DNA of 64,000 nucleotides from Paragemmobacter straminiformis (lineage in GTDB: Bacteria; Pseudomonadota; Alphaproteobacteria; Rhodobacterales; Rhodobacteraceae), in the NCBI RefSeq assembly GCF_014243445.1, contig NZ_JACLQD010000007.1, forward strand, positions 1 to 64,000, read 5' to 3'. The notes under the pieces are model-generated. The model was not told the DNA's origin, made no database searches, and saw only the letters and a program-made list of their open reading frames with translations. Numbering within the stretch: the first letter of the stretch is position 1; the number at the start of each line of letters is the position of its first letter. Shown here piece after piece: positions 1 to 64,000 of this stretch. Position numbers and translations under genes: made by a program.

Positions 1-154
1 TGCAGTGGTACGAGGTGAACAGCGCCGCATCGATGCCGTTCTTGGCCATGACGCCACGGATCGCATCGAGGCGCCGCTGCATCTCGGTGGCCGAGAAGGT
101 CGGGGTGACCGGGGTGCCGTTGCCGACATAGTTCTGCAGTCTTTCGCGTTGCAT
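1..154 (-). CDS. Creatinase-like amidinohydrolase, N-terminal fragment (cut by window edge)
   Basis: Only the first 51 codons are in the window; the gene runs off position 1. The start ATG at 154 is preceded by AAGGA about 8 bases upstream. The visible peptide has the creatinase N-terminal pattern, a TFSATEM block followed by an IDAALFTSYHC block. Pseudomonas creatinase has closely similar TFSAQEY and IDAAIFTSYHN blocks. Creatinase (M24 'pita-bread' fold) hydrolyses creatine to sarcosine and urea; relatives act on other ureido or guanidino compounds. It is the last visible gene of the operon that starts at 8316, separated from the permease gene by 99 bases, so it probably acts on an intermediate of that pathway. 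The catalytic half is not visible, so substrate and activity are open. Confidence 0.7.
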   Translation of the reverse strand, partial: MQRERLQNYVGNGTPVTPTFSATEMQRRLDAIRGVMAKNGIDAALFTSYHC

Positions 155-182
155 GACGGATTCCTTTTCGTGAATTTGCGTC

Positions 183-211
183 ATGGTCGCCGCAGTGGCC
201 GCGTCTGTCAA
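183..211 (-). promoter_or_regulatory. Possible internal promoter before the creatinase-like gene
   Basis: On the minus strand a perfect TTGACA (211-206) is followed after 17 bases by GACCAT (188-183), which matches only three of six bases of a -10 box. It lies in the 99-base gap between the permease stop and the creatinase-like start. It could give extra expression of the last gene, but the -10 is poor and the gene may simply be read from the upstream operon. Confidence 0.22.
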
Positions 212-253
212 AAGACCGTTTTTCACGGGGGGTTGAGAAAAACTAATGGCGCG

Positions 254-1165
254 TCATGGTCCGAACGGCTCGCCCAGCGATGCCACGCCGTTGATCTTGA
301 GCAGCCGCTTGTTCGAGGTGATGATGCCCAGCACGACGATGGTGACGATATAGGGCAGCGCCGAAAGCAGTTGTGACGGCACGGCCCAGTTCTCGGTCTG
401 CGCCACGAGACTGGCCAGAGACACCGCGCCGAAGAGCAACGCGCCAAAGAAGATGCGCCCTGTCATCCATGTGCCGAAGACGACCAGCGCCAGCGCGATC
501 CAGCCGCGCCCCGCGATCATCCCGTCGGCCCAGAGCGGAGTATAGACCGTGGCCGCATAGGCCCCCGCCAGCCCGGCCATCGCCCCGCCGAACACCACCG
601 CGCCAAGGCGCAGCGCGACCACACGGTAGCCGATGGCGCGGGCGGCTTGCGGGTTCTCGCCCACGGCCCGCAGGATCAGGCCGAGGCGGGAATAGCGGAA
701 CATCGCCCAGAGTGCCGCCGTGCCCAGCAGCGACAGCCAGACCACCGCGTCCTGTGCGAAGAGCCCGCCCACGACGGGCAGGTCCGACAGCACCGGCACG
801 GCAAGTTTGGGCAGACCCGTGATCGTCAGGCTTTCGTAGGAATTGCCGATCAGCGACGACAATCCCTGTCCGAGGATGCCGACCGCCAGACCGACCGCCA
901 CCTGATTGGCCCGCAGCCCCAGCGCCAGCCAGCCGAAGACCAGCGACAAAAGGATGCCCGCCACCGCCGCCACGCCAAAGGCCGCGACATGCCCGCCGCC
1001 ATGATAGACCACGATGAAGGCGACGACCGCGCCCAAAGCCATGATCCCTTCGAGACCGAGGTTCAGCACACCGGCGCGTTCGACGACCAGCTCTCCCAAT
1101 GCGGCCAGCAGGAAGGGTGTCGCCGCCGCCAGCATTCCGGCGAGGATGAAGGAAAGCCCGCTCAT
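254..1165 (-). CDS. BMP-type ABC importer, permease 2
   Basis: Inner-membrane permease of 303 residues, almost entirely hydrophobic, of the branched-chain/nucleoside permease family (YufQ/NupQ-like). It carries the typical AGVLNLGLEGIMALGA segment near residues 30-45, where the family keeps a conserved N-L-G-x-E-G loop. The start at 1165 is chosen because its ATG overlaps the stop of the preceding permease in an ATGA junction and the protein then begins at the first membrane helix. It should form the channel with permease 1, driven by the duplicated ATPase and fed by the BMP lipoprotein-family binding protein. Such importers usually carry nucleosides or other purine-like compounds; the actual substrate cannot be read from sequence. 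Confidence 0.88.
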   Translation of the reverse strand: MSGLSFILAGMLAAATPFLLAALGELVVERAGVLNLGLEGIMALGAVVAFIVVYHGGGHVAAFGVAAVAGILLSLVFGWLALGLRANQVAVGLAVGILGQGLSSLIGNSYESLTITGLPKLAVPVLSDLPVVGGLFAQDAVVWLSLLGTAALWAMFRYSRLGLILRAVGENPQAARAIGYRVVALRLGAVVFGGAMAGLAGAYAATVYTPLWADGMIAGRGWIALALVVFGTWMTGRIFFGALLFGAVSLASLVAQTENWAVPSQLLSALPYIVTIVVLGIITSNKRLLKINGVASLGEPFGP

Positions 1166-2238
1166 GCGGCACCTCCTTTGCGGATCGGCCAGACCAGCCG
1201 GAAACGGACGAAGGTGATAGCGGCGAGGTAAAAGACCAGCAGGCTGCCCTGGAACACCCTGACCGCCGCGACCGGCAGATCGGCCGAGACCATCGCGTTG
1301 TCTCCGCCGATGTAAAGTGCCGCCATCAGCAGCGAGGAGGCCACGATGCCGATCGGGTGCAAGCCGCCCAGATAGGCCACGATGATCGCGGCATAGCCGT
1401 ATCCGGTGGAAATGCCGCGCTGCAATTGCCCGATGGGGCCGGCCACTTCGGCCGCGCCGGCAAGCCCTGCGGCGAAACCGCCGATCAGCAGGGACAGCCA
1501 GATGGCGCGGCTTTCCGAGAATCCGGCGTAGGCGGCGGCCTTGGGGGCAAGCCCGCCGACAAGGAACTGATACCCGCCGAAACTGCGCTGCATATAGGCC
1601 CAAGCCAGAACCGCCGACAAAAGCGCCAGCAGAAGCGACAGGTTGACCCGCGTTCCGGGCAGCAGGATCGGGATCATGGCGTCATACTGGAACATCACCG
1701 ATTGCGGGAAATTGAACCCCTGCGGGTCTTTCCACGGGCCGAGCAGCAGGTAATTCAGCACCTGCGCCGCGATCAGCGACATCATCAGCGTGACGAGGAT
1801 TTCGTTGGCATTCAGCCGCACCCGCCAAAAGGCCGGAACCACCGCCCAGAGCGCGCCGCCAAGCGCCCCCATCACCAGCATGGCGGGCCAGATCCAGCCG
1901 CCCGTCGCCTGCGGGAAATAGACCGGAATGGCCGATGCGAAGATGGCGCCAAGGATGAACTGCCCCTCGGCCCCGATGTTGAACACCTTGGCGCGGAAGC
2001 CGATGGCCAAGCCCTGCGCGATCAGCAAAAGCGGCCCTGTCTTGAGCAGCACTTCGGAAAAGGAGGACCAGCCGAGGAACGGTTCGAGAAGCAGCGCGTA
2101 GAACACGGCGGCGGGGTCTTTGCCCATTGCCAGAAACAGCACGAGGTTGACAAGGATCGCCGCCGCCAGCGCCAGCAGCGGGGCCAGAACCGCCATGCGA
2201 AGCGAGGCACGGTCGCGCCGGATCAGGCGCGGGATCAT
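1162..2238 (-). CDS. BMP-type ABC importer, permease 1
   Basis: Inner-membrane permease of 358 residues (YufP/NupP-like). After a short basic N-terminus (RLIRRDR) come many membrane segments, with the family loop FNIGAEGQFILGA around residues 88-100. It starts at ATG 2238, which overlaps the stop of the ATPase gene (ATGA), and its own stop overlaps the next permease start, so all three are translationally coupled. It is the partner of the 303-residue permease in the heteromeric channel. The length is normal for the larger of the two permeases in this transporter family. Confidence 0.88.
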   Translation of the reverse strand: MIPRLIRRDRASLRMAVLAPLLALAAAILVNLVLFLAMGKDPAAVFYALLLEPFLGWSSFSEVLLKTGPLLLIAQGLAIGFRAKVFNIGAEGQFILGAIFASAIPVYFPQATGGWIWPAMLVMGALGGALWAVVPAFWRVRLNANEILVTLMMSLIAAQVLNYLLLGPWKDPQGFNFPQSVMFQYDAMIPILLPGTRVNLSLLLALLSAVLAWAYMQRSFGGYQFLVGGLAPKAAAYAGFSESRAIWLSLLIGGFAAGLAGAAEVAGPIGQLQRGISTGYGYAAIIVAYLGGLHPIGIVASSLLMAALYIGGDNAMVSADLPVAAVRVFQGSLLVFYLAAITFVRFRLVWPIRKGGAA

Positions 2239-3749
2239 GCCGCCACCCCGGCGGCGCCGATCATCCAGCGGCCGATCTCTTCGGCCCGGGTGTTGCGCGC
2301 GTCGAGCGAGGGGGACAGATGTCCCTTGTGGATCACCTGGATCCGGTCACAGATTTCGAACAATTCTTCCAGTTCCTCGGAAATCACCAGCACGGCCACC
2401 CCTTCGTTGCGCATCTGGACCAGCCTTTGCCGGATCGCCGTCGCCGCCCCGATATCGACGCCCCAGGTCGGCTGCGCCACGAACAAAACCTTGGGGCGCA
2501 GCGAAATCTCGCGGCCCATGATGAATTTTTGCAGGTTGCCGCCCGAGAGCGCCCCCGCTTCGGCATCCGGACCCGAGGTGCGCACGTCAAAGTCGCGGAT
2601 GCAGGCGGCGGTGAATTCGGCCTCGCGCCGCCGGTCGATGAAGCCGCGCTTCAGCAGGCCCAGCGGATGGGCGGTCAGCAGGCTGTTGTCGGCCAGCGTC
2701 ATTTCCGGCACGGCCCCGCGCCCGAGGCGTTCTTCGGGAACAAAGGCAAAGCCAAGCGCGCGGCGGGCGGCCGGGTCAAGATGGGCGACGCCTTGGCCCA
2801 TAAGCCGCACCTCGTCGCAGCGCGCCGCCGAAAGCCGCGTCTCGCCCGAGAGCAGCTTGGCAAGTTCGGCCTGACCGTTGCCGGAAATACCCGCAATTCC
2901 AAGGATTTCGCCCGCATGCAGCCGCAAGCTCACGGCAGACAGGCCCACGGCGAAGGGATCGTCGGGCGCATGGTCAAGTGCGGCGAGTTCCAGCCGCACC
3001 TCGCCCACGGGGTGGGGTTCGGCCTGCATCGGCGGCGGCATGTCGCGCCCGATCATCATGCGCGCCAGATCATGCGCATCATGCGCGCGCGGGTCGACAC
3101 GCCCCGTCACGCGGCCCCCGCGCAGGATGGTGGCGCAGTCGCAAAGCGCCTGGATCTCGTCAAGCTTGTGCGAGATGAACAGGATCGACACCCCGCGGTC
3201 GCGCAGACGGCGCAGCGTGTCGAACAGCAGCCCCACGGCCTGCGGCGGCAGGACCGAGGTCGGCTCGTCCAGGATCAGCAGCTTCGGTTCGGTCATCAGG
3301 CAGCGGATGATTTCCACCCTTTGCCGCTCGCCCACCGACAGCGAATGGACATGGGCGAAAGGGTCGACGTCCAGCCCGAAATCCTGACCCAGTTCGCGGA
3401 TGCGGGCGGCCAGCGCGGCCTTGGGCCCCGCAACGATCAGCGCGATGTTTTCAACCACCGTCAGCGTTTCGAACAGCGAGAAATGCTGGAACACCATGCC
3501 GATGCCCAAGCGCCGCGCCTCGGCGGGCGAGGTAAGCTGCACAGGGTTTCCCTGCCAGACCACCTCGCCCGCGTCGGGTGTTTCGACGCCGTAGATCAGC
3601 TTCATCAGCGTGGATTTGCCCGCGCCGTTCTCGCCCAGTATCGCGTGGATGGAATTCTGGCCCACGGTCAGGTCGATGGCATCATTGGCCACGACCTGCC
3701 CGTAGGCCTTGGTCATTCCCCGCAGGGTCAAAAGCGGCGCGGGTTCCAT
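2235..3749 (-). CDS. BMP-type ABC importer, duplicated ATP-binding subunit
   Basis: Cytoplasmic ATPase of 504 residues with two ABC domains, as in RbsA, MglA and YufO. The first half has an intact Walker A (GENGAGKST, residues 39-47), a signature LSVGERQRV and a Walker B LLILDEPTS. The second half has a degenerate Walker A (GISGNGQAE) and a modified Walker B (VAQPTWGVD) with a signature LSGGNLQKF, the normal asymmetry for this family: one site hydrolyses, the other is structural. The start at 3749 puts it two bases after the BMP protein stop; longer readings upstream lie inside that gene and were rejected. It energises the two permeases encoded directly downstream. Confidence 0.9.
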   Translation of the reverse strand: MEPAPLLTLRGMTKAYGQVVANDAIDLTVGQNSIHAILGENGAGKSTLMKLIYGVETPDAGEVVWQGNPVQLTSPAEARRLGIGMVFQHFSLFETLTVVENIALIVAGPKAALAARIRELGQDFGLDVDPFAHVHSLSVGERQRVEIIRCLMTEPKLLILDEPTSVLPPQAVGLLFDTLRRLRDRGVSILFISHKLDEIQALCDCATILRGGRVTGRVDPRAHDAHDLARMMIGRDMPPPMQAEPHPVGEVRLELAALDHAPDDPFAVGLSAVSLRLHAGEILGIAGISGNGQAELAKLLSGETRLSAARCDEVRLMGQGVAHLDPAARRALGFAFVPEERLGRGAVPEMTLADNSLLTAHPLGLLKRGFIDRRREAEFTAACIRDFDVRTSGPDAEAGALSGGNLQKFIMGREISLRPKVLFVAQPTWGVDIGAATAIRQRLVQMRNEGVAVLVISEELEELFEICDRIQVIHKGHLSPSLDARNTRAEEIGRWMIGAAGVAA

Positions 3750-3751
3750 CT

Positions 3752-4837
3752 TTACTGCGGCAGCGGCGTTGCGACGCCCTTCACATGCCAGTCCATCGCG
3801 ACGATCTCCTCGTCGGTCATGCCGACCCCTGCCGCCACGCCTTCGCTGCCATCGGCCTTGGTGATCGGGCCGGTGAAGGGGTTGAAGCTGCCGTCGGCGA
3901 TCTTGGCTTCGGTCTCGACGATCTTGGCCTTGAGATCGGCGGGGATGTCGCCGCTCCAGTCCACGACCTCGACCACCTTGTCGGCCACGCCGAGGAAGGC
4001 GTTGGCACCGGCAAAGGTCCCGGCGATATGCGCGTCGATCGAGGCCTTGAAGAACGGGCCCCAATCCGTCGCCACGCAGCCCAGATAGGTCTTGGGCGCA
4101 TAGGATTTCATCGAGGAGTTGAGGTTGAAGGCATAGACGCCCGCTTCCTCGCAGACGGCGATGACCGAAGGCGTGTCCTGCGCGTTCGAGAAGATCACGT
4201 CGCAGCCCTGCGAGATCAGCGCCTTGGCGGCTTCCTGTTCCTTGGCGGGGTCGAACCAGGTGTTCACCCAGACGACCGACACTTCGACATCGGGGTTCAC
4301 CGACTGCGCGCCCAGCGTGAAGGCGTTGATCGAGGTGATCAGTTCGGGGATCGCAAAGGCCGAGACCGAGCCGAGCTTGCCGGATTTCGACAGTGCGGCG
4401 GCGGCCATGCCCATCAGATAGGTGCCCTGGAAATACTTGGCCGCGAAGGGCGAGAAGTTCGGGGCAACCATGTAGCCCGACGCGTGCAGCACCGTCACCG
4501 ACGGGTCGCGCTTGGCGATCTGCATCGCGCCGTTCTGGTAGCCGAAGGAGCCTGCGATCAGCACCTTGTTCCCGTCGGCCACGGCCTTGGTCATGATGCG
4601 GTCGGCATCGGGGCCTTCGGCGATGTTTTCCAGAAGGGTGATCTTCACCGCATCGCCATAGGCGGCGATCACAGGGTCAAGCCCTGCGACAAGCGTATGC
4701 GACCAGCCCACATCGCCATTGGGCGAGGGCAGCACCAGCGCGATGCCCAGCGGGTCGGCCGCACTGGCCCCGCGCGCGCCGATGGCGCTGGCGATGGCGG
4801 CGAAGGCGGTGGTCTGTAGGAAGGCGCGTCTTTGCAT
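3752..4837 (-). CDS. BMP-family substrate-binding protein of the ABC importer
   Basis: Periplasmic binding protein of 361 residues of the basic membrane protein (BMP/Med/PnrA) family, which binds purine nucleosides or related ligands in the studied members. The N-terminus MQRRAFLQTTAF with a following hydrophobic stretch and ASA-AD end looks like a twin-arginine (Tat) signal with cleavage near residue 27. Family features include the GYQNGAMQIA segment and the FSNAQDTPSVIAVCEEAGVY stretch of the ligand cleft. It lies between the amidohydrolase (23-base gap) and the ATPase, so it delivers the substrate of the whole operon. A Tat signal would be unusual among BMP proteins, many of which are lipoproteins. 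Confidence 0.88.
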   Translation of the reverse strand: MQRRAFLQTTAFAAIASAIGARGASAADPLGIALVLPSPNGDVGWSHTLVAGLDPVIAAYGDAVKITLLENIAEGPDADRIMTKAVADGNKVLIAGSFGYQNGAMQIAKRDPSVTVLHASGYMVAPNFSPFAAKYFQGTYLMGMAAAALSKSGKLGSVSAFAIPELITSINAFTLGAQSVNPDVEVSVVWVNTWFDPAKEQEAAKALISQGCDVIFSNAQDTPSVIAVCEEAGVYAFNLNSSMKSYAPKTYLGCVATDWGPFFKASIDAHIAGTFAGANAFLGVADKVVEVVDWSGDIPADLKAKIVETEAKIADGSFNPFTGPITKADGSEGVAAGVGMTDEEIVAMDWHVKGVATPLPQ

Positions 4838-4860
4838 GGGTTTGTCTCCTGTTGGTTTCT

Positions 4861-6219
4861 TTATGCGTCTATCGTGGCAAGGGCGGCTTCCGCCTCATGG
4901 GCCATTTCGGCCTCGTCGAGGCCGGGGAATTCCCCCTTGGCCCAGACGATGCGCCCGTTGACCATCGTCAGGTCGGTCGGCATGCCGATGCCCACCTTGG
5001 CGATCAGGCTTGCGGGGTCGTGGCGGGTGCCGACGTAATCCATCCGCCGCGTGTCGATGGCGAACAGGTCGGCGGCCATGCCGGGGGCAAGGCGGCCGAT
5101 ATCGCTGCGGCCAAGCAGTGCGGCCCCCCCCGTCGTGGCATAGGCCAGAAAATCGCCCGGCTCCGGCACCGGATGCGCGCGGGTTCCCGCGACAAGGCAT
5201 TGCAGCATATAGGCCGAATGGATGCAGTGCATCAGGTTCGAATTGTCGTTCGACGCCGCCCCGTCGCAGCCAAGCCCGATCCGCAGCCCATGCGCGGCCA
5301 TCGCGGGAATGTCGGTCACCTCGGCCCCCACCAGATAGACGGGTTCGGGGCAATGCGCGACGCCCGTGCCGCTGGCCGCCGTCTGGCGCAATTCGGCATC
5401 GGTCAGTTCCCAGCAATGGGCATAGAACGTATCGGGGCCGGCAAAGCCGATCTGTTCCAGATAATCCACCGTCCGCATCCCGTGGCGCGCGCGGATCACC
5501 TCGGCCTCGCCCTCGCCGACATGGCTGTGCAGGAACACGCGCTTGTCGCGGGCAAGGGCGACCGATTCCACGAACGTCTCGCGGTAGCAGTTCACCGGCT
5601 GGCAGGGGGAAACCACGACCTGCCGCATGCTGAACGGCCCTGCGTCGTGATAGCGGTCGATCAGGCGGGCGCAGTCGGCGATGAATTCGTCGGTGGATTC
5701 CAGCATCGCATCGGGGATGGTCGAGCCTTCGGATTTCGGCAGCGTGTTGCCGCCGCGCCCTGCGTGAAAGCGCAAGCCGATCTTGGCCGCCGCTTCGAAC
5801 TGGCGGTCGACGATGCGTTTTCCGGCGTGGCGGGGAAAGTTGTATTGGTGGTCAAAGGCCGTGGTGCAGCCGTGCTTTGCCAGCTCGGCCATTGCCGTCA
5901 GGGACGAGTGGTAGAAACAGTCCTCGGTCAGGCGCGAGAAGATCGGGTAGATCAGGTCGAGCCATTGGATCACCGACAGCTTGGTCCAGTCGAGGTCGGC
6001 GCGGTTGCGCACGAAGGTCTGGAAAAAGTGGTGATGCGTGTTCACAAGGCCGGGGTAAAGGAACCAGCCGCGCGCGTCGATCACCTCGGCCCCCTCTGCG
6101 TCCAGCCCTTTGCCGATGGCGCGGATGGCGGGGCCTTTGACCAGCAGGTCGACATCGCGCAGCACGGTGGCGGGGTCGGCCACCACCGCCGCGCACCCTT
6201 TGAACAGATAGCCGCTCAT
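4861..6219 (-). CDS. Metal-dependent amidohydrolase (8-oxoguanine deaminase / chlorohydrolase-like)
   Basis: Cytoplasmic hydrolase of 452 residues of the AtzA/TrzA/SsnA subtype of the amidohydrolase superfamily. Metal and catalytic motifs are visible: PGLVNTHHHFFQT (HxH), FLHSHVGEGE, the YAHC block and LGCDGAASND. Members deaminate or dechlorinate N-heterocyclic rings; the closest named group I recognise is 8-oxoguanine deaminase and related hydroxytriazine hydrolases. The ATG at 6219 overlaps the GST stop in an ATGA junction; longer readings upstream run through the GST gene and were rejected. Within this operon it would act on a ring nitrogen or amidine of the imported compound, before or after oxidation by the Rieske system. 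Exact substrate unknown. Confidence 0.85.
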   Translation of the reverse strand: MSGYLFKGCAAVVADPATVLRDVDLLVKGPAIRAIGKGLDAEGAEVIDARGWFLYPGLVNTHHHFFQTFVRNRADLDWTKLSVIQWLDLIYPIFSRLTEDCFYHSSLTAMAELAKHGCTTAFDHQYNFPRHAGKRIVDRQFEAAAKIGLRFHAGRGGNTLPKSEGSTIPDAMLESTDEFIADCARLIDRYHDAGPFSMRQVVVSPCQPVNCYRETFVESVALARDKRVFLHSHVGEGEAEVIRARHGMRTVDYLEQIGFAGPDTFYAHCWELTDAELRQTAASGTGVAHCPEPVYLVGAEVTDIPAMAAHGLRIGLGCDGAASNDNSNLMHCIHSAYMLQCLVAGTRAHPVPEPGDFLAYATTGGAALLGRSDIGRLAPGMAADLFAIDTRRMDYVGTRHDPASLIAKVGIGMPTDLTMVNGRIVWAKGEFPGLDEAEMAHEAEAALATIDA

Positions 6220-6869
6220 GCCTGAACTCCAGCGGGTTCGGGTTTCAGGTCGTGCAAGCGGTGGATGCCGGGCATTTCGACGAATCCGGGCAGGGCGCGG
6301 ATGGCGCGTGTCCAAAGCCGGATCGCGGGATATGCATCGACGCTGATCCCGCCATCGGGGGCCAGCATGGAATGCGGGAAACAGGCGATATCGGCCAGCG
6401 TGGGGCGGTTCCCCGCAAGGAAGGCGTCGCCCATCAGATGCCGTTCGACCAAGGCCGCCTCGATCTCGCGCAGGCATTGCACCCCTGCCTTGCGGCAAGC
6501 CACGATATCGGCGGGCTTTTGCAGCATGTCATGGGTGCGGGCCTTGCCGATGCTGGCCGACAGCCGTTGCGCAAAGGCCAGCCACAGCGCCACCCGCGCC
6601 CGCATTTCGGGCGTGTCATCGCCCAGCCATGCGGGGCCGGACCGCGCCGCCACGTAAGTTAGGATCGCCGCCGAATCCGTCAGCGTCAGGCTGGCGTCCT
6701 GCATCACGGGAATCGTGCCTGCGGGATTGATGGCCAGAAAGGCGGGGCTGCGATGCTCGCCGCCGGGGTGGAAATCGACGGCCCGCAAGGTCAGCTTCGC
6801 GCCCGTCAGCGCGGCCAGAAGCCGGATCTTGTAGCAATCGGGGCTTAGGACGTAGTCGTAAAGGATCAT
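6216..6869 (-). CDS. Glutathione S-transferase-like protein of the oxygenase operon
   Basis: Protein of 217 residues with the two-domain GST layout: a thioredoxin-like half (residues 1-80, with LSPDCYKIRLLAALTG at the N-terminal active-site helix and the cis-proline segment GTIPVMQD) and a helical half with the RPTLADIACFP motif. It is coupled by ATGA overlaps to the catalytic oxygenase subunit upstream and the amidohydrolase downstream. In the Pseudomonas putida CBB5 caffeine pathway the GST-like NdmE is a required structural partner of NdmC/NdmD. The same gene neighbourhood here suggests a scaffold role rather than detoxification. That functional parallel is inference; an ordinary GST activity, for example in opening a conjugated intermediate, remains possible. 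Confidence 0.82.
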   Translation of the reverse strand: MILYDYVLSPDCYKIRLLAALTGAKLTLRAVDFHPGGEHRSPAFLAINPAGTIPVMQDASLTLTDSAAILTYVAARSGPAWLGDDTPEMRARVALWLAFAQRLSASIGKARTHDMLQKPADIVACRKAGVQCLREIEAALVERHLMGDAFLAGNRPTLADIACFPHSMLAPDGGISVDAYPAIRLWTRAIRALPGFVEMPGIHRLHDLKPEPAGVQA

Positions 6870-7702
6870 GCCGCCACCAGTTGCGCGCCGTAGGTATAGC
6901 CCCGCCGTTTCAGCCAGCGCCGATAGGCGACCGAGGTCAGGTCCGCCCGCGTCGGAATCTCGAGCCCCGGATCGAGCGGAAGGCGGTGGGGAAGCTGGTT
7001 TTCAAGGATCGAGCGGTCTTGCAGGAAGATCGTCTGCTGGAAATGGATCAGGTCGGTCATCGGCGTGTCGTCGTCGAACAGCGCCATCCAGGGCCATACC
7101 TCGCACAGCTCCTCGTCCAAGGGCTGCACGAACAGGGTGATGACATCCCATTCCCCCGGACGCGGCGGGCAGGTCTTGTACAGGATCGAAACCGTGGGGG
7201 CAGGGACGCGATACATGTATTCGGTGGTGATCCCGCCCGCCGCCGATTTCGCGGCTTGCGGCTGGTAGAAATGCACCTTGGTCGCCCAGACCTCGTCCAC
7301 CTCCTCGCGGATCGCCACATCATAGCGGCCGACCTCGGTATGCGGCTCGGCCCCCAGAATATCGGTGTGGACAAAGGGGAAATGCGCGATGTCGAGAAAG
7401 TTCTCGACCGCGCGCAGCGGCGAACATTTCACCCGCACAAGACCGACATCGACAAGGCGCCTGCCCGGCTGATCGGCTTCGGGAATGTCGAACAGCGGGC
7501 GCTGCGGCGTGCCGGGGCAGGCCCAGACATGACCGTAGCGTTGCTGCGACGGAAGGCTGCGCCCCCCGCTTGTGACGGTGATCGCCCCCCCGTGCCATGC
7601 CACGCGGACAGGTTCGCCCAAAAGCCTTGTGTCGCGGCCTTCCGGCCCAAGCTGGCTGACCAGCGCAACGGGATACCATTCGTCGCGGATCGGGTCGGTC
7701 AT
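6866..7702 (-). CDS. Rieske-type oxygenase catalytic subunit lacking its Rieske domain (NdmC-like)
   Basis: 278 residues of the vanillate-demethylase/NdmA-like oxygenase family. The mononuclear iron site is intact: D104-IA-H107-FPFV-H112 supplies the bridging Asp and two His, and QDRSILENQ (D229) supplies the carboxylate ligand. The usual N-terminal CxH...CxxH cluster motif is absent; the first 60 residues begin like a Rieske oxygenase but go straight to the post-Rieske segment YGHVWACPG. The missing domain is encoded separately by the gene immediately upstream, whose stop overlaps this start at 7702 (ATGA). Longer readings into that gene are shadows. The likely reaction is O2-dependent N-demethylation or hydroxylation. 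No reductase gene is in the visible operon, so electrons must come from elsewhere. Confidence 0.8.
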   Translation of the reverse strand: MTDPIRDEWYPVALVSQLGPEGRDTRLLGEPVRVAWHGGAITVTSGGRSLPSQQRYGHVWACPGTPQRPLFDIPEADQPGRRLVDVGLVRVKCSPLRAVENFLDIAHFPFVHTDILGAEPHTEVGRYDVAIREEVDEVWATKVHFYQPQAAKSAAGGITTEYMYRVPAPTVSILYKTCPPRPGEWDVITLFVQPLDEELCEVWPWMALFDDDTPMTDLIHFQQTIFLQDRSILENQLPHRLPLDPGLEIPTRADLTSVAYRRWLKRRGYTYGAQLVAA

Positions 7703-8316
7703 GCCAAAGCCTCCTCGGCCTGACGGCGCAGCGTTTCCACCCCGCGCGAGGCATCGACAAGGGCGGCAGGCGTGGCCGCGCCATCGGCCAGAACATGCAG
7801 GACGCAGCGGTTTTCGGGCAAAGGCTGCACCAGAACGGCCACCGCGACCCCGGCCAAGGTGCCGCGCCACGCGCCGCCGCTTTCGGCCAATCCCGCCGCC
7901 GCAGGATCGAAGGGCGCATCGAGCGTGACGGAGCGCAGCGGCACAAGACCCGCCAGCGCGGGCGGCAGTGCCGCCGGTTCGGCCAAGGCTACCCAGATCA
8001 CGCCCCCCGATTCCATCGCCCGATGCACCGGCACGCGGATCGCTTCGGGAGGTTCGAGGTCGGGGTGGGCCGGAATGCGCTGGCACTGGCCCGATTGGGC
8101 ATAGCTCCAGCCGTGATAGATGCAGGACAGGGCCTCGCCCCGTACGAACCCGTGCGACAGGCGCATGCCGCGATGCGGGCAGCGGTCGGCCCAGGCCGCG
8201 ATCCGGCCCGAGGCGCTGCGCCAAAGCGCAAGCTCTGCCCCGTCTACGACGACGGGCATCACGACCAGGGGCGCAAGGTCGCGGGACAGTGCGACAGGGG
8301 TCCAGTAGGGCAGCAT
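7699..8316 (-). CDS. Stand-alone Rieske [2Fe-2S] protein, electron donor of the split oxygenase
   Basis: 205 residues with a complete Rieske site, C46-P-H48-RG and C65-IY-H68-GW, followed by the proline-rich loop seen after Rieske domains in vanillate-demethylase-type oxygenases. The C-terminal third (about 110-205) has no catalytic iron motif and I cannot assign it. The start ATG at 8316 has a GGAAAG-like ribosome site and is the first gene of the operon. It is coupled by ATGA to the Rieske-less catalytic subunit, so together they rebuild one oxygenase from two chains. In NdmC/NdmD the Rieske domain is also separate from the catalytic chain, but there it is fused to the reductase; here it is alone. 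Confidence 0.82.
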   Translation of the reverse strand: MLPYWTPVALSRDLAPLVVMPVVVDGAELALWRSASGRIAAWADRCPHRGMRLSHGFVRGEALSCIYHGWSYAQSGQCQRIPAHPDLEPPEAIRVPVHRAMESGGVIWVALAEPAALPPALAGLVPLRSVTLDAPFDPAAAGLAESGGAWRGTLAGVAVAVLVQPLPENRCVLHVLADGAATPAALVDASRGVETLRRQAEEALA

Positions 8317-8380
8317 GGTGACTTTCCGGCAGGGATGCCTTTGTTGGCTAGGACGCTAGAACCCGATCCCGCCGCTTGTC

Positions 8381-8407
8381 TTGCCACGGCAATTTCCGGA
8401 CAGGAAA
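8381..8407. promoter_or_regulatory. Adjacent palindromes upstream of the oxygenase operon
   Basis: Two abutting inverted repeats lie 65-91 bases upstream of the first gene of the minus-strand operon: TTGCC-AC-GGCAA (8381-8392) and TTTCC-GGACA-GGAAA (8393-8407). Their position fits an operator or activator site controlling the catabolic operon. No regulator gene is inside the visible part of the operon, so the cognate protein is unknown. Confidence 0.35.
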
Positions 8408-8494
8408 GCCCACAGGAATCGGGCGCTCTGCCCAAATCCTAGTCACCGCTGCACCAAAAGACAGCGTTTTGTGAAGCGGCGCGAAGCGGAAAAA

Positions 8495-8746
8495 TCAGGC
8501 ACTCCCGCACCGGTTGAGGGGGAGGCGTTCGATGGTTTCCACCCAAGCCTCGATCGGGCCGAGCGAGACACCCATTTCCATCGCGTCGATCAGATCGGCC
8601 GGGCCTTCGACCAGCATTTCCACGCAAAGGGCATCGCTGCGCTGCGTCTCTCCGCGCAGGCCAAGCCGCAGCAAATGCCGCGCAACCCAAGGCAGAAAGG
8701 TCGCCGCCGCCAGATCGCCCCGAATGATGAACCGTTCGACCGGCAT
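8495..8746 (-). CDS. Acylphosphatase-like small protein, catalytic residues not conserved
   Basis: 83 residues with the ferredoxin-like acylphosphatase pattern: an N-terminal strand, a helix (PWVARHLLRLGLRG) and a C-terminal GPIEAWVETIER strand. In active acylphosphatases an FR pair supplies the catalytic Arg and a WVxN segment supplies the Asn. Here the corresponding places read TFLPW and GETQRSD, so hydrolytic activity is doubtful. It lies 24 bases after the truncated haemoglobin gene in the same direction and is probably co-transcribed. Function unknown; a small binding or structural role is possible. Confidence 0.55.
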   Translation of the reverse strand: MPVERFIIRGDLAAATFLPWVARHLLRLGLRGETQRSDALCVEMLVEGPADLIDAMEMGVSLGPIEAWVETIERLPLNRCGSA

Positions 8747-8770
8747 GTTCCCCCTTGCCCGACCGACAGG

Positions 8771-9154
8771 TCAGTCGCGGTTCACCAGCATCCGCGCCGC
8801 GCGGTCGAAGGCAAGCCCGATCTTCTCGCGCGCCGGGCCGTGGATGCCGACATCATCCAGCGCGCGGGCCATGCAGGCCAGCCAGTCCTCGGCATCTTGC
8901 AGGTGGATCGGCACATGGGCGTGGATCTCGCGCAGGTTCATGTGGCCGTGGCGTTCGGCGTAATAGCGTCGCCCGCCGAAAAAGCCGCTGAGGAATTCGA
9001 ACTGCTCGACCCGCACATGCGAAAGCCCGTGGCCCTGAAAATGCAGGTCAAGGATGCGCGCGCCTTCGGGGGCGGTTTCGATGATGTCGTAAAACCGTTC
9101 CACCAGCGCACGCACAACCGGCTCTCCGCCGATGTCATCGACCACGCTTGCCAT
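8771..9154 (-). CDS. Truncated haemoglobin (group II-like globin)
   Basis: 127 residues, normal for a 2-on-2 globin. The segment FYDIIETAPEGARILDLHF matches the start of group II truncated haemoglobins (helices B to E), and HMNLREIHAHVPIH around residues 70-83 fits the F-helix region with the proximal His. The C-terminal part has the conserved Trp (DAEDWLACM). Such globins bind O2 or NO and act in the cytoplasm in nitrosative or oxygen-related protection. It is probably co-transcribed with the acylphosphatase-like gene downstream. Confidence 0.82.
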   Translation of the reverse strand: MASVVDDIGGEPVVRALVERFYDIIETAPEGARILDLHFQGHGLSHVRVEQFEFLSGFFGGRRYYAERHGHMNLREIHAHVPIHLQDAEDWLACMARALDDVGIHGPAREKIGLAFDRAARMLVNRD

Positions 9155-9245
9155 GGGGGCCTCCGTTTTCCGGCCCCATCAGGCGCGCATCGGCGGCCCG
9201 CCGCAAGGCCGCATCCGGCCTTGGGCCTGCCGTTTCCGACCTGCG

Positions 9246-9938
9246 TCAAACGGGCGCGCAGGCGCGCAGGAAAAGCCGGGTCGTGCGGCGGATATCGGCG
9301 GTCAGCACATCGACATCGGGCAGGCAGCCGCCGCAAAAGCGCCGCTCTATCGCGGTGAAGCCCAACCACAGCGCCAGAAGGTCGCGCGCGGCGCGGTCGG
9401 GATCATCAAGGGTGATTTCGCCCTTGCGCCCGGCCTCGGCGATCAGCTCGGCCAGCAATTCGCGCACATGGCCGGGACCGGCATCAAAGAACCGCCGCCC
9501 CAGGGTCGGATTGCGCTGCGCTTCAAGGCTGAGCGCCTTGTCCAGCGCCAGATGGCACGGCTGGGTCATCACCTGCACCAGCACGGTGCCGAAATTGACC
9601 AACCGCTCTTCCAGCGATGTCGCCGTGGTCATGGTATGGGCGAGTTCGCGGTTCAGCCGCTCTGTCTCGCGCTGGACGATGGCTTCGAAGATCTTCGCCT
9701 TGTCGCCGAAATGGGCATAGACCGTCACCTTGGACACGCCCGATTGGGCGGCGATGGCTTCGATCGGTGCGCCGTCGACCCCGCGCTGCGCGAAAAGCGC
9801 CTGCGCCGCGTCGAGGATGGCCTCGCGCTTCTCAAGGTCTTTCGGTCTGCCGGGCGCCCTTTGGACCATATCCTCACCGCAGCCGCCGACGGGCGGGTCG
9901 CGCAAGGGTAAGGCTTCACCTTCACCGAAACAAGCCAT
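9246..9938 (-). CDS. TetR/AcrR-family transcriptional regulator
   Basis: 230 residues from ATG 9938, which has a very strong ribosome site (GGAGGTGATGC then ATG). An internal ATG at 9869, where the usual TetR N-terminus begins (MVQRAPGRPKD), has AGGA only one base away and is less likely, so the protein carries an extra 23-residue N-terminal tail. The HTH lies at about residues 37-85 (AILDAAQALFAQRG, then IAAQSGVSKVTVYAHFGDK). The C-terminal half is of the AcrR C-terminal type with a cysteine pair in RRFCGGCLPD that might sense ligands. Its target is unknown; a TetR-like palindrome lies at 10773-10788. Confidence 0.85.
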   Translation of the reverse strand: MACFGEGEALPLRDPPVGGCGEDMVQRAPGRPKDLEKREAILDAAQALFAQRGVDGAPIEAIAAQSGVSKVTVYAHFGDKAKIFEAIVQRETERLNRELAHTMTTATSLEERLVNFGTVLVQVMTQPCHLALDKALSLEAQRNPTLGRRFFDAGPGHVRELLAELIAEAGRKGEITLDDPDRAARDLLALWLGFTAIERRFCGGCLPDVDVLTADIRRTTRLFLRACAPV

Positions 9939-9958
9939 GCATCACCTCCATGCCGAGA

Positions 9959-9984
9959 ACCGCCTGACCAAAGGGTCAGGCGGT
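9959..9984 (-). terminator. Hairpin downstream of the three-repeat secreted protein
   Basis: A perfect 11-base-pair stem ACCGCCTGACC / GGTCAGGCGGT with a four-base loop lies 30 bases after the stop of the gene at 10015-10518 (minus). There is no U-run after it, so termination efficiency is uncertain, but the stem is strong and correctly placed. It also insulates the TetR gene. Confidence 0.5.
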
Positions 9985-10014
9985 CCGCTTTATCGACCGG
10001 TCAGGGCCGAAGGA

Positions 10015-10518
10015 TCAGTCGTTTTCCGGCTGCAACGCGATCAGCTGGGCCAGCGTGTACTGCGCCGGATCGACACCGATCACCGCTGCAAGCTGCGCTT
10101 CGCCGGGGGTGACGACCTCGGCCGCGTTGGCGGCTTTGCCCGCACGGTTCACGATGAAGTCGACGGTCGCCGCATCGCCTTCGCTGCGGGCATCGATCAG
10201 ACGCTGAAGTTCAGCGACCGAGTAGTCGCCACCCTGCACGCCGGCAGAGGCGGCGATCTGGGCAACGGCAGCCGGATCGGCGGCGTTGGTCGTGCGGTTT
10301 GCACCCGACAGGTAGAAGTTCAGGCGCGTCGCATCGTTTTCACGCTGGGCGTCGAGAATGTTGATCAGCTCGGCGCGGCTGTATTCGCCGGGCTGGACGC
10401 CGGCGGTCAGTGCAAGCTGCGCGTCGCCCGCATTGTAGCGCGGCTGCAGGCTCGAGGCCGAAGCGGCGCCCGACAGGGCTGCAAGCACGAGGGTCGAGGT
10501 GAGGATGATATTACGCAT
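10015..10518 (-). CDS. Secreted protein with three internal repeats, function unknown
   Basis: 167 residues from ATG 10518, with a signal peptide (MRNIILTSTLVLAALSGAASA-S). The mature part is three related units of about 45 residues, each with the pattern A-x-AGV-xx-G-x-Y-S-xx-EL-xx-(I/L)-DA, starting near residues 27, 82 and 132; the third is shortened and ends the protein. The longer reading from 10584 would hide the signal peptide and was rejected. A strong hairpin follows the gene. I recognise no domain; it may be a small periplasmic or outer-surface protein. Confidence 0.7.
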   Translation of the reverse strand: MRNIILTSTLVLAALSGAASASSLQPRYNAGDAQLALTAGVQPGEYSRAELINILDAQRENDATRLNFYLSGANRTTNAADPAAVAQIAASAGVQGGDYSVAELQRLIDARSEGDAATVDFIVNRAGKAANAAEVVTPGEAQLAAVIGVDPAQYTLAQLIALQPEND

Positions 10519-11031
10519 GATAGGGTCCCTTTCCTGGGAAATTCTGGTGTGTCGGCAAGCATCGGCCGGGCCGCGCCAGATCACTGGTCGGTGTATCGGA
10601 TACGGCGATGCGGTTTGGTTCAGTCCGTCCGGCGTTGTGGCCGGTGGTGGGGCCTAGCGACCCCGGGGGGAGCAGTCTTTCGGTCTGGTTCGTGTCAGCA
10701 CATCGGTGCCTCCGTCTCTTCGTTTCGTCTGGAACCTAGATATACTGAACGGCGGCGTATGCAATATTAAAATGAACGCTAACGTTCACTTATTTTTGCA
10801 CATGAACTTGCTTGAAACGCACGAAACCCGCCCAATGGGTGCGTTTGTGCGTCTGCGTCCCTTATCCTGACCGGCACCACCGGCAAATTCCCGCGTGCAA
10901 CCTTGGTTGCAGACGGCTGTTTTCGCGCCGTCTACAACCTGCGGCCAATTTCGCCGCGATGCGGAACAGGCCAGATCGGCGGCATCGGTCCCGGGGCGAT
11001 CCTGCCCCGACCGAGCCATGTGGAGATAGAG
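10519..11031. other. Long intergenic region with palindromes and a structured leader
   Basis: About 510 bases separate the divergent secreted-repeat gene and the PepSY operon; no convincing gene is seen. It contains the TGAACG/CGTTCA palindrome at 10773-10788 in an AT-rich pocket (about 10736-10800), probably the promoter zone. It also holds two adjoining inverted repeats: TGCAACC-TT-GGTTGCA (10896-10911) and AGACGGC-N10-GCCGTCT (10911-10934). The latter two would fold in the 5' leader of the PepSY mRNA. Confidence 0.5.
10773..10788. promoter_or_regulatory. Palindrome TGAACG-CTAA-CGTTCA, candidate operator
   Basis: Perfect six-base arms with a four-base centre inside an AT-rich stretch between divergent genes. 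The shape resembles a TetR-family operator; a TetR gene lies at 9246-9938, but the link is only by proximity. Confidence 0.4.
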
Positions 11032-11286
11032 ATGAACCGCACCCTGACCGCCCTTGCCCTTGCCTTGGCCTGCCTGTCGGCCCCCGCCTTTGCCGATGGC
11101 GATGCCGTCGATGCCGCGACCAAGGACAAGCTGACCGCGCAACTGACCGCCGAAGGCTATGACGTCCGCAAGATCGAAGCCGAAGACGGGCTGATCGAAG
11201 TCTATGTCGTCAAGGATGGCGAGACCGCCTCGCTGTGGTTCGACGCCGACCTGAAGCCGGTCGAGCATGGCGACAGCGCCGACTGA
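11032..11286 (+). CDS. Small periplasmic PepSY-like protein
   Basis: 84 residues from ATG 11032 (GGAG upstream). Signal peptide MNRTLTALALALACLSAPAFA then a short mature domain. LTAQLTAEGYDVRKIEAEDGLIEVYVVKDG has the helix-strand-strand outline of a PepSY-type domain, and the end ASLWFDADLKPVE gives the last strand. It is followed 64 bases later by a cytochrome b561 gene; small PepSY proteins often sit beside b-type cytochromes. Possible role: periplasmic partner or inhibitor for the redox protein; not proven. Confidence 0.7.
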   Translation: MNRTLTALALALACLSAPAFADGDAVDAATKDKLTAQLTAEGYDVRKIEAEDGLIEVYVVKDGETASLWFDADLKPVEHGDSAD

Positions 11287-11350
11287 GCCGTCGCGGCGGA
11301 CCCTGCCCCTGCGGCAGGGTCCGCGCCAATCCAGCCTTCCGGAGCCAAGC

Positions 11351-11869
11351 ATGCAGAAAATCCGCGTCTGGGACCCTTTGGTCCGCCTGTTCCACTGGTC
11401 GCTTGTCGCGGCCTTCATCGCCAATGATTTCCTGACCAAACCGGGGCGCGAGACGCATCGTCTTGTCGGCTACACCGTCGCGGGGCTGATCTCCGTGCGT
11501 CTGATCTGGGGGTTGGTCGGCACGCAACACGCCCGCTTTGCCGATTTCCTGCCCTCGCCGCGCGCAGCACTCGGGCAACTGCGCGACATGGCGACGGGGC
11601 GGCGGCATGTGCATGTCGGCCATTCGCCGCTGGGCGCGCTGATGATCTACAACCTTCTGCTGACGATGGCGGGTCTTGCCGCTTCGGGCTACGCCATGAC
11701 GACGGTCGCCTTTTTCGGCGTCGAATGGATGGAGGAGCTGCACGAGGCGCTTGTCGTCTGGGCCGAGATGAGCATCGTGCTGCATGTTCTGGCCGTTGTG
11801 GTGGAAAGCCGCAGGCTCGGGATCAACCTTCCGAAGTCGATGGTGACGGGCTACAAGACGGTCAAATGA
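11351..11869 (+). CDS. Cytochrome b561-family membrane protein
   Basis: 172 residues with four hydrophobic helices and the family histidines: WDPLVRLFHWSLV near residue 7-19, THRLVGYTVAG near 35-45, and two later His in HEALVVWAEMSIVLHVLAVV. These fit bis-haem b ligation as in Ni/Fe-hydrogenase-type or YceJ-type cytochromes b. It would pass electrons across the inner membrane between the quinone pool and a periplasmic partner, perhaps the PepSY protein upstream. Its stop overlaps the next gene start (ATGA), coupling it to a membrane-anchored LuxR regulator. Confidence 0.85.
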   Translation: MQKIRVWDPLVRLFHWSLVAAFIANDFLTKPGRETHRLVGYTVAGLISVRLIWGLVGTQHARFADFLPSPRAALGQLRDMATGRRHVHVGHSPLGALMIYNLLLTMAGLAASGYAMTTVAFFGVEWMEELHEALVVWAEMSIVLHVLAVVVESRRLGINLPKSMVTGYKTVK

Positions 11870-12420
11870 CCGAAAGCCGTCCGATGGTTGACCTGCCCTC
11901 TCCGAACCGTCTGAAGGTTCAGCGCGACAGACCCTTTGGCCTGATCGCGCTGATCCTGTTCCAGTGCTTTTGCACCGCCTTTTTCGTCTATGATGTCACC
12001 CGTGATCTGGACGAGGGGCTGACCAGCCTGTTCCACATGCTGCCCGAACTGGCCGCGACCGTCGGGCTGGTGATCGGCGTGGTGTTCGAGGGGCGGTCGC
12101 TTGTCGCGCTGCTGCGGCGGCAGGCACGGATGGAAAAGGGATTGGGCGTCGCCTCGGGCGCGCTGAACGACGTGATGGAAGGCTACTTCCGCCAATGGGC
12201 GCTGACGCCTGCGGAACAGGATGTGGCGACATTCACGATCAAGGGCTGCTCCATCGCCGATATCGCGCAATTGCGCGGCTCGGCCGAAGGGACGGTCAAG
12301 ACCCATCTGAACGCGATCTACCGCAAGGCGGGGGTGCAGGGGCGCAGCCAGCTTGTCAGCATCCTGATCGAGGACCTGATGGGCGCCCCGCTGATCGGCA
12401 AGGAAAAGCCCGCCCCCTGA
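11866..12420 (+). CDS. Membrane-anchored LuxR-type HTH regulator
   Basis: 184 residues. The N-terminal half has two predicted membrane helices (about 25-45, FGLIALILFQCFCTAFFVY, and about 60-83). A helical linker follows, then a LuxR HTH at about 120-175 (LTPAEQDVATFTIKG, then IADIAQLRGSAEGTVKTH). There is no receiver domain. Coupled by ATGA to cytochrome b561, it looks like a one-component regulator that could read membrane redox state through that cytochrome; this is inference. A GC-rich hairpin overlaps its 3' end. Confidence 0.78.
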   Translation: MTESRPMVDLPSPNRLKVQRDRPFGLIALILFQCFCTAFFVYDVTRDLDEGLTSLFHMLPELAATVGLVIGVVFEGRSLVALLRRQARMEKGLGVASGALNDVMEGYFRQWALTPAEQDVATFTIKGCSIADIAQLRGSAEGTVKTHLNAIYRKAGVQGRSQLVSILIEDLMGAPLIGKEKPAP

Positions 12421-12431
12421 CAGGGGCGGGC
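12408..12431. terminator. GC-rich hairpin between convergent genes
   Basis: Nine-base-pair stem GCCCGCCCC / GGGGCGGGC around a six-base loop, spanning the stop codon of the LuxR-type gene and the start of the 35-base gap before the convergent cysA stop. It lacks a long U-run, but is well placed as a bidirectional transcription barrier. Confidence 0.45.
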
Positions 12432-12455
12432 CATGCCGTTTCGCGGCGCGCGCCT

Positions 12456-13187
12456 TCAGGCCCCGATGAAATCGCGCACAAAGGCGCTGGCCGGGCGGGC
12501 GCGTATGTCCGAGGGCTTGCCGATCTGTTCGATCCGCCCCCCCGTCACCGACCCCGACATGACGACGACCAGATCGGCCAGTTCCATCGCCTCGTCCTGG
12601 TCATGGGTCACAAAGACCGTGGTCAGCCCCGTCTCGTCATGGATGTCGCGCAAGCCCTGGCGCAATTCCTTGCGCACCTTGGCGTCCAGCGCGCCGAAGG
12701 GTTCGTCGAGCAGCAGCATCCGCGGCTCGATCGCCAGCGCGCGGGCCAGTGCCACCCGCTGCCGCTGCCCGCCGGAAAGCTGGCTCGGGTATCGGCTGCC
12801 GATATCGGGAAGCTGGATCAACTCGAGCAGCTTGGTCACGCGCCGCGCGATTTCGGCCTTGGGCGGGCGGCTGGCGCGGGGGCGGGCGTTCAGACCGTAG
12901 GCGATGTTCTCGAACACCGTCATATGCCGGAACAGCGCGTAGGACTGGAACACAAAGCCCGCCCGCCGTTCCTGCACCGTCAGGCCCGTCGCATCCTGCC
13001 CGTCGAACAGCACGCGCCCCGAGGTCGGGAATTCCAGCCCGCCCAGAATGCGCAGCAAGGTGGTCTTTCCCGACCCCGAAGGACCAAGCAGCGCCACCAG
13101 CGCCCCCGAGGGGATTGCCAGCGACACCGGCGTCAGCGCCGCCGTGGTGCCGAACTGCTTGGAGATTTCGTCGATTTCGATATGCAT
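12456..13187 (-). CDS. cysA: Sulfate/thiosulfate ABC importer ATPase, short form
   Basis: 243 residues with Walker [10 protein letters not shown] (about 34-42), Q-loop [16 protein letters not shown], signature [15 protein letters not shown] and Walker [13 protein letters not shown]. Context with two CysT/CysW-type permeases and a sulfate-binding protein identifies it. Most CysA proteins are about 350 residues with a C-terminal TOBE-like regulatory domain; this one ends soon after the nucleotide-binding domain, so that domain is missing. The gene ends at a normal stop, with no sign of a frameshift extending it. It energises sulfate uptake at the inner membrane. Confidence 0.88.
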
Positions 13188-13202
13188 GTCAGGTCTCCGG
13201 CA

Positions 13203-14066
13203 TCAATGGCGGTGGGTGGCGGCAAGCGCGTCGGCATGGCGGATTTCCAGCGCGGTCTTGAGCATCAGCGTCACAAGGGCGAGCAGCGTCAGGACGGCGG
13301 CCATCGAAAAGGCCGCGACCGAAAGATATTCGTTGTAGAGCATCTCGATGGTGATCGGCATGGTCGCGGTCTGGCCGCGGATCTTGCCCGACACCACCGC
13401 GACCGCGCCGAATTCTCCCATCGCGCGGGCGTTGCACAGCAGCACGCCATAAAGCAGCGCCCAGCGGATGTTCGGCAGGGTCACGGTCCAGAAGGTGCGC
13501 CAGCCCGAAGCGCCAAGGGTAAGTGCGGCTTCTTCCTCGGCCCGTCCCTGTTCGATCATCACGGGAATCAATTCGCGCGCGACAAAGGGGAAGGTCACGA
13601 ACATCGTGGCCAGCACGATGCCCGGCAGGGCAAAGACGATGGGATAGCCGCTTGCCACCAGCCAGCCGCCGACAAGGCTGTTGGTGCCGAACATCAACAC
13701 GATGCACAGCCCCGCCACCACCGGAGAGACCGAGAAGGGCAGGTCGATCAGCGTGATGAGGAACGCTTTGCCGCGAAAGTCGAACTTGGTGATGAACCAT
13801 GCGGCGGCAATGCCGAAGGCGGCGTTCAGCGGCACCGAAACGCCCGCGATCAGCAGCGTCAGCTTGATGGCCGATGCCGCATCGTGGTTGCCAAGGCTGG
13901 CCACGGCGGCAAGCCATCCTTGTGCCAAGGCCTCCACGAACACCGCGATCAGCGGGGCTGCGACCAGCACACCCAGCCCCAGCACGGCAACCGCGATCAG
14001 CGCGTAACGCGCCAGCGGCGTCTCTTCGCGCGCCGAGCGGAATTTGGTCAGGCTTGCGTCAGACAT
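13203..14066 (-). CDS. cysW: Sulfate ABC importer permease CysW
   Basis: 287 residues, six membrane helices, with the EAA-type coupling loop in AEEEAALTLGASGWRTFWTVTLPNI around residues 178-202. The order sbp-cysT-cysW-cysA is the classical one. Its start overlaps the end of cysT by eight bases, so the two permeases are made together. It forms the channel for sulfate or thiosulfate with CysT. Confidence 0.9.
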   Translation of the reverse strand: MSDASLTKFRSAREETPLARYALIAVAVLGLGVLVAAPLIAVFVEALAQGWLAAVASLGNHDAASAIKLTLLIAGVSVPLNAAFGIAAAWFITKFDFRGKAFLITLIDLPFSVSPVVAGLCIVLMFGTNSLVGGWLVASGYPIVFALPGIVLATMFVTFPFVARELIPVMIEQGRAEEEAALTLGASGWRTFWTVTLPNIRWALLYGVLLCNARAMGEFGAVAVVSGKIRGQTATMPITIEMLYNEYLSVAAFSMAAVLTLLALVTLMLKTALEIRHADALAATHRH

Positions 14067-14895
14067 AACCGATTCTCCTGCGGCTCCAGACCTGGATGAG
14101 GTTGATGACCAGAAGCATCCCGAAGCTGATCAGCAGCATGGCGATCCCGATGGCGGCGGCGGCGTCGTAGTTGAACTCTTCAAGCTGGATCACGATCAGC
14201 AGGGGGGCGATCTCGGTCTTGAGGGGGATGTTGCCGGCGATGAAGATCACCGAGCCGTATTCCCCGACCGCCCGCGCCAAGGACAGGGCAAAGCCCGTCA
14301 GGGCGGCAGGGGCCAGCATCGGCAGCACCACGCGGCGCAGCGTGTAGATGCGGCTGGCTCCCAGCGTGGCCGAGGCTTCCTCGACCTCGGCCTCGATCTC
14401 TTCGACCACGGGTTGCACGGTGCGCGTGACAAAGGGCAGGCCCACGAACACCAGCGCGACAAAGATGCCCCATTGGGTATAGGCGATTTTCCAGCCGATC
14501 TCTGCCGCCAGCGACCCCAGCGCCCCGTTCGGCGCGTAAAGCGCCGTCAGCGCGATGCCCGCCACGGCGGTCGGCAGCGCAAAGGGCAGGTCCACGGCGG
14601 CGTCAAGCAGCCTGCGCCCTGCAAAACGGTAGCGCACCAGAACCCAGGCAAGGATCATGCCGAAGACCAGATTGAACAGCGCCGCGAACAGCGACAGCCG
14701 GAATGACAGGAACAGCGCCGCCCAGACGCGTTCGCGGTTCACGGTGTCCCATATGCCTGAAATGCCGAAATTGGCGCCCTTCCAGAGAAGGGCGCCGATG
14801 GGCAAAAGCACGACGAGGGAGAGCATCGTGAGGGTCACCCCCATACTCAGCCCAAGGCCGGGCATGGGGGATCGGTGGATAAGCGGTTTGCCCAT
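14059..14895 (-). CDS. cysT: Sulfate ABC importer permease CysT (CysU)
   Basis: 278 residues, six membrane helices, with the coupling loop EEIEAEVEEASATLGASRIYTLRRVVLPM around residues 168-196. It has the typical early segment VNRERVWAALFLSFRLSL. The stop lies within the first codons of cysW; the start is nine bases after the sbp stop. Partner of CysW in the sulfate channel. Confidence 0.9.
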   Translation of the reverse strand: MGKPLIHRSPMPGLGLSMGVTLTMLSLVVLLPIGALLWKGANFGISGIWDTVNRERVWAALFLSFRLSLFAALFNLVFGMILAWVLVRYRFAGRRLLDAAVDLPFALPTAVAGIALTALYAPNGALGSLAAEIGWKIAYTQWGIFVALVFVGLPFVTRTVQPVVEEIEAEVEEASATLGASRIYTLRRVVLPMLAPAALTGFALSLARAVGEYGSVIFIAGNIPLKTEIAPLLIVIQLEEFNYDAAAAIGIAMLLISFGMLLVINLIQVWSRRRIGYV

Positions 14896-14904
14896 CGTGT
14901 TCCC

Positions 14905-16020
14905 TTATTTCGCGACGTAGATCTGGTCGAAGATGCCGCCGTCGCCGAAGTGTTCGGGCTGCACCTTGGCCCAACCGCCGAACGAGGCGATATCGACAAG
15001 GTCAAGCTTCGGGAAGCGGGCCACATCTTCGGGGTTCGCGGCCGAACCGTCCCAGGCGCGGTAGAAGTTCTTGAAGGCGATGGCCTGACCTTCGGGCGAG
15101 TAAAGGTAGTTCAGATAGGCTTCGGCCAGTTTGCGCTGCCCGTCGGACTTGATGTTGCCCTCGACAAGCGCCACCGGCGGTTCCGCAAGGACCGACACGC
15201 TCGGCACCACGATGTCGAACTGGTCGTCGCCAAGCTCTTTCAGCGCCAGATAGGCCTCGTTCTCCCAAGCCAGCAGCACGTCACCGATGCCGCGCTGGGC
15301 AAAGGTGGTGGTCGAACCGCGCGCGCCAGAGTCGAGAACCGGAACATGCGCGAACAGCTTGCCGACGAATTCCTTGGGGTCCTGGCCGTTCTTTTCGGCC
15401 CAGGCCCATGCGGCCAGATAGTTCCAGCGCGCGCCGCCGCTGGTCTTGGGGTTCGGGGTGATGACTTCGACGCCGTCATTCACCAGATCGCCCCAGTCCT
15501 TGATGCCCTTGGGGTTCCCCTCGCGGACGAGGAACACGATGGTCGAGGTGTAGGGCGACGAGTTGTGCGGCAGTTTCGACTGCCAGTCGGCGGGCAGCTT
15601 GCCCTCTTTCGCGATCTTGTCGATGTCGGCGGCAAGGGCCAGCGTCACGACCTGCGCTTCCAGACCGTCGATCACCGCGCGGGCCTGCGCGCCCGATCCG
15701 CCGTGGCTGTTTTCGATGGTGGGGGCCTCGTTGCCCTGTGCCACCCAATAGGCGCTGAAGGCTTCGTTGAATTCGCGGTAAAGTTCGCGCGTCGGGTCAT
15801 AGCTGACGTTCAGCAACGACTCGGCGCGGGCCTCGGGGGCGGCTCCCAGACCGACCAGCGCAATCGCCAGCGCCGAGAGAGCGCCCTTGACGAAGCGCGG
15901 CAGCGGCCAGCCTGTCAGGCGGCGAACGCCGGTTTCGATGGTCACACGGCCGTCGAGATGGTCTTCGACCTTGATCCCTTGCGCCGTGGTCTGGCCCGAC
16001 AGGGTGATGGTGGTCAGCAT
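14905..16020 (-). CDS. sbp: Sulfate-binding protein with an unusual N-terminal extension
   Basis: Periplasmic receptor of the Sbp/CysP family. Its mature part begins at about residue 68 with the family start [15 protein letters not shown] and includes [14 protein letters not shown], the anion-binding region. A hydrophobic signal segment ([21 protein letters not shown]) lies at about 46-66, preceded by about 45 extra residues rich in polar residues ([20 protein letters not shown]...). The ATG at 16020 has an AGGAG site. The frame is also open to an ATG at 16116 with a GGGAGG site that overlaps the previous stop (ATGA), which would add 32 residues. Either way the signal is unusually far from the N-terminus. 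It heads the cysT-cysW-cysA genes. Confidence 0.82.
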
Positions 16021-16112
16021 GTCTTTCTCCTGAAACTCGCCTTGCCCGGCGGCAAGGGAAAAGCGGTGGATAAAGGGCGCGAGCCCCAGAATGGTGGTGG
16101 GGTGGTGCAGGC

Positions 16113-16346
16113 TCATGTCCTGCCTCCCGTTTCGATGGCGTCGATGCGGGCTTCCCAGATCCCGGGATCGCGCCCGGCCAGCAGCTCGGCCACGGCAAGG
16201 TCGGGCTGGCGGGTAAAGATCACCAGCGGCGTGCCATTGACGCGATGCGCGGCACCCGTGCGCTTGTCGATCAGATGGACAGCACAGGCAGGCGCATGTC
16301 CGGCGGCCCGTGATGGGGCGGCAGAGCGTGGAACAAGTGCGTTCAT
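16113..16346 (-). CDS. Small protein at the head of the sulfate operon, unknown
   Basis: 77 residues from ATG 16346 with a good AGGAG site eight bases upstream. The C-terminal two thirds ([19 protein letters not shown], then [21 protein letters not shown]) look like a compact folded domain and have protein-like codon use. I do not recognise the family. Its stop overlaps the upstream alternative start of sbp in an ATGA junction, so it is translated with the sulfate transporter and may be a sulfur-starvation protein. No signal peptide or metal motif. Confidence 0.6.
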
Positions 16347-16424
16347 CGGCTGTCTCCTCTGTCTGACCGGGGCGGTGTGCCTTCGGTGGTTTAATATCGA
16401 CAGAGTTGGTCGCCTATTGCAAAG

Positions 16425-16526
16425 GAATATTCACGCCAAATTTTGTCGTGTATAGAGAAGAATATTCTACGCCGCGCGGCGAAGCGGATGGCGCGGCGCG
16501 TTCCGGTAATGTGTTGAAATTCAACA
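16425..16526. promoter_or_regulatory. Cluster of AT-rich palindromes before the sulfate operon
   Basis: Within about 100 bases lie GAATATTC (16425-16432), AGAATATTCT (16459-16468, containing the same eight-base core) and a 15-base palindrome TGTTGAA-A-TTCAACA (16512-16526). The two GAATATTC cores are 35 bases apart. They lie between the Rrf2 gene stop and the first gene of the sulfate operon, where the operon promoter should be. They are candidate operators for the adjacent Rrf2 regulator. Confidence 0.45.
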
Positions 16527-16541
16527 GGTTGGTCGAAAAGG

Positions 16542-16994
16542 TCAGGCGCCAAGCACCTGATCGGCGGCTTCCGACGACCGCAGCATGTCTTCCAGCGTCA
16601 GGGAATCGATGATGAGAAGATAGGACCAGAACACCTCGGCAAAGACCTTGCGGATGCGGCAGGTGGCCTCGTCCGCGCAATCCTCGCAGCGCTGATAGGC
16701 GCGGCGCGACAGGCAGGGCAGGGGGGCGATCGGCCCGTCGATGGTGCGCAACAGCTCTGATATCGACACGTCCGAGGGTTTCTTGATCAGCGAATACCCG
16801 CCCGACCGCCCGCGGATCGACGCGATGACGCCGGCGTTGCGCACCTCAAGCAGGATATGCTCGAGAAACCGCTTCGGCGTGCCTGACCGCTTGGCGATTT
16901 CCTCGATGGTCAGGGCTTCGGGCTTCGGACGCGTGGCTTCATCCGCGAGAACGAGCAGGGCCTTGAGCGCATATTTCATCTTTTGCGTGATCAT
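16542..16994 (-). CDS. Rrf2-family regulator with four cysteines
   Basis: 150 residues from ATG 16994 (MITQKMKYALKALLVLA, the normal Rrf2 start). Winged HTH at about residues 28-70 (LTIEEIAKRSGTPKRFLEHIL, then RGRSGGYSL). Cysteines C94, C103, C106 and C112 sit in the loop where IscR, NsrR and RirA bind a cluster, but the spacing (x8, x2, x5) is different from IscR. Placed just upstream of the sulfate operon in the same direction, it probably responds to cysteine or Fe-S status and controls sulfur uptake, as CymR does in Firmicutes. The regulatory role is inference. Confidence 0.85.
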   Translation of the reverse strand: MITQKMKYALKALLVLADEATRPKPEALTIEEIAKRSGTPKRFLEHILLEVRNAGVIASIRGRSGGYSLIKKPSDVSISELLRTIDGPIAPLPCLSRRAYQRCEDCADEATCRIRKVFAEVFWSYLLIIDSLTLEDMLRSSEAADQVLGA

Positions 16995-17188
16995 GGCTTC
17001 AAAGCTACGCCGCCGAAGATCGAGAATCAATGTAGGTATTTGCGAATTTCCGCCCACCCCCCGCGCAGGGGTGGGGCAAGCCTTTGAAAGGGCGTGTAAA
17101 ATGGAAATCTTCTAAAACACGACAAAGACAGTAGACAAAACGTTTTTTATCGGCATCCTGTAGCAGGACCGCAAGAACGAGGGGTGTC

Positions 17189-17662
17189 ATGGAAGATCTC
17201 GATCTGATCGACCGCAAGATCGTGGCCGAATTGATGCGTGACGCGACGCTGCCTGTGGCGCAGATCGCGGACAAGGTCGGGCTGTCGCAGACCCCGTGCT
17301 GGAAGCGGATCCAGAAGCTGGAAGCCATCGGCGTGTTGACGGGCCGTGTCGCGCTGGCCGACCCCGCGAAACTCGGTTTCGGGCTGACCGTCTTTGTCGG
17401 TATCGAGGCACCCGACCATTCCGCCGAATGGCGCGAGTCCTTTGCCAAGGCCACGCGCGACATCCCCCAGATCATGGAGGTCTATCGCATGGCGGGCGAG
17501 ATGGATTACCTGCTGCGCGTTGCGGTCTCGGACATGGCGGCCTTTGACGGGCTTTACAAACGCCTGACCGGTGCCGTCCCGATCAAGAACGTCACCAGCC
17601 ATTTCGCGATGGAGCGGATGAAGTTCACCACCGCCTATCCCGTCGATACGCTGAACCGCTAG
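17189..17662 (+). CDS. Lrp/AsnC-family regulator
   Basis: 157 residues. N-terminal HTH (LDLIDRKIVAELMRDATLPVAQIAD, then GLSQTPCWKRIQKLEAIGVL) and a C-terminal RAM domain (MEVYRMAGEMDYLLRVAVSDMAAFDGLY, the family effector segment). It converges on the dehydrogenase gene at 17659-20106: the two stop codons share CTAG, so the genes overlap by four bases and no terminator fits between them. Probably regulates amino-acid or methylamine metabolism in response to an amino acid. Confidence 0.88.
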   Translation: MEDLDLIDRKIVAELMRDATLPVAQIADKVGLSQTPCWKRIQKLEAIGVLTGRVALADPAKLGFGLTVFVGIEAPDHSAEWRESFAKATRDIPQIMEVYRMAGEMDYLLRVAVSDMAAFDGLYKRLTGAVPIKNVTSHFAMERMKFTTAYPVDTLNR

Positions 17663-20106
17663 GATTTCACGCGCAGCGATTGCGGATCGAAGGGGGCCGC
17701 GATGTGCAGCCTTGCGGCAACCCGTTCCGAGGCGACTTCCAATTCGTAGCTTCCCCCCGCGAGGAAGGCGTCATCCACCCCGCCCGCATGGCGCACGTAG
17801 CCCATGCCGATGGGCTGGCCCAGCGTATGGCCGAACCCGCCCGACGACAGCCAGCCCACCCGCTCGCCGTTGCGGTATATGGTCTCGCGGCCCAGCAAGA
17901 TCACCTGCGGGTCGTCGACGGTGAAGCTGACGAGCCGTTTCTTCACCCCGCCCGCCAGTTGCGCCGCCACCGCCTCGCGTCCGATGAAGGGGATGCCGGA
18001 TTTCATCTTGCAGGCCCATGCAAGCCCCGCTTCCACGGGTGTATGGTCGGGGCCGATATCGGCACCCCAGGCGCGATAGGCCTTTTCCAGCCGCAGCGTT
18101 TCGATGGCGCGGTATCCGGCGTTGCGCAGCCCGTGCGCGGCCCCCGCCTGCATCAACGCCTCGTAGACCGTCACGGCCACGTCGGTCGGCATGTGCAGCT
18201 CCCATCCCAGTTCACCGACATAGGTGACACGCAGCGCGAGGACGGGGCAGGCGGCAACCGAAATCGCCCGCGCCGTGGCAAAGGGGAATGCGGCGTTCGA
18301 CAGATCATCCGGCGACAGCGCCTGAAGGATGTCGCGCGCCCTTGGCCCCATCAGCGACAGCACGCTCGAACCTGCGGTCACATCTACCAGCTGGCAGCGC
18401 GATCCTTCGGGGATGTTGCGGGCGATCCAGTCGAAATCATGCGTGGCAAAGCCCGTTCCGGTGACGATGTAGAATTCGTCCCGCGCCACGCGGGCCACCG
18501 TCACATCCGCCTCGATCCCGCCACGGCGGTTCAGCATCTGCGTATAGGTCAGCGACCCCACCGCACGGTCGACGTTTCCGGCAGCGATATGGTTAAGAAC
18601 CTGCGCCGCATCCGGCCCCTTTAGGGTGAATTTGGCGAATGAGGTCTGGTCGATCAGCACCGCCCCCTCGCGCGCGGCGCGGTGTTCGCGGCCCACGGCA
18701 TCGAACCATCCGGGGTGCTGGTAGGAATAGCGGTCGACAGGGGTTTCCCCTGCGGCAAGGTCCGCGAACCAGTTCGGACGCTCCCACCCCAGCTTTTCTC
18801 CGAAACAGGCCCCCGCCGCCTGCAAATGCGCGTAAAGCGGCGAGCGGCGTGTCGGGCGGGCCGAGCGGTGTTCCTCGGACGGCCATGCGATGGTGTAGTG
18901 CTTGCCATAGGCTTCGACCGTGCGGGCGCGGACCCAGTCGGTCGAGCGGTGGACACGGCCGAAGCGGCGGATATCGACGGGCCAAAGGTCATAGGGCGCC
19001 TCGCCCTTGGCCGCCCATTCCGCCAGCGCCATCCCCGCCCCGCCGCCCGAGGCGATGCCAAAGGCGTTGAACCCCGCGCCCACGTAGAAATTCCGCAACT
19101 CGGGCGCTTCGCCAAGGATGAAATTGCCGTCGGGGGTAAAGCTTTCGGGGCCGTTGATCAGCTGCTTCACCCCGGCATTCGCAAGCGCGGGCACCCGGGC
19201 CAGCGCGTTCTCCATGAATTGCGAATAATGGTCCCAATCCGAATTAAGCAGTTCGAAATGGAACCCTTCCGGTATGCCGTTCTGCGCCCAGGGTTTGGGA
19301 TTCGGCTCGTAGCCGCCCCAGACAAGGCCGCCGACATCTTCCTTCCAATAGGTCAGCCGGTCAGGATCGCGCAGGGTGGGCAGGGTCGGGGTGACGCCCT
19401 CGATCCGTTCCGTGACCATGTATTGGTGTTCGACCGAGATCAGCGGCACATTGACCCCCACGGTCGCGGCCAGACTGCGCGTCCACTGGCCCGCGCAGCA
19501 GATCACCTTTTCGCATTCGATGGTGCCTTGCGCGGTTTCCACGCCCCTGATGCGCCCGTCTTCGACGATGATGCGGGTGACGGGCGTATCCTCGAAGATC
19601 TGCACCCCCGCCATGCGCGCGCCCTTGGCCAGCGACTGGGTGATGTCGGACGGGTTCGCCTGCCCGTCGGTCGGCAGATAGGCCGCCCCCACAAGGTCGT
19701 CGATGGTCATCAAGGGCCAAAGCTCCTGCGCCTCGCGCGGGGTCAGCAGGTGCATCTCCAGCCCGAAGCTGTGCGCGGTGGTCGCCTGCCGCTTCACTTC
19801 GGTCCAGCGTTCGGCATTGCAGGCCAGCCGCAAGCCGCCGTTCATCTTCCAGCCGGTTTGCAGGCCGGTTTCCTGTTCCAGCTTTTTGTAAAGCTCGACC
19901 GAATAGCCCAGAAGCTGGGTGATGTTGGCCGAGGTGCGCAACTGCCCCACCAGCCCCGCCGCATGGAAAGTGGTGCCCGAGGTCAGCTTCTTGCGTTCAA
20001 GCAACACCGTGTCGGTCCAGCCCAGCTTTCCAAGGTGATAGGCGGTCGAGCAGCCGATGATGCCGCCGCCGATGATGACGGCGCGGGCGGTGGTGGGAAG
20101 GGTCAT
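17659..20106 (-). CDS. Dimethylglycine/sarcosine-dehydrogenase-like flavoprotein with GcvT-type domain
   Basis: 815 residues. FAD-binding fold at the N-terminus (AVIIGGGIIGCSTAYHLGKLG, residues 9-29) and the covalent-flavin motif SGTTFHAAGL with H48, as in dimethylglycine and sarcosine dehydrogenases. The DAO domain runs to about 420; the C-terminal half is an aminomethyltransferase (GcvT)-like folate domain (DQTSFAKFTLKGPDA near 505, ETLRLEKAYRAWGADIGPDHTPVEAGL near 690). The reaction would be oxidative N-demethylation of a methylated amino acid with transfer of the C1 unit to tetrahydrofolate. The start at 20106 lies one base after the kinase-like gene stop. Related folds also serve other N-methyl compounds. 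Confidence 0.87.
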   Translation of the reverse strand: MTLPTTARAVIIGGGIIGCSTAYHLGKLGWTDTVLLERKKLTSGTTFHAAGLVGQLRTSANITQLLGYSVELYKKLEQETGLQTGWKMNGGLRLACNAERWTEVKRQATTAHSFGLEMHLLTPREAQELWPLMTIDDLVGAAYLPTDGQANPSDITQSLAKGARMAGVQIFEDTPVTRIIVEDGRIRGVETAQGTIECEKVICCAGQWTRSLAATVGVNVPLISVEHQYMVTERIEGVTPTLPTLRDPDRLTYWKEDVGGLVWGGYEPNPKPWAQNGIPEGFHFELLNSDWDHYSQFMENALARVPALANAGVKQLINGPESFTPDGNFILGEAPELRNFYVGAGFNAFGIASGGGAGMALAEWAAKGEAPYDLWPVDIRRFGRVHRSTDWVRARTVEAYGKHYTIAWPSEEHRSARPTRRSPLYAHLQAAGACFGEKLGWERPNWFADLAAGETPVDRYSYQHPGWFDAVGREHRAAREGAVLIDQTSFAKFTLKGPDAAQVLNHIAAGNVDRAVGSLTYTQMLNRRGGIEADVTVARVARDEFYIVTGTGFATHDFDWIARNIPEGSRCQLVDVTAGSSVLSLMGPRARDILQALSPDDLSNAAFPFATARAISVAACPVLALRVTYVGELGWELHMPTDVAVTVYEALMQAGAAHGLRNAGYRAIETLRLEKAYRAWGADIGPDHTPVEAGLAWACKMKSGIPFIGREAVAAQLAGGVKKRLVSFTVDDPQVILLGRETIYRNGERVGWLSSGGFGHTLGQPIGMGYVRHAGGVDDAFLAGGSYELEVASERVAARLHIAAPFDPQSLRVKS

Positions 20107-20107
20107 G

Positions 20108-20980
20108 TCAGCTTTCCTCGAACGCGGCCAAGGCGGCGCGATAGGTGTCAAGATTGGTGGCCGTATAGGCCGCATAGTCGAAATCAAGTTCGGAATGGAT
20201 TTCCTGCACCATGCTCCACATCGCCTCGCGCAGGGCGGATGCGGCTTTCATGGCGCGATAGCTGCGCCACAGCGCGGCATCGGGGGCGCGGTCGTAATAG
20301 GCCGACAGCATCCGCGCTTCCTGCGCCGGGGTCAGGCCGTTGTTGGCCGCCAGACCGCCAAGATCGAAGAGCGGAGAATTGAAGCCCGCATAATCCCAGT
20401 CGACCAGCCACATCCGCGCGCCGTCATGCAGGAAATTGGCAGGCAGCAAATCGTTGTGCCCGAAGACAAGCTCGACCGGACCGACCGCCGCCTCCAGCCG
20501 CGACGCCTGCGCCAGCAGGTCGGGCAAAAGCGGCGCATAGCCGCTGTCGCCGTCGCGCAGCGTTCCGGCATAGTCGCGCAGGACGTGGAACACCCAGAAA
20601 ACCAGCGCAGGCCCGCGCAGATGGGCGGGCATGTCGCGATGCGCGCGGGCGACAAGCGCCAGCGCCGACTCGAGCGTCGCCGCATCGTGGAAATCGGCGG
20701 CCGCCAGCGTGCGACCTTCGATGAAGTCGATCACAAGCGCCCCCGGTTCATGGTGCAGCACGGCGGGGGAAATGCCCGCCGCATGGGCGGCACGGCTTGC
20801 CGACAGCTCGTTGAAGCGCAGGATCTGATGCACGGGAATGTCGTCTCCGATCCGCACCACGCAGCGCCGCGCGTCATCCTGCACTACGAAATTGACATTG
20901 GTGATCCCGCCGCCCAGCGGTTTGACCTCGGGTCGTCCGGTCCAGATCGGCAGGCGCAGCACCCTGTCCAGCGGCGTCAT
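20108..20980 (-). CDS. Choline/ethanolamine kinase-like phosphotransferase
   Basis: 290 residues of the APH/choline kinase fold. Nucleotide lobe with GGGITNVNFVV (about 23-33), catalytic Brenner motif FGHNDLLPANFL (about 172-183) and metal site LVDWDYAGFNSPLFDLGGLA (about 191-210), all close to choline kinases. It is the upstream gene of a two-gene operon with the flavoprotein. Likely phosphorylates choline or another amino alcohol; with the demethylating flavoprotein it suggests handling of choline-derived methylated amines. Substrate not determinable from sequence. Confidence 0.82.
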   Translation of the reverse strand: MTPLDRVLRLPIWTGRPEVKPLGGGITNVNFVVQDDARRCVVRIGDDIPVHQILRFNELSASRAAHAAGISPAVLHHEPGALVIDFIEGRTLAAADFHDAATLESALALVARAHRDMPAHLRGPALVFWVFHVLRDYAGTLRDGDSGYAPLLPDLLAQASRLEAAVGPVELVFGHNDLLPANFLHDGARMWLVDWDYAGFNSPLFDLGGLAANNGLTPAQEARMLSAYYDRAPDAALWRSYRAMKAASALREAMWSMVQEIHSELDFDYAAYTATNLDTYRAALAAFEES

Positions 20981-21034
20981 CGAAAGCCCCTCACCCCTTG
21001 CTTTGCCGCAAGCTGTGGGCTGCGCTCGCGGCTG

Positions 21035-24000
21035 TCAAAGGGTTTCTGACCCTTCCTGAACGCTCTGCACCAAAGCCGCCACCCGCGCCGCAAGGTCGGC
21101 ACGGCGGACGGGTTTGGGCAGATGCGCGGCAAAGCCGGAGGCAAGATATTCATCGACCTGATGCGCCATCGCGTTGGCGGTTACGGCAACGGCGGGCGGA
21201 GCAACGGTGCCGCTGTTTTCCGCAAGCCGCCGGATTTCGCGCAAGGCGGTGATCCCGTCCATTTCCGGCATGGCAATGTCGAAACACAGAATGTCGAACC
21301 GGCCCGGCGCCCAGGCCTCGACAGCCTGCCTGCCGTTTTCAACCAGCAAGGTCTCGATTCCCATGCGCTTGAGAAAGGCGTCGATGATCTGGAGGTTGAT
21401 CGGATTGTCATCGGCCACCAGCGCGCGCACGCCGTGCAGGGCGGGCAGTTCGGTGCCGCGCGGCGGCGTGGCCTCGGCGGGTGCGACCGCAGGAAGGGGC
21501 AGCGTGACGCGAACGGTCGTGCCCTTGTCGGGCGCACTGTCGATCTCGATCCGCCCGTCCATCATCGCCGTCAGGCGGCGCACGATGGACATGCCCAAGC
21601 CCGTGCCACCGTAGCGCCGCGTCATGCTTGGGTCGGCCTGTTCGAAATCGTCGAAAATCCGCGCCTTCTGGTCCGCCGACATGCCGATGCCCGTATCCCT
21701 CACCTCGATCGTCAGGGGTTCGGCCGCTCCGCCGGTAATCCGCAAGACCACGCTGCCGGTTTCGGTGAACTTGACCGCGTTGCTCAGCAGATTGTGCAAG
21801 ATCTGCGAAAGCCGGTGCGCGTCGCCCGTCCGCAAGGGCAGATCGGCGGGAAAATCCTTGTGGAAGGCCAGCCCCTTTTCCTCGGCCTTCAGCCGGTGCA
21901 AGGCACCGACCTTGCGGCCGATCTCCGAAGGCGAGAAGGTGTCCTGCACCAGTTGCAGCTTTCCGGCCTCGATCTTCGACATGTCGAGGATGTCGTTCAG
22001 GATGGTCAGAAGCGTCTCGCCCGATTCACGGATGGTCTGGGCCGTGCGGGCAAGGTCGGGGTCGGACAGATCGGCGGCAAGAAGATCGGCCATGCCGAGA
22101 ATGCCGTTGAGCGGCGTCCTGATCTCGTGGCTCATGTTGGCAAGGAACAGCGATTTCGACCGGCTCGCCTCTTCGGCGCGTTCGCGGGCATCGTGAAGCT
22201 CGGTCACATCGACCCGCAGGCCCACGCTGCCACCGTCCGGCGTCTTGCGTTCGAATATCCGCAACACGCGCCCGTTGCCCAGACGCTGCTCTATCATCGG
22301 GCCGGGGTTCAGGTGCTTGTGCATCCGCTCGGCAAGCCATGTCTCTTCCCGTCCCACGGCTTCGGCATATTGGCCGCGTTTCAGGCCGTAGCGCAGGATA
22401 TCGACGAAAGCGGTGCCGCGGATCATGGCGGGGGCGCTTTCGGCATAGATTTCCTTGTAGCGCCCGTTGGCGATCACCAGACGGTCGTCGGCATCGTAAA
22501 GCACGAAACCGTCCGGCAGCGCCTCGACAGCGGTGACGAGTTGCTCGCGCGCGGCGATGGCGGCCCGTTCGGCCTGCTGCAAACGCTCCTCGCGCAGCTT
22601 GCGGTCGGTGATATCCTCGACAAGGCTCCAGATCAGCACCCGGCCGTTGTCATCGGTGATGCGCACGGCATTGCAAAGCGCGGGGAACTGTCGGCCATCC
22701 TTGCGCAGAAACGCCTTTTCGAACGGCCCGCACCGCCCCGTGGCCCTGAGGATTTCGATCTGCGCGGCATCGACCGCATGGAATTCGGGCGGGCAGACCT
22801 CGAAATAGGTCAGCGCCAGCAGTTCGGGGCGCGTATAGCCCGTATAGGACATGAAGGCCGCGTTCGCATCGACCATCGCCCCCGTTTCCAGATCGTTCAG
22901 CACAATTCCCACGGGCGACAGGTCAAACAGCGCCTCGAGCAGGGTATCGCGGTAGCGCAGCACGGCCTCGTTTTGGACGGCTTCGGTGATGTCGCGGGCG
23001 ATGAACAGATACCCCGGCTTCGAGGACGCATCATAAGGCGTCCGGGCCGAGGCCGAGAGTTCGTACCAGAATGTCTGTTCGCCGTCCGGCGGCGTCAGTC
23101 TGTACCGCTTGCCGCGTGACAGGCCCGTCGCATCGACCTCGCGCATGGCTTCGACCGCGATGGCCGCCACATCGGGGGGCAGCACCTCGGCCATGGGACG
23201 GCCGATGAAATGGTCGGGCGGAAGGAAAAGCGGCACACCTTCGGCAACATGGTAGCCGATGAAATTGCCGTCATAGTCCACCTCGAAAATCGGGTCGGGA
23301 ATGGCGGCGAGCGTGGCCTGAAGGCGGTTCCGCTCTTGCTCCAGATTGTGTTCGAGCCGCTTGCGTTCGGTGATGTCCTCGAATGTCCCGAAGATGCGCG
23401 CGATATGCCCGCGGCGCCATTCGACCCCCGCCGTGCTGCGCACCCAGCGGGGGCGTCCCTTGGCGGTCGAGAACTGGAGTTCGAGGTCGAAGGGCGTTCC
23501 CTCCTTCATCAGCGCGTTGAAATGCGCCACCACGACCGCCCGACTTTCGGGCGCATAGAAATCGAGCGCCGTCTCCAAGGCGACAGCCGCCCCCTGCGGC
23601 ATGCCGTGAATCCGGTAGGTCTCGGGCGACCAGAAGATCGCCCCGCTTTCTACGTCGATCTCCCAGCTTCCGACACCCGAAACCGCTTCGATCCGGGCAT
23701 GGTGAAACGCCGCGCGGCGGCGTTCGGTCACGTCGCGCGCGGTGGCATAGACCAGCCCTCTGGCCGCGTCGAAGCTGCCGCTCCATTCCAGTTCGTGCCA
23801 CGTGCCATCCCTGGCGCGCAGCCGGTTCACGAAATGCCGCGACGCACCGTCACGCAGCGAGGCGACAGCGGTGTTGGTGTCTTCAAGGTCGTCGGGATGG
23901 ACGAAATCGCTTAAAGGCCTTCCCACCACTTCGGCGGGCGTCCAGCCGAGAATCGGCTCCCATGCCGGATTTACCGCGTGGACGTAGCCCTGCATGTCAC

Positions 24001-24112
24001 CGATACAAAGCATATCGGCGGAAGCTTCGAAGAAATTGGCGAAACCCTTGTCTTCCACGCGCCCCTCTCGGTGACCTTGCCCATCGACCGCCCCGGAGGG
24101 TGACAAGATCAC
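21035..24112 (-). CDS. Multi-PAS hybrid sensor histidine kinase
   Basis: 1025 residues, no membrane segment apparent, so probably cytoplasmic. About five PAS/PAC repeats cover residues 25-630 (for example CIGDMQGYVHAVNPAWEPILGW at 37-58). Next come a HisKA domain with H662 in MSHEIRTPLNGILGM, an HATPase domain with LSNAVKF, DTGIGMS and GGTGLGMSI, and a C-terminal receiver (about 895-1010: LVADDNPIN, FDIAMPEMDG). The start is a GTG at 24112; another GTG at 24058 with a good AGAGGGG site would remove 18 residues. No partner response regulator lies next to it, so it is an orphan hybrid kinase. Input signal unknown; PAS domains may bind haem, flavin or small ligands. Confidence 0.9.
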   Translation of the reverse strand: MILSPSGAVDGQGHREGRVEDKGFANFFEASADMLCIGDMQGYVHAVNPAWEPILGWTPAEVVGRPLSDFVHPDDLEDTNTAVASLRDGASRHFVNRLRARDGTWHELEWSGSFDAARGLVYATARDVTERRRAAFHHARIEAVSGVGSWEIDVESGAIFWSPETYRIHGMPQGAAVALETALDFYAPESRAVVVAHFNALMKEGTPFDLELQFSTAKGRPRWVRSTAGVEWRRGHIARIFGTFEDITERKRLEHNLEQERNRLQATLAAIPDPIFEVDYDGNFIGYHVAEGVPLFLPPDHFIGRPMAEVLPPDVAAIAVEAMREVDATGLSRGKRYRLTPPDGEQTFWYELSASARTPYDASSKPGYLFIARDITEAVQNEAVLRYRDTLLEALFDLSPVGIVLNDLETGAMVDANAAFMSYTGYTRPELLALTYFEVCPPEFHAVDAAQIEILRATGRCGPFEKAFLRKDGRQFPALCNAVRITDDNGRVLIWSLVEDITDRKLREERLQQAERAAIAAREQLVTAVEALPDGFVLYDADDRLVIANGRYKEIYAESAPAMIRGTAFVDILRYGLKRGQYAEAVGREETWLAERMHKHLNPGPMIEQRLGNGRVLRIFERKTPDGGSVGLRVDVTELHDARERAEEASRSKSLFLANMSHEIRTPLNGILGMADLLAADLSDPDLARTAQTIRESGETLLTILNDILDMSKIEAGKLQLVQDTFSPSEIGRKVGALHRLKAEEKGLAFHKDFPADLPLRTGDAHRLSQILHNLLSNAVKFTETGSVVLRITGGAAEPLTIEVRDTGIGMSADQKARIFDDFEQADPSMTRRYGGTGLGMSIVRRLTAMMDGRIEIDSAPDKGTTVRVTLPLPAVAPAEATPPRGTELPALHGVRALVADDNPINLQIIDAFLKRMGIETLLVENGRQAVEAWAPGRFDILCFDIAMPEMDGITALREIRRLAENSGTVAPPAVAVTANAMAHQVDEYLASGFAAHLPKPVRRADLAARVAALVQSVQEGSETL

Positions 24113-24352
24113 ACTGCCCCTTCACGTTAACATTTATTATCGAAACGGCACAACCTTGGCCCCATGCCGCAGATGTCGCAGTGGGGCCAGAAATCGGGCC
24201 AGAAATCGGGTCGGGCGGCGGGCTTTGCCAAAGGTCGCGTCGGGGAACGCGGGCGCGGGTGCGGCGTTGCGCTTCTGTCGGTCGGGGTGCGGCACTGGAC
24301 GCCGCTCAGGCTTGGCGCATATTCCGCCGGACCGATCTGAAAAGGAAAAGAC

Positions 24353-25171
24353 ATGCAAACCCGTCTCGCGCTGAACGATGGCCAGAGCCTGCCGCAACTC
24401 GGCTTCGGTCTGTGGCAGGTGCCGCAAGACCAGACCGCCCGCGTCGTGCGCGAGGGTTTGGCGGCAGGCTACCGGCTGATCGACGGCGCTGCGATCTATG
24501 GCAACGAGGCGGGCTTGGGCGAGGGCCTGCGCAGCACCGATGTCGCGCGGGACGAGATCTTCGTCACGACCAAGGTCTGGAACGACCACCACGGCCATGA
24601 CGCCGCCCGACGCGCGGCAGACGAAAGCCTGAAGCGGATCGGGGTCGACTACCTCGATTGCCTGCTGATCCACTGGCCATGCCCCGACCATGACCGCTAC
24701 GTCGAAACATGGCGCGCGCTGATCGAACTGCGCGCCGAAGGTCGCGTGCGGTCCATCGGGGTGTCGAATTTCATGGCCCCGCATCTGGAACGGCTGGTCG
24801 GCGAAACCGGTGTCGCGCCGGTGCTGAACCAGATCGAATTGCACCCGCGTCTGGCGCAGGCCGATCTGCGCGCCCTGCACCGGCGCATGGGAATCGTGAC
24901 GCAAAGCTGGACGCCGCTCGGGCAGGGGCGGTCGTTCGATGCGCCTGCGGTTCAGGCCGCAGCCGCCCGCACGGGCAAGACCCCCGCGCAGGTCATCCTG
25001 CGCTGGCATCTGCAACTGGGCTGCGCGGTGATCCCGCGTTCGACCCGCGCGGCGGGGCTGGCCGAGAACCTCGATCTGTTCGGCTTTGCCCTGACCGATG
25101 ACGACATGGCCGCCATCGCCCGCCTTGACGCGGCCGAGCGGACGGGGCCTGACCCGCTGCTGTTCAGCTAG
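24353..25171 (+). CDS. Aldo/keto reductase (2,5-diketogluconate reductase-like)
   Basis: 272 residues, (beta/alpha)8 barrel. Catalytic tetrad visible: D and Y in RLIDGAAIYGNE (about 42-53), K in FVTTKVWN and H in LLIHWPCP. The NADPH-binding end is VIPRSTRAAGLAENL (about 225-239). AAGGAAAAG precedes ATG 24353. It reduces small aldehydes or ketones in the cytoplasm. It converges with opgC, overlapping it by eight bases at the 3' ends. The 240 bases upstream hold the divergent promoters with the histidine kinase and a short tandem 12-base repeat near 24184-24208. Confidence 0.88.
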   Translation: MQTRLALNDGQSLPQLGFGLWQVPQDQTARVVREGLAAGYRLIDGAAIYGNEAGLGEGLRSTDVARDEIFVTTKVWNDHHGHDAARRAADESLKRIGVDYLDCLLIHWPCPDHDRYVETWRALIELRAEGRVRSIGVSNFMAPHLERLVGETGVAPVLNQIELHPRLAQADLRALHRRMGIVTQSWTPLGQGRSFDAPAVQAAAARTGKTPAQVILRWHLQLGCAVIPRSTRAAGLAENLDLFGFALTDDDMAAIARLDAAERTGPDPLLFS

Positions 25172-26324
25172 TGCGGGGCTTGGGCCAATACTGGCGGGCG
25201 GCGGCCAAGGCGAATTGCGCCGCCAGCCCCGTCGCCAGCAAGGCACTGTCCAGCGCGAGGCTGTCGCCAAGCGCATGTTTCACCCCCTGAAAGGCGATGC
25301 ACAGCACCGATCCCAGCGCAAAGACCGGCAATGCCTGACGGCCCAGCAGCTCGAAGGGTTTGGCGAAGACGCTGCCGCAGGCGCGGCGGACGGCCGGAAA
25401 GGTCGACAGGAAATAGGCCAGCGCCAGAATGTGCAAAAGCCGCGGGGCGGTGACATAGCTTTTCTCGAAAGCGGTCAGGAACCACGGCAGGCCCAGCCTG
25501 TCCTGCAACAGCCAAAGCGTGCCGCCCATCGCCTTGGACACCTCGGGCACCTGCGCGGCAACGGCGGCGAACAGCACGAACCCGCCTGTCAGCACCTGCA
25601 ACCACCGCTTCACCGGCACAAAGCGCCGCCCGTCCTTCATGGCGACCCCGGTCAGCAGGCCGGTGATGAAGATCACCTGCCAGGTGAGCGGATTGAAGAA
25701 CCACCCCCCCGGCGTGGGATAGTTCGGAAGGCTCAGATGCCACTGCCCCGCCGCCGCCCACAGCAGGACCGATCCCGCCATCAGCCACAGCGGTTTGCGC
25801 CACGCGGCCATCAGCATCAGCGGCGCGACAGCCAGCAGCACCAGATAAAGCGGCAGGATGTTCACATAGCCGAACTGGTGCGTGAGCAGCGTCAGGCCGA
25901 TAAAGGCCCGCAGCGGATCGCTGAACACCTCGTCCATCTGGTTCAGGAACAGAACCTCGGAATTGTGCAGGAACACCGCCACCGCCGAGGCCGAGGCCAG
26001 CGCTGCCATCGTGGTCAGGATATGCACCATGTAAAGCGTCCAGACCCGTTTCCACACACGGCCGAACCCGACCCAAAGCCGCATCGGCGCGCGGAAGTCG
26101 GCCGAATAGGCCAGCCCCGCCGCGATGCCCGACATCAGCACAAAGCCTTCGGCGGCGTCGGAAAAGCCGAAATTCCGGCTGGTGTAATCCTCGTAAAGGT
26201 TCTTCGGCACGTGGTTGATGAAGATCATCACAAGGCAAAGCCCGCGAAACACGTCGAGCCGCGGATCGCGCGGCGATTTCACCCGCATCGGGGCGGTCTG
26301 GGCTGTCATCGACTGGTTGTTCAT
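25164..26324 (-). CDS. opgC: OpgC-type glucan succinyl/acyltransferase membrane protein
   Basis: 386 residues with about ten membrane helices. The N-terminal RDPRLDVFRGLCLVMIFINHVPKN is the OpgC/acyltransferase-3-like signature, with the His thought to act in acyl transfer. OpgC adds succinyl (or similar) groups to osmoregulated periplasmic glucans at the inner membrane. It follows opgH by a 134-base gap that may hold its own promoter. Context with opgG and opgH makes the assignment firm. Confidence 0.88.
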   Translation of the reverse strand: MNNQSMTAQTAPMRVKSPRDPRLDVFRGLCLVMIFINHVPKNLYEDYTSRNFGFSDAAEGFVLMSGIAAGLAYSADFRAPMRLWVGFGRVWKRVWTLYMVHILTTMAALASASAVAVFLHNSEVLFLNQMDEVFSDPLRAFIGLTLLTHQFGYVNILPLYLVLLAVAPLMLMAAWRKPLWLMAGSVLLWAAAGQWHLSLPNYPTPGGWFFNPLTWQVIFITGLLTGVAMKDGRRFVPVKRWLQVLTGGFVLFAAVAAQVPEVSKAMGGTLWLLQDRLGLPWFLTAFEKSYVTAPRLLHILALAYFLSTFPAVRRACGSVFAKPFELLGRQALPVFALGSVLCIAFQGVKHALGDSLALDSALLATGLAAQFALAAARQYWPKPRTS

Positions 26325-26458
26325 GGCTCACCGCTCACGCCGGAAGGGCAGTGCTGCGGCCCGGCTGGTCGCGCGCCTATTGCCTTGTGACCGTGCGGCC
26401 TGCAAGTGATGCAGTTTTGTGACGCTTTTATAGGCGAAGCTTTGCCGCCCGGCGCACC

Positions 26459-28252
26459 TCAGGCCCGTGCGGGCCGCGCGCCCAGATCGGCGACCTGTTC
26501 GGGCAGATCGGCGGCCACCATCTGCCAGCGCGTCAGCACCGCATCTTGCAGGTCCATCACCGGAGCCGCCGCCAATTCCGTCGGCGTCAGGAAAAGGCCC
26601 GACCGGCTGGGATGCGAGGTCCATGCGATCAGCACCGGGGCCAGAACCATCGGCAGGGCAACGGGCAACAGCCACAGCACCAGCGCGGGCGCGAACCATT
26701 GCGCGGCCCCCAGCACCACGACCCCCGTGGTCACGATCCAATGCGATGCCGCCCATGCTTCGGCCAGCGTCAGGCTGCCGTCGCCACGCGATTGCGCGGG
26801 CCAACCGCCATCGGCGCCGCGCAGCACCTGCAGGACCGAGCGCGTCTGGAACATCAGGAAGATCGGCGCGGTGATCGACGACAGCACCAGCTCGGCAAGG
26901 GTCGATTGCGTTGCCCGCAACGCCCCGCCGAAGCCGCGCACCCGCCCCCGCAGCGCCGCATCAAGCACGATCAGCACCTTGGGCAGGAACAAAAGCCCCA
27001 CCACGCCGATGGCCAACCCCAGCGCCTTTGACACCTGACTGACGGGCAGCACGGGGAAGGGCCAGCTTTCGATGGGGAAATAGTCGATCGGCGGCGCGAA
27101 AAGCGGGGCGGCGATGGATGCGGCAAGAAAGGCCAGCCAGAACACAGGCGCGATATAGGCAAGGATGCCTTGCAAAAAGACGAACCGGCTCCACGGCTTC
27201 AGCCCCGGAGCCAGCAAGAGACGGCTGTGTTGCAGGTTCCCCTGGCACCAGCGGCGGTCGCGCTTGGCGTGGTCGATGATGTTCTCGGGCGCCTCTTCAT
27301 AGCTGCCCTGAAGGTCGTCATCCACCCGCACCGTCCAGCCCGCCCGCGCCAGAAGCGCGGCCTCGACATAGTCATGGCTCATGATATGCCCGCCAAAGGG
27401 CGGCTTGCCCGACAGTTCCGGCAGGGCGCAGCTTTCGGCAAAGGCCCGCATCCGCACGATGGCATTATGCCCCCAGAACGGCCCTGTCCGCCCCTGCATC
27501 ATCGCAAGCCCGCGCGCGAAGATCGGTGAATAGAAGGCTCCGGCGAACTGCATGGTCCGGCCAAAGCGCGAACGGGCGTGAATGATCGTGGGCAGGGTCT
27601 GCAACAGGCCAAGCGCGGGTGCAGCCTCCATCCGGCGAACCATCTCGACCAGCGTCGCACCCTCCATCAGGCTGTCGGCATCGAGGATCACGCCGTAATC
27701 ATAGGCGGCGCCCGACCGCTTGATGAACTCCTCGATATTGCCCGCCTTGCGCCCTTTGTTCTTGGTGCGGCGGCGATAGAAGATGCGCCCTTCGCCATCG
27801 GTATCGGCCAGCAGGCGCAGGAACCACATCCGCTCGCGCGCGGCGATGGCGTCGTCACGCGTGTCCGACAGGATGGCAAAGTGGAACAGATGCCCCATTC
27901 CCGTCCGCCGCAGCGAAGCCTCCATCGCCGCGATGCGGGCAAAGGTGGCGACGGGGTCCTCGTTGTAGACCGGCACCAGAATCGCGGTGCGCGCGGTCAG
28001 CGCCCCTGTATGGCGCGGCGGCAAGGGCGGGCGCGTGGTCAGCCCCGCCAGCGCGGTGATCGCCCCCCATGCCAGCCAGAAGGTCGACGCGAAGATCAGC
28101 GCCGAACGCAGGATGTCAAAGCTGTCCAGCCCGTCTGCCGCCCCGAACTGCAAGAACAGCAGGAACCCCCCGTAAGCGGCTGCCAGACTCGCCCCCAAGG
28201 CCAGCGTCCGGGTGAGGATCACCCGGCGTTGCAAAGGGGCAGAGCGGGTCAT
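26459..28252 (-). CDS. opgH: Glucans biosynthesis glucosyltransferase
   Basis: 597 residues. Two N-terminal membrane helices, a GT2 catalytic domain (AILVPVYNEDPVATFARI at about 91-108, VILDADSLMEG, HDYVEAALLARAGW, and the acceptor motif RRWCQGNLQHSRL) and several C-terminal membrane helices. It builds the beta-linked glucan backbone from UDP-glucose and exports it. It is shorter than the roughly 850-residue enterobacterial OpgH because the long N- and C-terminal cytoplasmic parts are reduced, as in other alphaproteobacteria. The start is three bases after the small ORF stop, so the two are coupled. Confidence 0.92.
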   Translation of the reverse strand: MTRSAPLQRRVILTRTLALGASLAAAYGGFLLFLQFGAADGLDSFDILRSALIFASTFWLAWGAITALAGLTTRPPLPPRHTGALTARTAILVPVYNEDPVATFARIAAMEASLRRTGMGHLFHFAILSDTRDDAIAARERMWFLRLLADTDGEGRIFYRRRTKNKGRKAGNIEEFIKRSGAAYDYGVILDADSLMEGATLVEMVRRMEAAPALGLLQTLPTIIHARSRFGRTMQFAGAFYSPIFARGLAMMQGRTGPFWGHNAIVRMRAFAESCALPELSGKPPFGGHIMSHDYVEAALLARAGWTVRVDDDLQGSYEEAPENIIDHAKRDRRWCQGNLQHSRLLLAPGLKPWSRFVFLQGILAYIAPVFWLAFLAASIAAPLFAPPIDYFPIESWPFPVLPVSQVSKALGLAIGVVGLLFLPKVLIVLDAALRGRVRGFGGALRATQSTLAELVLSSITAPIFLMFQTRSVLQVLRGADGGWPAQSRGDGSLTLAEAWAASHWIVTTGVVVLGAAQWFAPALVLWLLPVALPMVLAPVLIAWTSHPSRSGLFLTPTELAAAPVMDLQDAVLTRWQMVAADLPEQVADLGARPARA

Positions 28253-28255
28253 GGC

Positions 28256-28435
28256 TTAATGTCCGGCCTTCGGTTCGGGCAGGTGCAGACGCAGGCGGAA
28301 CAGGTTGAACACGCTTTGCGTCAAAGGCGATTCAAGCGCCTGCACCGGCATCGAAAGCGGTGCTTCGGGCAATGCGCCCAGATCCTCGGCCAGACGGTCA
28401 AGATCGAACTGTTCCTGCTGCGACAGGTCCATCAT
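28256..28435 (-). CDS. Small ORF between opgG and opgH, unknown
   Basis: 59 residues starting at ATG 28435, which overlaps the opgG stop (ATGA); in-frame ATGs also exist at 28450 and 28432. It is acidic at the start (DLSQQEQFDLDRLAEDLGALPEAPLS) and ends FNLFRLRLHLPEP. No signal peptide or membrane segment. Position and close coupling on both sides suggest a real gene, perhaps a cytoplasmic accessory or an extended N-terminal piece of OpgH encoded separately. I do not recognise the family. Confidence 0.6.
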   Translation of the reverse strand: MMDLSQQEQFDLDRLAEDLGALPEAPLSMPVQALESPLTQSVFNLFRLRLHLPEPKAGH

Positions 28436-30048
28436 TTCGCGTTGATCCATTGATAAAGCCAGGTTTCGGTCAGTTTGCGTCCATATCCCGCAATATGGGC
28501 ACCCAGTTCGACAACGGCAGCATCCGCCGCCGAAATATCGATCACGAGCCGCCAAATATCGGTATTTGCGACTTTTTCAAGCGTCGTGCCCGTCAATTCA
28601 CCATTGGCGATGGTGACCACGGGTTCGACCGTCGCCTCGGCTTCGAGAGCGGCCAGCCAGCCGCCCTTGAAGTCGACCACGAACTTGCGGGTTCCGGTCT
28701 GCGCCTCGACACCCGAGACGCCGCCGTGTCCGGCGCGGGTTTCATGCACGATCGCCAGCTCAAGCGTCGGATCGACCGGCAGGTCGCCCCAATGCAGGCG
28801 GTAGGCGAATTCACGCGCGTCGCCTGCCTTGACCGGCGCTTCGGGCACCCAATAGGCCACGATGTTGTCATTGGCCTCGAGGTCCGAGGGGATTTCCACC
28901 AGCCGCACATGGCCCGTGCCCCAGTCACCCAGCGGCTCGACGTCAAGCGAGGGGCGGCGTTCGTAATGCGCGCCGGTGTCCTGATAGCTGTCGAAAGCGC
29001 GGTCGCGCTGGTGCAGGCCAAAGCGGTGCGGCGCGGTTTCCGCGAAATACGATCCCGTCAGTTGCGGCGGATTGTTCAGCGGCCGCCAGATCACGTCGCC
29101 GTCCGACCGTTCGATCCGCAGCCCGTCACTGTCATGCACGTTGGGGCGATAGTCGTCGAACTTGGCGCGGTTCTTCTCGGAGAAGAGGAACATCGAGGTG
29201 AGCGGCGCGATGCCCAACTCGGCCACGTCCTGACGGAAGAACAGGCGGCAGGTCACATCCATCACCGTTTCCGCGCCGGGGGTGATGGCGAAGCGGTAGG
29301 CGCCCGTCACGCTCGGCCCTTCGAGGGTGGCGTAGACGACGATCGTCTCGCTGTCGTTCCGCTCCATGTAGAAACGCGAGAAGCGGGGGAATTCCTCGCC
29401 CTTGTCGGTCGCGGTGTTCAGCGCAAGCCCGCGCGCCGAAAGCCCGTAGGCCGAGCCGCGACCCAGCGCACGGAAATAGCTGGCCCCGACAAAGGCCGCC
29501 AGCTCGTCCCACTTGTCGGGCCGGTTGAGCGGGTTGTTCAGACGGAAGCCCGCGACGCCGGGAAGCTTGGCATGTTCGGGCACGCGCTTGGCAAGGTCGT
29601 TCAGATACTCGAAATCATCGGTCGAGAACTGCATTTCGGTCGCCATGCCGCCCGCGACCTCGAAGATGCGGACAGGTTCGGGGAACAGCCAGCCCATGTG
29701 AAAAGCGGCCAGCCGGAAATGCGAGTCGGTGTCGGCCCAGCGGGCATGGTCGTCGCGGAAGCGGATCAGGCGATAGTCATCATAGCTCAGATCGCCAAGG
29801 AACCCTTCGGGGGCCGGCGCGGTCGTGTGCGGCTTGGTGGCAAGCTGCTTCATTTCCTCCGACAGGCCGTCGAAGCTGAATTGCTGCGGCGCAGCAGGGG
29901 CGGGCGTCGGCGTGGCACCCGCCTCTTGCGCCTGTGCAAAGCGGGGCAGGCCAAGCACGGCCGCCGGTGCCAGAGCGGCAGCGAATGACAGCAGCGCGCG
30001 GCGCGAAACGAGGTCGTTCATCGTCCGGTATGTCGACATAGAAGCCAT
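28432..30048 (-). CDS. opgG: Periplasmic glucan biosynthesis protein OpgG/OpgD
   Basis: 538 residues. A Tat-like signal SRRALLSFAAALAPAAVLGLPRFAQA ends near residue 41. The OpgG beta-sandwich begins at about 53 (FSFDGLSEEMKQLA) with the conserved YRLIRFRDDHARWAD and FVGASYFRALGRGSAYGLSARGLA segments. OpgG/OpgD act in the periplasm on branching or release of the glucans made by OpgH. The start is uncertain: ATG codons at 30048, 30039 and 30021 are all weakly preceded; the last would give a compact Tat signal. Confidence 0.9.
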   Translation of the reverse strand: MASMSTYRTMNDLVSRRALLSFAAALAPAAVLGLPRFAQAQEAGATPTPAPAAPQQFSFDGLSEEMKQLATKPHTTAPAPEGFLGDLSYDDYRLIRFRDDHARWADTDSHFRLAAFHMGWLFPEPVRIFEVAGGMATEMQFSTDDFEYLNDLAKRVPEHAKLPGVAGFRLNNPLNRPDKWDELAAFVGASYFRALGRGSAYGLSARGLALNTATDKGEEFPRFSRFYMERNDSETIVVYATLEGPSVTGAYRFAITPGAETVMDVTCRLFFRQDVAELGIAPLTSMFLFSEKNRAKFDDYRPNVHDSDGLRIERSDGDVIWRPLNNPPQLTGSYFAETAPHRFGLHQRDRAFDSYQDTGAHYERRPSLDVEPLGDWGTGHVRLVEIPSDLEANDNIVAYWVPEAPVKAGDAREFAYRLHWGDLPVDPTLELAIVHETRAGHGGVSGVEAQTGTRKFVVDFKGGWLAALEAEATVEPVVTIANGELTGTTLEKVANTDIWRLVIDISAADAAVVELGAHIAGYGRKLTETWLYQWINAK

Positions 30049-30562
30049 AACCCAAAGGGATAACGCGCAAGGAGGAGGGGGCGCGACTCAGGCGCGGATA
30101 TAGATGCGAGCGCAAGCGGACTGCAAGCGGGCATCAAGCGCCTGTGAAGGGAACGGCGATAAATTGCTTTCCTTATTTCAACGCATTGCACGGAAATTGC
30201 GCGCAAGCGATGCTGCAAGTGCGAAAGTTGCGCAGGCGGCCCTGCGGTGCGGCCCGCGCGCCCCGTGCCGCAGGCGGGCGCAGGGCGTTACTTCCCTCAT
30301 TTTGACATCTCTTCCCCCCGCGCGGGCTGGCGGCGACGCCCCCGCCGCCGATTCCCTGCACCGCGCCGCCCTTGTGCCGCGTCACCGTCGCGGATGGGCC
30401 GGAAACGACATGCGACGATTCCGATTTTCCAATTTCTGTCAAAGGCTTGCGTGATCTAGTGTCGATAATGTCACAAGCCACCCGACGAAAGGGGAGGCCA
30501 GTTTACGTAATTAAGTATTGTTAATAGGATTGGACCAACAATTTTTGAAAACGGTAAATCCC
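30049..30562. other. Intergenic region between opgG and the tad locus
   Basis: About 510 bases between divergent units. I see no gene on either strand with convincing codon use. It must hold the opgG promoter (30049-30150) and the first tad promoter. The last 80 bases become AT-rich and contain the TTAA-N6-TTAA element at 30511-30524. Confidence 0.5.
30511..30524. promoter_or_regulatory. TTAA-N6-TTAA element before the TPR lipoprotein gene
   Basis: TTAA at 30511-30514 and 30521-30524, ten bases apart, 39 bases before the start codon. It is one of five similar elements in the tad locus. The halves resemble CtrA half-sites, though the classical CtrA spacing is N7. Confidence 0.4.
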
Positions 30563-31084
30563 ATGCGCGCTATACTTGTTTGCAGCGTCTTCCTTGGCCT
30601 CGCTGCGTGCACCGAGAACGGTCTTGGCGATCTGTCCTCGACGGCTGACGGCGCAGCCTCGGTGGCCGATACCTCGAACCTTGCGTATTATCCGGACGAC
30701 CAGTTGATCGTTTCGGGCAAGACGCAGTTCCGCGAGGGGAATTACGGCAAGGCGTTCACCGCCTTCAAAAAGGCTCTGGACGTGCAGCCGAAGGACCCGC
30801 AGGCCCTGCTCGGCTTTGCGGCGGCGGCCGACATGCTGCGCCGTTTCGATCAGGCCGATGCCGCCTATCGCACCTTGCAGCCGATGATCGGCAACCGGAT
30901 CGAGTTCCACAACAACTTCGGCTATTCGATGTTGCTGCGTGGCAACCTCAAGGCCGCGCGCAAGCATTTCCTGATCGCCTACGAGATGGACCCCTCGAAC
31001 CAGTTCGCGGCGAACAACCTCGAACTGCTGCGCAACTCGGTGACCTATCCCAAGCGGTCGGCGGGTGACCTGCAAGGGATCTGA
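30563..31084 (+). CDS. TPR-repeat lipoprotein of the tad locus (TadD-like)
   Basis: 173 residues from ATG 30563 (MRAILVCSVFLGLAAC, lipobox with C16). About three tetratricopeptide helices-pairs follow (GKTQFREGNYGKAFTAFKKALDVQP, then ALLGFAAAADMLRRFDQADAAY, then YSMLLRGNLKAARKHFLIAYEMDPSN). TadD-type lipoproteins sit at the outer membrane and help assemble or stabilise the secretin. It is the first gene of the tad locus and is followed nine bases later by the prepilin peptidase. A longer TTG start at 30518 would spoil the lipobox. Confidence 0.8.
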   Translation: MRAILVCSVFLGLAACTENGLGDLSSTADGAASVADTSNLAYYPDDQLIVSGKTQFREGNYGKAFTAFKKALDVQPKDPQALLGFAAAADMLRRFDQADAAYRTLQPMIGNRIEFHNNFGYSMLLRGNLKAARKHFLIAYEMDPSNQFAANNLELLRNSVTYPKRSAGDLQGI

Positions 31085-31092
31085 GCCGGACT

Positions 31093-31578
31093 GTGGCTGT
31101 CTTAGACATCGCCGTATCGCTGGCCGCGCTGGTTCTTTTGGCCCGCGTCGCCTGGATAGATTTCTGCACCTTGCGGATTCCCAACCGCGAGGTGCTTGTG
31201 CTTATCGCCCTCTCCGCGATCCTTCTGGTGCCGGGCGTCACGCAGGCGGGCTTTGCAAACCTTGTTCCGGGTCTTTTGCTGTTCGTCCTTGGCGTGGTGT
31301 TCTGGCTCTTGCGGATGATGGGGGCGGGCGATGCCAAGCTGTTCTTCCCGCTGGGCATCCTGATCGGGTGGAATGGCGTTCTGGTCTTTGCGCTGGGGCT
31401 GTTGCCGTTTTCGCTGGTGCTGTTGGGCTTCGTGAAACTGGCCCGCAAAGGGCTGCTGGGGCAGGGCTTCGTCGCCCGCAGGCTGGCCGAAATCGCAACC
31501 TCGGGCGGCGTTCCCTATGGCGTGCCGATGGCGGCGGCCGGTGCGGTGGCGATTTTCTGGCGTCTGACGGTCACGTGA
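31093..31578 (+). CDS. cpaA: Prepilin peptidase CpaA/TadV
   Basis: 161 residues, A24 aspartic protease in the inner membrane with about five helices. The two catalytic Asp are in ARVAWIDFCTLRIPNRE (D23) and MGAGDAKLFFP (GxGD, about 76-86). It cleaves and methylates Flp pilin and the TadE-like pseudopilins. The start is a GTG at 31093, eight bases after the TPR gene stop. Single-domain length is normal for TadV. Confidence 0.88.
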   Translation: MAVLDIAVSLAALVLLARVAWIDFCTLRIPNREVLVLIALSAILLVPGVTQAGFANLVPGLLLFVLGVVFWLLRMMGAGDAKLFFPLGILIGWNGVLVFALGLLPFSLVLLGFVKLARKGLLGQGFVARRLAEIATSGGVPYGVPMAAAGAVAIFWRLTVT

Positions 31579-31615
31579 CCGCTGGCTTGCGTTCTTTACA
31601 GAGGGGCGCAGCGAG

Positions 31616-31629
31616 TTAATACTTGTTAA
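31616..31629. promoter_or_regulatory. TTAA-N6-TTAA element before the TadG-like gene
   Basis: TTAA at 31616-31619 and 31626-31629, ten bases apart, about 70 bases before the start codon, in the 119-base gap after cpaA. Same geometry as the elements at 30511 and 34001. Confidence 0.4.
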
Positions 31630-31697
31630 GTCGGGTGGGGGCACCCGTACGGGCAGGGTGCGGGATTTTTGCGCCTTTTTGGCACATGGGTTTGAAC

Positions 31698-33350
31698 ATG
31701 CGAAATTTCCTACGTTCCGAGCGCGGCTACGTGTTGATCCTGACGCTGATCTTCATGCCGGTCTTTATCGGTATCGGGCTTCTGGTGATCGACATCGGGC
31801 GCGGCAACAATGCACAACAGGACCATCAGGCCGCCGCCGACGCGCTGGCGCTTGCAGGGGCCAAAGAGCTTGACGGGCAGACAGACAGCATCGACCGCGC
31901 CAAGGCCGCGATGGCGCTGGTGTCGAACACGGTCAGTTTCCTGAACGTGAACCCCGCGACCAGCACGCAGACGCTGACCTATACGGTCGGCAGCACCGCC
32001 CCCTTCAACGTGATCTTCCTGCGCAACATTCCCGACAGCGACGATACGCCCATCGACCTTGCCTATGCGCAGGCCAACGTCGCCAATGACGGCACCGAGG
32101 CGCAATACGTCTACGTCTTTTCGCGCAGCAGCAGCCTGCGGTCCTTCTTCTTCAACCCGCTGACGCGCACGACCGAGGATGTCCCCGTGGGTGCGGTCGC
32201 GGTTGCCACGCTAAGCCGGTCGACCTGCGATCTTGCGCCCATCTTCATGTGCAACCCCTTTGTCGGCGACGGCGCGCAAAGCTCGAAAGAGAAACTGCTT
32301 TCGGCCTTCCTGTCGGGCAGCCTGCACGGGCGCATGGTCAAGCTTGTCGCCAGCCCCGCCGCCTCGAAGCCGGGGCCGGGCAACATCGGCTACCTGCGCA
32401 CCAGCGGCAAGCGCGGCGCGGCGCAGCTTGCGGCGGCCCTTGCGGGCGAACCCTATCCCGAATGCGTCAACCTCAGCCCCACCGTCACCACCCAGACCGG
32501 CACCGTCACCTCGGCAGGGGTGGGCTTCAACACGCGTTTCGACATCCACGCCAACAACTTCGGCGGCATCTTCGGCGCAAACGGCGACTTCCCCCCCGCG
32601 AACAACGTCCGCAAGGGATGGATCAAGAACGGCGCCTCGGGCTGCGTGACCAACCCCGCGGCCTTCGATTACCTCAAGGCTCCGGTGTTCTCGGACAACC
32701 GCGATCCGGCGACAGACCTTGGTGGCGGCTATTCCGACGTGATGCGGCAGGGACCGTGGAACTTCAGCCAGTCGATCACCGTCGACGTGCGCACCTCGCC
32801 GACCAAGGTCGATACGATCACCTATCCGCCCTATTGGCAGACCATGTATCCGATCGCCACCTATCCGAACATCGGCTTTGCAACGCCCCTGTCGGTCGCC
32901 AACCAGAACATGCTTGCCGCCATGACCTCGCGGCCGGGGGCCGAACCGTCGCGCTATGACGTCTATCGCTACGAGCAGACGCATGACGTCAACGGCAACG
33001 TGGTAACCAACCTTGCCGATGCGCTGGTGAACGAACGGTCTCCGGGCGGCAGCCCGAACCCGCCCGGCGAAAAGGGGCTGCCGCAGTGCTACAGCGGCAC
33101 GGCCCCGACAGGCGGGATCGACCGGCGCACCATGTTCGTCGCCGTGGTCGATTGCGCGACCAACGACACGCGCGGCAGCGCCACGGTGCCGGTGGACCTG
33201 CTGGCCAAGATCTTCCTCGTCAACCCGCTCGAGACGAGCGGCAACAACCCCGGCTCGCAGAGCATCGATTTCGAGTTCGTCGATGTGACCGAAGGCTCCA
33301 ACGGCGGCCTCGAAGAGTTCCTGCGGCAAGACGCGGTGCTGGTTCGCTAG
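31698..33350 (+). CDS. TadG-like pilus assembly protein
   Basis: 550 residues from ATG 31698 (an ATG at 31686 would add four). One N-terminal membrane helix within RSERGYVLILTLIFMPVFIGIGLLVIDIG, then the family segment QQDHQAAADALALAGAKELDG, typical of TadE/TadG proteins. The rest is a large periplasmic domain with several cysteines (for example STCDLAPIFMCNPF near 200) and no vWA metal motif that I can see. It is thought to sit in the inner membrane and take part in pilus assembly. Confidence 0.8.
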   Translation: MRNFLRSERGYVLILTLIFMPVFIGIGLLVIDIGRGNNAQQDHQAAADALALAGAKELDGQTDSIDRAKAAMALVSNTVSFLNVNPATSTQTLTYTVGSTAPFNVIFLRNIPDSDDTPIDLAYAQANVANDGTEAQYVYVFSRSSSLRSFFFNPLTRTTEDVPVGAVAVATLSRSTCDLAPIFMCNPFVGDGAQSSKEKLLSAFLSGSLHGRMVKLVASPAASKPGPGNIGYLRTSGKRGAAQLAAALAGEPYPECVNLSPTVTTQTGTVTSAGVGFNTRFDIHANNFGGIFGANGDFPPANNVRKGWIKNGASGCVTNPAAFDYLKAPVFSDNRDPATDLGGGYSDVMRQGPWNFSQSITVDVRTSPTKVDTITYPPYWQTMYPIATYPNIGFATPLSVANQNMLAAMTSRPGAEPSRYDVYRYEQTHDVNGNVVTNLADALVNERSPGGSPNPPGEKGLPQCYSGTAPTGGIDRRTMFVAVVDCATNDTRGSATVPVDLLAKIFLVNPLETSGNNPGSQSIDFEFVDVTEGSNGGLEEFLRQDAVLVR

Positions 33351-33532
33351 GTCAAATCCGGCAAAAATGTGGCGGGCCGGACGGGCCGCCGCGCGAATCA
33401 CTCGCAGCGTGATTCCCCGACCAAAGGCTGGATCGGATGCATGAATTTGGATGTGTCTGGTGTATTTTGGTCGGGATATTTGCTGCGTGGGCAACAGTCC
33501 TTACCAAAAGGCCAAGTCTGTGATGCAAGCCG

Positions 33533-33546
33533 TTAACAAAAACTAA
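33533..33546. promoter_or_regulatory. TTAA-N6-CTAA element upstream of flp
   Basis: TTAA 33533-33536 and CTAA 33543-33546, same ten-base period as the others, 147 bases before the flp start codon. Confidence 0.35.
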
Positions 33547-33579
33547 CAATCACTTGACCGCTTGCACAGGGCCACGGCA

Positions 33580-33593
33580 TTAACAATTCATAA
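33580..33593. promoter_or_regulatory. TTAA-N6-ATAA element upstream of flp
   Basis: TTAA 33580-33583 and ATAA 33590-33593; a second copy 47 bases after the previous one. It could overlap the flp promoter, since a TTGACC box lies at 33554-33559. Confidence 0.33.
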
Positions 33594-33692
33594 CAAGTGC
33601 GGCAAAAGTTAGTCGGTGAGTTGGAAGCAGTAAGGCGGACGGCACTTAGTGGGGGCTGGTGCCACAATCGATTTAACCTTGGAGAACGAACA

Positions 33693-33890
33693 ATGCGTAT
33701 GCTGATCTCGAATTTGATGGCCCGTTTCAACCGTGAAGAAGACGGCCTCGCCCTGACCGAATACCTCATCCTGCTCGGCCTGCTGGTCGGCGGCGTCGTG
33801 GCAGCCGTGCTGCTCATCGGCGGCGACCTGAACGCGGCTTGGACCAGCTGGTCCGACTGGTTCGCTTCGAACAACCTCGGCGCTCCGTAA
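33693..33890 (+). CDS. flp: Flp-type pilin
   Basis: 65 residues. Type IVb prepilin with a short basic leader and the cleavage site EEDG18-LALTEY: processing after G18 leaves Glu at +5 followed by Tyr, the Flp hallmark. The following hydrophobic stretch (LILLGLLVGGVVAAVLLIGG) is the polymerisation helix. A GGAGA site eight bases upstream and a strong downstream hairpin fit high expression relative to the rest of the cluster. It is the major subunit of the tad pilus; CpaA upstream should process it. Confidence 0.92.
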   Translation: MRMLISNLMARFNREEDGLALTEYLILLGLLVGGVVAAVLLIGGDLNAAWTSWSDWFASNNLGAP

Positions 33891-33916
33891 GCCGACTTGT
33901 TACGGTATTCCTGAAC

Positions 33917-33956
33917 AAGCCGGCAGCGCCCCGCGTGCTGCCGGCTTATTTCATTT
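33917..33956 (+). terminator. Rho-independent terminator/attenuator after flp
   Basis: Perfect 11-base-pair stem AAGCCGGCAGC / GCTGCCGGCTT with a nine-base loop, followed by ATTTCATTT. It lies 27 bases after the flp stop and before cpaB, so it would let flp be made in excess over the assembly genes. Confidence 0.75.
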
Positions 33957-34000
33957 CGTCTCGTGGCCGGTGCGCAAGGCGTGTCATGTGTGCCGCACAA

Positions 34001-34014
34001 TTAAGAAACATTAA
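34001..34014. promoter_or_regulatory. TTAA-N6-TTAA element upstream of cpaB
   Basis: TTAA 34001-34004 and 34011-34014, 83 bases before the cpaB start and just after the flp terminator, where a new promoter for the assembly operon would be expected. Confidence 0.4.
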
Positions 34015-34096
34015 TAAACCACTTCGGCGGACCGCCCCGTTCTGCTAATTTTTCGCAAAACGGGCCAGTGGCCGATACAGGGCAGGATCATTCGAT

Positions 34097-35125
34097 ATGC
34101 GGGCTTCTACCGTCATCAGTTTCGTCGTGGCACTTGTGCTGGCGGGCTTGGCCGTTATCGGCGTGCGCTCGTGGCTTCAGAACGAGCGGGCATCCATTGC
34201 CCAATCCGCGCTCCAGACCGATGCCAAGCCGAAGAATTACGTCGTCGTCGCCAAAAGCAGCCTCGGCTTCGGTGACCGGATCACGGCGGACCGTGTCGAG
34301 CTTCTGGAATGGGCCAGCGACCGCGTGCCCGAAGGCGCGTTCCGCACCGTGGAAAACCTTGTCGGCACCGGCGAGGAAGATGCCCGCTACGCGCTGTCGT
34401 CGATGGAGCCGGGCGAGCTTATCCTTCCGGGCAAGATCACCACGCCGGGCCAGCGCGCCAAACTCTCGACCGCCATCACCCCCGGCATGCGCGCCATCTC
34501 GATCCGCGTGAACGACGTTCTGGGCGTTGCGGGCTTCGTGCTTCCGGGTGACCGTGTCGATGTCATGCTGACGCGCGACGAAGGCAATGGCCCCTTCGTC
34601 GATATCCTGCTTCAGGGCGTGCGCGTCGTCGCCATCGACCAGACCGCCGACGACCGCACCGACCAGCCCAGCGTCGTGCGCACCGTGACGTTCGAGGTCA
34701 CGACCGACGAAGCGCAAAAGCTGACGCTGGCGGCCAACATCGGCACCCTGTCGCTTGCGCTGCGCAACATCGGCGCGGGCCAGATGGAAAAGACCGACCG
34801 GATCACCGTGGTCGATCTGAACGAAATCGACAGCTCCAAGCGCGATCAGGAACTTGCGCGCGCGCAGGCCGAACTTGCCGCCGCACGTGCCGCGCAAGAC
34901 CAGACCAGCGCCGAAGCCCTGGCTCGCGTGGCCAAGCTGGAAGCCGAGCTTGAAAAGCTGCGCACCGACGCCGCGACCACGGCGACCGCCGCGGCCGGTG
35001 CCAGTGCCGCAGCAACGGCCGACGCCGCCGCACCGGCTGCGACCGGTCCGGAATTCTCGAACGTCGGGGTTATCCGTGGCGGCCAGCGCGCCGAGTACCG
35101 TGTGCTTACGTTCTTCGGGCAGTAA
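34097..35125 (+). CDS. cpaB: Tad pilus assembly protein CpaB/RcpC
   Basis: 342 residues. N-terminal membrane helix (about 7-24), SAF-like domain (YVVVAKSSLGFGDRITADRVELLEW, about 48-72) and the RcpC/CpaB core (RAISIRVNDVLGVAGFVLPGDRVDVMLTR, about 136-164). The C-terminal part has a coiled coil (QELARAQAELAAARAAQ) and an Ala/Thr-rich linker. It is anchored in the inner membrane, extends into the periplasm and works with the secretin CpaC. First gene of the assembly operon after the flp terminator. Confidence 0.9.
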   Translation: MRASTVISFVVALVLAGLAVIGVRSWLQNERASIAQSALQTDAKPKNYVVVAKSSLGFGDRITADRVELLEWASDRVPEGAFRTVENLVGTGEEDARYALSSMEPGELILPGKITTPGQRAKLSTAITPGMRAISIRVNDVLGVAGFVLPGDRVDVMLTRDEGNGPFVDILLQGVRVVAIDQTADDRTDQPSVVRTVTFEVTTDEAQKLTLAANIGTLSLALRNIGAGQMEKTDRITVVDLNEIDSSKRDQELARAQAELAAARAAQDQTSAEALARVAKLEAELEKLRTDAATTATAAAGASAAATADAAAPAATGPEFSNVGVIRGGQRAEYRVLTFFGQ

Positions 35126-35189
35126 CCGCGACAAGACAACAAATGTCCCCTGTCAAAGGGGGCGGGTGGACAGGAAATTGGGTCTAGAA

Positions 35190-36620
35190 ATGAAAAACAC
35201 ACAGGGACAGAAGCGGCTCATTCCGGCCGCCGGATTGCGCGGTCTGGGAATGCTCCTTGCCGCCGTTCTGATGCTCGGGACCGTGGCGCCCCGGGCGGCG
35301 ATGGCGCAGGACTCGCGCTTCGTCACACTGGGCGCAAAGGTCGATCCCATCGTCGTAACCCCCGGCTTCACGCTGACGGTCGAGGTCGACAAACCCTATA
35401 CCGACCTTGTCGTGGGCAACCCCGGCGTGGCCGACGTTTTCCCGCTGACCGACCGGTCGCTCTATATTCAGGGCAACGCGCCGGGCGCGACGAACGTGGC
35501 GCTTTATGACGCGCAGAAGAAGCTGATCGGCTCGGTCATCGTTCAGGTCCGCGTCGACTTCAACGAATTGCAGGAAGCCATCAACCGCGCCGTTCCCAGC
35601 GCCGGTGTCGAAGTGTCGAACGTCAACAACCGAGTCCGCCTTTCGGGCAACGTGCGCGACGCGCTCGACATGCAGCGCGTGCTGGAAATCGCCCAGCAAT
35701 ACAGCGCCGCCGATGTTCCGGTCGTGAACGCGATCCGCGTCGTCGATCCGCAGCAGGTCCAGCTTGATGTGCGCATCCTCGAAGTGAACCGCAACGCGGG
35801 CCGCGCGCTTGGCGTGCAGCTTGGCAATGCGGGCGACGATTTCACGACCCCCGGCCCGACCGGTGACATCGGCACCCAGATCAGCGGCGTCCTGCGCATC
35901 GCGGGCGGTCAGGTCGACGTAGTCATCAACGCGCTCGAGGCAAAGGGCCTTGCCCGCCGTCTGGCGAACCCGCAACTCGTCACCTCGAACGGCGTCGAAG
36001 CCAACTTCATCGTCGGCGGCGAGGTTCCGATCACCATCGCCCAGCCGAACGAGGACGGCTCCGGTTCCACCCCGACCACCACTTTCCGTGACGTCGGCGT
36101 GAAACTTGCCTTCCTGCCCAAGGTTCTGGATGGCGGCATGATCTCGCTGCGCGTCCAGCCCGAAGTGTCGAACATCGACGAGCAGTTCACCGGCGTCGAC
36201 GGCCAACCCGGCTTCTCGACCCGCCGTGCCGATACGACCGTGTCGCTGATGGACGGGCAAAGCTTTGCGATCGCCGGCCTGTTGCAGGTCGACAATACGC
36301 GCAGCATCGACCAGACCCCGTGGCTTGGTCAGGTTCCGATCCTCGGCGCGCTGTTCCGCTCGACCGAGTTCCAGAAACGCGAAACCGATCTCGTGATCCT
36401 CGTGACCCCGCATCTGGTCGATCCGGCCTCGCCGAACCAGCCGCTGCAATCGCCGCTCGACAACACCCGCTCGTCGGATGACGTCGAACTCTTCCTGCTC
36501 GGCATGATGGAAGTGGACCGCGACACGATCAAAGGTTTCCGCACCGGCGAAGGGATCGTCGGACCCTATGGCCACATGATTGACTTGGAGTTCAACGATG
36601 CGCTCATCAACAAAAAATAA
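35190..36620 (+). CDS. cpaC: Tad pilus secretin CpaC/RcpA
   Basis: 476 residues with a signal peptide ending near residue 40 (PRAAMAQ-D). N-terminal pilus domain (VTPGFTLTVEVDKPYTDLVVGNPGVADV, about 56-83), a BON-like segment (VEVSNVNNRVRLSGNVRDALD) and the secretin domain (about 260-425, with GLARRLANPQLVTSNGVEANFIVGGEVP and the C-terminal ETDLVILVTPHLVDP). It forms the outer-membrane ring through which the pilus passes. It continues about 60 residues past the secretin core. The small lipoprotein gene starts inside its last codons. Confidence 0.92.
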   Translation: MKNTQGQKRLIPAAGLRGLGMLLAAVLMLGTVAPRAAMAQDSRFVTLGAKVDPIVVTPGFTLTVEVDKPYTDLVVGNPGVADVFPLTDRSLYIQGNAPGATNVALYDAQKKLIGSVIVQVRVDFNELQEAINRAVPSAGVEVSNVNNRVRLSGNVRDALDMQRVLEIAQQYSAADVPVVNAIRVVDPQQVQLDVRILEVNRNAGRALGVQLGNAGDDFTTPGPTGDIGTQISGVLRIAGGQVDVVINALEAKGLARRLANPQLVTSNGVEANFIVGGEVPITIAQPNEDGSGSTPTTTFRDVGVKLAFLPKVLDGGMISLRVQPEVSNIDEQFTGVDGQPGFSTRRADTTVSLMDGQSFAIAGLLQVDNTRSIDQTPWLGQVPILGALFRSTEFQKRETDLVILVTPHLVDPASPNQPLQSPLDNTRSSDDVELFLLGMMEVDRDTIKGFRTGEGIVGPYGHMIDLEFNDALINKK

Positions 36621-36792
36621 GCGGGTCGTCCTGCTCTGCGTCATGGCGGCCCTGCTTGCAGGTTGCGCCGATTACATGAACCGCCGCGACTCGGTCTCGG
36701 CACGGGCGGGCGATGCGGTCGAGGGCAATCTGGCGATCCAGACGATCAATCCGCAGCCTCCGGCCGCGTTCCAGAACCGCACCGGCGGCTGA
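36598..36792 (+). CDS. Small lipoprotein of the tad locus
   Basis: 64 residues with a lipobox (VMAALLAGC23) and a GGAG site within the end of cpaC, which it overlaps by 23 bases. The mature part of about 40 residues (ADYMNRRDSVSARAGDAVEGNLAIQTINPQP) is short and polar. It occupies the place where cpaD-type lipoproteins often occur but is far shorter; it may be the secretin pilotin or a remnant of CpaD. I see the start of a CpaD-like NRRD(S/T)V segment only. Function inferred from place. Confidence 0.75.
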   Translation: MRSSTKNKRVVLLCVMAALLAGCADYMNRRDSVSARAGDAVEGNLAIQTINPQPPAAFQNRTGG

Positions 36793-36875
36793 CAGGGAGA
36801 AATCCGGCAGGGGTGCGCGCCGCGCCGCTGCCGGAACATTCTATCAAGCCTTGCGCGGGTGCTTTCCCGCCCAGA

Positions 36876-37364
36876 ATGGATTTTGCCTTGAAGCGTCTGA
36901 CCGCGCCCCTCATTTCGCGATTCAGAACCTCGGAACAGGGGGCGATCCTTGTCGAGGCGCTGATCGCCATCCCGATCATCACGATTTTCGCCGTCGGCCT
37001 GCTTGAATTCGGCGTGATGTTCTGGGAACGCCAGCAGATGCAGGCCGGCGTCAGGGATGCCGCGCGCTATTGGTCGCGTTGCAGCCAGACCGCCGCCGCT
37101 GCGGGCTCTTGCTCGCTGACCAAGGCGCGCAACATCGCCTTTTACAGCAATCCGGCAGGGACCGGCGGTTTGCGCGTGCCGAACTGGTATCGCCCCGAGG
37201 ATCTGGCCATCTCGCCGACCACGCCGCCCGCCAATACCGCGCCCACCGATATCGTCTATGCCGAAGGGCGGCTGCTCTACAGCGGCTCGCCCCTTTTCGG
37301 GCTGCTCGACATCGGGGCCGTCACCGTCCGCTACAATTACTCGATGAGGTATCTCGGATGGTAA
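36876..37364 (+). CDS. tadE: TadE-like pseudopilin
   Basis: 162 residues. Prepilin-like start with EQGAILVEALIAIPIITIFAVGLLEFG (about 22-48): a Gly followed by a hydrophobic helix with Glu at +5 of the presumed cleavage after G24. The rest is a periplasmic domain with a Cys pair (SRCSQTAAAAGSC). TadE and TadF are processed by CpaA and assist Flp assembly. The start ATG 36876 lacks a strong site; TTG 36888 is an alternative. Confidence 0.85.
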   Translation: MDFALKRLTAPLISRFRTSEQGAILVEALIAIPIITIFAVGLLEFGVMFWERQQMQAGVRDAARYWSRCSQTAAAAGSCSLTKARNIAFYSNPAGTGGLRVPNWYRPEDLAISPTTPPANTAPTDIVYAEGRLLYSGSPLFGLLDIGAVTVRYNYSMRYLGW

Positions 37365-38035
37365 TGCGGCGCAGGGGCTTTGGCCGCGATGAACGCGGCG
37401 TGTCACTGATCGAGGGGCTGATCGTCTTTCCGCTGGTGCTGACGGTCATCATCACCTTTGTCGAATTCGGCTATGCCGTGTTCCAGTGGAGCCAGACCGG
37501 CAAGGCCGTCGCCGTCGGCGCGCGGCTTGCGGCGGTGTCGACCCCCGTGGCGCCCGGCTACGCGACGCTCGACGACGACTATGTAAGCAGCTCGACCCTT
37601 CTCGCAGGCGAACCGGTTCCGGCCGCGACGGTCAGCACCTCTTGCGCCATCGCCTCGCGCGGGGCGGGGGAAACCTACAGCATCTGCAACTCCGATGCCC
37701 TGCGGTTCATCCGCGGATCGGATGGCGTCTGCAATCCGAACTACGGCACCGGCGTTGCGGGCATGTGCGACCTGAACCCGCGGATCGAAGGCAAGAACGT
37801 CATCGTCACCTATACCCGCGCGGGTCTCGGCTATGTCGGCCGCGTCTCGGGGCCGGTTCCGACCGTGACCGTGCAGACCCGCGACATCCCGTTCTACTTC
37901 TTCTTCGTCGGTGCGCTGTTCGGCCTGAACCGGATCGACATGCCCGTAAGCCCCGTCACCGTCACGGGCGAGGACATGGCAAGCTGTGCCAACCCCGCCA
38001 CGACCGCCACCAGTTTCTCGACCCCCTGTCCCTAA
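37358..38035 (+). CDS. Second TadE-like/TadF pseudopilin
   Basis: 225 residues from ATG 37358 (or 37364, which forms a TAATG junction with the tadE stop). Prepilin-like ERGVSLIEGLIVFPLVLTVIITFVEFGYA (about 12-40) with Glu at +5 of the G14 site. A longer periplasmic part follows with several Cys (SCAIASRGAGETYSIC, CNPNYGTGVAGMCDLN), probably disulfide-bonded. Together with tadE it forms the usual pseudopilin pair. Confidence 0.83.
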   Translation: MVMRRRGFGRDERGVSLIEGLIVFPLVLTVIITFVEFGYAVFQWSQTGKAVAVGARLAAVSTPVAPGYATLDDDYVSSSTLLAGEPVPAATVSTSCAIASRGAGETYSICNSDALRFIRGSDGVCNPNYGTGVAGMCDLNPRIEGKNVIVTYTRAGLGYVGRVSGPVPTVTVQTRDIPFYFFFVGALFGLNRIDMPVSPVTVTGEDMASCANPATTATSFSTPCP

Positions 38036-38067
38036 CCGCGCCCCTCGGGGTGCAGCGAGTCCTACCG

Positions 38068-39249
38068 ATGAACGCGATGGAAAACGAAGTGAGCAGCCCT
38101 CGCAAGCCGATGCGGAAATATTCCGTGCTGATCGTCGATTCCGGCCAGGGCGGATCTGACGAGATCATGGAAATGGTCGCCAAGACCGGCGACTACCGTG
38201 CCGAGCGCGCCACCATCGAAAGCGTCATCTCGAACCCTCTCGCCCATTCGCCCGATATCGTCGTTCTCGACCTGATGAATCCGAGCAACGAGGAACTGGA
38301 AGTCCTTGTCGAAATCCGCGGCAATTATGGTGACGTGCCGGTCATCATCGTGTCCGAGGCGCTCGACGATGTGCAGATGCGCAAGCTTCTCAAGCTCAAG
38401 ATCCACGACTGGCATCGCAAACCGCTGACCCAGAGCGATTTCCACACCTCGCTGAATTCGTCCATCCGCAATGCCAAGCAACTGTCCACGCGGGTCCATG
38501 CCGTGATTTCGGCGATGGGCGGCGCGGGCGGAACCACGGTCGCGATTTCGGTGGCCGATGCCCTTGCGCGCAAACTGTCCAAACAGAAAGAGTCGGTCGG
38601 CCTGTTCGACCTCGATTTCTCCAGCGGTTCCTGCGGGATGATGCTGAACCTGTCGACCACGCTGAACCTCGATTCCGTCATCACCCATCCCGAACGGATC
38701 GACCACGAATTCGTCAGCCTGATCCAGCAGCGCCATGCGCATGATTTCAACCTCTACTCCTTCAAGCGGCGCGATTTCGTCACCCACCTGAACGGTTACG
38801 AGGTCGTCCTGCGCCTGCTTGACGCCGTGACGATGGAACATGCCCATACCGTTCTCGACGTGCCCTATTACGAGGTGGACTGGGCGCAGGATGTGCTGTC
38901 GGCCGTGAACACGGTCACCGTGGTTTGCGAATTGAACATCCCCTCGATCAAGCACGCGCTCGATCTGCTCAAGACCATCCGCGCGCTGTCCGGCGCGCCC
39001 AAGCAGGTCAACGTGCTGATCAACAAGGTCGAAGCCGGCATGTTCAAACGCAGCCGCATTCCGGACTCGAAGCTGAAGGAACTGTTCGGCGACGTCCCCT
39101 ACCGCATGTTGCCGCGCGATGACGCGACCTTTGCCGAAGCGCTCGACCGTGGTGTCGTGCCGAGCGATGTCAACGCGCGTTCCAAATTCGAACGCGAAAT
39201 CGGCGCCTACGTGTCCGAGGTCATGTTGAACGAGAAGGCATCGAAATGA
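38068..39249 (+). CDS. cpaE: CpaE/TadZ-like pilus localisation ATPase
   Basis: 393 residues. N-terminal receiver-like domain (KYSVLIVDSGQGGSDEIMEM, then IVVLDLMNPSNEELE) and a C-terminal MinD/ParA-type ATPase (AVISAMGGAGGTTVAISVADALA, about 145-167; VGLFDLDFSSGSCGMMLNL). The Walker A reads GGAGGTT and lacks the lysines of classical ParA loops, as in several TadZ proteins, so ATPase activity may be weak. CpaE/TadZ places the pilus machine at the pole. It overlaps the L,D-transpeptidase start by ATGA. Confidence 0.88.
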   Translation: MNAMENEVSSPRKPMRKYSVLIVDSGQGGSDEIMEMVAKTGDYRAERATIESVISNPLAHSPDIVVLDLMNPSNEELEVLVEIRGNYGDVPVIIVSEALDDVQMRKLLKLKIHDWHRKPLTQSDFHTSLNSSIRNAKQLSTRVHAVISAMGGAGGTTVAISVADALARKLSKQKESVGLFDLDFSSGSCGMMLNLSTTLNLDSVITHPERIDHEFVSLIQQRHAHDFNLYSFKRRDFVTHLNGYEVVLRLLDAVTMEHAHTVLDVPYYEVDWAQDVLSAVNTVTVVCELNIPSIKHALDLLKTIRALSGAPKQVNVLINKVEAGMFKRSRIPDSKLKELFGDVPYRMLPRDDATFAEALDRGVVPSDVNARSKFEREIGAYVSEVMLNEKASK

Positions 39250-39797
39250 GGGCCATCCGCCTTGCCCTGATCGGGGTCGTGACCCTTGTCCTGGCCCTTT
39301 CGGGTGCGGCCTTTGCCGACAACAAGGCCGTGCCACGCGACCTTGGCCAGCACACGCGCGAGATCGTCGATTACCAGTCGACCGAACGCCCCGGCACCAT
39401 CATCATCTCGAACGCCGAACGCACGCTGCATATCGTGATGGGCGACGGCAAGGCCGCGCGCTACCAGATCAGCGTCGGGCGCGAAGGGTTTACCTGGACC
39501 GGCACCGTCACCGTCGGGCGCAAGGCGAAATGGCCCGAATGGCGCCCGCCGGCCGAAATGCGCCAGCGCGATCCGTCGCTTCCCGACATGGTCCCCGCCG
39601 GCCCCTACAACCCGCTCGGCGCGCGGGCGCTTTATCTTTACGCCAATGGCCGCGACACCCTTTACCGCATCCACGGCACGAACAACGCGCCGACGGTGGG
39701 CAATTACGAAACCTCGGGCTGTTTCCGCCTGACGAATGCCGATGTGATCGAACTTTTCCAGACCGTGCCCGAAGGCACAAAGGTGATCGTCAGATGA
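39246..39797 (+). CDS. L,D-transpeptidase embedded in the tad operon
   Basis: 183 residues with a signal peptide (MRAIRLALIGVVTLVLALSGAAFA) and a YkuD domain. Catalytic motif H143-GTNNAPTVGNYETSG-C159-FR161-LTNADVIEL. Another family hallmark is the segment VGREGFTWTGT. Such enzymes make or exchange 3-3 crosslinks in peptidoglycan or attach proteins to it in the periplasm. The ATGA overlap with cpaE and the short gap to cpaF make co-expression with the pilus genes almost certain. The likely job, to open or reinforce the wall around the pilus machine, is inference. Confidence 0.88.
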   Translation: MRAIRLALIGVVTLVLALSGAAFADNKAVPRDLGQHTREIVDYQSTERPGTIIISNAERTLHIVMGDGKAARYQISVGREGFTWTGTVTVGRKAKWPEWRPPAEMRQRDPSLPDMVPAGPYNPLGARALYLYANGRDTLYRIHGTNNAPTVGNYETSGCFRLTNADVIELFQTVPEGTKVIVR

Positions 39798-39825
39798 CCG
39801 TTCACGTTATTTCCGGAGGACGAAA

Positions 39826-41199
39826 ATGGTAGGGCGCTTTTTCCGCAAGAGCGAAGACGGGCTCGCCGCCCCGATGACCGGGACGGCACCTGCCGCCGAA
39901 GTCAGCACCGCGCCCGCCGCGCGCACCGGTCCGGATATGGTGGCCGAACGGGTCAACCTGCACCGCTTCCTTCTGGACAAGATCAACCTGACGATCCTCG
40001 ACAGCATGGAGGACAGCCAGCTTCTGGAAGAACTCCGCCCGCTGGTGCGCGATTATGTCCGGTCGAACAACCTGCCGCTCAACGCCAAGGAACTCGACGC
40101 GCTGGTGTCCGACACCGCCGACGAAATGCTCGGCCTCGGCCCGCTGGAACCCCTGCTCAAGGATGACAGCATCGCCGACATTCTGGTGGTCGGCCCGAAA
40201 ACCGTGTTCATCGAACGCTACGGCAAGCTGAGCAAGACCGACGTGCGCTTCAAGGACGAAGCCCACCTTCTGCGCATCATCAACAAGATCGTCTCCTCGG
40301 TCGGTCGCCGTGTCGATGAAAGCTCGCCCCTCGTCGATGCCCGTCTTGCCGACGGCAGCCGCGTGAACGCCGCGATCCGCCCCGTCACGGTCGACGGCCC
40401 GCAGGTCTCGATCCGGAAATTCTCGAAGCGCCCGCTTGCCATGTCGAACCTTGTCGAGCGGGGCGCCCTGCCTGCGGGCATGGCCGATCTTCTGGCGGCC
40501 GCCGTCGAAGGCAAGGTGTCGATGATCGTCTCGGGCGGCACGGGTTCGGGGAAAACCACCTTCCTCAACGCGCTCTCGTCGTTCATCCCCGAAGAAGAAC
40601 GCCTTGTGACCATCGAAGACGCCGCCGAACTCCAGCTTCAGCAGGAACATGTGGTGCGGATGGAAACCCGCCCCCCGACCCTCGATGGCCGGAACGAGAT
40701 CACCCAGCGCGATCTGGTCAAGAACGCCCTGCGGATGCGTCCCGACCGCGTCATCATCGGCGAGGTCAGGGGCGGCGAGGCTTTTGACATGCTTCAGGCC
40801 ATGAACACCGGCCACGAAGGCTCGATGAGCACGATCCACGCCAACAACCCGCGCGATGCGCTGGGCCGTATGGAGCAGATGGTCGGCATGGCCGGCATGC
40901 CCATGTCGCAACTGTCGATCCGGTCGCAGATTTCCTCGGCCATCCACCTGATCGTGCAACTGTCGCGCATGCGCGACGGGACGCGCCGCATGACCGCCAT
41001 CTCGGAACTGACCGGCATGGAGGGCGAGGTGATCCAGATGCAGGATATCGTGCGTTACAACCGTCTGGGCGTCGACGACAACGGCAAGATCATCGGGGAA
41101 TTCCGCGCCACCGGCATCCGCCCGCGCTTTCTGGCCGAGGTGCAGAGCATCGGCCTCAAGGTCGATGCCCGTATCTTTGACCCGACCACGCGGTTCTGA
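39826..41199 (+). CDS. cpaF: Tad pilus secretion ATPase CpaF/TadA
   Basis: 457 residues of the VirB11/GspE type. Helical N-terminal domain, then the ATPase core with Walker A GGTGSGKT (237-244), Asp box and Walker B ([34 protein letters not shown], about 305-340, including the His box). It drives pilus assembly (and possibly retraction) from the cytoplasm with TadB/TadC. A strong GGAGG site precedes ATG 39826. The gene is followed two bases later by tadB. Confidence 0.93.
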
Positions 41200-41201
41200 C
41201 C

Positions 41202-42158
41202 ATGTCGATACTCCTGATTTATGTCTTCGTTTTCGCCGCGGTCCTTCTGGCCGTCGATGCCATCCTGCGCTATGCCACCACCCGGACCCGGTCGCGGCGC
41301 GAGATAAACGACCGTCTGTCACGCCTGAACGAAGGCGGCGGCGATCAGGCGGAAACCTATCGCCAGCTGCTGAAAGACCGCAGCGCGACCGGCGGCTGGG
41401 GAAAGAAGGGCGTCTTTGCGTGGATGACGCGCATCTACCGCCAGTCGGGCATGCGCCTGTCGATCCAGCGCCGCATCCTCTATACCATCGGCTTCATCAT
41501 CTTCGGCTGGATCGCCTTTGGCTTTCTTGTCGGCGGCGGCGCGCTGCAACTCGTCGCGGGGCCGGTCCTCGGGCTTGCGGTGATGGTGCTGGTGGTGATG
41601 CGCGTGCGCACCAAGCGCATCAAGAAATTCGTCGAACAGCTGCCCATCGCCATCGAGATCATCGTGCGAAGCCTGAACGCGGGGCACCCGCTCAGCACGG
41701 CCATCGCCCTTGTCGGGCGCGAAATGCCCGATCCCATCGGGTCCGAATTCGGCCTGCTCAGCGACCAGCTCACCTTTGGTTCGGAACTTGACGATGCGAT
41801 GCTCAACATGCTCGACCGCGTCGGGGCCGAAGAACTTGCCCTTCTCGCCGTGACCGTCAGCGTCCAGCGCGGCACGGGCGGCAACCTTGCCGAAATCCTC
41901 GAGAACCTGTCCAGCATGATCCGCGACCGCGGCGTGATCCGCGCCAAGATCAAGGCCATCTCGGCCGAAGGGCGCATCACCTCGGTCATCATGGCGATCT
42001 TCCCCTTCGGGCTCTATTCGATGATCGTCACGCTGGTTCCGACCTATTTCGATCCGGTCTGGGAAAGCGGCTACGGCACGCAGATCGTCGTGGGGCTTCT
42101 CGTCATCATGGCCTTCGGTATGCTCATCCTCAACCGGCTCGTCCGGTTCGATTTCTGA
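41202..42158 (+). CDS. tadB: Tad inner-membrane platform protein TadB
   Basis: 318 residues, about four membrane helices with a GspF/T2SF domain in the middle (QLPIAIEIIVRSLNAGHPLSTAIALV, about 146-172, and VSVQRGTGGNLAEILENLS, about 224-242). Forms the platform with TadC on which CpaF acts. It lies two bases after cpaF and fifteen before tadC. Confidence 0.92.
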   Translation: MSILLIYVFVFAAVLLAVDAILRYATTRTRSRREINDRLSRLNEGGGDQAETYRQLLKDRSATGGWGKKGVFAWMTRIYRQSGMRLSIQRRILYTIGFIIFGWIAFGFLVGGGALQLVAGPVLGLAVMVLVVMRVRTKRIKKFVEQLPIAIEIIVRSLNAGHPLSTAIALVGREMPDPIGSEFGLLSDQLTFGSELDDAMLNMLDRVGAEELALLAVTVSVQRGTGGNLAEILENLSSMIRDRGVIRAKIKAISAEGRITSVIMAIFPFGLYSMIVTLVPTYFDPVWESGYGTQIVVGLLVIMAFGMLILNRLVRFDF

Positions 42159-42173
42159 CAGAAAGCACCCCAG

Positions 42174-43091
42174 ATGACCGAGAATGTGATCTATCTGATG
42201 GTGTTTCTGGCGGTGATCATCATCGCCTTCACCATCCTGACCATCGTCGCCCGCAACCGCGAAATCACCCGCAACATCGAAGCGGCCACCTCAAGCCGCG
42301 GCGCGGACAACGACATCTTCTCGTCCGACAACGAACAGGTCAGCCATTACTTCAACATCCAGAAGAAGAACCAGCCCGACAGCCTCGAGATGAAGCTGAT
42401 CGCGGCGGGTTTCCTGACCAAGGGGGCGCCGCGCCTGTTCCACATCTCCCGCATCGTGGCGGTCGTGGTGGTGACGCTTGTGATGCGCTTCGTGATCGTG
42501 CGGCTGTTCCCCGACATCAACCCCGCAGGCGCCGTGCTGATCGCTGCCGTTTTCGGCGGCATCTCCTTCATCCTGTGCAGCGCGGTGCTCGACTATTACG
42601 TCCGCAAGACCGAAATCCAGAACCGCAAACTCTTCCCCGATTTCATGGACATGCTGATCGTCTGCGTCGACGCCGGCCTGTCGATCGAAGCGGCCATCGA
42701 CCGTGTGGCGCGGGAATTCATCACCACGAAGCCGGTTTTCGGAACCCACCTTGCCATCATCAGCCTCGAAGTCCGCGCGGGCCGTCCGCTGCACGAGGCG
42801 CTGACGAACTTCGCCTATCGCGTCCGTCTGGAAGAGGCCCGCACCCTCTCGACCCTGTTCCGCCAAAGCCAGGAACTCGGGGCAAGCGTGGTGCGGACCC
42901 TGCGCACCTATTCCAAGGAAATGCGCCAGATGCGCCTGCTCAGGGCCGAAGAGAAGGCGAACGCGCTGCCCATCAAAATGCTTTTCCCGATGGCGGTCTT
43001 CCTGTTTCCCGTGAACCTGATCATCGTGATCGTTCCCATCGTCATCACGGTCCTGCGCCTGTTCCAGGGCCTGCGCCCGCCGTCGATCTGA
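42174..43091 (+). CDS. tadC: Tad inner-membrane platform protein TadC
   Basis: 305 residues with a GspF/T2SF domain (PDFMDMLIVCVDAGLSIEAAIDRVA, about 155-180; RQSQELGASVVRTLRTYSKEMRQMRLLRAEEKA, about 230-262) and three to four membrane helices. Partner of TadB. It is the last gene of the tad locus; no strong terminator follows, only an imperfect TTTGGGCG / CGCCCAAA inverted repeat in the next 120 bases. Confidence 0.92.
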   Translation: MTENVIYLMVFLAVIIIAFTILTIVARNREITRNIEAATSSRGADNDIFSSDNEQVSHYFNIQKKNQPDSLEMKLIAAGFLTKGAPRLFHISRIVAVVVVTLVMRFVIVRLFPDINPAGAVLIAAVFGGISFILCSAVLDYYVRKTEIQNRKLFPDFMDMLIVCVDAGLSIEAAIDRVAREFITTKPVFGTHLAIISLEVRAGRPLHEALTNFAYRVRLEEARTLSTLFRQSQELGASVVRTLRTYSKEMRQMRLLRAEEKANALPIKMLFPMAVFLFPVNLIIVIVPIVITVLRLFQGLRPPSI

Positions 43092-43237
43092 CCGGGGCGG
43101 CCCGCAGGGGTGCAGCCACGCCACAGTCACGGGGCCGAATTTCGCGCCGACGTTCCTTTGATTGCGCCTTTGGGCGGGGGTGACATATCCCTTCGGGTAA
43201 AAGCGCCCAAAAGAGCGCGACTTCGGAGGCGGTTTCT

Positions 43238-43279
43238 GTGACGACGGCAATGACCTGCGCAGCGGCGGTGGTGGGCTGA
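43238..43279 (+). CDS. Possible 13-residue leader peptide before gtrA-like gene
   Basis: A GTG start at 43238 with a strong GGAGG site eight bases upstream opens a 13-codon frame (MTTAMTCAAAVVG) whose TGA overlaps the ATG of the GtrA-like gene (TGATG). The downstream gene has no good site of its own, so the mini-ORF may serve to bring ribosomes to it by coupling. The peptide itself looks functionless. Confidence 0.4.
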   Translation: MTTAMTCAAAVVG

Positions 43280-43719
43280 TGTTCCACCGTTTCCTGATCT
43301 TCTCGGGGCTGGCCGCCGCCGTGAACCTTGTCACGGGCTATATCCTCTATGCCGGTCTCGGGCTGGTCGAGGGCTGGCAATACGCGCTTGCCGTCGCCAT
43401 CGGCTTTCTGGCGGGCATGGGCGTCAGCTTCGTGCTGAACCGGCGCTACACCTTCGAACCCTCGGGCCGGTTGACCCGGTCGGAGGCCATCGACTTCTTC
43501 GCCGTCTCCGTGGGCGGTCTTGCCATCACCACGACCCTTGCCGAAAACCTGCGCGGCCATCTGCCCGCCATCGACCCGCATCTGCCACCCGAGGCGCTGG
43601 CCCATATCACCGCCGTGGGACTGACCGCGATCTATTCGTTCTTCGCCCATAAATACGTGAGTTTCCGCCGTGGCCGCCGCTCCGATGCGACGCCCCGCAC
43701 GCCGGACGAAAGGCCATGA
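43279..43719 (+). CDS. GtrA-like membrane protein
   Basis: 146 residues with four membrane helices and the family end [11 protein letters not shown] in the middle and a basic [11 protein letters not shown] near the C-terminus. GtrA proteins are thought to flip lipid-linked sugars or help transfer them in cell-surface glycosylation. It lies directly before the FAD-dependent oxidoreductase, one base apart, so they form an operon for a surface glycan. Confidence 0.83.
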
Positions 43720-43720
43720 C

Positions 43721-45310
43721 ATGACCGACAAGATTGCCGTCATCATCGGAGCGGGCCCCGCCGGCCTGACCGCCGCGCATGAATTCGTCACCCGCTCGGG
43801 CATCAAACCCGTGCTGGTCGAGGCCGACACGCAGGTCGGCGGCATCAGCCGCACGGTCAACTACAAGGGCAACCGCATCGACATCGGCGGCCATCGCTTC
43901 TTCTCGAAATCCGACCGCGTGATGGACTGGTGGTCGAATGTCCTGCCGCTGCAAACCGCGGGCGATGCCGACCCCACGCTGACCATCAGCTACCAGAACA
44001 AGCACCGCAGCATCGACAACCCCACGGGCGGGGCCGACCCCGACCTGACCGACGACGTCATGCTGATCCGCCCCCGCGTGTCGCGCATCCTCTACCTGCG
44101 CCAGTTCTTCGACTATCCGATCAAGTTCAGCCTCGGCACGCTGGCGGGGCTTGGCCTCTGGCGCAGCGTCAAGATCTTCTTCTCCTACGCCAAGGCGCGG
44201 GTGCTGCCGATCCGCCCCGAACGCAGCTTGCGCGATTTCATCATCAACCGCTTCGGGCACGAGCTTTATGCCACCTTCTTCCGCGACTACACCGAAAAGG
44301 TCTGGGGCGTGCCTTGCGAGGATATCCCCGCCGAATGGGGCGCGCAGCGGATCAAGGGGCTGTCGATCACCGCGCTGGTCAAGAACGCGCTGCGCAAGCT
44401 GAAACCCTCCCGCACCACCCTGTCGCAGAAAACCGTCGAGACGAGCCTGATCGAGCGTTTCCTCTACCCCAAGCACGGCCCCGGCCAGTTGTGGGAGAAA
44501 GTGGCCGAAGGCGTGGTCGCCAAGGGCGGCGAATTGCACATGCAGACCCGCGTGACGCAAGTCTACCACGACGGCGCGCGCGTGACGGCCATCGACGTGA
44601 CCGACGCCACGGGGGCCAAACGCCGGATCGCGGGCGACTACTTCTTTTCGACCATGCCCGTCCGCGACCTGCTGCAAGGCCTGACCCCTCCGGCCCCCGC
44701 CGAGGTGCAGGCGGTCTCGGACGGCCTGACCTATCGCGATTTCATCACGGTGGGCGTGCTTCTCAAGCGGCTCAAGCTGAACGGCGGCGCCACGGCCGCG
44801 AACCTCTATTCCCGCATCCCCGACAACTGGATCTACGTGCAGGAACCCGATGTAAAGGTGGGCCGCATCCAGATCTTCAACAACTGGAGCCCCTATCTGG
44901 TCGCCGACAGGGACGACATCTGGATCGGCCTCGAATACTTCGTGAACGAGGGTGACGACATCTGGTCCATGCCCGACGCCGACCTGACCGCCTTTGCCGT
45001 CGGGGAACTGGCCAAGCTCGGGGTTTCGGACCCGTCCGACGTGAAAGACGCCGTGGTGGTGCGCACGCTGAAAGCCTACCCCGCCTATTTCGGCAGCTAC
45101 GACCGCTTCGATCAGGTGCGCGACTACATGAACCGCTTCGAGAACCTCTTTCTCGTCGGTCGCAACGGCATGCACCGCTACAACAACCAGGACCATTCCA
45201 TGCTGACCGCGATGGTCGCGGTGGACGGCATCCTGAGCGGCCGCGACACCCATGCCGAACTGTGGGAAATCAACACCGAACAGGAATACCACGAGGCCAA
45301 GAAGGACTGA
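43721..45310 (+). CDS. FAD-dependent oxidoreductase, UDP-galactopyranose-mutase/amine-oxidase-like
   Basis: 529 residues. N-terminal dinucleotide fold ([16 protein letters not shown], about 7-22) and the motif [26 protein letters not shown] (about 39-64), shared by a group of amine-oxidase-like flavoproteins found beside glycosyltransferase and GtrA genes. C-terminal FAD-contact segment [20 protein letters not shown] (about 477-496). Likely acts in nucleotide-sugar or lipid-linked sugar modification. True UGM is shorter (about 370-390 residues), so I do not name it glf. A strong hairpin follows the gene. Confidence 0.78.
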
Positions 45311-45347
45311 CCCGCCGCCGCGCCGCCCGTGACCTTCGGAAAAGCGG

Positions 45348-45399
45348 GTATTTGGGCAAGGATGAAAACCGCAGGGCAGCTTCATCCTTGCCCAAATAC
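45348..45399 (+). terminator. Long hairpin after the flavoprotein gene
   Basis: Perfect 19-base-pair stem GTATTTGGGCAAGGATGAA / TTCATCCTTGCCCAAATAC with a 14-base loop, 38 bases after the stop. A second hairpin, CAGCCGTG / CACGGCTG (45408-45432), follows. No long U-run, but the length argues for termination. A related CACCTTTGCCCCAATACTC string recurs at the end of the window (63922-63940). Confidence 0.6.
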
Positions 45400-45496
45400 T
45401 CAACTTGCAGCCGTGCCGAAGCGCCACGGCTGAAGGACTGCCCGTTGACTCGGCCCCCGCGATGTCGGACCCAAGGGCAGGGCAAAAGGGGGTCGC

Positions 45497-48400
45497 ATGT
45501 CGGGCGCTTGGGAATTCTGGATCGACCGTGGCGGCACCTTTACCGATGTGGTCGCCCGCCGCCCCGATGGCCGGATCGAGACGCGCAAGCTTTTGTCCGA
45601 AAACCCAGAACGCTATGCCGATGCCGCCGTGCAGGGCATCCGTGATTGCCTCGGCCTCTGCCCCGGAGACGCTTTGCCCCAAGGGGCCATCGCCGCCGTG
45701 AAGATGGGGACGACCGTGGCCACCAACGCGCTGCTCGAGCGCAAGGGCGAAGCGGTGCTTCTGCTGGTCACCCAAGGGTTCCGCGACCTTCTGCGGATCG
45801 GCACGCAGGCCCGCCCCGCGCTGTTCGATCTGCACATCAAGCGCCCCGACCTGCTTTACGCGCGCGTGTCCGAGGTTCCCGAACGGCTGGACGCCAGCGG
45901 CGCGGTCGTTGCCGTGCTTGACGAGGGGGCTGTCCGTGCCGCCCTGCAAACGGCCTATGATGCGGGCATCCGCTCGGTGGCCGTGGCCCTGCTGCACGCC
46001 TATCTGAACCCCGCGCACGAGGCGCGGATCGGCGCCATCGCCGTCGGGGTGGGTTTTACCCAGATCTCGCTTTCCCATCAGGTCAGCCGCTTGGCAAAGC
46101 TGGTCGGGCGCGGCGATACCACGGTGGTCGATGCCTATCTCTCGCCCATCCTGCGCCGCTATGTGGCGCAGGTCGAAGGCGCCCTCGATATGGGCGTTGC
46201 CACGGGGCGGCTTCTCTTCATGCAATCGAATGGCGGGTTGACCGAGGCCACGCGCTTCCAGGGCAAGGATGCAATCCTTTCCGGCCCCGCAGGTGGCATC
46301 GTCGGCATGGTGCGCACGGGGCAGGCGGCGGGGTTCGACCGGCTGATCGGCTTTGACATGGGCGGCACCTCGACCGATGTCAGCCATTTCGCCGGAAGCT
46401 ACGAACGCTCCTTCGAGACCGAGGTGGCCGGCGTGCGGATGCGCGCGCCGATGATGGATATCCACACCGTCGCCGCAGGGGGCGGTTCGATCTGCACCTT
46501 TCGGGACGGGCGCTTTCAGGTCGGCCCCGAAAGTGCCGGTGCCAACCCCGGCCCCGCCGCCTATCGCCGTGGCGGGCCGCTGACGGTGACGGATTGCAAC
46601 GTCATGCTGGGCCGCCTGTCGCCCGCGCATTTCCCCGCCGTGTTCGGCCCGAACGGCGACCAGCCGCTCGACGCCGACATCGTGCGGCGGCGGTTCCAGT
46701 CCCTTGCCGATACCGTCGCCGCCGAAACCGGCCACCGCCCCGCGCCCGAGGAGATGGCGGCAGGTTTCCTGCGCATCGCGATCGACAACATGGCCAACGC
46801 CATCAAGAAGATCAGCGTCCAGCGCGGGCATGACGTGACGGGCTACACCTTGCAATGTTTCGGCGGGGCAGGGGGCCAGCATGCCTGCGGCGTGGCCGAT
46901 GCCTTGGGGATACGGCGCGTGTTCCTGCACCCGCTTGCGGGGGTTCTGTCGGCCTATGGCATGGGCCTTGCCGATCTGCGCGCCCTGCACGAGGTGCAGT
47001 TCGACGCGCCTCTTACGGCCGATGCGGCCCCGGCCCTTGCCGACCTTGCCGCGCGGGCGCGCGCCGACCTTGCCGCGCAGGGCATCGCCAATCCCCGCAC
47101 CGAAGCCCGCGCCCATCTGCGCTACGAAGGCTCGCACCAGCCGCTCGAGGTGCCCTTCGGCACCCCCGCCGCGATGCAGGCCGCCTTCGAGGCCGCGCAT
47201 CAGGCCCGCTTCGGCTTCACCTCGCCCGAGCGCGGCTTGCTCTTCGAGATGCTCGCCGTAGAGGCCATCGGCGGCGGCGCGGACCTTGGCGAAGCGCCCT
47301 TGCCCGCAGGCCGCGCCGATCCGGTGGATGCGGTCGACCTCTGGCTGGACGATTGGCGCAAGGTGCCGCTTTATGACCGCGCAGCACTTGGCGCGGGGGC
47401 GCGCCTTGCCGGACCCGCCGTGATCCGCGAAGCCACGGGGACCGTCTATCTGGCCGAAGGCTGGGACGCCCGCACCGATGCCACCGGCAACCTGATCCTT
47501 GAACGGACCGGGGCGATCACCCGCCCCCCTGCGGCGGGCACCGAGGCCGATCCCGTCCTGCTCGAGGTGTTCAACAACCTGTTCATGTCGGTGGCCGACC
47601 AGATGGGGGCCACGCTCGCCAATACCGCGTGGTCGGTGAACATCAAGGAACGCCTGGACTTTTCCTGCGCCATCTTCGATGCGGCGGGCGATCTGGTGGC
47701 CAATGCCCCGCATGTGCCGGTGCATCTCGGCTCCATGTCGCATGCGGTCAAGGTGGTGATGGCCGAAACGGCGGGGCATGTGGCCGAGGGCGATGCTTTC
47801 ATGCTCAACTCGCCCTACAACGGCGGCACGCATCTGCCCGATGTCACCGTCATCACCCCCGTTTTCGTCGGCGGCAAGCCCGCCTTCTGGCTTGGCTCGC
47901 GCGGGCATCACGCCGATATCGGCGGGCGCACGCCCGGATCATCCCCGCCCGACAGCCGCAGGATCGAGGAAGAGGGCGTCCTGATCGACGTCTTTCCCCT
48001 CGTCAGCCGTGGCACGCTGCGCGAGGCGGCGGTGCGCGAACTGCTGCTGTCCGGCCCCTATCCCTGCCGCGCCATCGAACAGAACATGGCCGATCTCAAG
48101 GCACAGATCGCCGCGAACGAAACCGGGCGGCGCGAGCTTTCGCGCGTGGTCGAAAGCTACGGGGCCGATGTGGTCGCGGCCTATATGGGCCATGTCCAGC
48201 GGAATGCCGAGGAAAGCGTGCGGCAGGTGATCGACCATTTGCAGGACGGCAGCTTCACCTATCCGATGGACATCGGCACGCGGATTTGTGTGCGCGTCAC
48301 GGTTGACCGTGCGGCCCGCGCGGCAACGGTCGATTTCACCGGAACCTCGGCCCAGCACGCGGGCAATTACAACGCCCCCGCCGCCATCACTCGGGCGGTG

Positions 48401-49063
48401 GTGCTTTACGTTTTCCGCACGCTGGTCGGCAAGGCCATCCCGCTGAACGAAGGCTGCCTGCGCCCCGTCACGCTGGTCGTGCCCGAGGGGTCGATGCTGA
48501 ACCCCCGCGCCCCCGCCGCCGTAATCGCGGGAAATACCGAAGTGTCGCAAGCCGCCTGCAACGCGCTTTACGGCGCGCTTGGCGTCATGGCCTGTTCGCA
48601 GGCGACGATGAACAATTTCGTCTGGGGCAATGCCCGCTTCCAGAATTACGAGACGATTGCCGGCGGCACGGGGGCGGGGCCGGGGTTCGCGGGCTGCGAC
48701 GCGGTGCAAAGCCATATGACCAACACCCGCATGACCGACCCCGAAATCCTTGAAAAACGCTTCCCCGTGCGGTTGGAAGCCTTTGGCATCCGGCAGGGCT
48801 CGGGCGGCGCGGGGCGGTGGAGCGGCGGCAGCGGCGCGGTGCGCCGGATGCGGTTTCTCGAAGGTGTCACCGTCACCACGCTGTGTTCCAGCCGGATCGT
48901 CCCGCCCTTTGGCGGCGCGGGCGGTGGCGCGGGCGCTGTGGGCGAGAACCGCGTGATCTGGCCTGACGGGCGGGTCGAGGTCTTGCAGGGCAACGACGAA
49001 CGCGACCTGCCCGCAGGCGCGGTCTTCGAGATGCTGACACCGGGCGGCGGCGGCTGGGGTTAG
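45497..49063 (+). CDS. Fused hydantoinase A/B, 5-oxoprolinase-like
   Basis: 1188 residues, full length for ATP-dependent 5-oxoprolinase (OplAH). HyuA half (about 5-680) has [19 protein letters not shown], the ATPase-type [15 protein letters not shown] and [13 protein letters not shown]; HyuB half (about 695-1188) has [32 protein letters not shown] and [14 protein letters not shown]. It cleaves 5-oxoproline, hydantoin-like or similar rings at the expense of ATP. It overlaps the FMN reductase stop by four bases. Since 5-oxoprolinase and N-methylhydantoin amidohydrolase share this architecture, a hydantoin substrate is an alternative. Confidence 0.9.
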
Positions 49064-49596
49064 CGCCCTGCCTCGGACCGCAACACTTGCATGAGTTCGG
49101 TCAGCGTTTTGACATAACGCGCATCGCGCAGCCGCCCCGCCTCGTCGAATGCGCTGCGCGAGTCGGCCACCATCACCTCGGGCCCCGTGATCAGGCGCGG
49201 GCGGAACGGCGTCAGGCAAAGCCGCAGCGCGAATTGCGACCGGTCGCCGCCCGCGCGCCCGTCGGCGGCCGACATGATGGCCACCGGCTTGTCGCGCCAC
49301 GCGGCCCCCGGCACGCGCGACACCCAGTCGAGCGCGTTCTTCAAACCGCCGGGCACCGATTTGTTATACTCGGGCGTCGCGATCACAATCGCATCCGCCG
49401 CCCTGATCTGGCCGTGCAGGGTGACGGCCCCGGGCGGGAAGCCGTTCGCCACCTCGTCATCCTCGTCGAAGAGCGGCATGCGGATGTCGCCCTCCACATG
49501 TTCTGCCGCGCCAAAGACGCGCCGCGCTTCGGCCAGAAGCAGGCGGTTGGTCGAACCGGCACGAAGCGCGCCGCAAATGCCGAGAAGGGTGAGCAT
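49060..49596 (-). CDS. NADPH-dependent FMN reductase
   Basis: 178 residues of the flavodoxin-like YieF/ChrR family. N-terminal FMN loop [17 protein letters not shown] (about 5-21) and the family block [22 protein letters not shown] (about 74-95). It reduces FMN or quinones with NAD(P)H in the cytoplasm. It converges with the oxoprolinase gene and diverges from smc across the hairpin array at 49633-49740. Confidence 0.87.
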
Positions 49597-49632
49597 GGTT
49601 CAAATGTGGTGCTGCAACCTGCGCGGGTCAAG

Positions 49633-49740
49633 CGGAGTTTGACGCAAACTCCGGCACGGAATTTGACGCAAATTCCGCGCGCCCAAGCCTGCCGCCGGTT
49701 TCTGCGTCAGAAACCGGACCGGAATTTGCGCCAAATTCCG
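49633..49740. repeat. Array of four short hairpins with three-base loops
   Basis: Four palindromes in 108 bases: CGGAGTTTG-ACG-CAAACTCCG (49633-49653), CGGAATTTG-ACG-CAAATTCCG (49657-49677), CCGGTTTCTG-CGT-CAGAAACCGG (49695-49717) and CGGAATTTG-CGC-CAAATTCCG (49720-49740). Copies 2 and 4 have the same arms; all share a TG-NNN-CA centre. A fifth unrelated hairpin CCCCAA-CATC-TTGGGG (49751-49766) follows. They lie between the divergent FMN reductase and smc genes. They look like REP-type elements or operators; the loop sequence GCG/GAC varies while arms match. Confidence 0.8.
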
Positions 49741-49851
49741 TCTGCGCCAGCCCCAACATCTTGGGGATAAGCCGCCGCCCGCTTCTACATCCTGTTGACT
49801 TGCCCCCTGTCTGGCCGGACCATATCGCATCAGCGGAATCAGGACCAAGCC

Positions 49852-52800
49852 TTGCGTTTCACCCGCCTTCGGCTCAACGGCTTCAAAAGCTTTGTCGACC
49901 CCACGGATCTTGTGATCCATGAGGGGCTTACAGGCGTGGTCGGGCCGAACGGTTGCGGCAAGTCGAACCTCTTGGAAGCCTTGCGCTGGGTCATGGGCGA
50001 GAACCGTCCCACCGCCATGCGCGGCGGCGGGATGGAGGATGTGATCTTTGCCGGTGCGGCCACCCGCCCCGCACGGCATTTTGCCGAAGTGGCGCTGGTG
50101 ATCGACAATCAGGACCGTCTCGCGCCCTCCGGCTTCAACGAGGCCGACCAGATCGAGATCATCCGCCGCATCACGCGTGATGCGGGGTCTGCCTACAAGG
50201 CCAATGCCAAAGACGTCCGCGCCCGCGATGTGCAGATGCTCTTTGCCGATGCCTCGACCGGCTCGCATTCGCCCGCGCTGGTGCGGCAGGGGCAGATTTC
50301 GGAACTGATCAACGCCAAGCCGAAAGCGCGCCGCCGCGTGCTGGAAGAGGCTGCGGGGATCTCGGGCCTTTACGCCCGCCGGCACGAGGCCGAGCTGAAG
50401 TTGCAGGGCGCGGAACAGAACCTGACCCGCGTCGATGACGTTCTGGAAGCCCTTGCCCAGCAATTGTCCACCCTGACGCGGCAGGCGAAACAGGCCGCGC
50501 GCTATCGCGAGATCGGCGAGGAATTGCGCCGCGCCGAAGGGATGCTTCTCTATCGCCGCTGGCGCGAAGCCGAATTCGCGCGGGCCGAGGCCGATGCCGC
50601 GCTGCGTGAACGCCTGCTTGCGGCATCGCAGGCCGAAGCCGCCGCCCGTGCGGCCGGAAAAGCCCGCGAAGGGCGCGAGGACGCCTTGCCCGCCAAGCGC
50701 GAGGAAGAGGCGATTGCCAGCGCGGTCCTGCAACGGCTGACCGTCCAGCGCGACGCGCTTGGCGACCAAGAAGCCCGCGCCCGCCAGATGATCGAAACGC
50801 TGCGCAGCCGGATCGACCAGCTTGCGCGGGATATGGAGCGCGAAGCGGGGCTGAACCGCGACGCGGGCGAAACCATCGGGCGGCTGGAATGGGAGATCGA
50901 GCAACTTGCCCGCGCCCATGACGGCCATGACGAACGCCTGACCGAATCCGCCGAAATCGCGCGCGAGGCGGGGGCGTTGCTGTCCGACCGCGAAACCCTG
51001 CTCGCGCAGGCGACCGAAGACAGCGCCCGCCTTGCCGCCCGCCACCAGTCGGCGCAGCGCATGATGTCCGACACCCGCTCCACCCTCGACCGTGCCGAAG
51101 CGCAGGCGGGCGCCGCGCGCGAGGCGGTCGAGGGCGCGACCGAAGCCTTGGCCGAAGCCGCCGAGGCCTTCGACGCCGCAACCGAAGCGCAAGAGGCCGC
51201 GGCCGCCCTTGCCGAACGGGCCGAGGAAACGCTGGCCGAGGCCGAAACCGCGCGCGCCGAAACGCAGGGCCGCGAAGCCGAAGCCCGCGCCGCCCGCTCG
51301 TCGGCCGAGGGCGAGGCGAATGCCCTGCGCGCCGAAGTCGCGGCGCTGGCCCGTCTGGTCGAACGCGAGGCGGCGGCAGGCTCGCAACTCCTCGACCGTC
51401 TGACCGTGACGCCCGGCTATGAAAAGGCGCTGGGCGCCGCGCTGGCCGACGATCTTCGCGCCCCCGAGGTCGAGGCCGCCGCCCGTTCGGGCTGGGCCGT
51501 GCTTGATGCCTATGCGACGCCCCAACCCCTTCCCGCAGGGGCAGACCCCTTGGGTGCGCATGTCAAGGCGCCCGCCGTCCTTGCCCGCCGCCTGTCCCAG
51601 ATCGGCCTTGTCAGCCGCGAACAGGGTTTCGCGCTGCAAGCCGCGCTGCAACCGGGGCAGCGCCTTGTCAGCCTCGATGGCGACCTCTGGCGTTGGGACG
51701 GGTTCCGCGCGGGGGCCGAGGATGCGCCCTCGGCCGCCGCCCTTCGCCTGCAACAGCTCAACCGTCTGGTGCAGTTGAAGCGTGACCTCGAAGAGGTCGC
51801 GGCCAAGGCCGAAGGCGCGCGTCAGGCGCACGAGATGCTGCAAGCCCGCCTTGCCGATCTGGCCCGTGCCGACCAGATGGCCCGCGATGCCCGCCGCGCC
51901 GCCGATGGGCGCGTGACCGAAGCCAACCGCGCCGCCAGCCGTGCCGAGGCCGACCGCTCCATCGCCGCCGGAAAGCTCGAAGCCGCCCGCCTTGCCGTCT
52001 CGCGCTATGATGACGAGGCGATGGAAGCCCGCGCCCGCCTGCGCGAGGCCGAGGCGCAGCAGGCCGATCTTCCCGACCTCGACGCCGCCCGCAACGCGGT
52101 CGAAGCCGCCCGCGTGGCCGTCGAGGCCGCCCGTCTTGCCATGCTCACCCGCCGCTCCGCGCATGACGAGCTTCGCCGCGAGGGCGAGGCGCGGGTGCGC
52201 CGCCGTCAGGAAGCGGTCAAGGAACTGTCCGGCTGGAAGCACCGCCTTGAAACCGCCGAACGCCGCATTGCCGAACTGGCCGAACGCAAGGCCGAGACGG
52301 AAGAGGAATTGGCCGAGGCCAGCGCCGCCCCCGAAGAAATCGCCATCAAGCGCGAGGAACTGGCCGAAGCCATCGACGCCGCCGAGGCCCGCCGCCGCAT
52401 CGCCGCCGATGCCTTGGCCGAGGCCGAAGCCGCCCTTCGCGCCGCCCAGGACGCCGAACGCGATGCCGAGCGCGCGGCGGGCGAGGCCCGCGAAGCCCGC
52501 GCCCGTGCCGAGGCCCGCGCCGATGCCGCCCGCGAAACCGTGGCCTATGCCGCCGAACGCATCGCCGAGGAAACCGAGGCGACACCCGACCAGCTTCTCG
52601 ACACGCTGAAAACCGACCCCGACAGAATGCCCGATGCCGAAACGCTCGACGCCGATGTGAACCGCCTGAAACGGCAGCGGGAATCGCTGGGCGCGGTCAA
52701 CCTGCGCGCCGAAGAGGATGCCAAGACTGTCTCCGGGGAATACGACACCCTCGCCGGCGAAAAGAACGATCTGGAAGAGGCGATCAAGAAACTCCGCTCA

Positions 52801-53307
52801 GGGATCGCGGGGCTGAACCGCGAAGGGCGCGAGCGCCTCCTGACCGCATTCGAACAGGTGAACGCCAATTTCTCGACCCTCTTCACCCATCTGTTCGGCG
52901 GGGGCGAGGCGCGTCTGGTGCTGGTGGAATCCGATGACCCGCTGGAAGCGGGCCTTGAAATCATGTGCCAGCCGCCGGGCAAGAAACTCGCCACCCTGTC
53001 GCTGCTGTCGGGGGGCGAACAGACGCTGACGGCGCTTGCGCTGATCTTCGGCGTGTTCCTTGCCAACCCCGCGCCGATCTGCGTTCTGGACGAGGTCGAC
53101 GCGCCGCTCGATGATGCCAACGTGACGCGCTTCTGCGACATGCTGGACGAAATGACCCGCCGCACCGACACGCGCTTTCTGGTCATCACCCACCACGCCG
53201 TGACGATGGCGCGGATGGACCGCCTGTTCGGCGTGACGATGCAGGAACAGGGGGTGAGCCAACTCGTCTCGGTCGACCTCAAGAAAGCCGAGGCGCTGGT
53301 CGCGTGA
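49852..53307 (+). CDS. smc: Chromosome segregation protein SMC
   Basis: 1151 residues from TTG 49852, which follows AGGA by eight bases and gives the normal start LRFTRLRLNGFKSFVDPTDL; an in-frame ATG at 49795 is a poorer choice because it adds an unrelated tail. Walker A GPNGCGKSN (31-39), two long Ala/Glu/Arg-rich coiled coils (about 170-500 and 650-970), a hinge (about 510-640), and C-terminal signature LSGGEQTLTALALIFGV with Walker B CVLDEVDAPLDD. It organises chromosomes with ScpA/ScpB, which are not in the window. The stop overlaps the next gene (GTGA). Confidence 0.95.
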   Translation: MRFTRLRLNGFKSFVDPTDLVIHEGLTGVVGPNGCGKSNLLEALRWVMGENRPTAMRGGGMEDVIFAGAATRPARHFAEVALVIDNQDRLAPSGFNEADQIEIIRRITRDAGSAYKANAKDVRARDVQMLFADASTGSHSPALVRQGQISELINAKPKARRRVLEEAAGISGLYARRHEAELKLQGAEQNLTRVDDVLEALAQQLSTLTRQAKQAARYREIGEELRRAEGMLLYRRWREAEFARAEADAALRERLLAASQAEAAARAAGKAREGREDALPAKREEEAIASAVLQRLTVQRDALGDQEARARQMIETLRSRIDQLARDMEREAGLNRDAGETIGRLEWEIEQLARAHDGHDERLTESAEIAREAGALLSDRETLLAQATEDSARLAARHQSAQRMMSDTRSTLDRAEAQAGAAREAVEGATEALAEAAEAFDAATEAQEAAAALAERAEETLAEAETARAETQGREAEARAARSSAEGEANALRAEVAALARLVEREAAAGSQLLDRLTVTPGYEKALGAALADDLRAPEVEAAARSGWAVLDAYATPQPLPAGADPLGAHVKAPAVLARRLSQIGLVSREQGFALQAALQPGQRLVSLDGDLWRWDGFRAGAEDAPSAAALRLQQLNRLVQLKRDLEEVAAKAEGARQAHEMLQARLADLARADQMARDARRAADGRVTEANRAASRAEADRSIAAGKLEAARLAVSRYDDEAMEARARLREAEAQQADLPDLDAARNAVEAARVAVEAARLAMLTRRSAHDELRREGEARVRRRQEAVKELSGWKHRLETAERRIAELAERKAETEEELAEASAAPEEIAIKREELAEAIDAAEARRRIAADALAEAEAALRAAQDAERDAERAAGEAREARARAEARADAARETVAYAAERIAEETEATPDQLLDTLKTDPDRMPDAETLDADVNRLKRQRESLGAVNLRAEEDAKTVSGEYDTLAGEKNDLEEAIKKLRSGIAGLNREGRERLLTAFEQVNANFSTLFTHLFGGGEARLVLVESDDPLEAGLEIMCQPPGKKLATLSLLSGGEQTLTALALIFGVFLANPAPICVLDEVDAPLDDANVTRFCDMLDEMTRRTDTRFLVITHHAVTMARMDRLFGVTMQEQGVSQLVSVDLKKAEALVA

Positions 53308-53669
53308 CACCGCAAGACATCGCATCCGCCCTGCAAGCTGCGGGTTTTGTCGGCATCGAACCCGTGGGCGACACCGTTTACGCCCGTGGCGATGGCCCCG
53401 CAGCCCCTGAATTCACGGCCCATGCGGGGGCAGGGGGCACCACCCTGACGCTGCGCTTCGAGGTGCGGGCACCCGAAGCGGCGCTTGCCGATTGGCGCAT
53501 CTCGCAGAAAGGGACGCTCGCCATCGTCAGGGGCGAAACCCACCTGACCCTGACCGTCACGCAAGCCGGCCTTGCCGCCGCCCTGCCACAGTGGCGCAAG
53601 CTGATGCAGACGGCGGCGAAGCAGGCGGTCGCATGGCGGCGCGGGCAAAAGCCGCTGCACGGGATGTGA
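53304..53669 (+). CDS. Small conserved-looking protein coupled to smc, unknown
   Basis: 121 residues from GTG 53304, overlapping the smc stop by GTGA. Two-part sequence: a beta-rich N-terminal half (VGDTVYARGDG, then TTLTLRFEVRAPEAALADWRI) and a basic helical end (WRKLMQTAAKQAVAWRRGQ). No known motif, signal or membrane segment. Coupling suggests a link with SMC or merely shared transcription. A compound inverted repeat follows it. Confidence 0.65.
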   Translation: MTPQDIASALQAAGFVGIEPVGDTVYARGDGPAAPEFTAHAGAGGTTLTLRFEVRAPEAALADWRISQKGTLAIVRGETHLTLTVTQAGLAAALPQWRKLMQTAAKQAVAWRRGQKPLHGM

Positions 53670-53672
53670 ACG

Positions 53673-53738
53673 GTAGGGTGCGCTCTTGCAGCGCACCATC
53701 GTTCCGCGGCACAGGTGCGCATCAACTGCGCACCCTAC
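53673..53738. repeat. Compound inverted repeat (two hairpins within an outer stem)
   Basis: Outer arms GTAGGGTGCGC (53673-53683) and GCGCACCCTAC (53728-53738). Within them are two small hairpins: GGTGCGC-N7-GCGCACC (53677-53697) and GGTGCGC-N7-GCGCACC (53714-53734). So one motif is present four times in alternating orientation, like a bacterial interspersed mosaic element. It lies between the convergent smc-linked gene and the MOSC gene, and may also act as a terminator. Confidence 0.7.
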
Positions 53739-53742
53739 GGCG

Positions 53743-54285
53743 TCACAGCTTGCAGATCACGTCGCCAAGGCGCACTTCGCCATCGCGCTCGATGGAACAC
53801 AGCACCCCGCGCAGCCGCAATTCGGGGTGGCCGGGGGCCACGACCCAATCCTTCGCCTCTGCGCCGTAACGCACCTTCCACTTCACGCAGGCATCGTTGA
53901 ACACATCGCTCACCCGCAGCACCGCCGTCCCGCAGGCCAGCAACGTCCCCTCGGGCAGATTGGCCAAGGATGTGTCGAGGTCCGCGATGATCGTATCGCC
54001 CGGATGCGGTTCGGCATCGCCTTCGCGCCAGACCAGATCAAGCACCCGCTTGGGCAGGATGGACACCTGGATCCGCGGATCGCCCGTGCCATCGGCCAGC
54101 TTCAGCCAGGGTGCCTTGGCCCAACGCTCGCCGGGAATGCCACCCTCGCGCGTCAGGGTCACGCGGTCGGGAAAGGCGCGCTGCCCGTAATCGGGGCGCA
54201 GGCACAGTTGCAGCACGGGGGCGGCATCTTTCGGGGCGGCCAGCACATGGGGCAGGGCGGCCATCAGTTCGGCAGTGGTTTTCAC
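53743..54285 (-). CDS. MOSC-domain protein
   Basis: 180 residues from GTG 54285, which overlaps the lytic transglycosylase stop (GTGA) and has GGAG five bases upstream. MOSC beta-barrel signs: LTREGGIPGERWAKAPWLKL (about 42-62), then the Cys-containing VSDVFNDACVKWKVRYG (about 124-141) matching the conserved Cys that binds sulfur or molybdenum cofactor ligands. Function unknown; MOSC proteins act in sulfur or Moco-dependent chemistry. Longer reading from 54315 was rejected because of the coupled GTG. Confidence 0.8.
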   Translation of the reverse strand: MKTTAELMAALPHVLAAPKDAAPVLQLCLRPDYGQRAFPDRVTLTREGGIPGERWAKAPWLKLADGTGDPRIQVSILPKRVLDLVWREGDAEPHPGDTIIADLDTSLANLPEGTLLACGTAVLRVSDVFNDACVKWKVRYGAEAKDWVVAPGHPELRLRGVLCSIERDGEVRLGDVICKL

Positions 54286-55445
54286 AATCTCTCCAACAGG
54301 TCGGCGGTCGGCCATGCATCGGCGGGAAGGCCCAGCCGCGTCTGCTCTTTCTGCACCGCAATCCGTGTCGATGCACCCAGAATGCCATCGATCTGGCCCA
54401 CATCATGCCCAAGGGCCGCCAGCTTCTGCTGCAACGCCTTCATCTGGGCCACAGGCAGGGCCGGATCGGGGTTGCCCGCGCGATAGGGTTCGGCCCCCAT
54501 CAGCCGCGTGGCGAAATAGGCCGCCGTGGTGACATAGACGAAGCTTTTGTTCCAGTTGAACAAAACCGAGTAATTCGGATAGGCGAGGAAGGCCGGACCC
54601 TTGCGCCCCTGCGGCAGAAGGATCGACGCGGGCAAGCCGTTCGCCACCACCCCGCTGCGCACCTGCACCCCCATCGCCGCCCATTGCTCGGCGGCAAGCT
54701 GCGTGTCGAGCCCGGTCAGCTCCCAGTCGAAACTGTCGGGCAGGATCACCTCTTGCAGCCACGGTTCGCCCGCGCGCCAGCCGTGGCTTTGCAACAGCCG
54801 CGCCCCCGACAGGATCGCATCGGGGGCCGAGGTTTTCAGCGTCACCAACCCGTCGCCATCGCCATCGACGCCAAGACGCAAGATGTCGCCCGGCAGCATC
54901 TGGACCATCCCGATCTCGCCCGCCCAGGCGCCGGTGGTGTCCAGATCGAACTCGCCCAGACCATGCATCTGGATGGCCGCCAGAACCTGCGGCTGGAACA
55001 GATCGGGGCGGCGGCAATCATGCGCCAGCGTCACCAGCGCGTTGCGGGTGTTGAAATCGCCCTGCACCGCGCCGAAATCCGTCTCAAAGGCCCAAAAGGC
55101 CAGCAGGATCCCGCGCGAGACGCCGTAGTCCTTTTCCGCCCGCGCAAAGATGTCGCCATAGCGGCTGGCATTGGCGATGCCCTTTTGCAGCCGGTCCTTC
55201 GAGATCAGGCTTTGCGAGAATTCCAGAAAGCTCTTGCGGAACACGCCTTGCGCGCGGTCGGCTTTCAGCACGCGCGGGTCCGGATTGGCCCCGGCAAAGA
55301 AGGCATCGACCGTGGCCGGCGTCTCGCCCGCTGCCACGGCTTCGGCTTTCATCGCGGCGACCCAACTGCCGAAATCACCGCCGCAGGGCGCGGCAAGGGC
55401 AGGGCTTGCGGTGGCTGTCATCAGGGCAAGGGTCAGGGCGCGCAT
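54282..55445 (-). CDS. MltB-family lytic murein transglycosylase
   Basis: 387 residues from ATG 55445, which has GAGG four bases upstream and opens directly into a signal peptide (MRALTLALMTATASPALA-A); ATG 55457 is an alternative. SLT/MltB catalytic domain (about 25-315) with ILLAFWAFETDFG containing the catalytic Glu (about residue 120), and a C-terminal peptidoglycan-binding domain (MKALQQKLAALGHDVGQIDGILGASTRIAV, about 335-365). It cleaves glycan strands with anhydro-muropeptide formation in the periplasm. Confidence 0.9.
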   Translation of the reverse strand: MRALTLALMTATASPALAAPCGGDFGSWVAAMKAEAVAAGETPATVDAFFAGANPDPRVLKADRAQGVFRKSFLEFSQSLISKDRLQKGIANASRYGDIFARAEKDYGVSRGILLAFWAFETDFGAVQGDFNTRNALVTLAHDCRRPDLFQPQVLAAIQMHGLGEFDLDTTGAWAGEIGMVQMLPGDILRLGVDGDGDGLVTLKTSAPDAILSGARLLQSHGWRAGEPWLQEVILPDSFDWELTGLDTQLAAEQWAAMGVQVRSGVVANGLPASILLPQGRKGPAFLAYPNYSVLFNWNKSFVYVTTAAYFATRLMGAEPYRAGNPDPALPVAQMKALQQKLAALGHDVGQIDGILGASTRIAVQKEQTRLGLPADAWPTADLLERL

Positions 55446-55514
55446 TGGGCCTCGCATGCGGTTGGGGCGCGGGCAGGTTATGCGGCCCGGGCCTGCGGGG
55501 CAACCGCAGGTGGA

Positions 55515-56423
55515 TCAGAAAAGCGCGAGAAGCAGCGTCAGCCCCAACATCCCGCCCCAGGCCCGCCACAGTGCCGCGCAGGCCGCGTCGATGTCATCGG
55601 GGCCTGCATCGCGCCGCCCCTCGGGCCAGACCCAGGGGAAATCGCGCATCTCGCCGTGATAGGACCGTGGCCCCGACAGCGCCACACCCAGCACCGGCGC
55701 CATCGCGGCCTCGGGCCAACCGGCATTGGGCGACCGGTGCAGCGGCGCATCGCGCAGCACGGGACGCGGGTCGAACCAGCCGTGGGTCACCGCGATCAAA
55801 AGCGCGGTCAGGCGCGCGGGGACAAGGTTCAGCAGATCGTCGAAGCGCGCCGCCGCCCAGCCGAACTGCTCGTAACGCGGGGTGCGGTGGCCGATCATCG
55901 AATCCGCCGTGTTGGTGATCTTGTAAAGCATCAACGCGGGCAGACCGCCGACCAGAAACCACAAGGCGGGGGCAATCACCCCGTCCGACAGGTTTTCGGC
56001 GGCACTTTCGATGGCGGCGCGCGATACGCCCGCCTCGTCCAGCGCGGCGACGTCACGCCCCACGATCATGGCAACCGCCTGCCGCCCTCCGCCAAGCGAC
56101 AGGCGCAGCGCATCGCCCACGGCCTGCACATGCTGCACCAGCGACCTTTGCGCGAGCAGGATCGCCGCCGCGATCACCTCGACCACGCCGCCATCCGGCA
56201 GGGCATGGATCAGCCAGCCCAGCCCCCATGCGCCAAGCCCCAGACCCGCCATCGCCGCCACCCCGCGCAAGCGGCGGTGGTTTCCCCTGTTCAACAGCGC
56301 CTCGGCCCGGCCCACGGCGCGGCCCATCAGCACGGCGGGGTGCGGGAAGCGGTCCCACAGCCATTTCGGCTCGCCCAGTGCGGCGTCAAGCAGCAGGGCG
56401 GGGATCAGAAGCGTGGCACTCAT
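55515..56423 (-). CDS. cobD: Adenosylcobinamide-phosphate synthase CobD/CbiB
   Basis: 302 residues, about five membrane helices. Family features: [23 protein letters not shown] (about 13-35) and [22 protein letters not shown] (about 140-161), [23 protein letters not shown] (about 170-192). It joins aminopropanol phosphate to adenosylcobyric acid in vitamin B12 synthesis. ATG 56423 overlaps the cobC stop. A longer reading upstream lies within cobC. Confidence 0.92.
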
Positions 56424-57346
56424 AGCGCGGCCTCCAGCCGTGCCCAGCCATCGCCATCGGGCAGGCCAAGGCGCAGCCAGCGGGCGGAATAGGGAAAGAT
56501 CCGGCCCAGAATGCGGTGCCGCGCCAGCCGCTCCTGCCACGCCGCCGCATCACCCACATCGTAAAGCCGGAACAGCGCGGTGCCGCCCGCCTGCGACACA
56601 CCCGCCCGCAGCATCAGCGCATCAAGCCGCGCCGCATCCGCCGCCAGCCGCGCGCGCGTGGCCGCAGCCCAGGCCTCGTCGCGCAGCGCCTTGGCCGCCG
56701 TGACCAGCGCGGGGCCCGACACGGCCCAAGGCCCGATCATCGGCTCAAGCCGCGCCAGCAGCACGGGGTCGCCGATGGCAAATCCCAGCCGCATCCCCGC
56801 CAGACCCCAGAACTTGCCAAAGCTCTTCAGCACGACCGTCCCCGCCTGACCGGCCTGCGCGATCTGGCTTTCGTCGGGGCATATGTCGCAAAAACTTTCG
56901 TCGATCACGCTGAAGGCGGCGTCCGGTGCCGCCTGAAACCGCCCGTCGGGATTGTTCGGATGCACCACCACAGCCGCATCCGCCGCGCCCTCGACCACCT
57001 GCCAGCCGTTGGCCGCAAAGGCGCGGGCATGTTCGTTATAGGTCGGCCCCGCAATCGACACCCGCCCCGCCGGGCGCAGGGCCGGCAGCCGCGCGATCAG
57101 GGCCGAAGCGCCCGGTGCCGCCAGCACCGCCGCACCATCGGGCACGCGCCAGAAGGACCGCGCCGCAGCCTCGGCCTCGGCAAAGGCCGCGCGGTCGGGC
57201 AGGGCGGTCCAGATGTCGCCACCGAATGCGGGCAAAGGATAGGGTCGCGGGTTGATTCCCGTGGACAGGTCAAGCCAGTCGCCCCGCGCCCCGCCCCAGC
57301 GCGCCGCCGCCGCATCAATCCCGCCGCCGTGGTCGACCCCAGCCAT
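56420..57346 (-). CDS. cobC: Threonine-phosphate decarboxylase-like CobC
   Basis: 308 residues, PLP-dependent class I/II fold. N-terminal [17 protein letters not shown] (about 22-38), substrate segment [11 protein letters not shown] (about 124-134) and PLP lysine in [21 protein letters not shown] (about 172-192). Produces aminopropanol phosphate for CobD, with which it is coupled by ATGA. No B12 riboswitch could be seen upstream (57347-57550); an inverted repeat GCCGCAAC / GTTGCGGC (57417-57450) is present there. Confidence 0.9.
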
Positions 57347-57550
57347 GATTCGCCCGCCCCCGCCTGTCCAAGCGCCAGAAACCCGATCGCGCCCGCCCTG
57401 TCCATCGCCCCGCAGGGCCGCAACCCGCCCCCGCGCGCCCGAGTTGCGGCTTTTCCGTCACGGCGCGTTAACTTTTCCTGCCTACCCTGCCGTTGTCATC
57501 TGCAAGGCTATCTCGCTGTGAAACGCTCTGCCCAAGGGATGGAGAGACCG

Positions 57551-57901
57551 ATGCTCGAATTTCTGCCGCGCGAGGTGCGCGAAGGGCTGGAAGCCGCACG
57601 CAAGGCAACGCTGCGCCGCAAGTCGCGTCTGCGCGTGCAGGTCGGCGGCGCGGTCTTTCCCGTGCTGCGCTTCTGGGAGGATGGCATGGCGCTCGACGCC
57701 AAGCTGACCCCGCATCTGCGCGGGCTGGTCGATGTCTACGACGGCGCGAACCACATCTTCCAATGCCTGATCGTCGCCTCGTCGCAGGACGGGGGCGAAC
57801 TGATCTGCGGTTTCAAACGCTCGACCGCCGTGCTTGACCGCCCCGCGCTGGATTACTGGCACGACGAGAACGCGCCGGTGGGCTACCTGCCCAAGGCCTG
57901 A
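57551..57901 (+). CDS. Small conserved protein of unknown function, possibly PilZ-like
   Basis: 116 residues from ATG 57551 with GGAGAG upstream; an in-frame ATG at 57539 is also possible. A helical N-terminus (LPREVREGLEAARKATL) precedes a compact beta-rich domain: RRKSRLRVQVGGAVFPVLRFWEDGMALDAKLTPHLRGLVDVYDGANH. The RRKSR box and the WEDGMAL turn recall PilZ c-di-GMP domains, but the second motif is not canonical, so that idea is weak. Convergent with the patB-like gene, one base apart. Confidence 0.65.
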   Translation: MLEFLPREVREGLEAARKATLRRKSRLRVQVGGAVFPVLRFWEDGMALDAKLTPHLRGLVDVYDGANHIFQCLIVASSQDGGELICGFKRSTAVLDRPALDYWHDENAPVGYLPKA

Positions 57902-57902
57902 C

Positions 57903-59081
57903 CTATTGCAGGTCGGCAAAGGCCGCCTGCATCCGCGCGACGGCCTCGACCACGACGGCGCGGCGCGTGCCAAGGTTGAAGCGCAGGAACTGCTCGCCCC
58001 CCGTGCCGAATGCGCTGCCGTGGTTGGTCGCGATCCGCGCGTCCTTTTCGACCCGTGCGATGAACTCCTCCGCCGTCATCCCCGTGCCGGAAAAATCCAG
58101 CCACGCCAGATAAGTCGCTTCCAGCGGCATCGACCGCAGGCCCGGAATGGCGGCCATGCCCGCGTCGAAAATCCGGCGGTTCTCTTCCAGATAGGCCATC
58201 AGCGCATCGACCCATGCGGCCCCTTCCGGCGAATAGGCGGCGGTGGCCATATGCATCCCGAAGGAATTGCCCGAAATCCCCAGCGCCATGATCCTTGCCG
58301 CAAACTTCGCCCGCAGCACCGGATCGGCGATGATGACATTGCCGGTATGGCTGCCCGCGATGTTGAAGGTCTTGGTCGTCGCCGTCATCATCACCAGACG
58401 GTCGGCGATGTCGGGTGCCGCATTGGGCATCGGAATGTGCTTTTGCCCCGCAAAGACCAGATCGTGATGGATCTCGTCCGACACCAGCACCAGATCGTGG
58501 CGCTTGCAGAAATCGGCCACCCCGCGCAATTCGGCCTGCGTCCAGACCCGTCCGCCGGGGTTGTGCGGCGAGCAGAGGATGAACATCGTCTCGCGCCCCG
58601 TCATCAGCGCGTCCCAGGCGGCGAAATCCATTTCGTAGCGGCCGGCATTGTCGGTCAGCGGGCATTCCACCACCACGCGCCCCGCCGCTTTGATGGTGCG
58701 CGCAAAGGCGTGGTACACCGGCGTCGTCAGCACCACCCCGTCCCCCGGCGTGGTAAACGCCTCGAGGCACAGCCCCGTGCCGTTGACCAGCCCGTGCGTG
58801 GTAAAGATCGCGTCGCGGTCGACCGTCCAGCCGTGGCGGGTTTTCATCCACCACAGGATCGCGTCCTTATAGGCGGTGTCATCGCCGAAATAGCCATAGA
58901 TGCCATGCGCCGCCATCGCCTCGACCGCGCGCTGCACGCAGGCCGGCGGGCGGAAATCCATGTCCGCCACCCACATCGCCAAGCCCTGATCGGCAGGCAC
59001 GCCATACATCGCCTCCATCATGTCCCATTTCACCGAATGGGTTCCGAAGCGGTCGATCACTTGGTCGAAGTCGTGGCTCAT
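57903..59081 (-). CDS. patB: PatB/MalY-type cystathionine beta-lyase-like aminotransferase
   Basis: 392 residues, PLP fold type I. Start segment SVKWDMMEAMYGVPADQGLAMWVADMDFRPP (about 16-46), HGLVNGTGLCLEAFTTPGDGV (about 95-115), CSPHNPGGRVWT and the PLP lysine in TATTKTFNIAGSHTGN (about 233-248). Cleaves cystathionine or related C-S bonds to homocysteine or a thiol, pyruvate and ammonia. No clear operon partner. Confidence 0.9.
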   Translation of the reverse strand: MSHDFDQVIDRFGTHSVKWDMMEAMYGVPADQGLAMWVADMDFRPPACVQRAVEAMAAHGIYGYFGDDTAYKDAILWWMKTRHGWTVDRDAIFTTHGLVNGTGLCLEAFTTPGDGVVLTTPVYHAFARTIKAAGRVVVECPLTDNAGRYEMDFAAWDALMTGRETMFILCSPHNPGGRVWTQAELRGVADFCKRHDLVLVSDEIHHDLVFAGQKHIPMPNAAPDIADRLVMMTATTKTFNIAGSHTGNVIIADPVLRAKFAARIMALGISGNSFGMHMATAAYSPEGAAWVDALMAYLEENRRIFDAGMAAIPGLRSMPLEATYLAWLDFSGTGMTAEEFIARVEKDARIATNHGSAFGTGGEQFLRFNLGTRRAVVVEAVARMQAAFADLQ

Positions 59082-59137
59082 GCTAGGGTCCTGTCGTGCA
59101 AGGCTGGCTCTGCGTTTCCCGCCGTTTTAGGGCAAGC

Positions 59138-59212
59138 GGACGTATTTTCCAATATAGAGTTTTGTATTGGAACAATTTTCTACAATCGTATTGATTGGTG
59201 GAATATACGTCC
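59138..59212. repeat. 75-base AT-rich element with near-perfect terminal inverted repeats
   Basis: GGACGTATTTTCC (59138-59150) and GGAATATACGTCC (59200-59212) are inverted with one mismatch in 13. Inside lies a smaller hairpin CCAATA-N10-TATTGG (59149-59170). The stretch is markedly AT-rich compared with everything around and sits between the divergent patB and def genes. It may be the promoter/operator zone or a tiny mobile (MITE-like) element. Confidence 0.55.
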
Positions 59213-59303
59213 GATTAATGGTGTTTTTCCGGTATAAACGCCCAAGGCGAATGCTGCGCCTCGCCCCATTGCGCCAAGCGGCGTCATTTCGTAAATCAGA
59301 CCC

Positions 59304-59825
59304 ATGATCCGCTCTATCCTGATCCATCCCGATCCGCGCCTCAAGAAGGTCTGCGACCCCGTCACCGGCATCTCGCCGGAAATGGGCAAGCTTGCCGAAG
59401 ACATGCTCGAAACCATGTATGACGCGCCCGGCATCGGCCTTGCCGCGCCGCAGGTCGGCATCACCAAGCGGCTGATCGTGATGGATTGCGTCAAGACCGA
59501 AGGCGAAGCCCCGCGTCCGATGGTGCTGGTGAACCCCGAAATCACCTGGTCCTCCGAAGACCTGTCGACCTATGACGAAGGCTGTCTGTCGATCCCCGAC
59601 CAATACGCCGAAGTCGATCGCCCCGCCGAGGTGCGCGTGCGCTGGACGGGGCTCGACGGCAAGCAGAACGAGGAACAGTTCAGCGGCATCTGGGCGACCT
59701 GCGTGCAGCATGAAATCGACCACCTGAACGGCAAGCTCTTCATCGATTACCTTGGCCCGCTCAAACGCCAGATGATCACCCGCAAGATGGAAAAGCTGAA
59801 GCGCGAACGCGCGCGGCAGGGCTGA
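59304..59825 (+). CDS. def: Peptide deformylase
   Basis: 173 residues. All three deformylase motifs intact: PGIGLAAPQVG (42-52), EGCLS (92-96, metal Cys94) and HEIDH (136-140, with catalytic Glu137). C-terminal basic helix KRQMITRKMEKLKRER. Removes the N-formyl group from nascent proteins; it is the canonical enzyme of the cluster. Its stop overlaps the next deformylase start (TGATG). Confidence 0.95.
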   Translation: MIRSILIHPDPRLKKVCDPVTGISPEMGKLAEDMLETMYDAPGIGLAAPQVGITKRLIVMDCVKTEGEAPRPMVLVNPEITWSSEDLSTYDEGCLSIPDQYAEVDRPAEVRVRWTGLDGKQNEEQFSGIWATCVQHEIDHLNGKLFIDYLGPLKRQMITRKMEKLKRERARQG

Positions 59826-60325
59826 TGGCGGTCTTGCCCGTCCTGCGCTGGCCCGACCGGCGCCTTGCCACCGTTTGCGCCCCCGCCCTGCCGGACGATG
59901 CCACCCGCGCCTTGGCCGCCGATATGCTCGACACCATGTATGCCGCTTACGGGCGCGGGCTTGCCGCGCCGCAGGTGGGTGTCCTGACACGGGTTTTCGT
60001 CATGGACACCACGTGGAAAGAGGGCAGCCGCGCCCCCCGCGTCTTCCTCAACCCCGAAATCCTGCACCGGTCCGACCGCAGCTTGACCGGCCCCGAGGGG
60101 TGTCTTTCCATCCCCGGCATCAGCGCCGATGTGACCCGCGCCGCCGAGATCACGCTGCGCTGGACCGATCCTGACGGGCAGGCGCGGCAAGAAACCCTGT
60201 CGGGCTTTGCCGCCATCTGCGCCCAGCATGAAATCGACCATCTCGACGGTCTCGTCACCTTTGACCGCCTCTCGCCCGCAACCCGCGCCGCCCTCGAGGC
60301 TGCCTATTCCGCAGGTGCCAAATGA
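59825..60325 (+). CDS. Second peptide deformylase, motifs intact
   Basis: 166 residues. YGRGLAAPQVG (42-52), EGCLSIPG (91-98, Cys93) and HEIDH (135-139, Glu136) are all kept, so it should bind metal and be active. The C-terminal helix is shorter and less basic than in the first enzyme, which may weaken ribosome binding or alter specificity. Coupled to both neighbours (TGATG upstream, ATGA downstream). Confidence 0.88.
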   Translation: MAVLPVLRWPDRRLATVCAPALPDDATRALAADMLDTMYAAYGRGLAAPQVGVLTRVFVMDTTWKEGSRAPRVFLNPEILHRSDRSLTGPEGCLSIPGISADVTRAAEITLRWTDPDGQARQETLSGFAAICAQHEIDHLDGLVTFDRLSPATRAALEAAYSAGAK

Positions 60326-60825
60326 CTGTCCGCCCCTGCCTGCCCTGGCCCCACCCCGTGCTGAAGGCACCCGCCGCCACGGTTGCCGCGATCACCCCCG
60401 AAATCCGCGCCATCTGGGCCGATATGGTCGATACGATGGACGCAATGCCCGGCTACGGCCTTGCCGCCGTCCAGATCGGCGTGCCGCTGCGCCTTGCGGT
60501 GGTCGATTGCTCGACCGAACGCGGTCAGGCCGTGCTGATGGCCAACCCCGAGGTGCTACACGCCTCGGGCCAGTTCCGAGAACATGACGAGGCCTCGCCC
60601 AACCTGCCCGGCGTCTCGGCCGTCATCAGCCGCCCGCGCGCGGTGACGGTGCGGTTCCTGAACGCCGAAGGGCAGGTGGAAGATCGCGATTTCGTCCACC
60701 TCTGGGCCACATCGGCCCAGCACCAGATCGACCATCTGGCAGGGAAAATGTTCTTCGACCACCTCTCGCCCCTGAAACGCAAGATGCTGCTGGCCAAGGC
60801 CGACAAATGGCGGAAACGGGCATGA
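60322..60825 (+). CDS. Deformylase-like protein with lost catalytic residues
   Basis: 167 residues, clearly of the deformylase fold: [11 protein letters not shown] (43-53) and [26 protein letters not shown]. The EGCLS motif reads E90-ASPN, so the metal Cys is lost, and HEIDH reads HQIDH, so catalytic Glu135 is Gln. It can hardly be an active hydrolase. The frame is full length, with normal codon use and tight ATGA coupling to fmt, so it is kept under selection. Possibly a ribosome- or substrate-binding regulator of the two active paralogues. Confidence 0.85.
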
Positions 60826-61718
60826 AACTCGTTTTCATGGGCACGCCCGATTTCTCGGTCCCGATCCTCGAGGCGCTTGCCGCGCGGCACGAGATCGTCG
60901 CCGTCTACACCCAGCCCCCGCGCCCTGCCGGACGCGGCAAAAGCCTGCGCCCCACCGCCGTCCATGCCCGGGCCGAGGCGCTGGGCCTGCCCGTCCGCCA
61001 CCCCGTCAGCCTGAAAACTCCCGAAGCGCAGGCCGATTTCGCCGCCCTGAATGCCGATATCGCGGTGGTCGTGGCCTATGGGCTGATCCTGCCGCAAGCC
61101 GTGCTTGATGCACCTCTGCGGGGGTGCCTGAACATCCATGCCTCGCTTCTGCCGCGCTGGCGCGGCGCGGCCCCGATCCACCGCGCCATCATGGCGGGCG
61201 ATACCGAAACGGGTATCTGCATCATGCAGATGGACGCGGGTCTCGATACCGGCCCCGTCCTGCTGCGGCGCTCTACCCCGATCGGCGCCACCGAAACCAC
61301 CGCCCGCCTGCATGACCGCCTCTCCGTCATGGGTGCCGACCTCATCGTCGAGGCCCTCGAAAGGCTCGACAGCCTGTCACCCGAACCCCAGCCCGAAAGC
61401 GGCGTCACCTATGCCGCCAAGATCGACAAGGCCGAAGCCCGCATCGACTGGACCCGTCCCGCGGCCGAGATCGACCGCCAGATCCGCGGCCTCTCGGTCT
61501 TTCCGGGGGCATGGTGCATGGTGGGGAACGAACGCGTCAAACTCCTCGGCTCGCGCCTTGCCGAAGGCAGCGGCGGGGCGGGGCAGGTGCTGCACGGCCT
61601 GACCGTCGCGTGCGGTTCCGGCGCGGTCGAGATCACCCTTGCCCAGCGCGAGGGCAAGAAACCGATGGACGCCGCCGAAATCCTGCGCGGCCTGACCCTG
61701 CCGGAACGCCTAGCCTAA
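60822..61718 (+). CDS. fmt: Methionyl-tRNA formyltransferase
   Basis: 298 residues from ATG 60822, overlapping the third deformylase stop (ATGA). N-terminal [16 protein letters not shown] (4-19), active-site segment [21 protein letters not shown] (about 106-126, with Asn, His) and the Asp in [12 protein letters not shown], then a C-terminal OB-like domain. Formylates initiator Met-tRNA using 10-formyl-tetrahydrofolate. Its last nine bases overlap the convergent TetR gene. Confidence 0.95.
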
Positions 61719-62207
61719 CCGTTTCACGGCATCCTTCAGGCGAAAGCCCTTGCCTCCGGCCATCTGCCACAGCGCCTGCCCTTGCCATGCGGCGAACAGG
61801 ATCGCCGCCGCCTCGGGGTCGCGCAACCGCGCCGTCAAAAGCGCCTCGACCCGCGCGCGCCATGCCTCGGCCCGCGCCCGCAACGCGGCGTCGCGGAAAT
61901 CGGCGGCCAGCAGCGCCACATCGCCCGCCCCCGGCGTTCCGCCCCCCAATGCCTTTAGGAAACCTTGCGCGCTCTCCGCCTCGGCCGCCGCGGTTTCGGT
62001 CAGCGCATCCAGCCCGTCCCATGCCGCAAGCAAGGCGGCGCGGATCATCCCGTCGCGGCTGCCATAGCGTTGCACAAGGCTTGCCCCCGCAAGGCCCGTC
62101 ACGCGCGCGACACTGGCAAAGGACACGGCCTTGTCGCCCCCCGCTGCCAACAGGTGGCGCAAGGCAGAGAAAACATCGGCATCCGGAAGGCTGCGGGGTC
62201 TGGCCAT
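61710..62207 (-). CDS. TetR-family regulator
   Basis: 165 residues, somewhat short for TetR. HTH at about 5-50 ([32 protein letters not shown], then [14 protein letters not shown]). The rest is an Ala-rich helical ligand domain. It diverges from a DHFR-like gene with only 43 bases between start codons, in which a clear operator lies at 62216-62233; it should repress both. Converges with fmt at its 3' end. Confidence 0.86.
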
Positions 62208-62215
62208 GCTTTACC

Positions 62216-62233
62216 TAAACGACTGTTCGTTTA
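62216..62233. promoter_or_regulatory. TetR operator between divergent TetR and DHFR-like genes
   Basis: Palindrome TAAACGA-CTGT-TCGTTTA (perfect seven-base arms). It fills much of the 43-base space between the two start codons and overlaps a TATATT box at 62230-62235, so a bound dimer would block both promoters. Confidence 0.7.
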
Positions 62234-62250
62234 TATTGGTGTCCTGCAAC

Positions 62251-62808
62251 ATGAAAGGCAAGCCCTTGGCAAAGATTCGCGGAATGATGGCCGCCACCCT
62301 CGACGGTTACGTCGCCGATGCGCGGGGCGGTGTCGGCTTTCTGAATGAATTCCAGCATGTCGATTGGGGCTGGTCCGGCTTCATCGCCGAAATCGGCACG
62401 GTCGTCATGGGGCGCAAGACCTATGACCACATCTGGCAACTCACCCCCGATTGGCCCTATCCCGACTGCGCGGGCATCGTGCTCGGCCATCCTGCCGAAG
62501 CGCTGCACGCCAATTGCACGCTCTGGCGCGATGGTCTCGATGCGCTTGTCGCCCATCTCCGCGCGCTGGACGGCAAGGATGTCTGGATCGTCGGCGGCCC
62601 CTCGCTGCAAGCGCAGTTCATCGCCAAAGGCGCGCTCGACAGGCTGGAACTCTGCCTTGTGCCCCGCCTCATCGGCACGGGCATCCGCCTCTTTCCCGAT
62701 ACAGGCGGGCCCGCCCTCCAGCCCCGTCTGCACGCCAGCCGCAGCCTGCCCGAAGGCATGGTCCTGCTCGATTACCGCTTCGGCGCGCGCGGCGGGCGCG
62801 AGCGGTAG
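62251..62808 (+). CDS. Dihydrofolate-reductase-like (RibD C-terminal) protein
   Basis: 185 residues of the DHFR fold found in YwjB/RibD-type proteins: IRGMMAATLDGYVADARGGVGFL (about 9-31), GTVVMGRKTYDHIW (about 49-62), DVWIVGGPSLQAQFIAKGALDRLELCLVP (about 109-137). NADPH-dependent reductase of unknown substrate; not the housekeeping folA type. Regulated probably by the divergent TetR. Its 3' end overlaps the convergent channel gene by 37 bases. Confidence 0.87.
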   Translation: MKGKPLAKIRGMMAATLDGYVADARGGVGFLNEFQHVDWGWSGFIAEIGTVVMGRKTYDHIWQLTPDWPYPDCAGIVLGHPAEALHANCTLWRDGLDALVAHLRALDGKDVWIVGGPSLQAQFIAKGALDRLELCLVPRLIGTGIRLFPDTGGPALQPRLHASRSLPEGMVLLDYRFGARGGRER

Positions 62809-63410
62809 ACAGGCAGCCGCCAGCCCAGCGCCAAAGACCCCGCCCGCAGCACGAAGACCACGGCGGCGCAGGCGGTCAGCGCCGCCCATCCGGCCACCCC
62901 GACAGCGCCCAGCGCCACCGCGACCAGCGCGCCCGCAAAGGCGCAGGTGACGTAAAGCTCGCCCTGCTTCAGCACCATCGGCACCTCGTTGCAGACCACA
63001 TCGCGCATGAGACCCCCCATGCAGCCCGTCACCATCCCCATGACCAGCACCACGGGCCAGCCCATGCCCTCGGACAGGGCGACACCCACCCCCGCCGGAA
63101 CGGCGATGGCAAGGGCTGCGGCATCCAGCCATTCCAGCGCCCGATAGCGGCTTTCCAGCAAATGCGCGGTCAGGAACACCAGCACCGCCGCCACCGCCGC
63201 CACAAGCAGCATCACCGGATCGCTGACCCAAAGCGGCACGCGGTCAAGGATGATGTCCCGCAACGTGCCTCCGCCCACCGCCGTCAGGCTGGCAACGAAG
63301 ATGAACCCCACGATATCCAGCTGCGACCGCGATGCCGCCAGCGCCCCCGTCAGCGCAAAGACCGCCACCGCGGCATAGTCGAGCCCCGAGACTAGCGCCG
63401 CCCCCGTCAC
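62772..63410 (-). CDS. Trimeric intracellular cation (TRIC) channel-family membrane protein
   Basis: 212 residues from GTG 63410, which overlaps the rnhA stop (GTGA). Six to seven membrane helices in two related halves, each with the Gly-rich kink motif: [15 protein letters not shown] (about 44-58) and [14 protein letters not shown] (about 130-143). These UPF0126/TRIC-like proteins form trimeric cation channels. Physiological role in bacteria is poorly known. The longer reading upstream lies in rnhA. Confidence 0.87.
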
Positions 63411-63865
63411 GCCTTCACCTTGAACGGTGCCATTCCGGCCCGCGCAAGGGCATCGGCGCGCTCGTTCTCGGCATGGCCCGCATGGCCCTTGATCCAGCGC
63501 CACACCACCTTGTGCCGGGCCTGCGCCAGATCGAGCCTTTGCCACAGGTCGACATTCTTTACCGGATCATTCCCCGCCGTGCGCCAGCCCCTGCGCTTCC
63601 AGTTGTGGATCCACTCGGTCACGCCGTTCTTCACATAGGCGCTGTCGGTGACGATGGTGATCTCCGAGGCCCGCGCCAGCGCCTCGAGCGCCGAGATCGC
63701 CGCCAGCAATTCCATGCGGTTGTTCGTCGTCATCATCTCGCCGCCCGACAGCTCGCGCTCTTTGACGACCTCGCCGCCTTCGCGCGCCAGCATCAGCACG
63801 CCCCATCCTCCGGGGCCCGGATTGCCGGAACAGGCACCGTCGGTATAGGCGAAAAGATCGGGCAT
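63407..63865 (-). CDS. rnhA: Ribonuclease HI
   Basis: 152 residues. Catalytic residues are visible: D9 in [18 protein letters not shown] in [13 protein letters not shown] (about 48-60), D in [12 protein letters not shown] (about 70-81) and the final D in [11 protein letters not shown]. His-containing loop [10 protein letters not shown] is intact. Degrades RNA in RNA-DNA hybrids. Coupled by GTGA to the downstream channel gene. Confidence 0.95.
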
Positions 63866-63965
63866 GGCGGCTCCTTTTTCCCCCGTTTAGGACCCGCGCC
63901 TTGCAGGGTCAAACCCCCATTCACCTTTGCCCCAATACTCTCGGGGGGTGAGGCGCCCCGCGCCG

Positions 63966-63993
63966 GGGGGGGCGGAAAGCCCCCCCGATTTTT
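63966..63993 (+). terminator. G/C hairpin followed by a T-run near the window end
   Basis: Stem of seven G (63966-63972) and seven C (63980-63986) with the loop CGGAAAG, followed by GATTTTT. It has the form of a plus-strand intrinsic terminator, but no plus-strand gene ends before it within the window, so its owner is unclear. It may lie in the leader of, or beyond, a gene outside the window. Confidence 0.35.
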
Positions 63994-64000
63994 CGCAGGA

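Follow-up and report, generated by a model that had tools for sequence, protein, structure and literature searches.

Among described systems, the oxygenase genes of this locus are best compared with NdmCDE, the 7-methylxanthine N7-demethylase of Pseudomonas putida CBB5, in which a ring nitrogen is the site of NdmC action (PMC4408171). According to the accessible text of that study, NdmCDE combines a Rieske-less catalytic subunit with a GST-like partner and a Rieske domain supplied by another protein, NdmD, where it is fused to a reductase (PMC4408171). Within the broader family, the HpxD/HpxE xanthine hydroxylase is another Rieske oxygenase that acts on purines, and its HpxD component carries the Rieske cluster and the iron site in one protein. 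For the amidohydrolase, the pertinent enzyme is NdmH, published in 2026, and the accessible report describes conversion of N2,N2-dimethylguanine to xanthine by poNdmH, hsNdmH, and rbNdmH (PMC13054789). In the available part of the same report, the physiological context of NdmH is described as still under study, and AtzB, the hydroxyatrazine hydrolase, is argued to have descended from an NdmH; the main text, to the extent available, mentions neither Rieske nor ABC transporter (PMC13054789).

We analyzed a window of 64,000 nucleotides from Paragemmobacter straminiformis that carries oxygenase, amidohydrolase, and importer genes at its start. The features of NdmCDE named above recur here, but the Rieske domain is a free protein of 205 amino acids (OxN), an acylphosphatase-fold gene lies upstream, and the operon is reductase-free. 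In contrast to HpxD, which matches the catalytic subunit OxC at 29% and in locus L120 stands without a neighboring GST or BMP importer, the window splits the Rieske cluster and the iron site over OxN and OxC. The plasmid locus L118 of Paracoccus alcaliphilus shares with the window oxN, oxC (46%), the GST, the BMP importer, and the acylphosphatase-like gene, whereas it also encodes a VanB-type reductase and, in place of NdmH, an enzyme annotated as 8-oxoguanine deaminase. The first-pass annotation knew of no described pathway with this gene set, and none was found by an open-library literature search, as far as that library could be searched.

Gene layout and conservation of the operon

Eight complete, tightly packed genes occupy the minus strand, confirming this part of the first-pass annotation, and each is supported by Pfam. 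They encode the Rieske [2Fe-2S] subunit OxN (7699-8316; PF00355, 1.7e-20), the NdmC-like catalytic non-heme-iron subunit OxC of 278 amino acids (6866-7702; PF19112, 9.9e-19), an NdmE-like GST-like protein (6216-6869; GST_N/GST_C), an amidohydrolase of the NdmH (N2,N2-dimethylguanine hydrolase)/AtzB type assigned by diagnostic residues (4861-6219), a BMP-family periplasmic binding protein (3752-4837; PF02608, 2.8e-38), the tandem ABC ATPase of the importer (2235-3749; PF00005 in two stretches), and importer permeases 1 (1162-2238; PF02653, 2.2e-35) and 2 (254-1165; PF02653, 7.1e-32). Four-base overlaps join oxN to oxC, oxC to the GST gene, the GST to the amidohydrolase gene, the ATPase gene to permease 1, and permease 1 to permease 2; the remaining two junctions are gaps of 23 bases (amidohydrolase/BMP protein) and 2 bases (BMP protein/ATPase). 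No gene for formaldehyde handling or a reductase was seen within the operon.

Eighty of the 458 relatives were examined for operon order, a check suggested at first pass, and the eight genes occur in the same order and strand in 75 of them. The relatives belong to the Rhodobacterales and Rhizobiales. Three of the five exceptions (L035, L037, and L112) are incomplete operons that run out at contig ends; L071 has oxN, oxC, and the GST gene alone, without the amidohydrolase and importer, and L088 keeps the oxygenase and importer without NdmH. With the amidohydrolase alone as query, a sample of 398 genomes from the phylum gave 5 carriers of the gene, and the four besides the window's, all from one family, each contain the eight genes and the acylphosphatase-like gene. 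The operon is real and conserved, and its eight-gene order exceeds chance.

A conserved ninth gene, missed at first pass, encodes an acylphosphatase-fold protein of 83 amino acids on the same strand (8495-8746), 178 bases upstream of oxN, and is present in 78 of the 80 relatives examined. The window protein scores 19.5 bits against PF00708, under the gathering cut-off of 22.5, and 33 of 49 relatives match this family (E up to 0.01). Its predicted model has a pLDDT of 92.9, and the top ten PDB matches (TMq 0.73-0.85) are acylphosphatases or so described, with one exception that bears a gene name only. Assuming that the catalytic residues of acylphosphatase are Arg and Asn, the position aligned with the former is Leu, Val, or Ile in 85 of 101 sequences, and the position aligned with the latter is changed in the consensus. 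With its catalytic residues lost, this protein may, as a guess, serve a structural or assembly role.

When 114 loci were sorted by sequence motifs (counting both L065 and L124, apparently the same contig), 101 of the 104 with a free Rieske protein carried the acylphosphatase-like gene. It was found in only one, L187, of seven later free-Rieske loci (L187-L190 and L193-L195), and in none of the loci with a fused Rieske-reductase (0/9, then 0/5 in L191 and L196-L199). The notion that this gene is always paired with a free Rieske subunit is weakened by its absence from six of the seven later loci. The gap upstream of oxN on the minus strand (8317-8494; 178 bases here, median 162 in 86 loci) may be a promoter site; its bases are weakly conserved in the loci compared, and a sigma-70 promoter search of positions 1-9300 gave no match. 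An Rfam search of 1-9600 returned nothing credible, the single match (E 0.53) being far under its cut-off.

A creatinase-like gene had also been counted as an operon member. Since the window starts at base 1 of the contig, this minus-strand frame (2-184) holds only 61 codons, an M24/creatinase-like N-terminal fragment that matched no Pfam or NCBIfam model and shares 22 of 40 residues with an M24 protein encoded by this genome. A tblastn search of 103 loci with the fragment and that one M24 protein (E up to 1e-3), which could miss more distant M24 genes, gave matches in L081 and L133 only, both more than 4 kb away from the operon and on the opposite strand; the frames read downstream of the operon in L034 and L036 include no creatinase-like gene. 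A creatinase as pathway member is unsupported, as none was found in the relatives' operons searched, and creatinine and methylurea thereby lose their main support as substrates.

The amidohydrolase and the split oxygenase

All 13 published active-site residues of poNdmH are matched in the window amidohydrolase at a constant offset of 7. They comprise the CQNN set C213, Q214, N217, and N165 (window C206, Q207, N210, and N158), the substrate-flanking W85, W93, Y98, Y133, and P300 (window W78, W86, Y91, Y126, and P293), and the catalytic Q74, E243, H275, and D326 (window Q67, E236, H268, and D319). Of the 90 aligned rows, 88 carry the full set, and the remaining two are pieces of one split gene (L110). 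The amidohydrolase of Rhizobium johnstonii 3841 (RL_RS29085) likewise matches at 13 of 13 positions. The earlier comparison with 8-oxoguanine deaminase stands for the idea of deamination and falls for the identity of the enzyme: the canonical form is ruled out by a score of 378.1 bits against the NF006055 cut-off of 532 and by the NdmH residues. In addition to this enzyme, the genome encodes an 8-oxoguanine deaminase (684.6 bits), which has one of the four CQNN residues, and a guanine deaminase (500.2 bits), which has none. Judged by its residues, the window amidohydrolase is an NdmH.

As a control, we used the 481-aa amidohydrolase of the atrazine plasmid pADP-1, which we take to be AtzB. It is 59.6% identical to the window enzyme and agrees with it at 9 of the 13 positions, but it has S,S,I,I where the window enzyme has C,Q,N,N, and no oxygenase or BMP importer lies within 4 kb of it on the plasmid. 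S,S,I,I are the residues reported for AtzB. The enzymes of the NdmH study, as far as its available part goes, share the 13 active-site residues and the AtzB group with the window protein but were published as single enzymes, whereas the window enzyme sits in a nine-gene set (PMC13054789).

A purine theme shows in the deaminases near oxC relatives; those over NCBIfam cut-offs include guanine deaminase in L134 and L162, 8-oxoguanine deaminase in L139, and adenosine deaminase in L146; the OxC of L134 has 67% identity to that of the window. In some relatives, the place of NdmH is taken by guanine deaminase, 8-oxoguanine deaminase, or adenosine deaminase. Outside the core group, no deaminase was found in the stretch read at the oxC loci L115-L117, L119 (which starts close to its record's end and shows no oxN), L137, L143, L144, L159-L161, L187-L191, and L195-L198.

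OxN has the CxH and CxxH Rieske ligands and a length inadequate for a catalytic iron domain. In OxC, a motif check found the Rieske ligands absent and the His/His/Asp iron site intact, with H107, H112, and D229 invariant in 43 sequences; the predicted model (pLDDT 86) has GxtA and SxtT as its best structural matches. The reference was a caffeine-type cluster on a plasmid; its NdmB and the solved NdmB (PDB 6icl) match at 785 bits. OxC matches the NdmC of this cluster at 45% over 274 aa, the GST its NdmE at 40% over 205 aa, and OxN the N-terminus of its NdmD at 40% over 121 aa, in keeping with the likeness to NdmC and NdmE first proposed for the oxygenase and GST.

Rieske-less proteins including NdmC and OxC form one clade in both trees (57 rows, 100/99; 53 rows, 99), and the NdmC proteins of caffeine-type clusters group alone (100/99 and 100) with OxC outside them. 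The nearest relatives of these NdmC proteins differ between the 57-row tree and the 53-row tree, the latter built by a quick method with 16 later rows added, a core subset kept, and L032 left out. A division of free and fused Rieske forms into two clean clades, suggested by the former tree, is weakened by the latter, where Sinorhizobium-type proteins are split from the NdmC proteins of Pseudomonas, and free Rieske proteins occur there in L189, L193, and L194.

Elsewhere in the genome, a search for VanB-type reductases (E up to 1e-15) gave a single match, C9:845793-846731, whose neighbors, inspected by eye, look like a cluster for dimethylamine oxidation; this sole candidate for a dedicated oxygenase reductase was rejected on account of these adjoining genes. 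The nearest NCBIfam models of the BMP importer, besides general ABC ATPases, are putative vitamin B6 importers (NF047927-30), and all scores are far under the cut-offs (88.5/400, 434/670, 158.7/465, and 168.5/400 bits). A xanthine dehydrogenase is encoded near another BMP importer.

Candidate pathway and its alternatives

Import, demethylation, and deamination of an N-methylated heterocycle, as originally suggested, remains a coherent reading of the operon. The substrates named with it need revision: methylguanine has an exocyclic amine for NdmH to act on, whereas methylxanthine and methylurate have none, and creatinine loses its main support with no creatinase found in the relatives' operons. 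We consider it likely, with a probability of roughly 0.6, that the operon imports methylated guanines, most likely from decaying RNA, and converts them to xanthine. The BMP-type ABC importer would take up the methylated base. NdmH, assigned by its residues and the chemistry of its homologues, would hydrolyze N2,N2-dimethylguanine, and probably guanines with other methyl groups too, at the exocyclic amine, releasing dimethylamine or another amine and xanthine or methylxanthine. Since NdmH alone makes xanthine from N2,N2-dimethylguanine, the oxygenase would have to serve another methyl group. OxC with the iron site, OxN as free donor of the Rieske cluster, and the GST, which may keep the two together as proposed for NdmE, would form an NdmCDE-like Rieske N-demethylase stripping a ring methyl as formaldehyde; the choice of the N7 methyl is inferred from the 45% homology to NdmC. 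The reductase would be encoded outside the operon, and the xanthine would then pass to the xanthine dehydrogenase of the genome. Points against this reading are the many oxC loci outside the core group with no deaminase in the stretch read, the lack of NdmH in L088 and L071, the vitamin B6 importers as nearest models of the BMP importer, and an operon in which neither a formaldehyde gene nor a reductase gene was seen.

Alternatively, the oxygenase could be an HpxD-like molybdenum-free purine hydroxylase acting on guanine or xanthine at C8, and the amidohydrolase would deaminate the product toward urate. HpxD is a distant relative of OxC, 8-oxoguanine deaminase occurs near oxC over cut-off in L139 and by annotation in L118, and L134, L137, and L143 have HpxD-like genes close to oxC. 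However, this explanation is unlikely given that OxC is closer to NdmC and belongs to the Rieske-less clade, outside which HpxD with its own Rieske cluster falls, that guanine deaminase, 8-oxoguanine deaminase, and xanthine dehydrogenase are already encoded in the genome, and that the window amidohydrolase has the residues of NdmH rather than those of 8-oxoguanine deaminase. Breakdown of methylxanthines of the caffeine family, with the amidohydrolase on a side branch, would agree with the NdmC/NdmE likeness and with related genes on the plasmids L159 (from a species whose name refers to the degradation of caffeine) and L160, but it is improbable, as xanthines offer NdmH no exocyclic amine, several relatives have aminopurine deaminases, and the operon is without an NdmA/NdmB-type protein or nucleobase symporter, which L160 has.

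The oxygenase might also remove the exocyclic N2-methyls of mono- or dimethylguanine, in parallel with the hydrolase on one pool, and the pairing of oxC with guanine deaminase in L134 would complete such a route; this is quite improbable, being redundant with NdmH for dimethylguanine and at odds with the ring nitrogen targeted by NdmC in the accessible account (PMC4408171). Least probable of these alternatives is a substrate that is no nucleobase but another guanidine-like heterocycle, natural or synthetic, such as a triazine: the pADP-1 protein is similar, and the nearest solved oxygenases, SxtT and GxtA, act on a guanidine-bearing tricycle, but the window enzyme has CQNN, not S,S,I,I, and purine deaminases adjoin oxC in several relatives. 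In eukaryotes, small nuclear RNAs carry N2,N2,7-trimethylguanine as their cap base, a natural guanine that would call for both the hydrolase and the oxygenase. It is conceivable, though very doubtful, that this is the substrate, with NdmH stripping the dimethylamino group, the NdmC-like oxygenase, as a new assembly with a free Rieske subunit, removing the N7 methyl, and an inactivated acylphosphatase turned assembly subunit in the core group; the six later free-Rieske loci without the acylphosphatase-like gene make this reading less likely.

If the methylguanine reading is true, NdmH gains a genomic home, a setting that its discoverers, in the available part of their report, call open (PMC13054789). 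The conserved operon with its importer and N-demethylase provides a testable setting for NdmH and for the ancestry of AtzB, whose evolution on a synthetic compound has been studied extensively. It also shows another way in which the parts of a Rieske oxygenase can be spread over subunits, accompanied in the core group by a conserved protein with an inactive acylphosphatase fold. Were trimethylguanine the substrate, Rhizobia and Rhodobacterales would be scavengers of eukaryotic RNA caps. More broadly, methylguanine catabolism suggests a route by which soil and plant-associated bacteria may recycle modified RNA bases.

Gene content and conservation of the operon

Eight complete genes lie on the reverse strand between 8316 and 254, consecutive ones overlapping by 4 bases or separated by 2 or 23; they encode the Rieske protein oxN (7699-8316), the VanA_C-type catalytic protein oxC, which lacks Rieske ligands (6866-7702), a GST-like protein (6216-6869), an amidohydrolase (4861-6219), and a BMP-type importer composed of a binding protein (3752-4837), an ATPase (2235-3749), and two permeases (1162-2238 and 254-1165). 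The first-pass annotation had counted a creatinase-like enzyme as the ninth member. Its reverse-strand frame comprises 61 codons before the contig ends, position 1 of the window being base 1 of contig NZ_JACLQD010000007.1, and no M24 gene was found in the operons of the best 80 of 458 relatives, including two near relatives inspected singly; its membership is not supported. A further small gene (8495-8746), upstream of oxN, scores weakly as an acylphosphatase.

The 458 relatives were obtained by scanning the species-genome collection with oxC. In the best 80 of them, oxN, oxC, and the GST gene are present in all 80, the acylphosphatase-like gene in 78, the amidohydrolase in 77, and the whole importer in 76. 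All eight genes occur in the same order and strand in 75/80, in agreement with the originally proposed operon. Smaller versions were also observed: locus L088 retains the oxygenase and importer without NdmH (N2,N2-dimethylguanine hydrolase), and L071 is reduced to oxN, oxC, and the GST gene. At the order level, oxC was detected in 24 of 390 genomes sampled (E up to 1e-20), and at the class level in 8 of 385 (E up to 1e-30), the window's genome being counted in both. An independent search across the phylum, with the amidohydrolase as the only query, matched 5 of the 398 genomes sampled; the four non-window genomes belong to one family, and each contains the complete operon and the acylphosphatase-like gene.

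The amidohydrolase and the split oxygenase

As judged from its active-site residues, the amidohydrolase is a predicted NdmH. Its likeness to 8-oxoguanine deaminase, pointed out at first pass, holds insofar as this is the nearest NCBIfam model, but the score is 378 bits versus 532 needed, and the active-site residues are those of NdmH. NdmH enzymes of Pleomorphomonas, Haliea, and a Rhodobacteraceae bacterium are described in a recent study that also gives their active-site residues (PMC13054789, 2026); the 13 residues taken from it are all present in the window protein at a constant offset of 7. The same 13 are found in 88 of 90 aligned rows (window and relatives), and the remaining two rows are fragments of a single split gene. 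The control was an amidohydrolase of 481 aa from the atrazine plasmid pADP-1, which we take to be the hydroxyatrazine hydrolase AtzB (its record says only amidohydrolase); it is 59.6% identical to the window enzyme and has S, S, I, and I at the four diagnostic CQNN places, with the other nine positions matching. The same study gives S, S, I, and I for AtzB (PMC13054789). At L110 (11477-12879), the NdmH gene is broken into two frames.

The genome also encodes a separate 8-oxoguanine deaminase (684.6 bits), which carries one of the four CQNN residues, and a guanine deaminase (500.2 bits), which carries none; given these enzymes, ordinary guanine and 8-oxoguanine would be served outside the operon. 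Xanthine would be served elsewhere too, by a xanthine dehydrogenase whose genes neighbor a second BMP importer (L176, C8:1188000-1206000); the latter is probably this genome's general purine importer.

PMC4408171 describes NdmC as devoid of a Rieske cluster, NdmD as having an extra one, and the GST-like NdmE as needed for solubility and activity, with homologues mostly in Sinorhizobium and Mesorhizobium and their function stated as unknown. The resemblance of the oxygenase and GST to NdmC and NdmE suggested earlier was borne out against a Pseudomonas plasmid cluster (L160), in which NdmB matches PDB 6icl (785 bits) beside NdmC-, NdmD-, and NdmE-type proteins: oxC is 45% identical to the NdmC-type protein over 274 aa, the GST 40% to the NdmE-type protein over 205 aa, and oxN 40% to the N-terminus of the NdmD-type protein over 121 aa. 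With another NdmD-like protein, the oxN alignment runs past the Rieske domain (33% over 207 aa). These comparisons identify a predicted NdmCDE-like oxygenase with a free Rieske subunit. Among 123 rows checked, the Rieske motif occurs only in six full-length oxygenases included for comparison, and the two-histidine iron motif in every Rieske-less row except L032. The oxC model (pLDDT 86) matches GxtA/SxtT at TMq 0.80-0.88 over ~330 alignment columns including gaps, consistent with loss of the cluster from a retained Rieske domain.

A 63-row tree unites the Rieske-less proteins in a single clade (57 rows, 100/99) that splits into 9 rows with NdmC and the Sinorhizobium type (89/83) and 48 with the window's oxC (96/82). 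A second, quick-method tree of 59 rows with later loci added retains the clade (53 rows, 99), sets the Sinorhizobium type apart, and pairs the Pseudomonas-type NdmC rows with the window's clade (85). oxC is thus close kin of NdmC, with a branching that differs between the two trees; several branches are long. On a Leptolyngbya (cyanobacterium) plasmid (L123, 1021-6675), a complete BMP importer is followed by a full-length Rieske oxygenase, which falls outside the clade in both trees.

Gene neighborhoods of oxC relatives

Across 114 loci, window included, the acylphosphatase-like gene accompanies 101 of 104 free-Rieske and 0 of 9 fused NdmD-like systems, one locus showing neither form. Seven of the later loci have a free Rieske protein, and of these L187 alone carries the gene (L188, L189, L190, L193, L194, and L195 do not); the five with a fused protein (L191, L196-L199) all lack it. 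It marks the core group and some neighbors, not every free-Rieske system. The protein model (pLDDT 92.9) matches acylphosphatases, but its own catalytic positions are altered; a structural role is a guess. By eye, a small truncated-haemoglobin-like gene (8771-9154, reverse strand) ends 24 bases before the acylphosphatase-like gene, with a TetR-like regulator upstream (9246-9938, reverse), and a set resembling a sulfate importer (an ATPase, a pair of permeases, and a binding protein) lies beyond the region (12456-16116, reverse).

Purine deaminases above curated cut-offs occur near oxC in L134 and L162 (guanine), L139 (8-oxoguanine), and L146 (adenosine). Guanine-deaminase matches in L136 and L139 are slightly under cut-off, and similarity indicates guanine-type enzymes also in L138, L140, L192/L193, and L194 and an 8-oxoguanine type in L199. 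We regard L134 as telling for the substrate class: its oxC shares 67% identity with that of the window, yet the paired deaminase is a guanine deaminase. Counting against a purine substrate are the loci where the stretch read held no deaminase (L115-L117, L119, L137, L143, L144, L159-L161, L187-L191, and L195-L198). Xanthine-dehydrogenase-like genes are near L115, L162, L193, and L197-L199.

Several neighborhoods are more elaborate. L139-L142 combine one free Rieske protein, GST, acylphosphatase-like gene, and BMP importer with two oxC copies; L139 and L140 add three amidohydrolases, each different, together with a GMC oxidoreductase and a xanthine-dehydrogenase-like fusion protein. Guanine deaminase accompanies NdmC-like clusters in L162, L192/L193, and L194; in L162 the Rieske protein is part of a reductase fusion, whereas L193 and L194 have it as a free protein. 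L162 and L192/L193 include BMP importers and xanthine-dehydrogenase-like genes. L118 and L145 encode a VanB-type reductase within the same gene run, and L137 has one nearby; in the best 80 of 458 relatives, the sole match was weak and sat at the edge of its locus (L040).

Proposed pathway

Together, these findings point to methylated guanines as substrate; what the analysis establishes is the gene set, its conservation, the active-site residues, and the homologies. The first-pass proposal of import, demethylation, and deamination of an N-methylated heterocycle is partly supported, and the NdmH residues shift it toward a methylguanine. NdmH would handle the exocyclic amine, and the oxygenase, given its homology to NdmC, what NdmH cannot: a ring N-methyl, most simply at N7. 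The chemistry of NdmH and NdmCDE is published for relatives (PMC13054789 and PMC4408171). We infer which ligand the importer binds, which substrate the oxygenase acts on and at what position, the sequence of steps, and the role of the acylphosphatase-like protein. The component parts are of known kinds; as far as the open literature shows, what is new is their combination, the fact that the Rieske subunit is free, and a companion protein that is an inactive acylphosphatase. This literature leaves most subscription journals outside and is not proof. Natural candidate substrates, all RNA-derived, are 7-methylguanine, N2,N2-dimethylguanine, and N2,N2,7-trimethylguanine.
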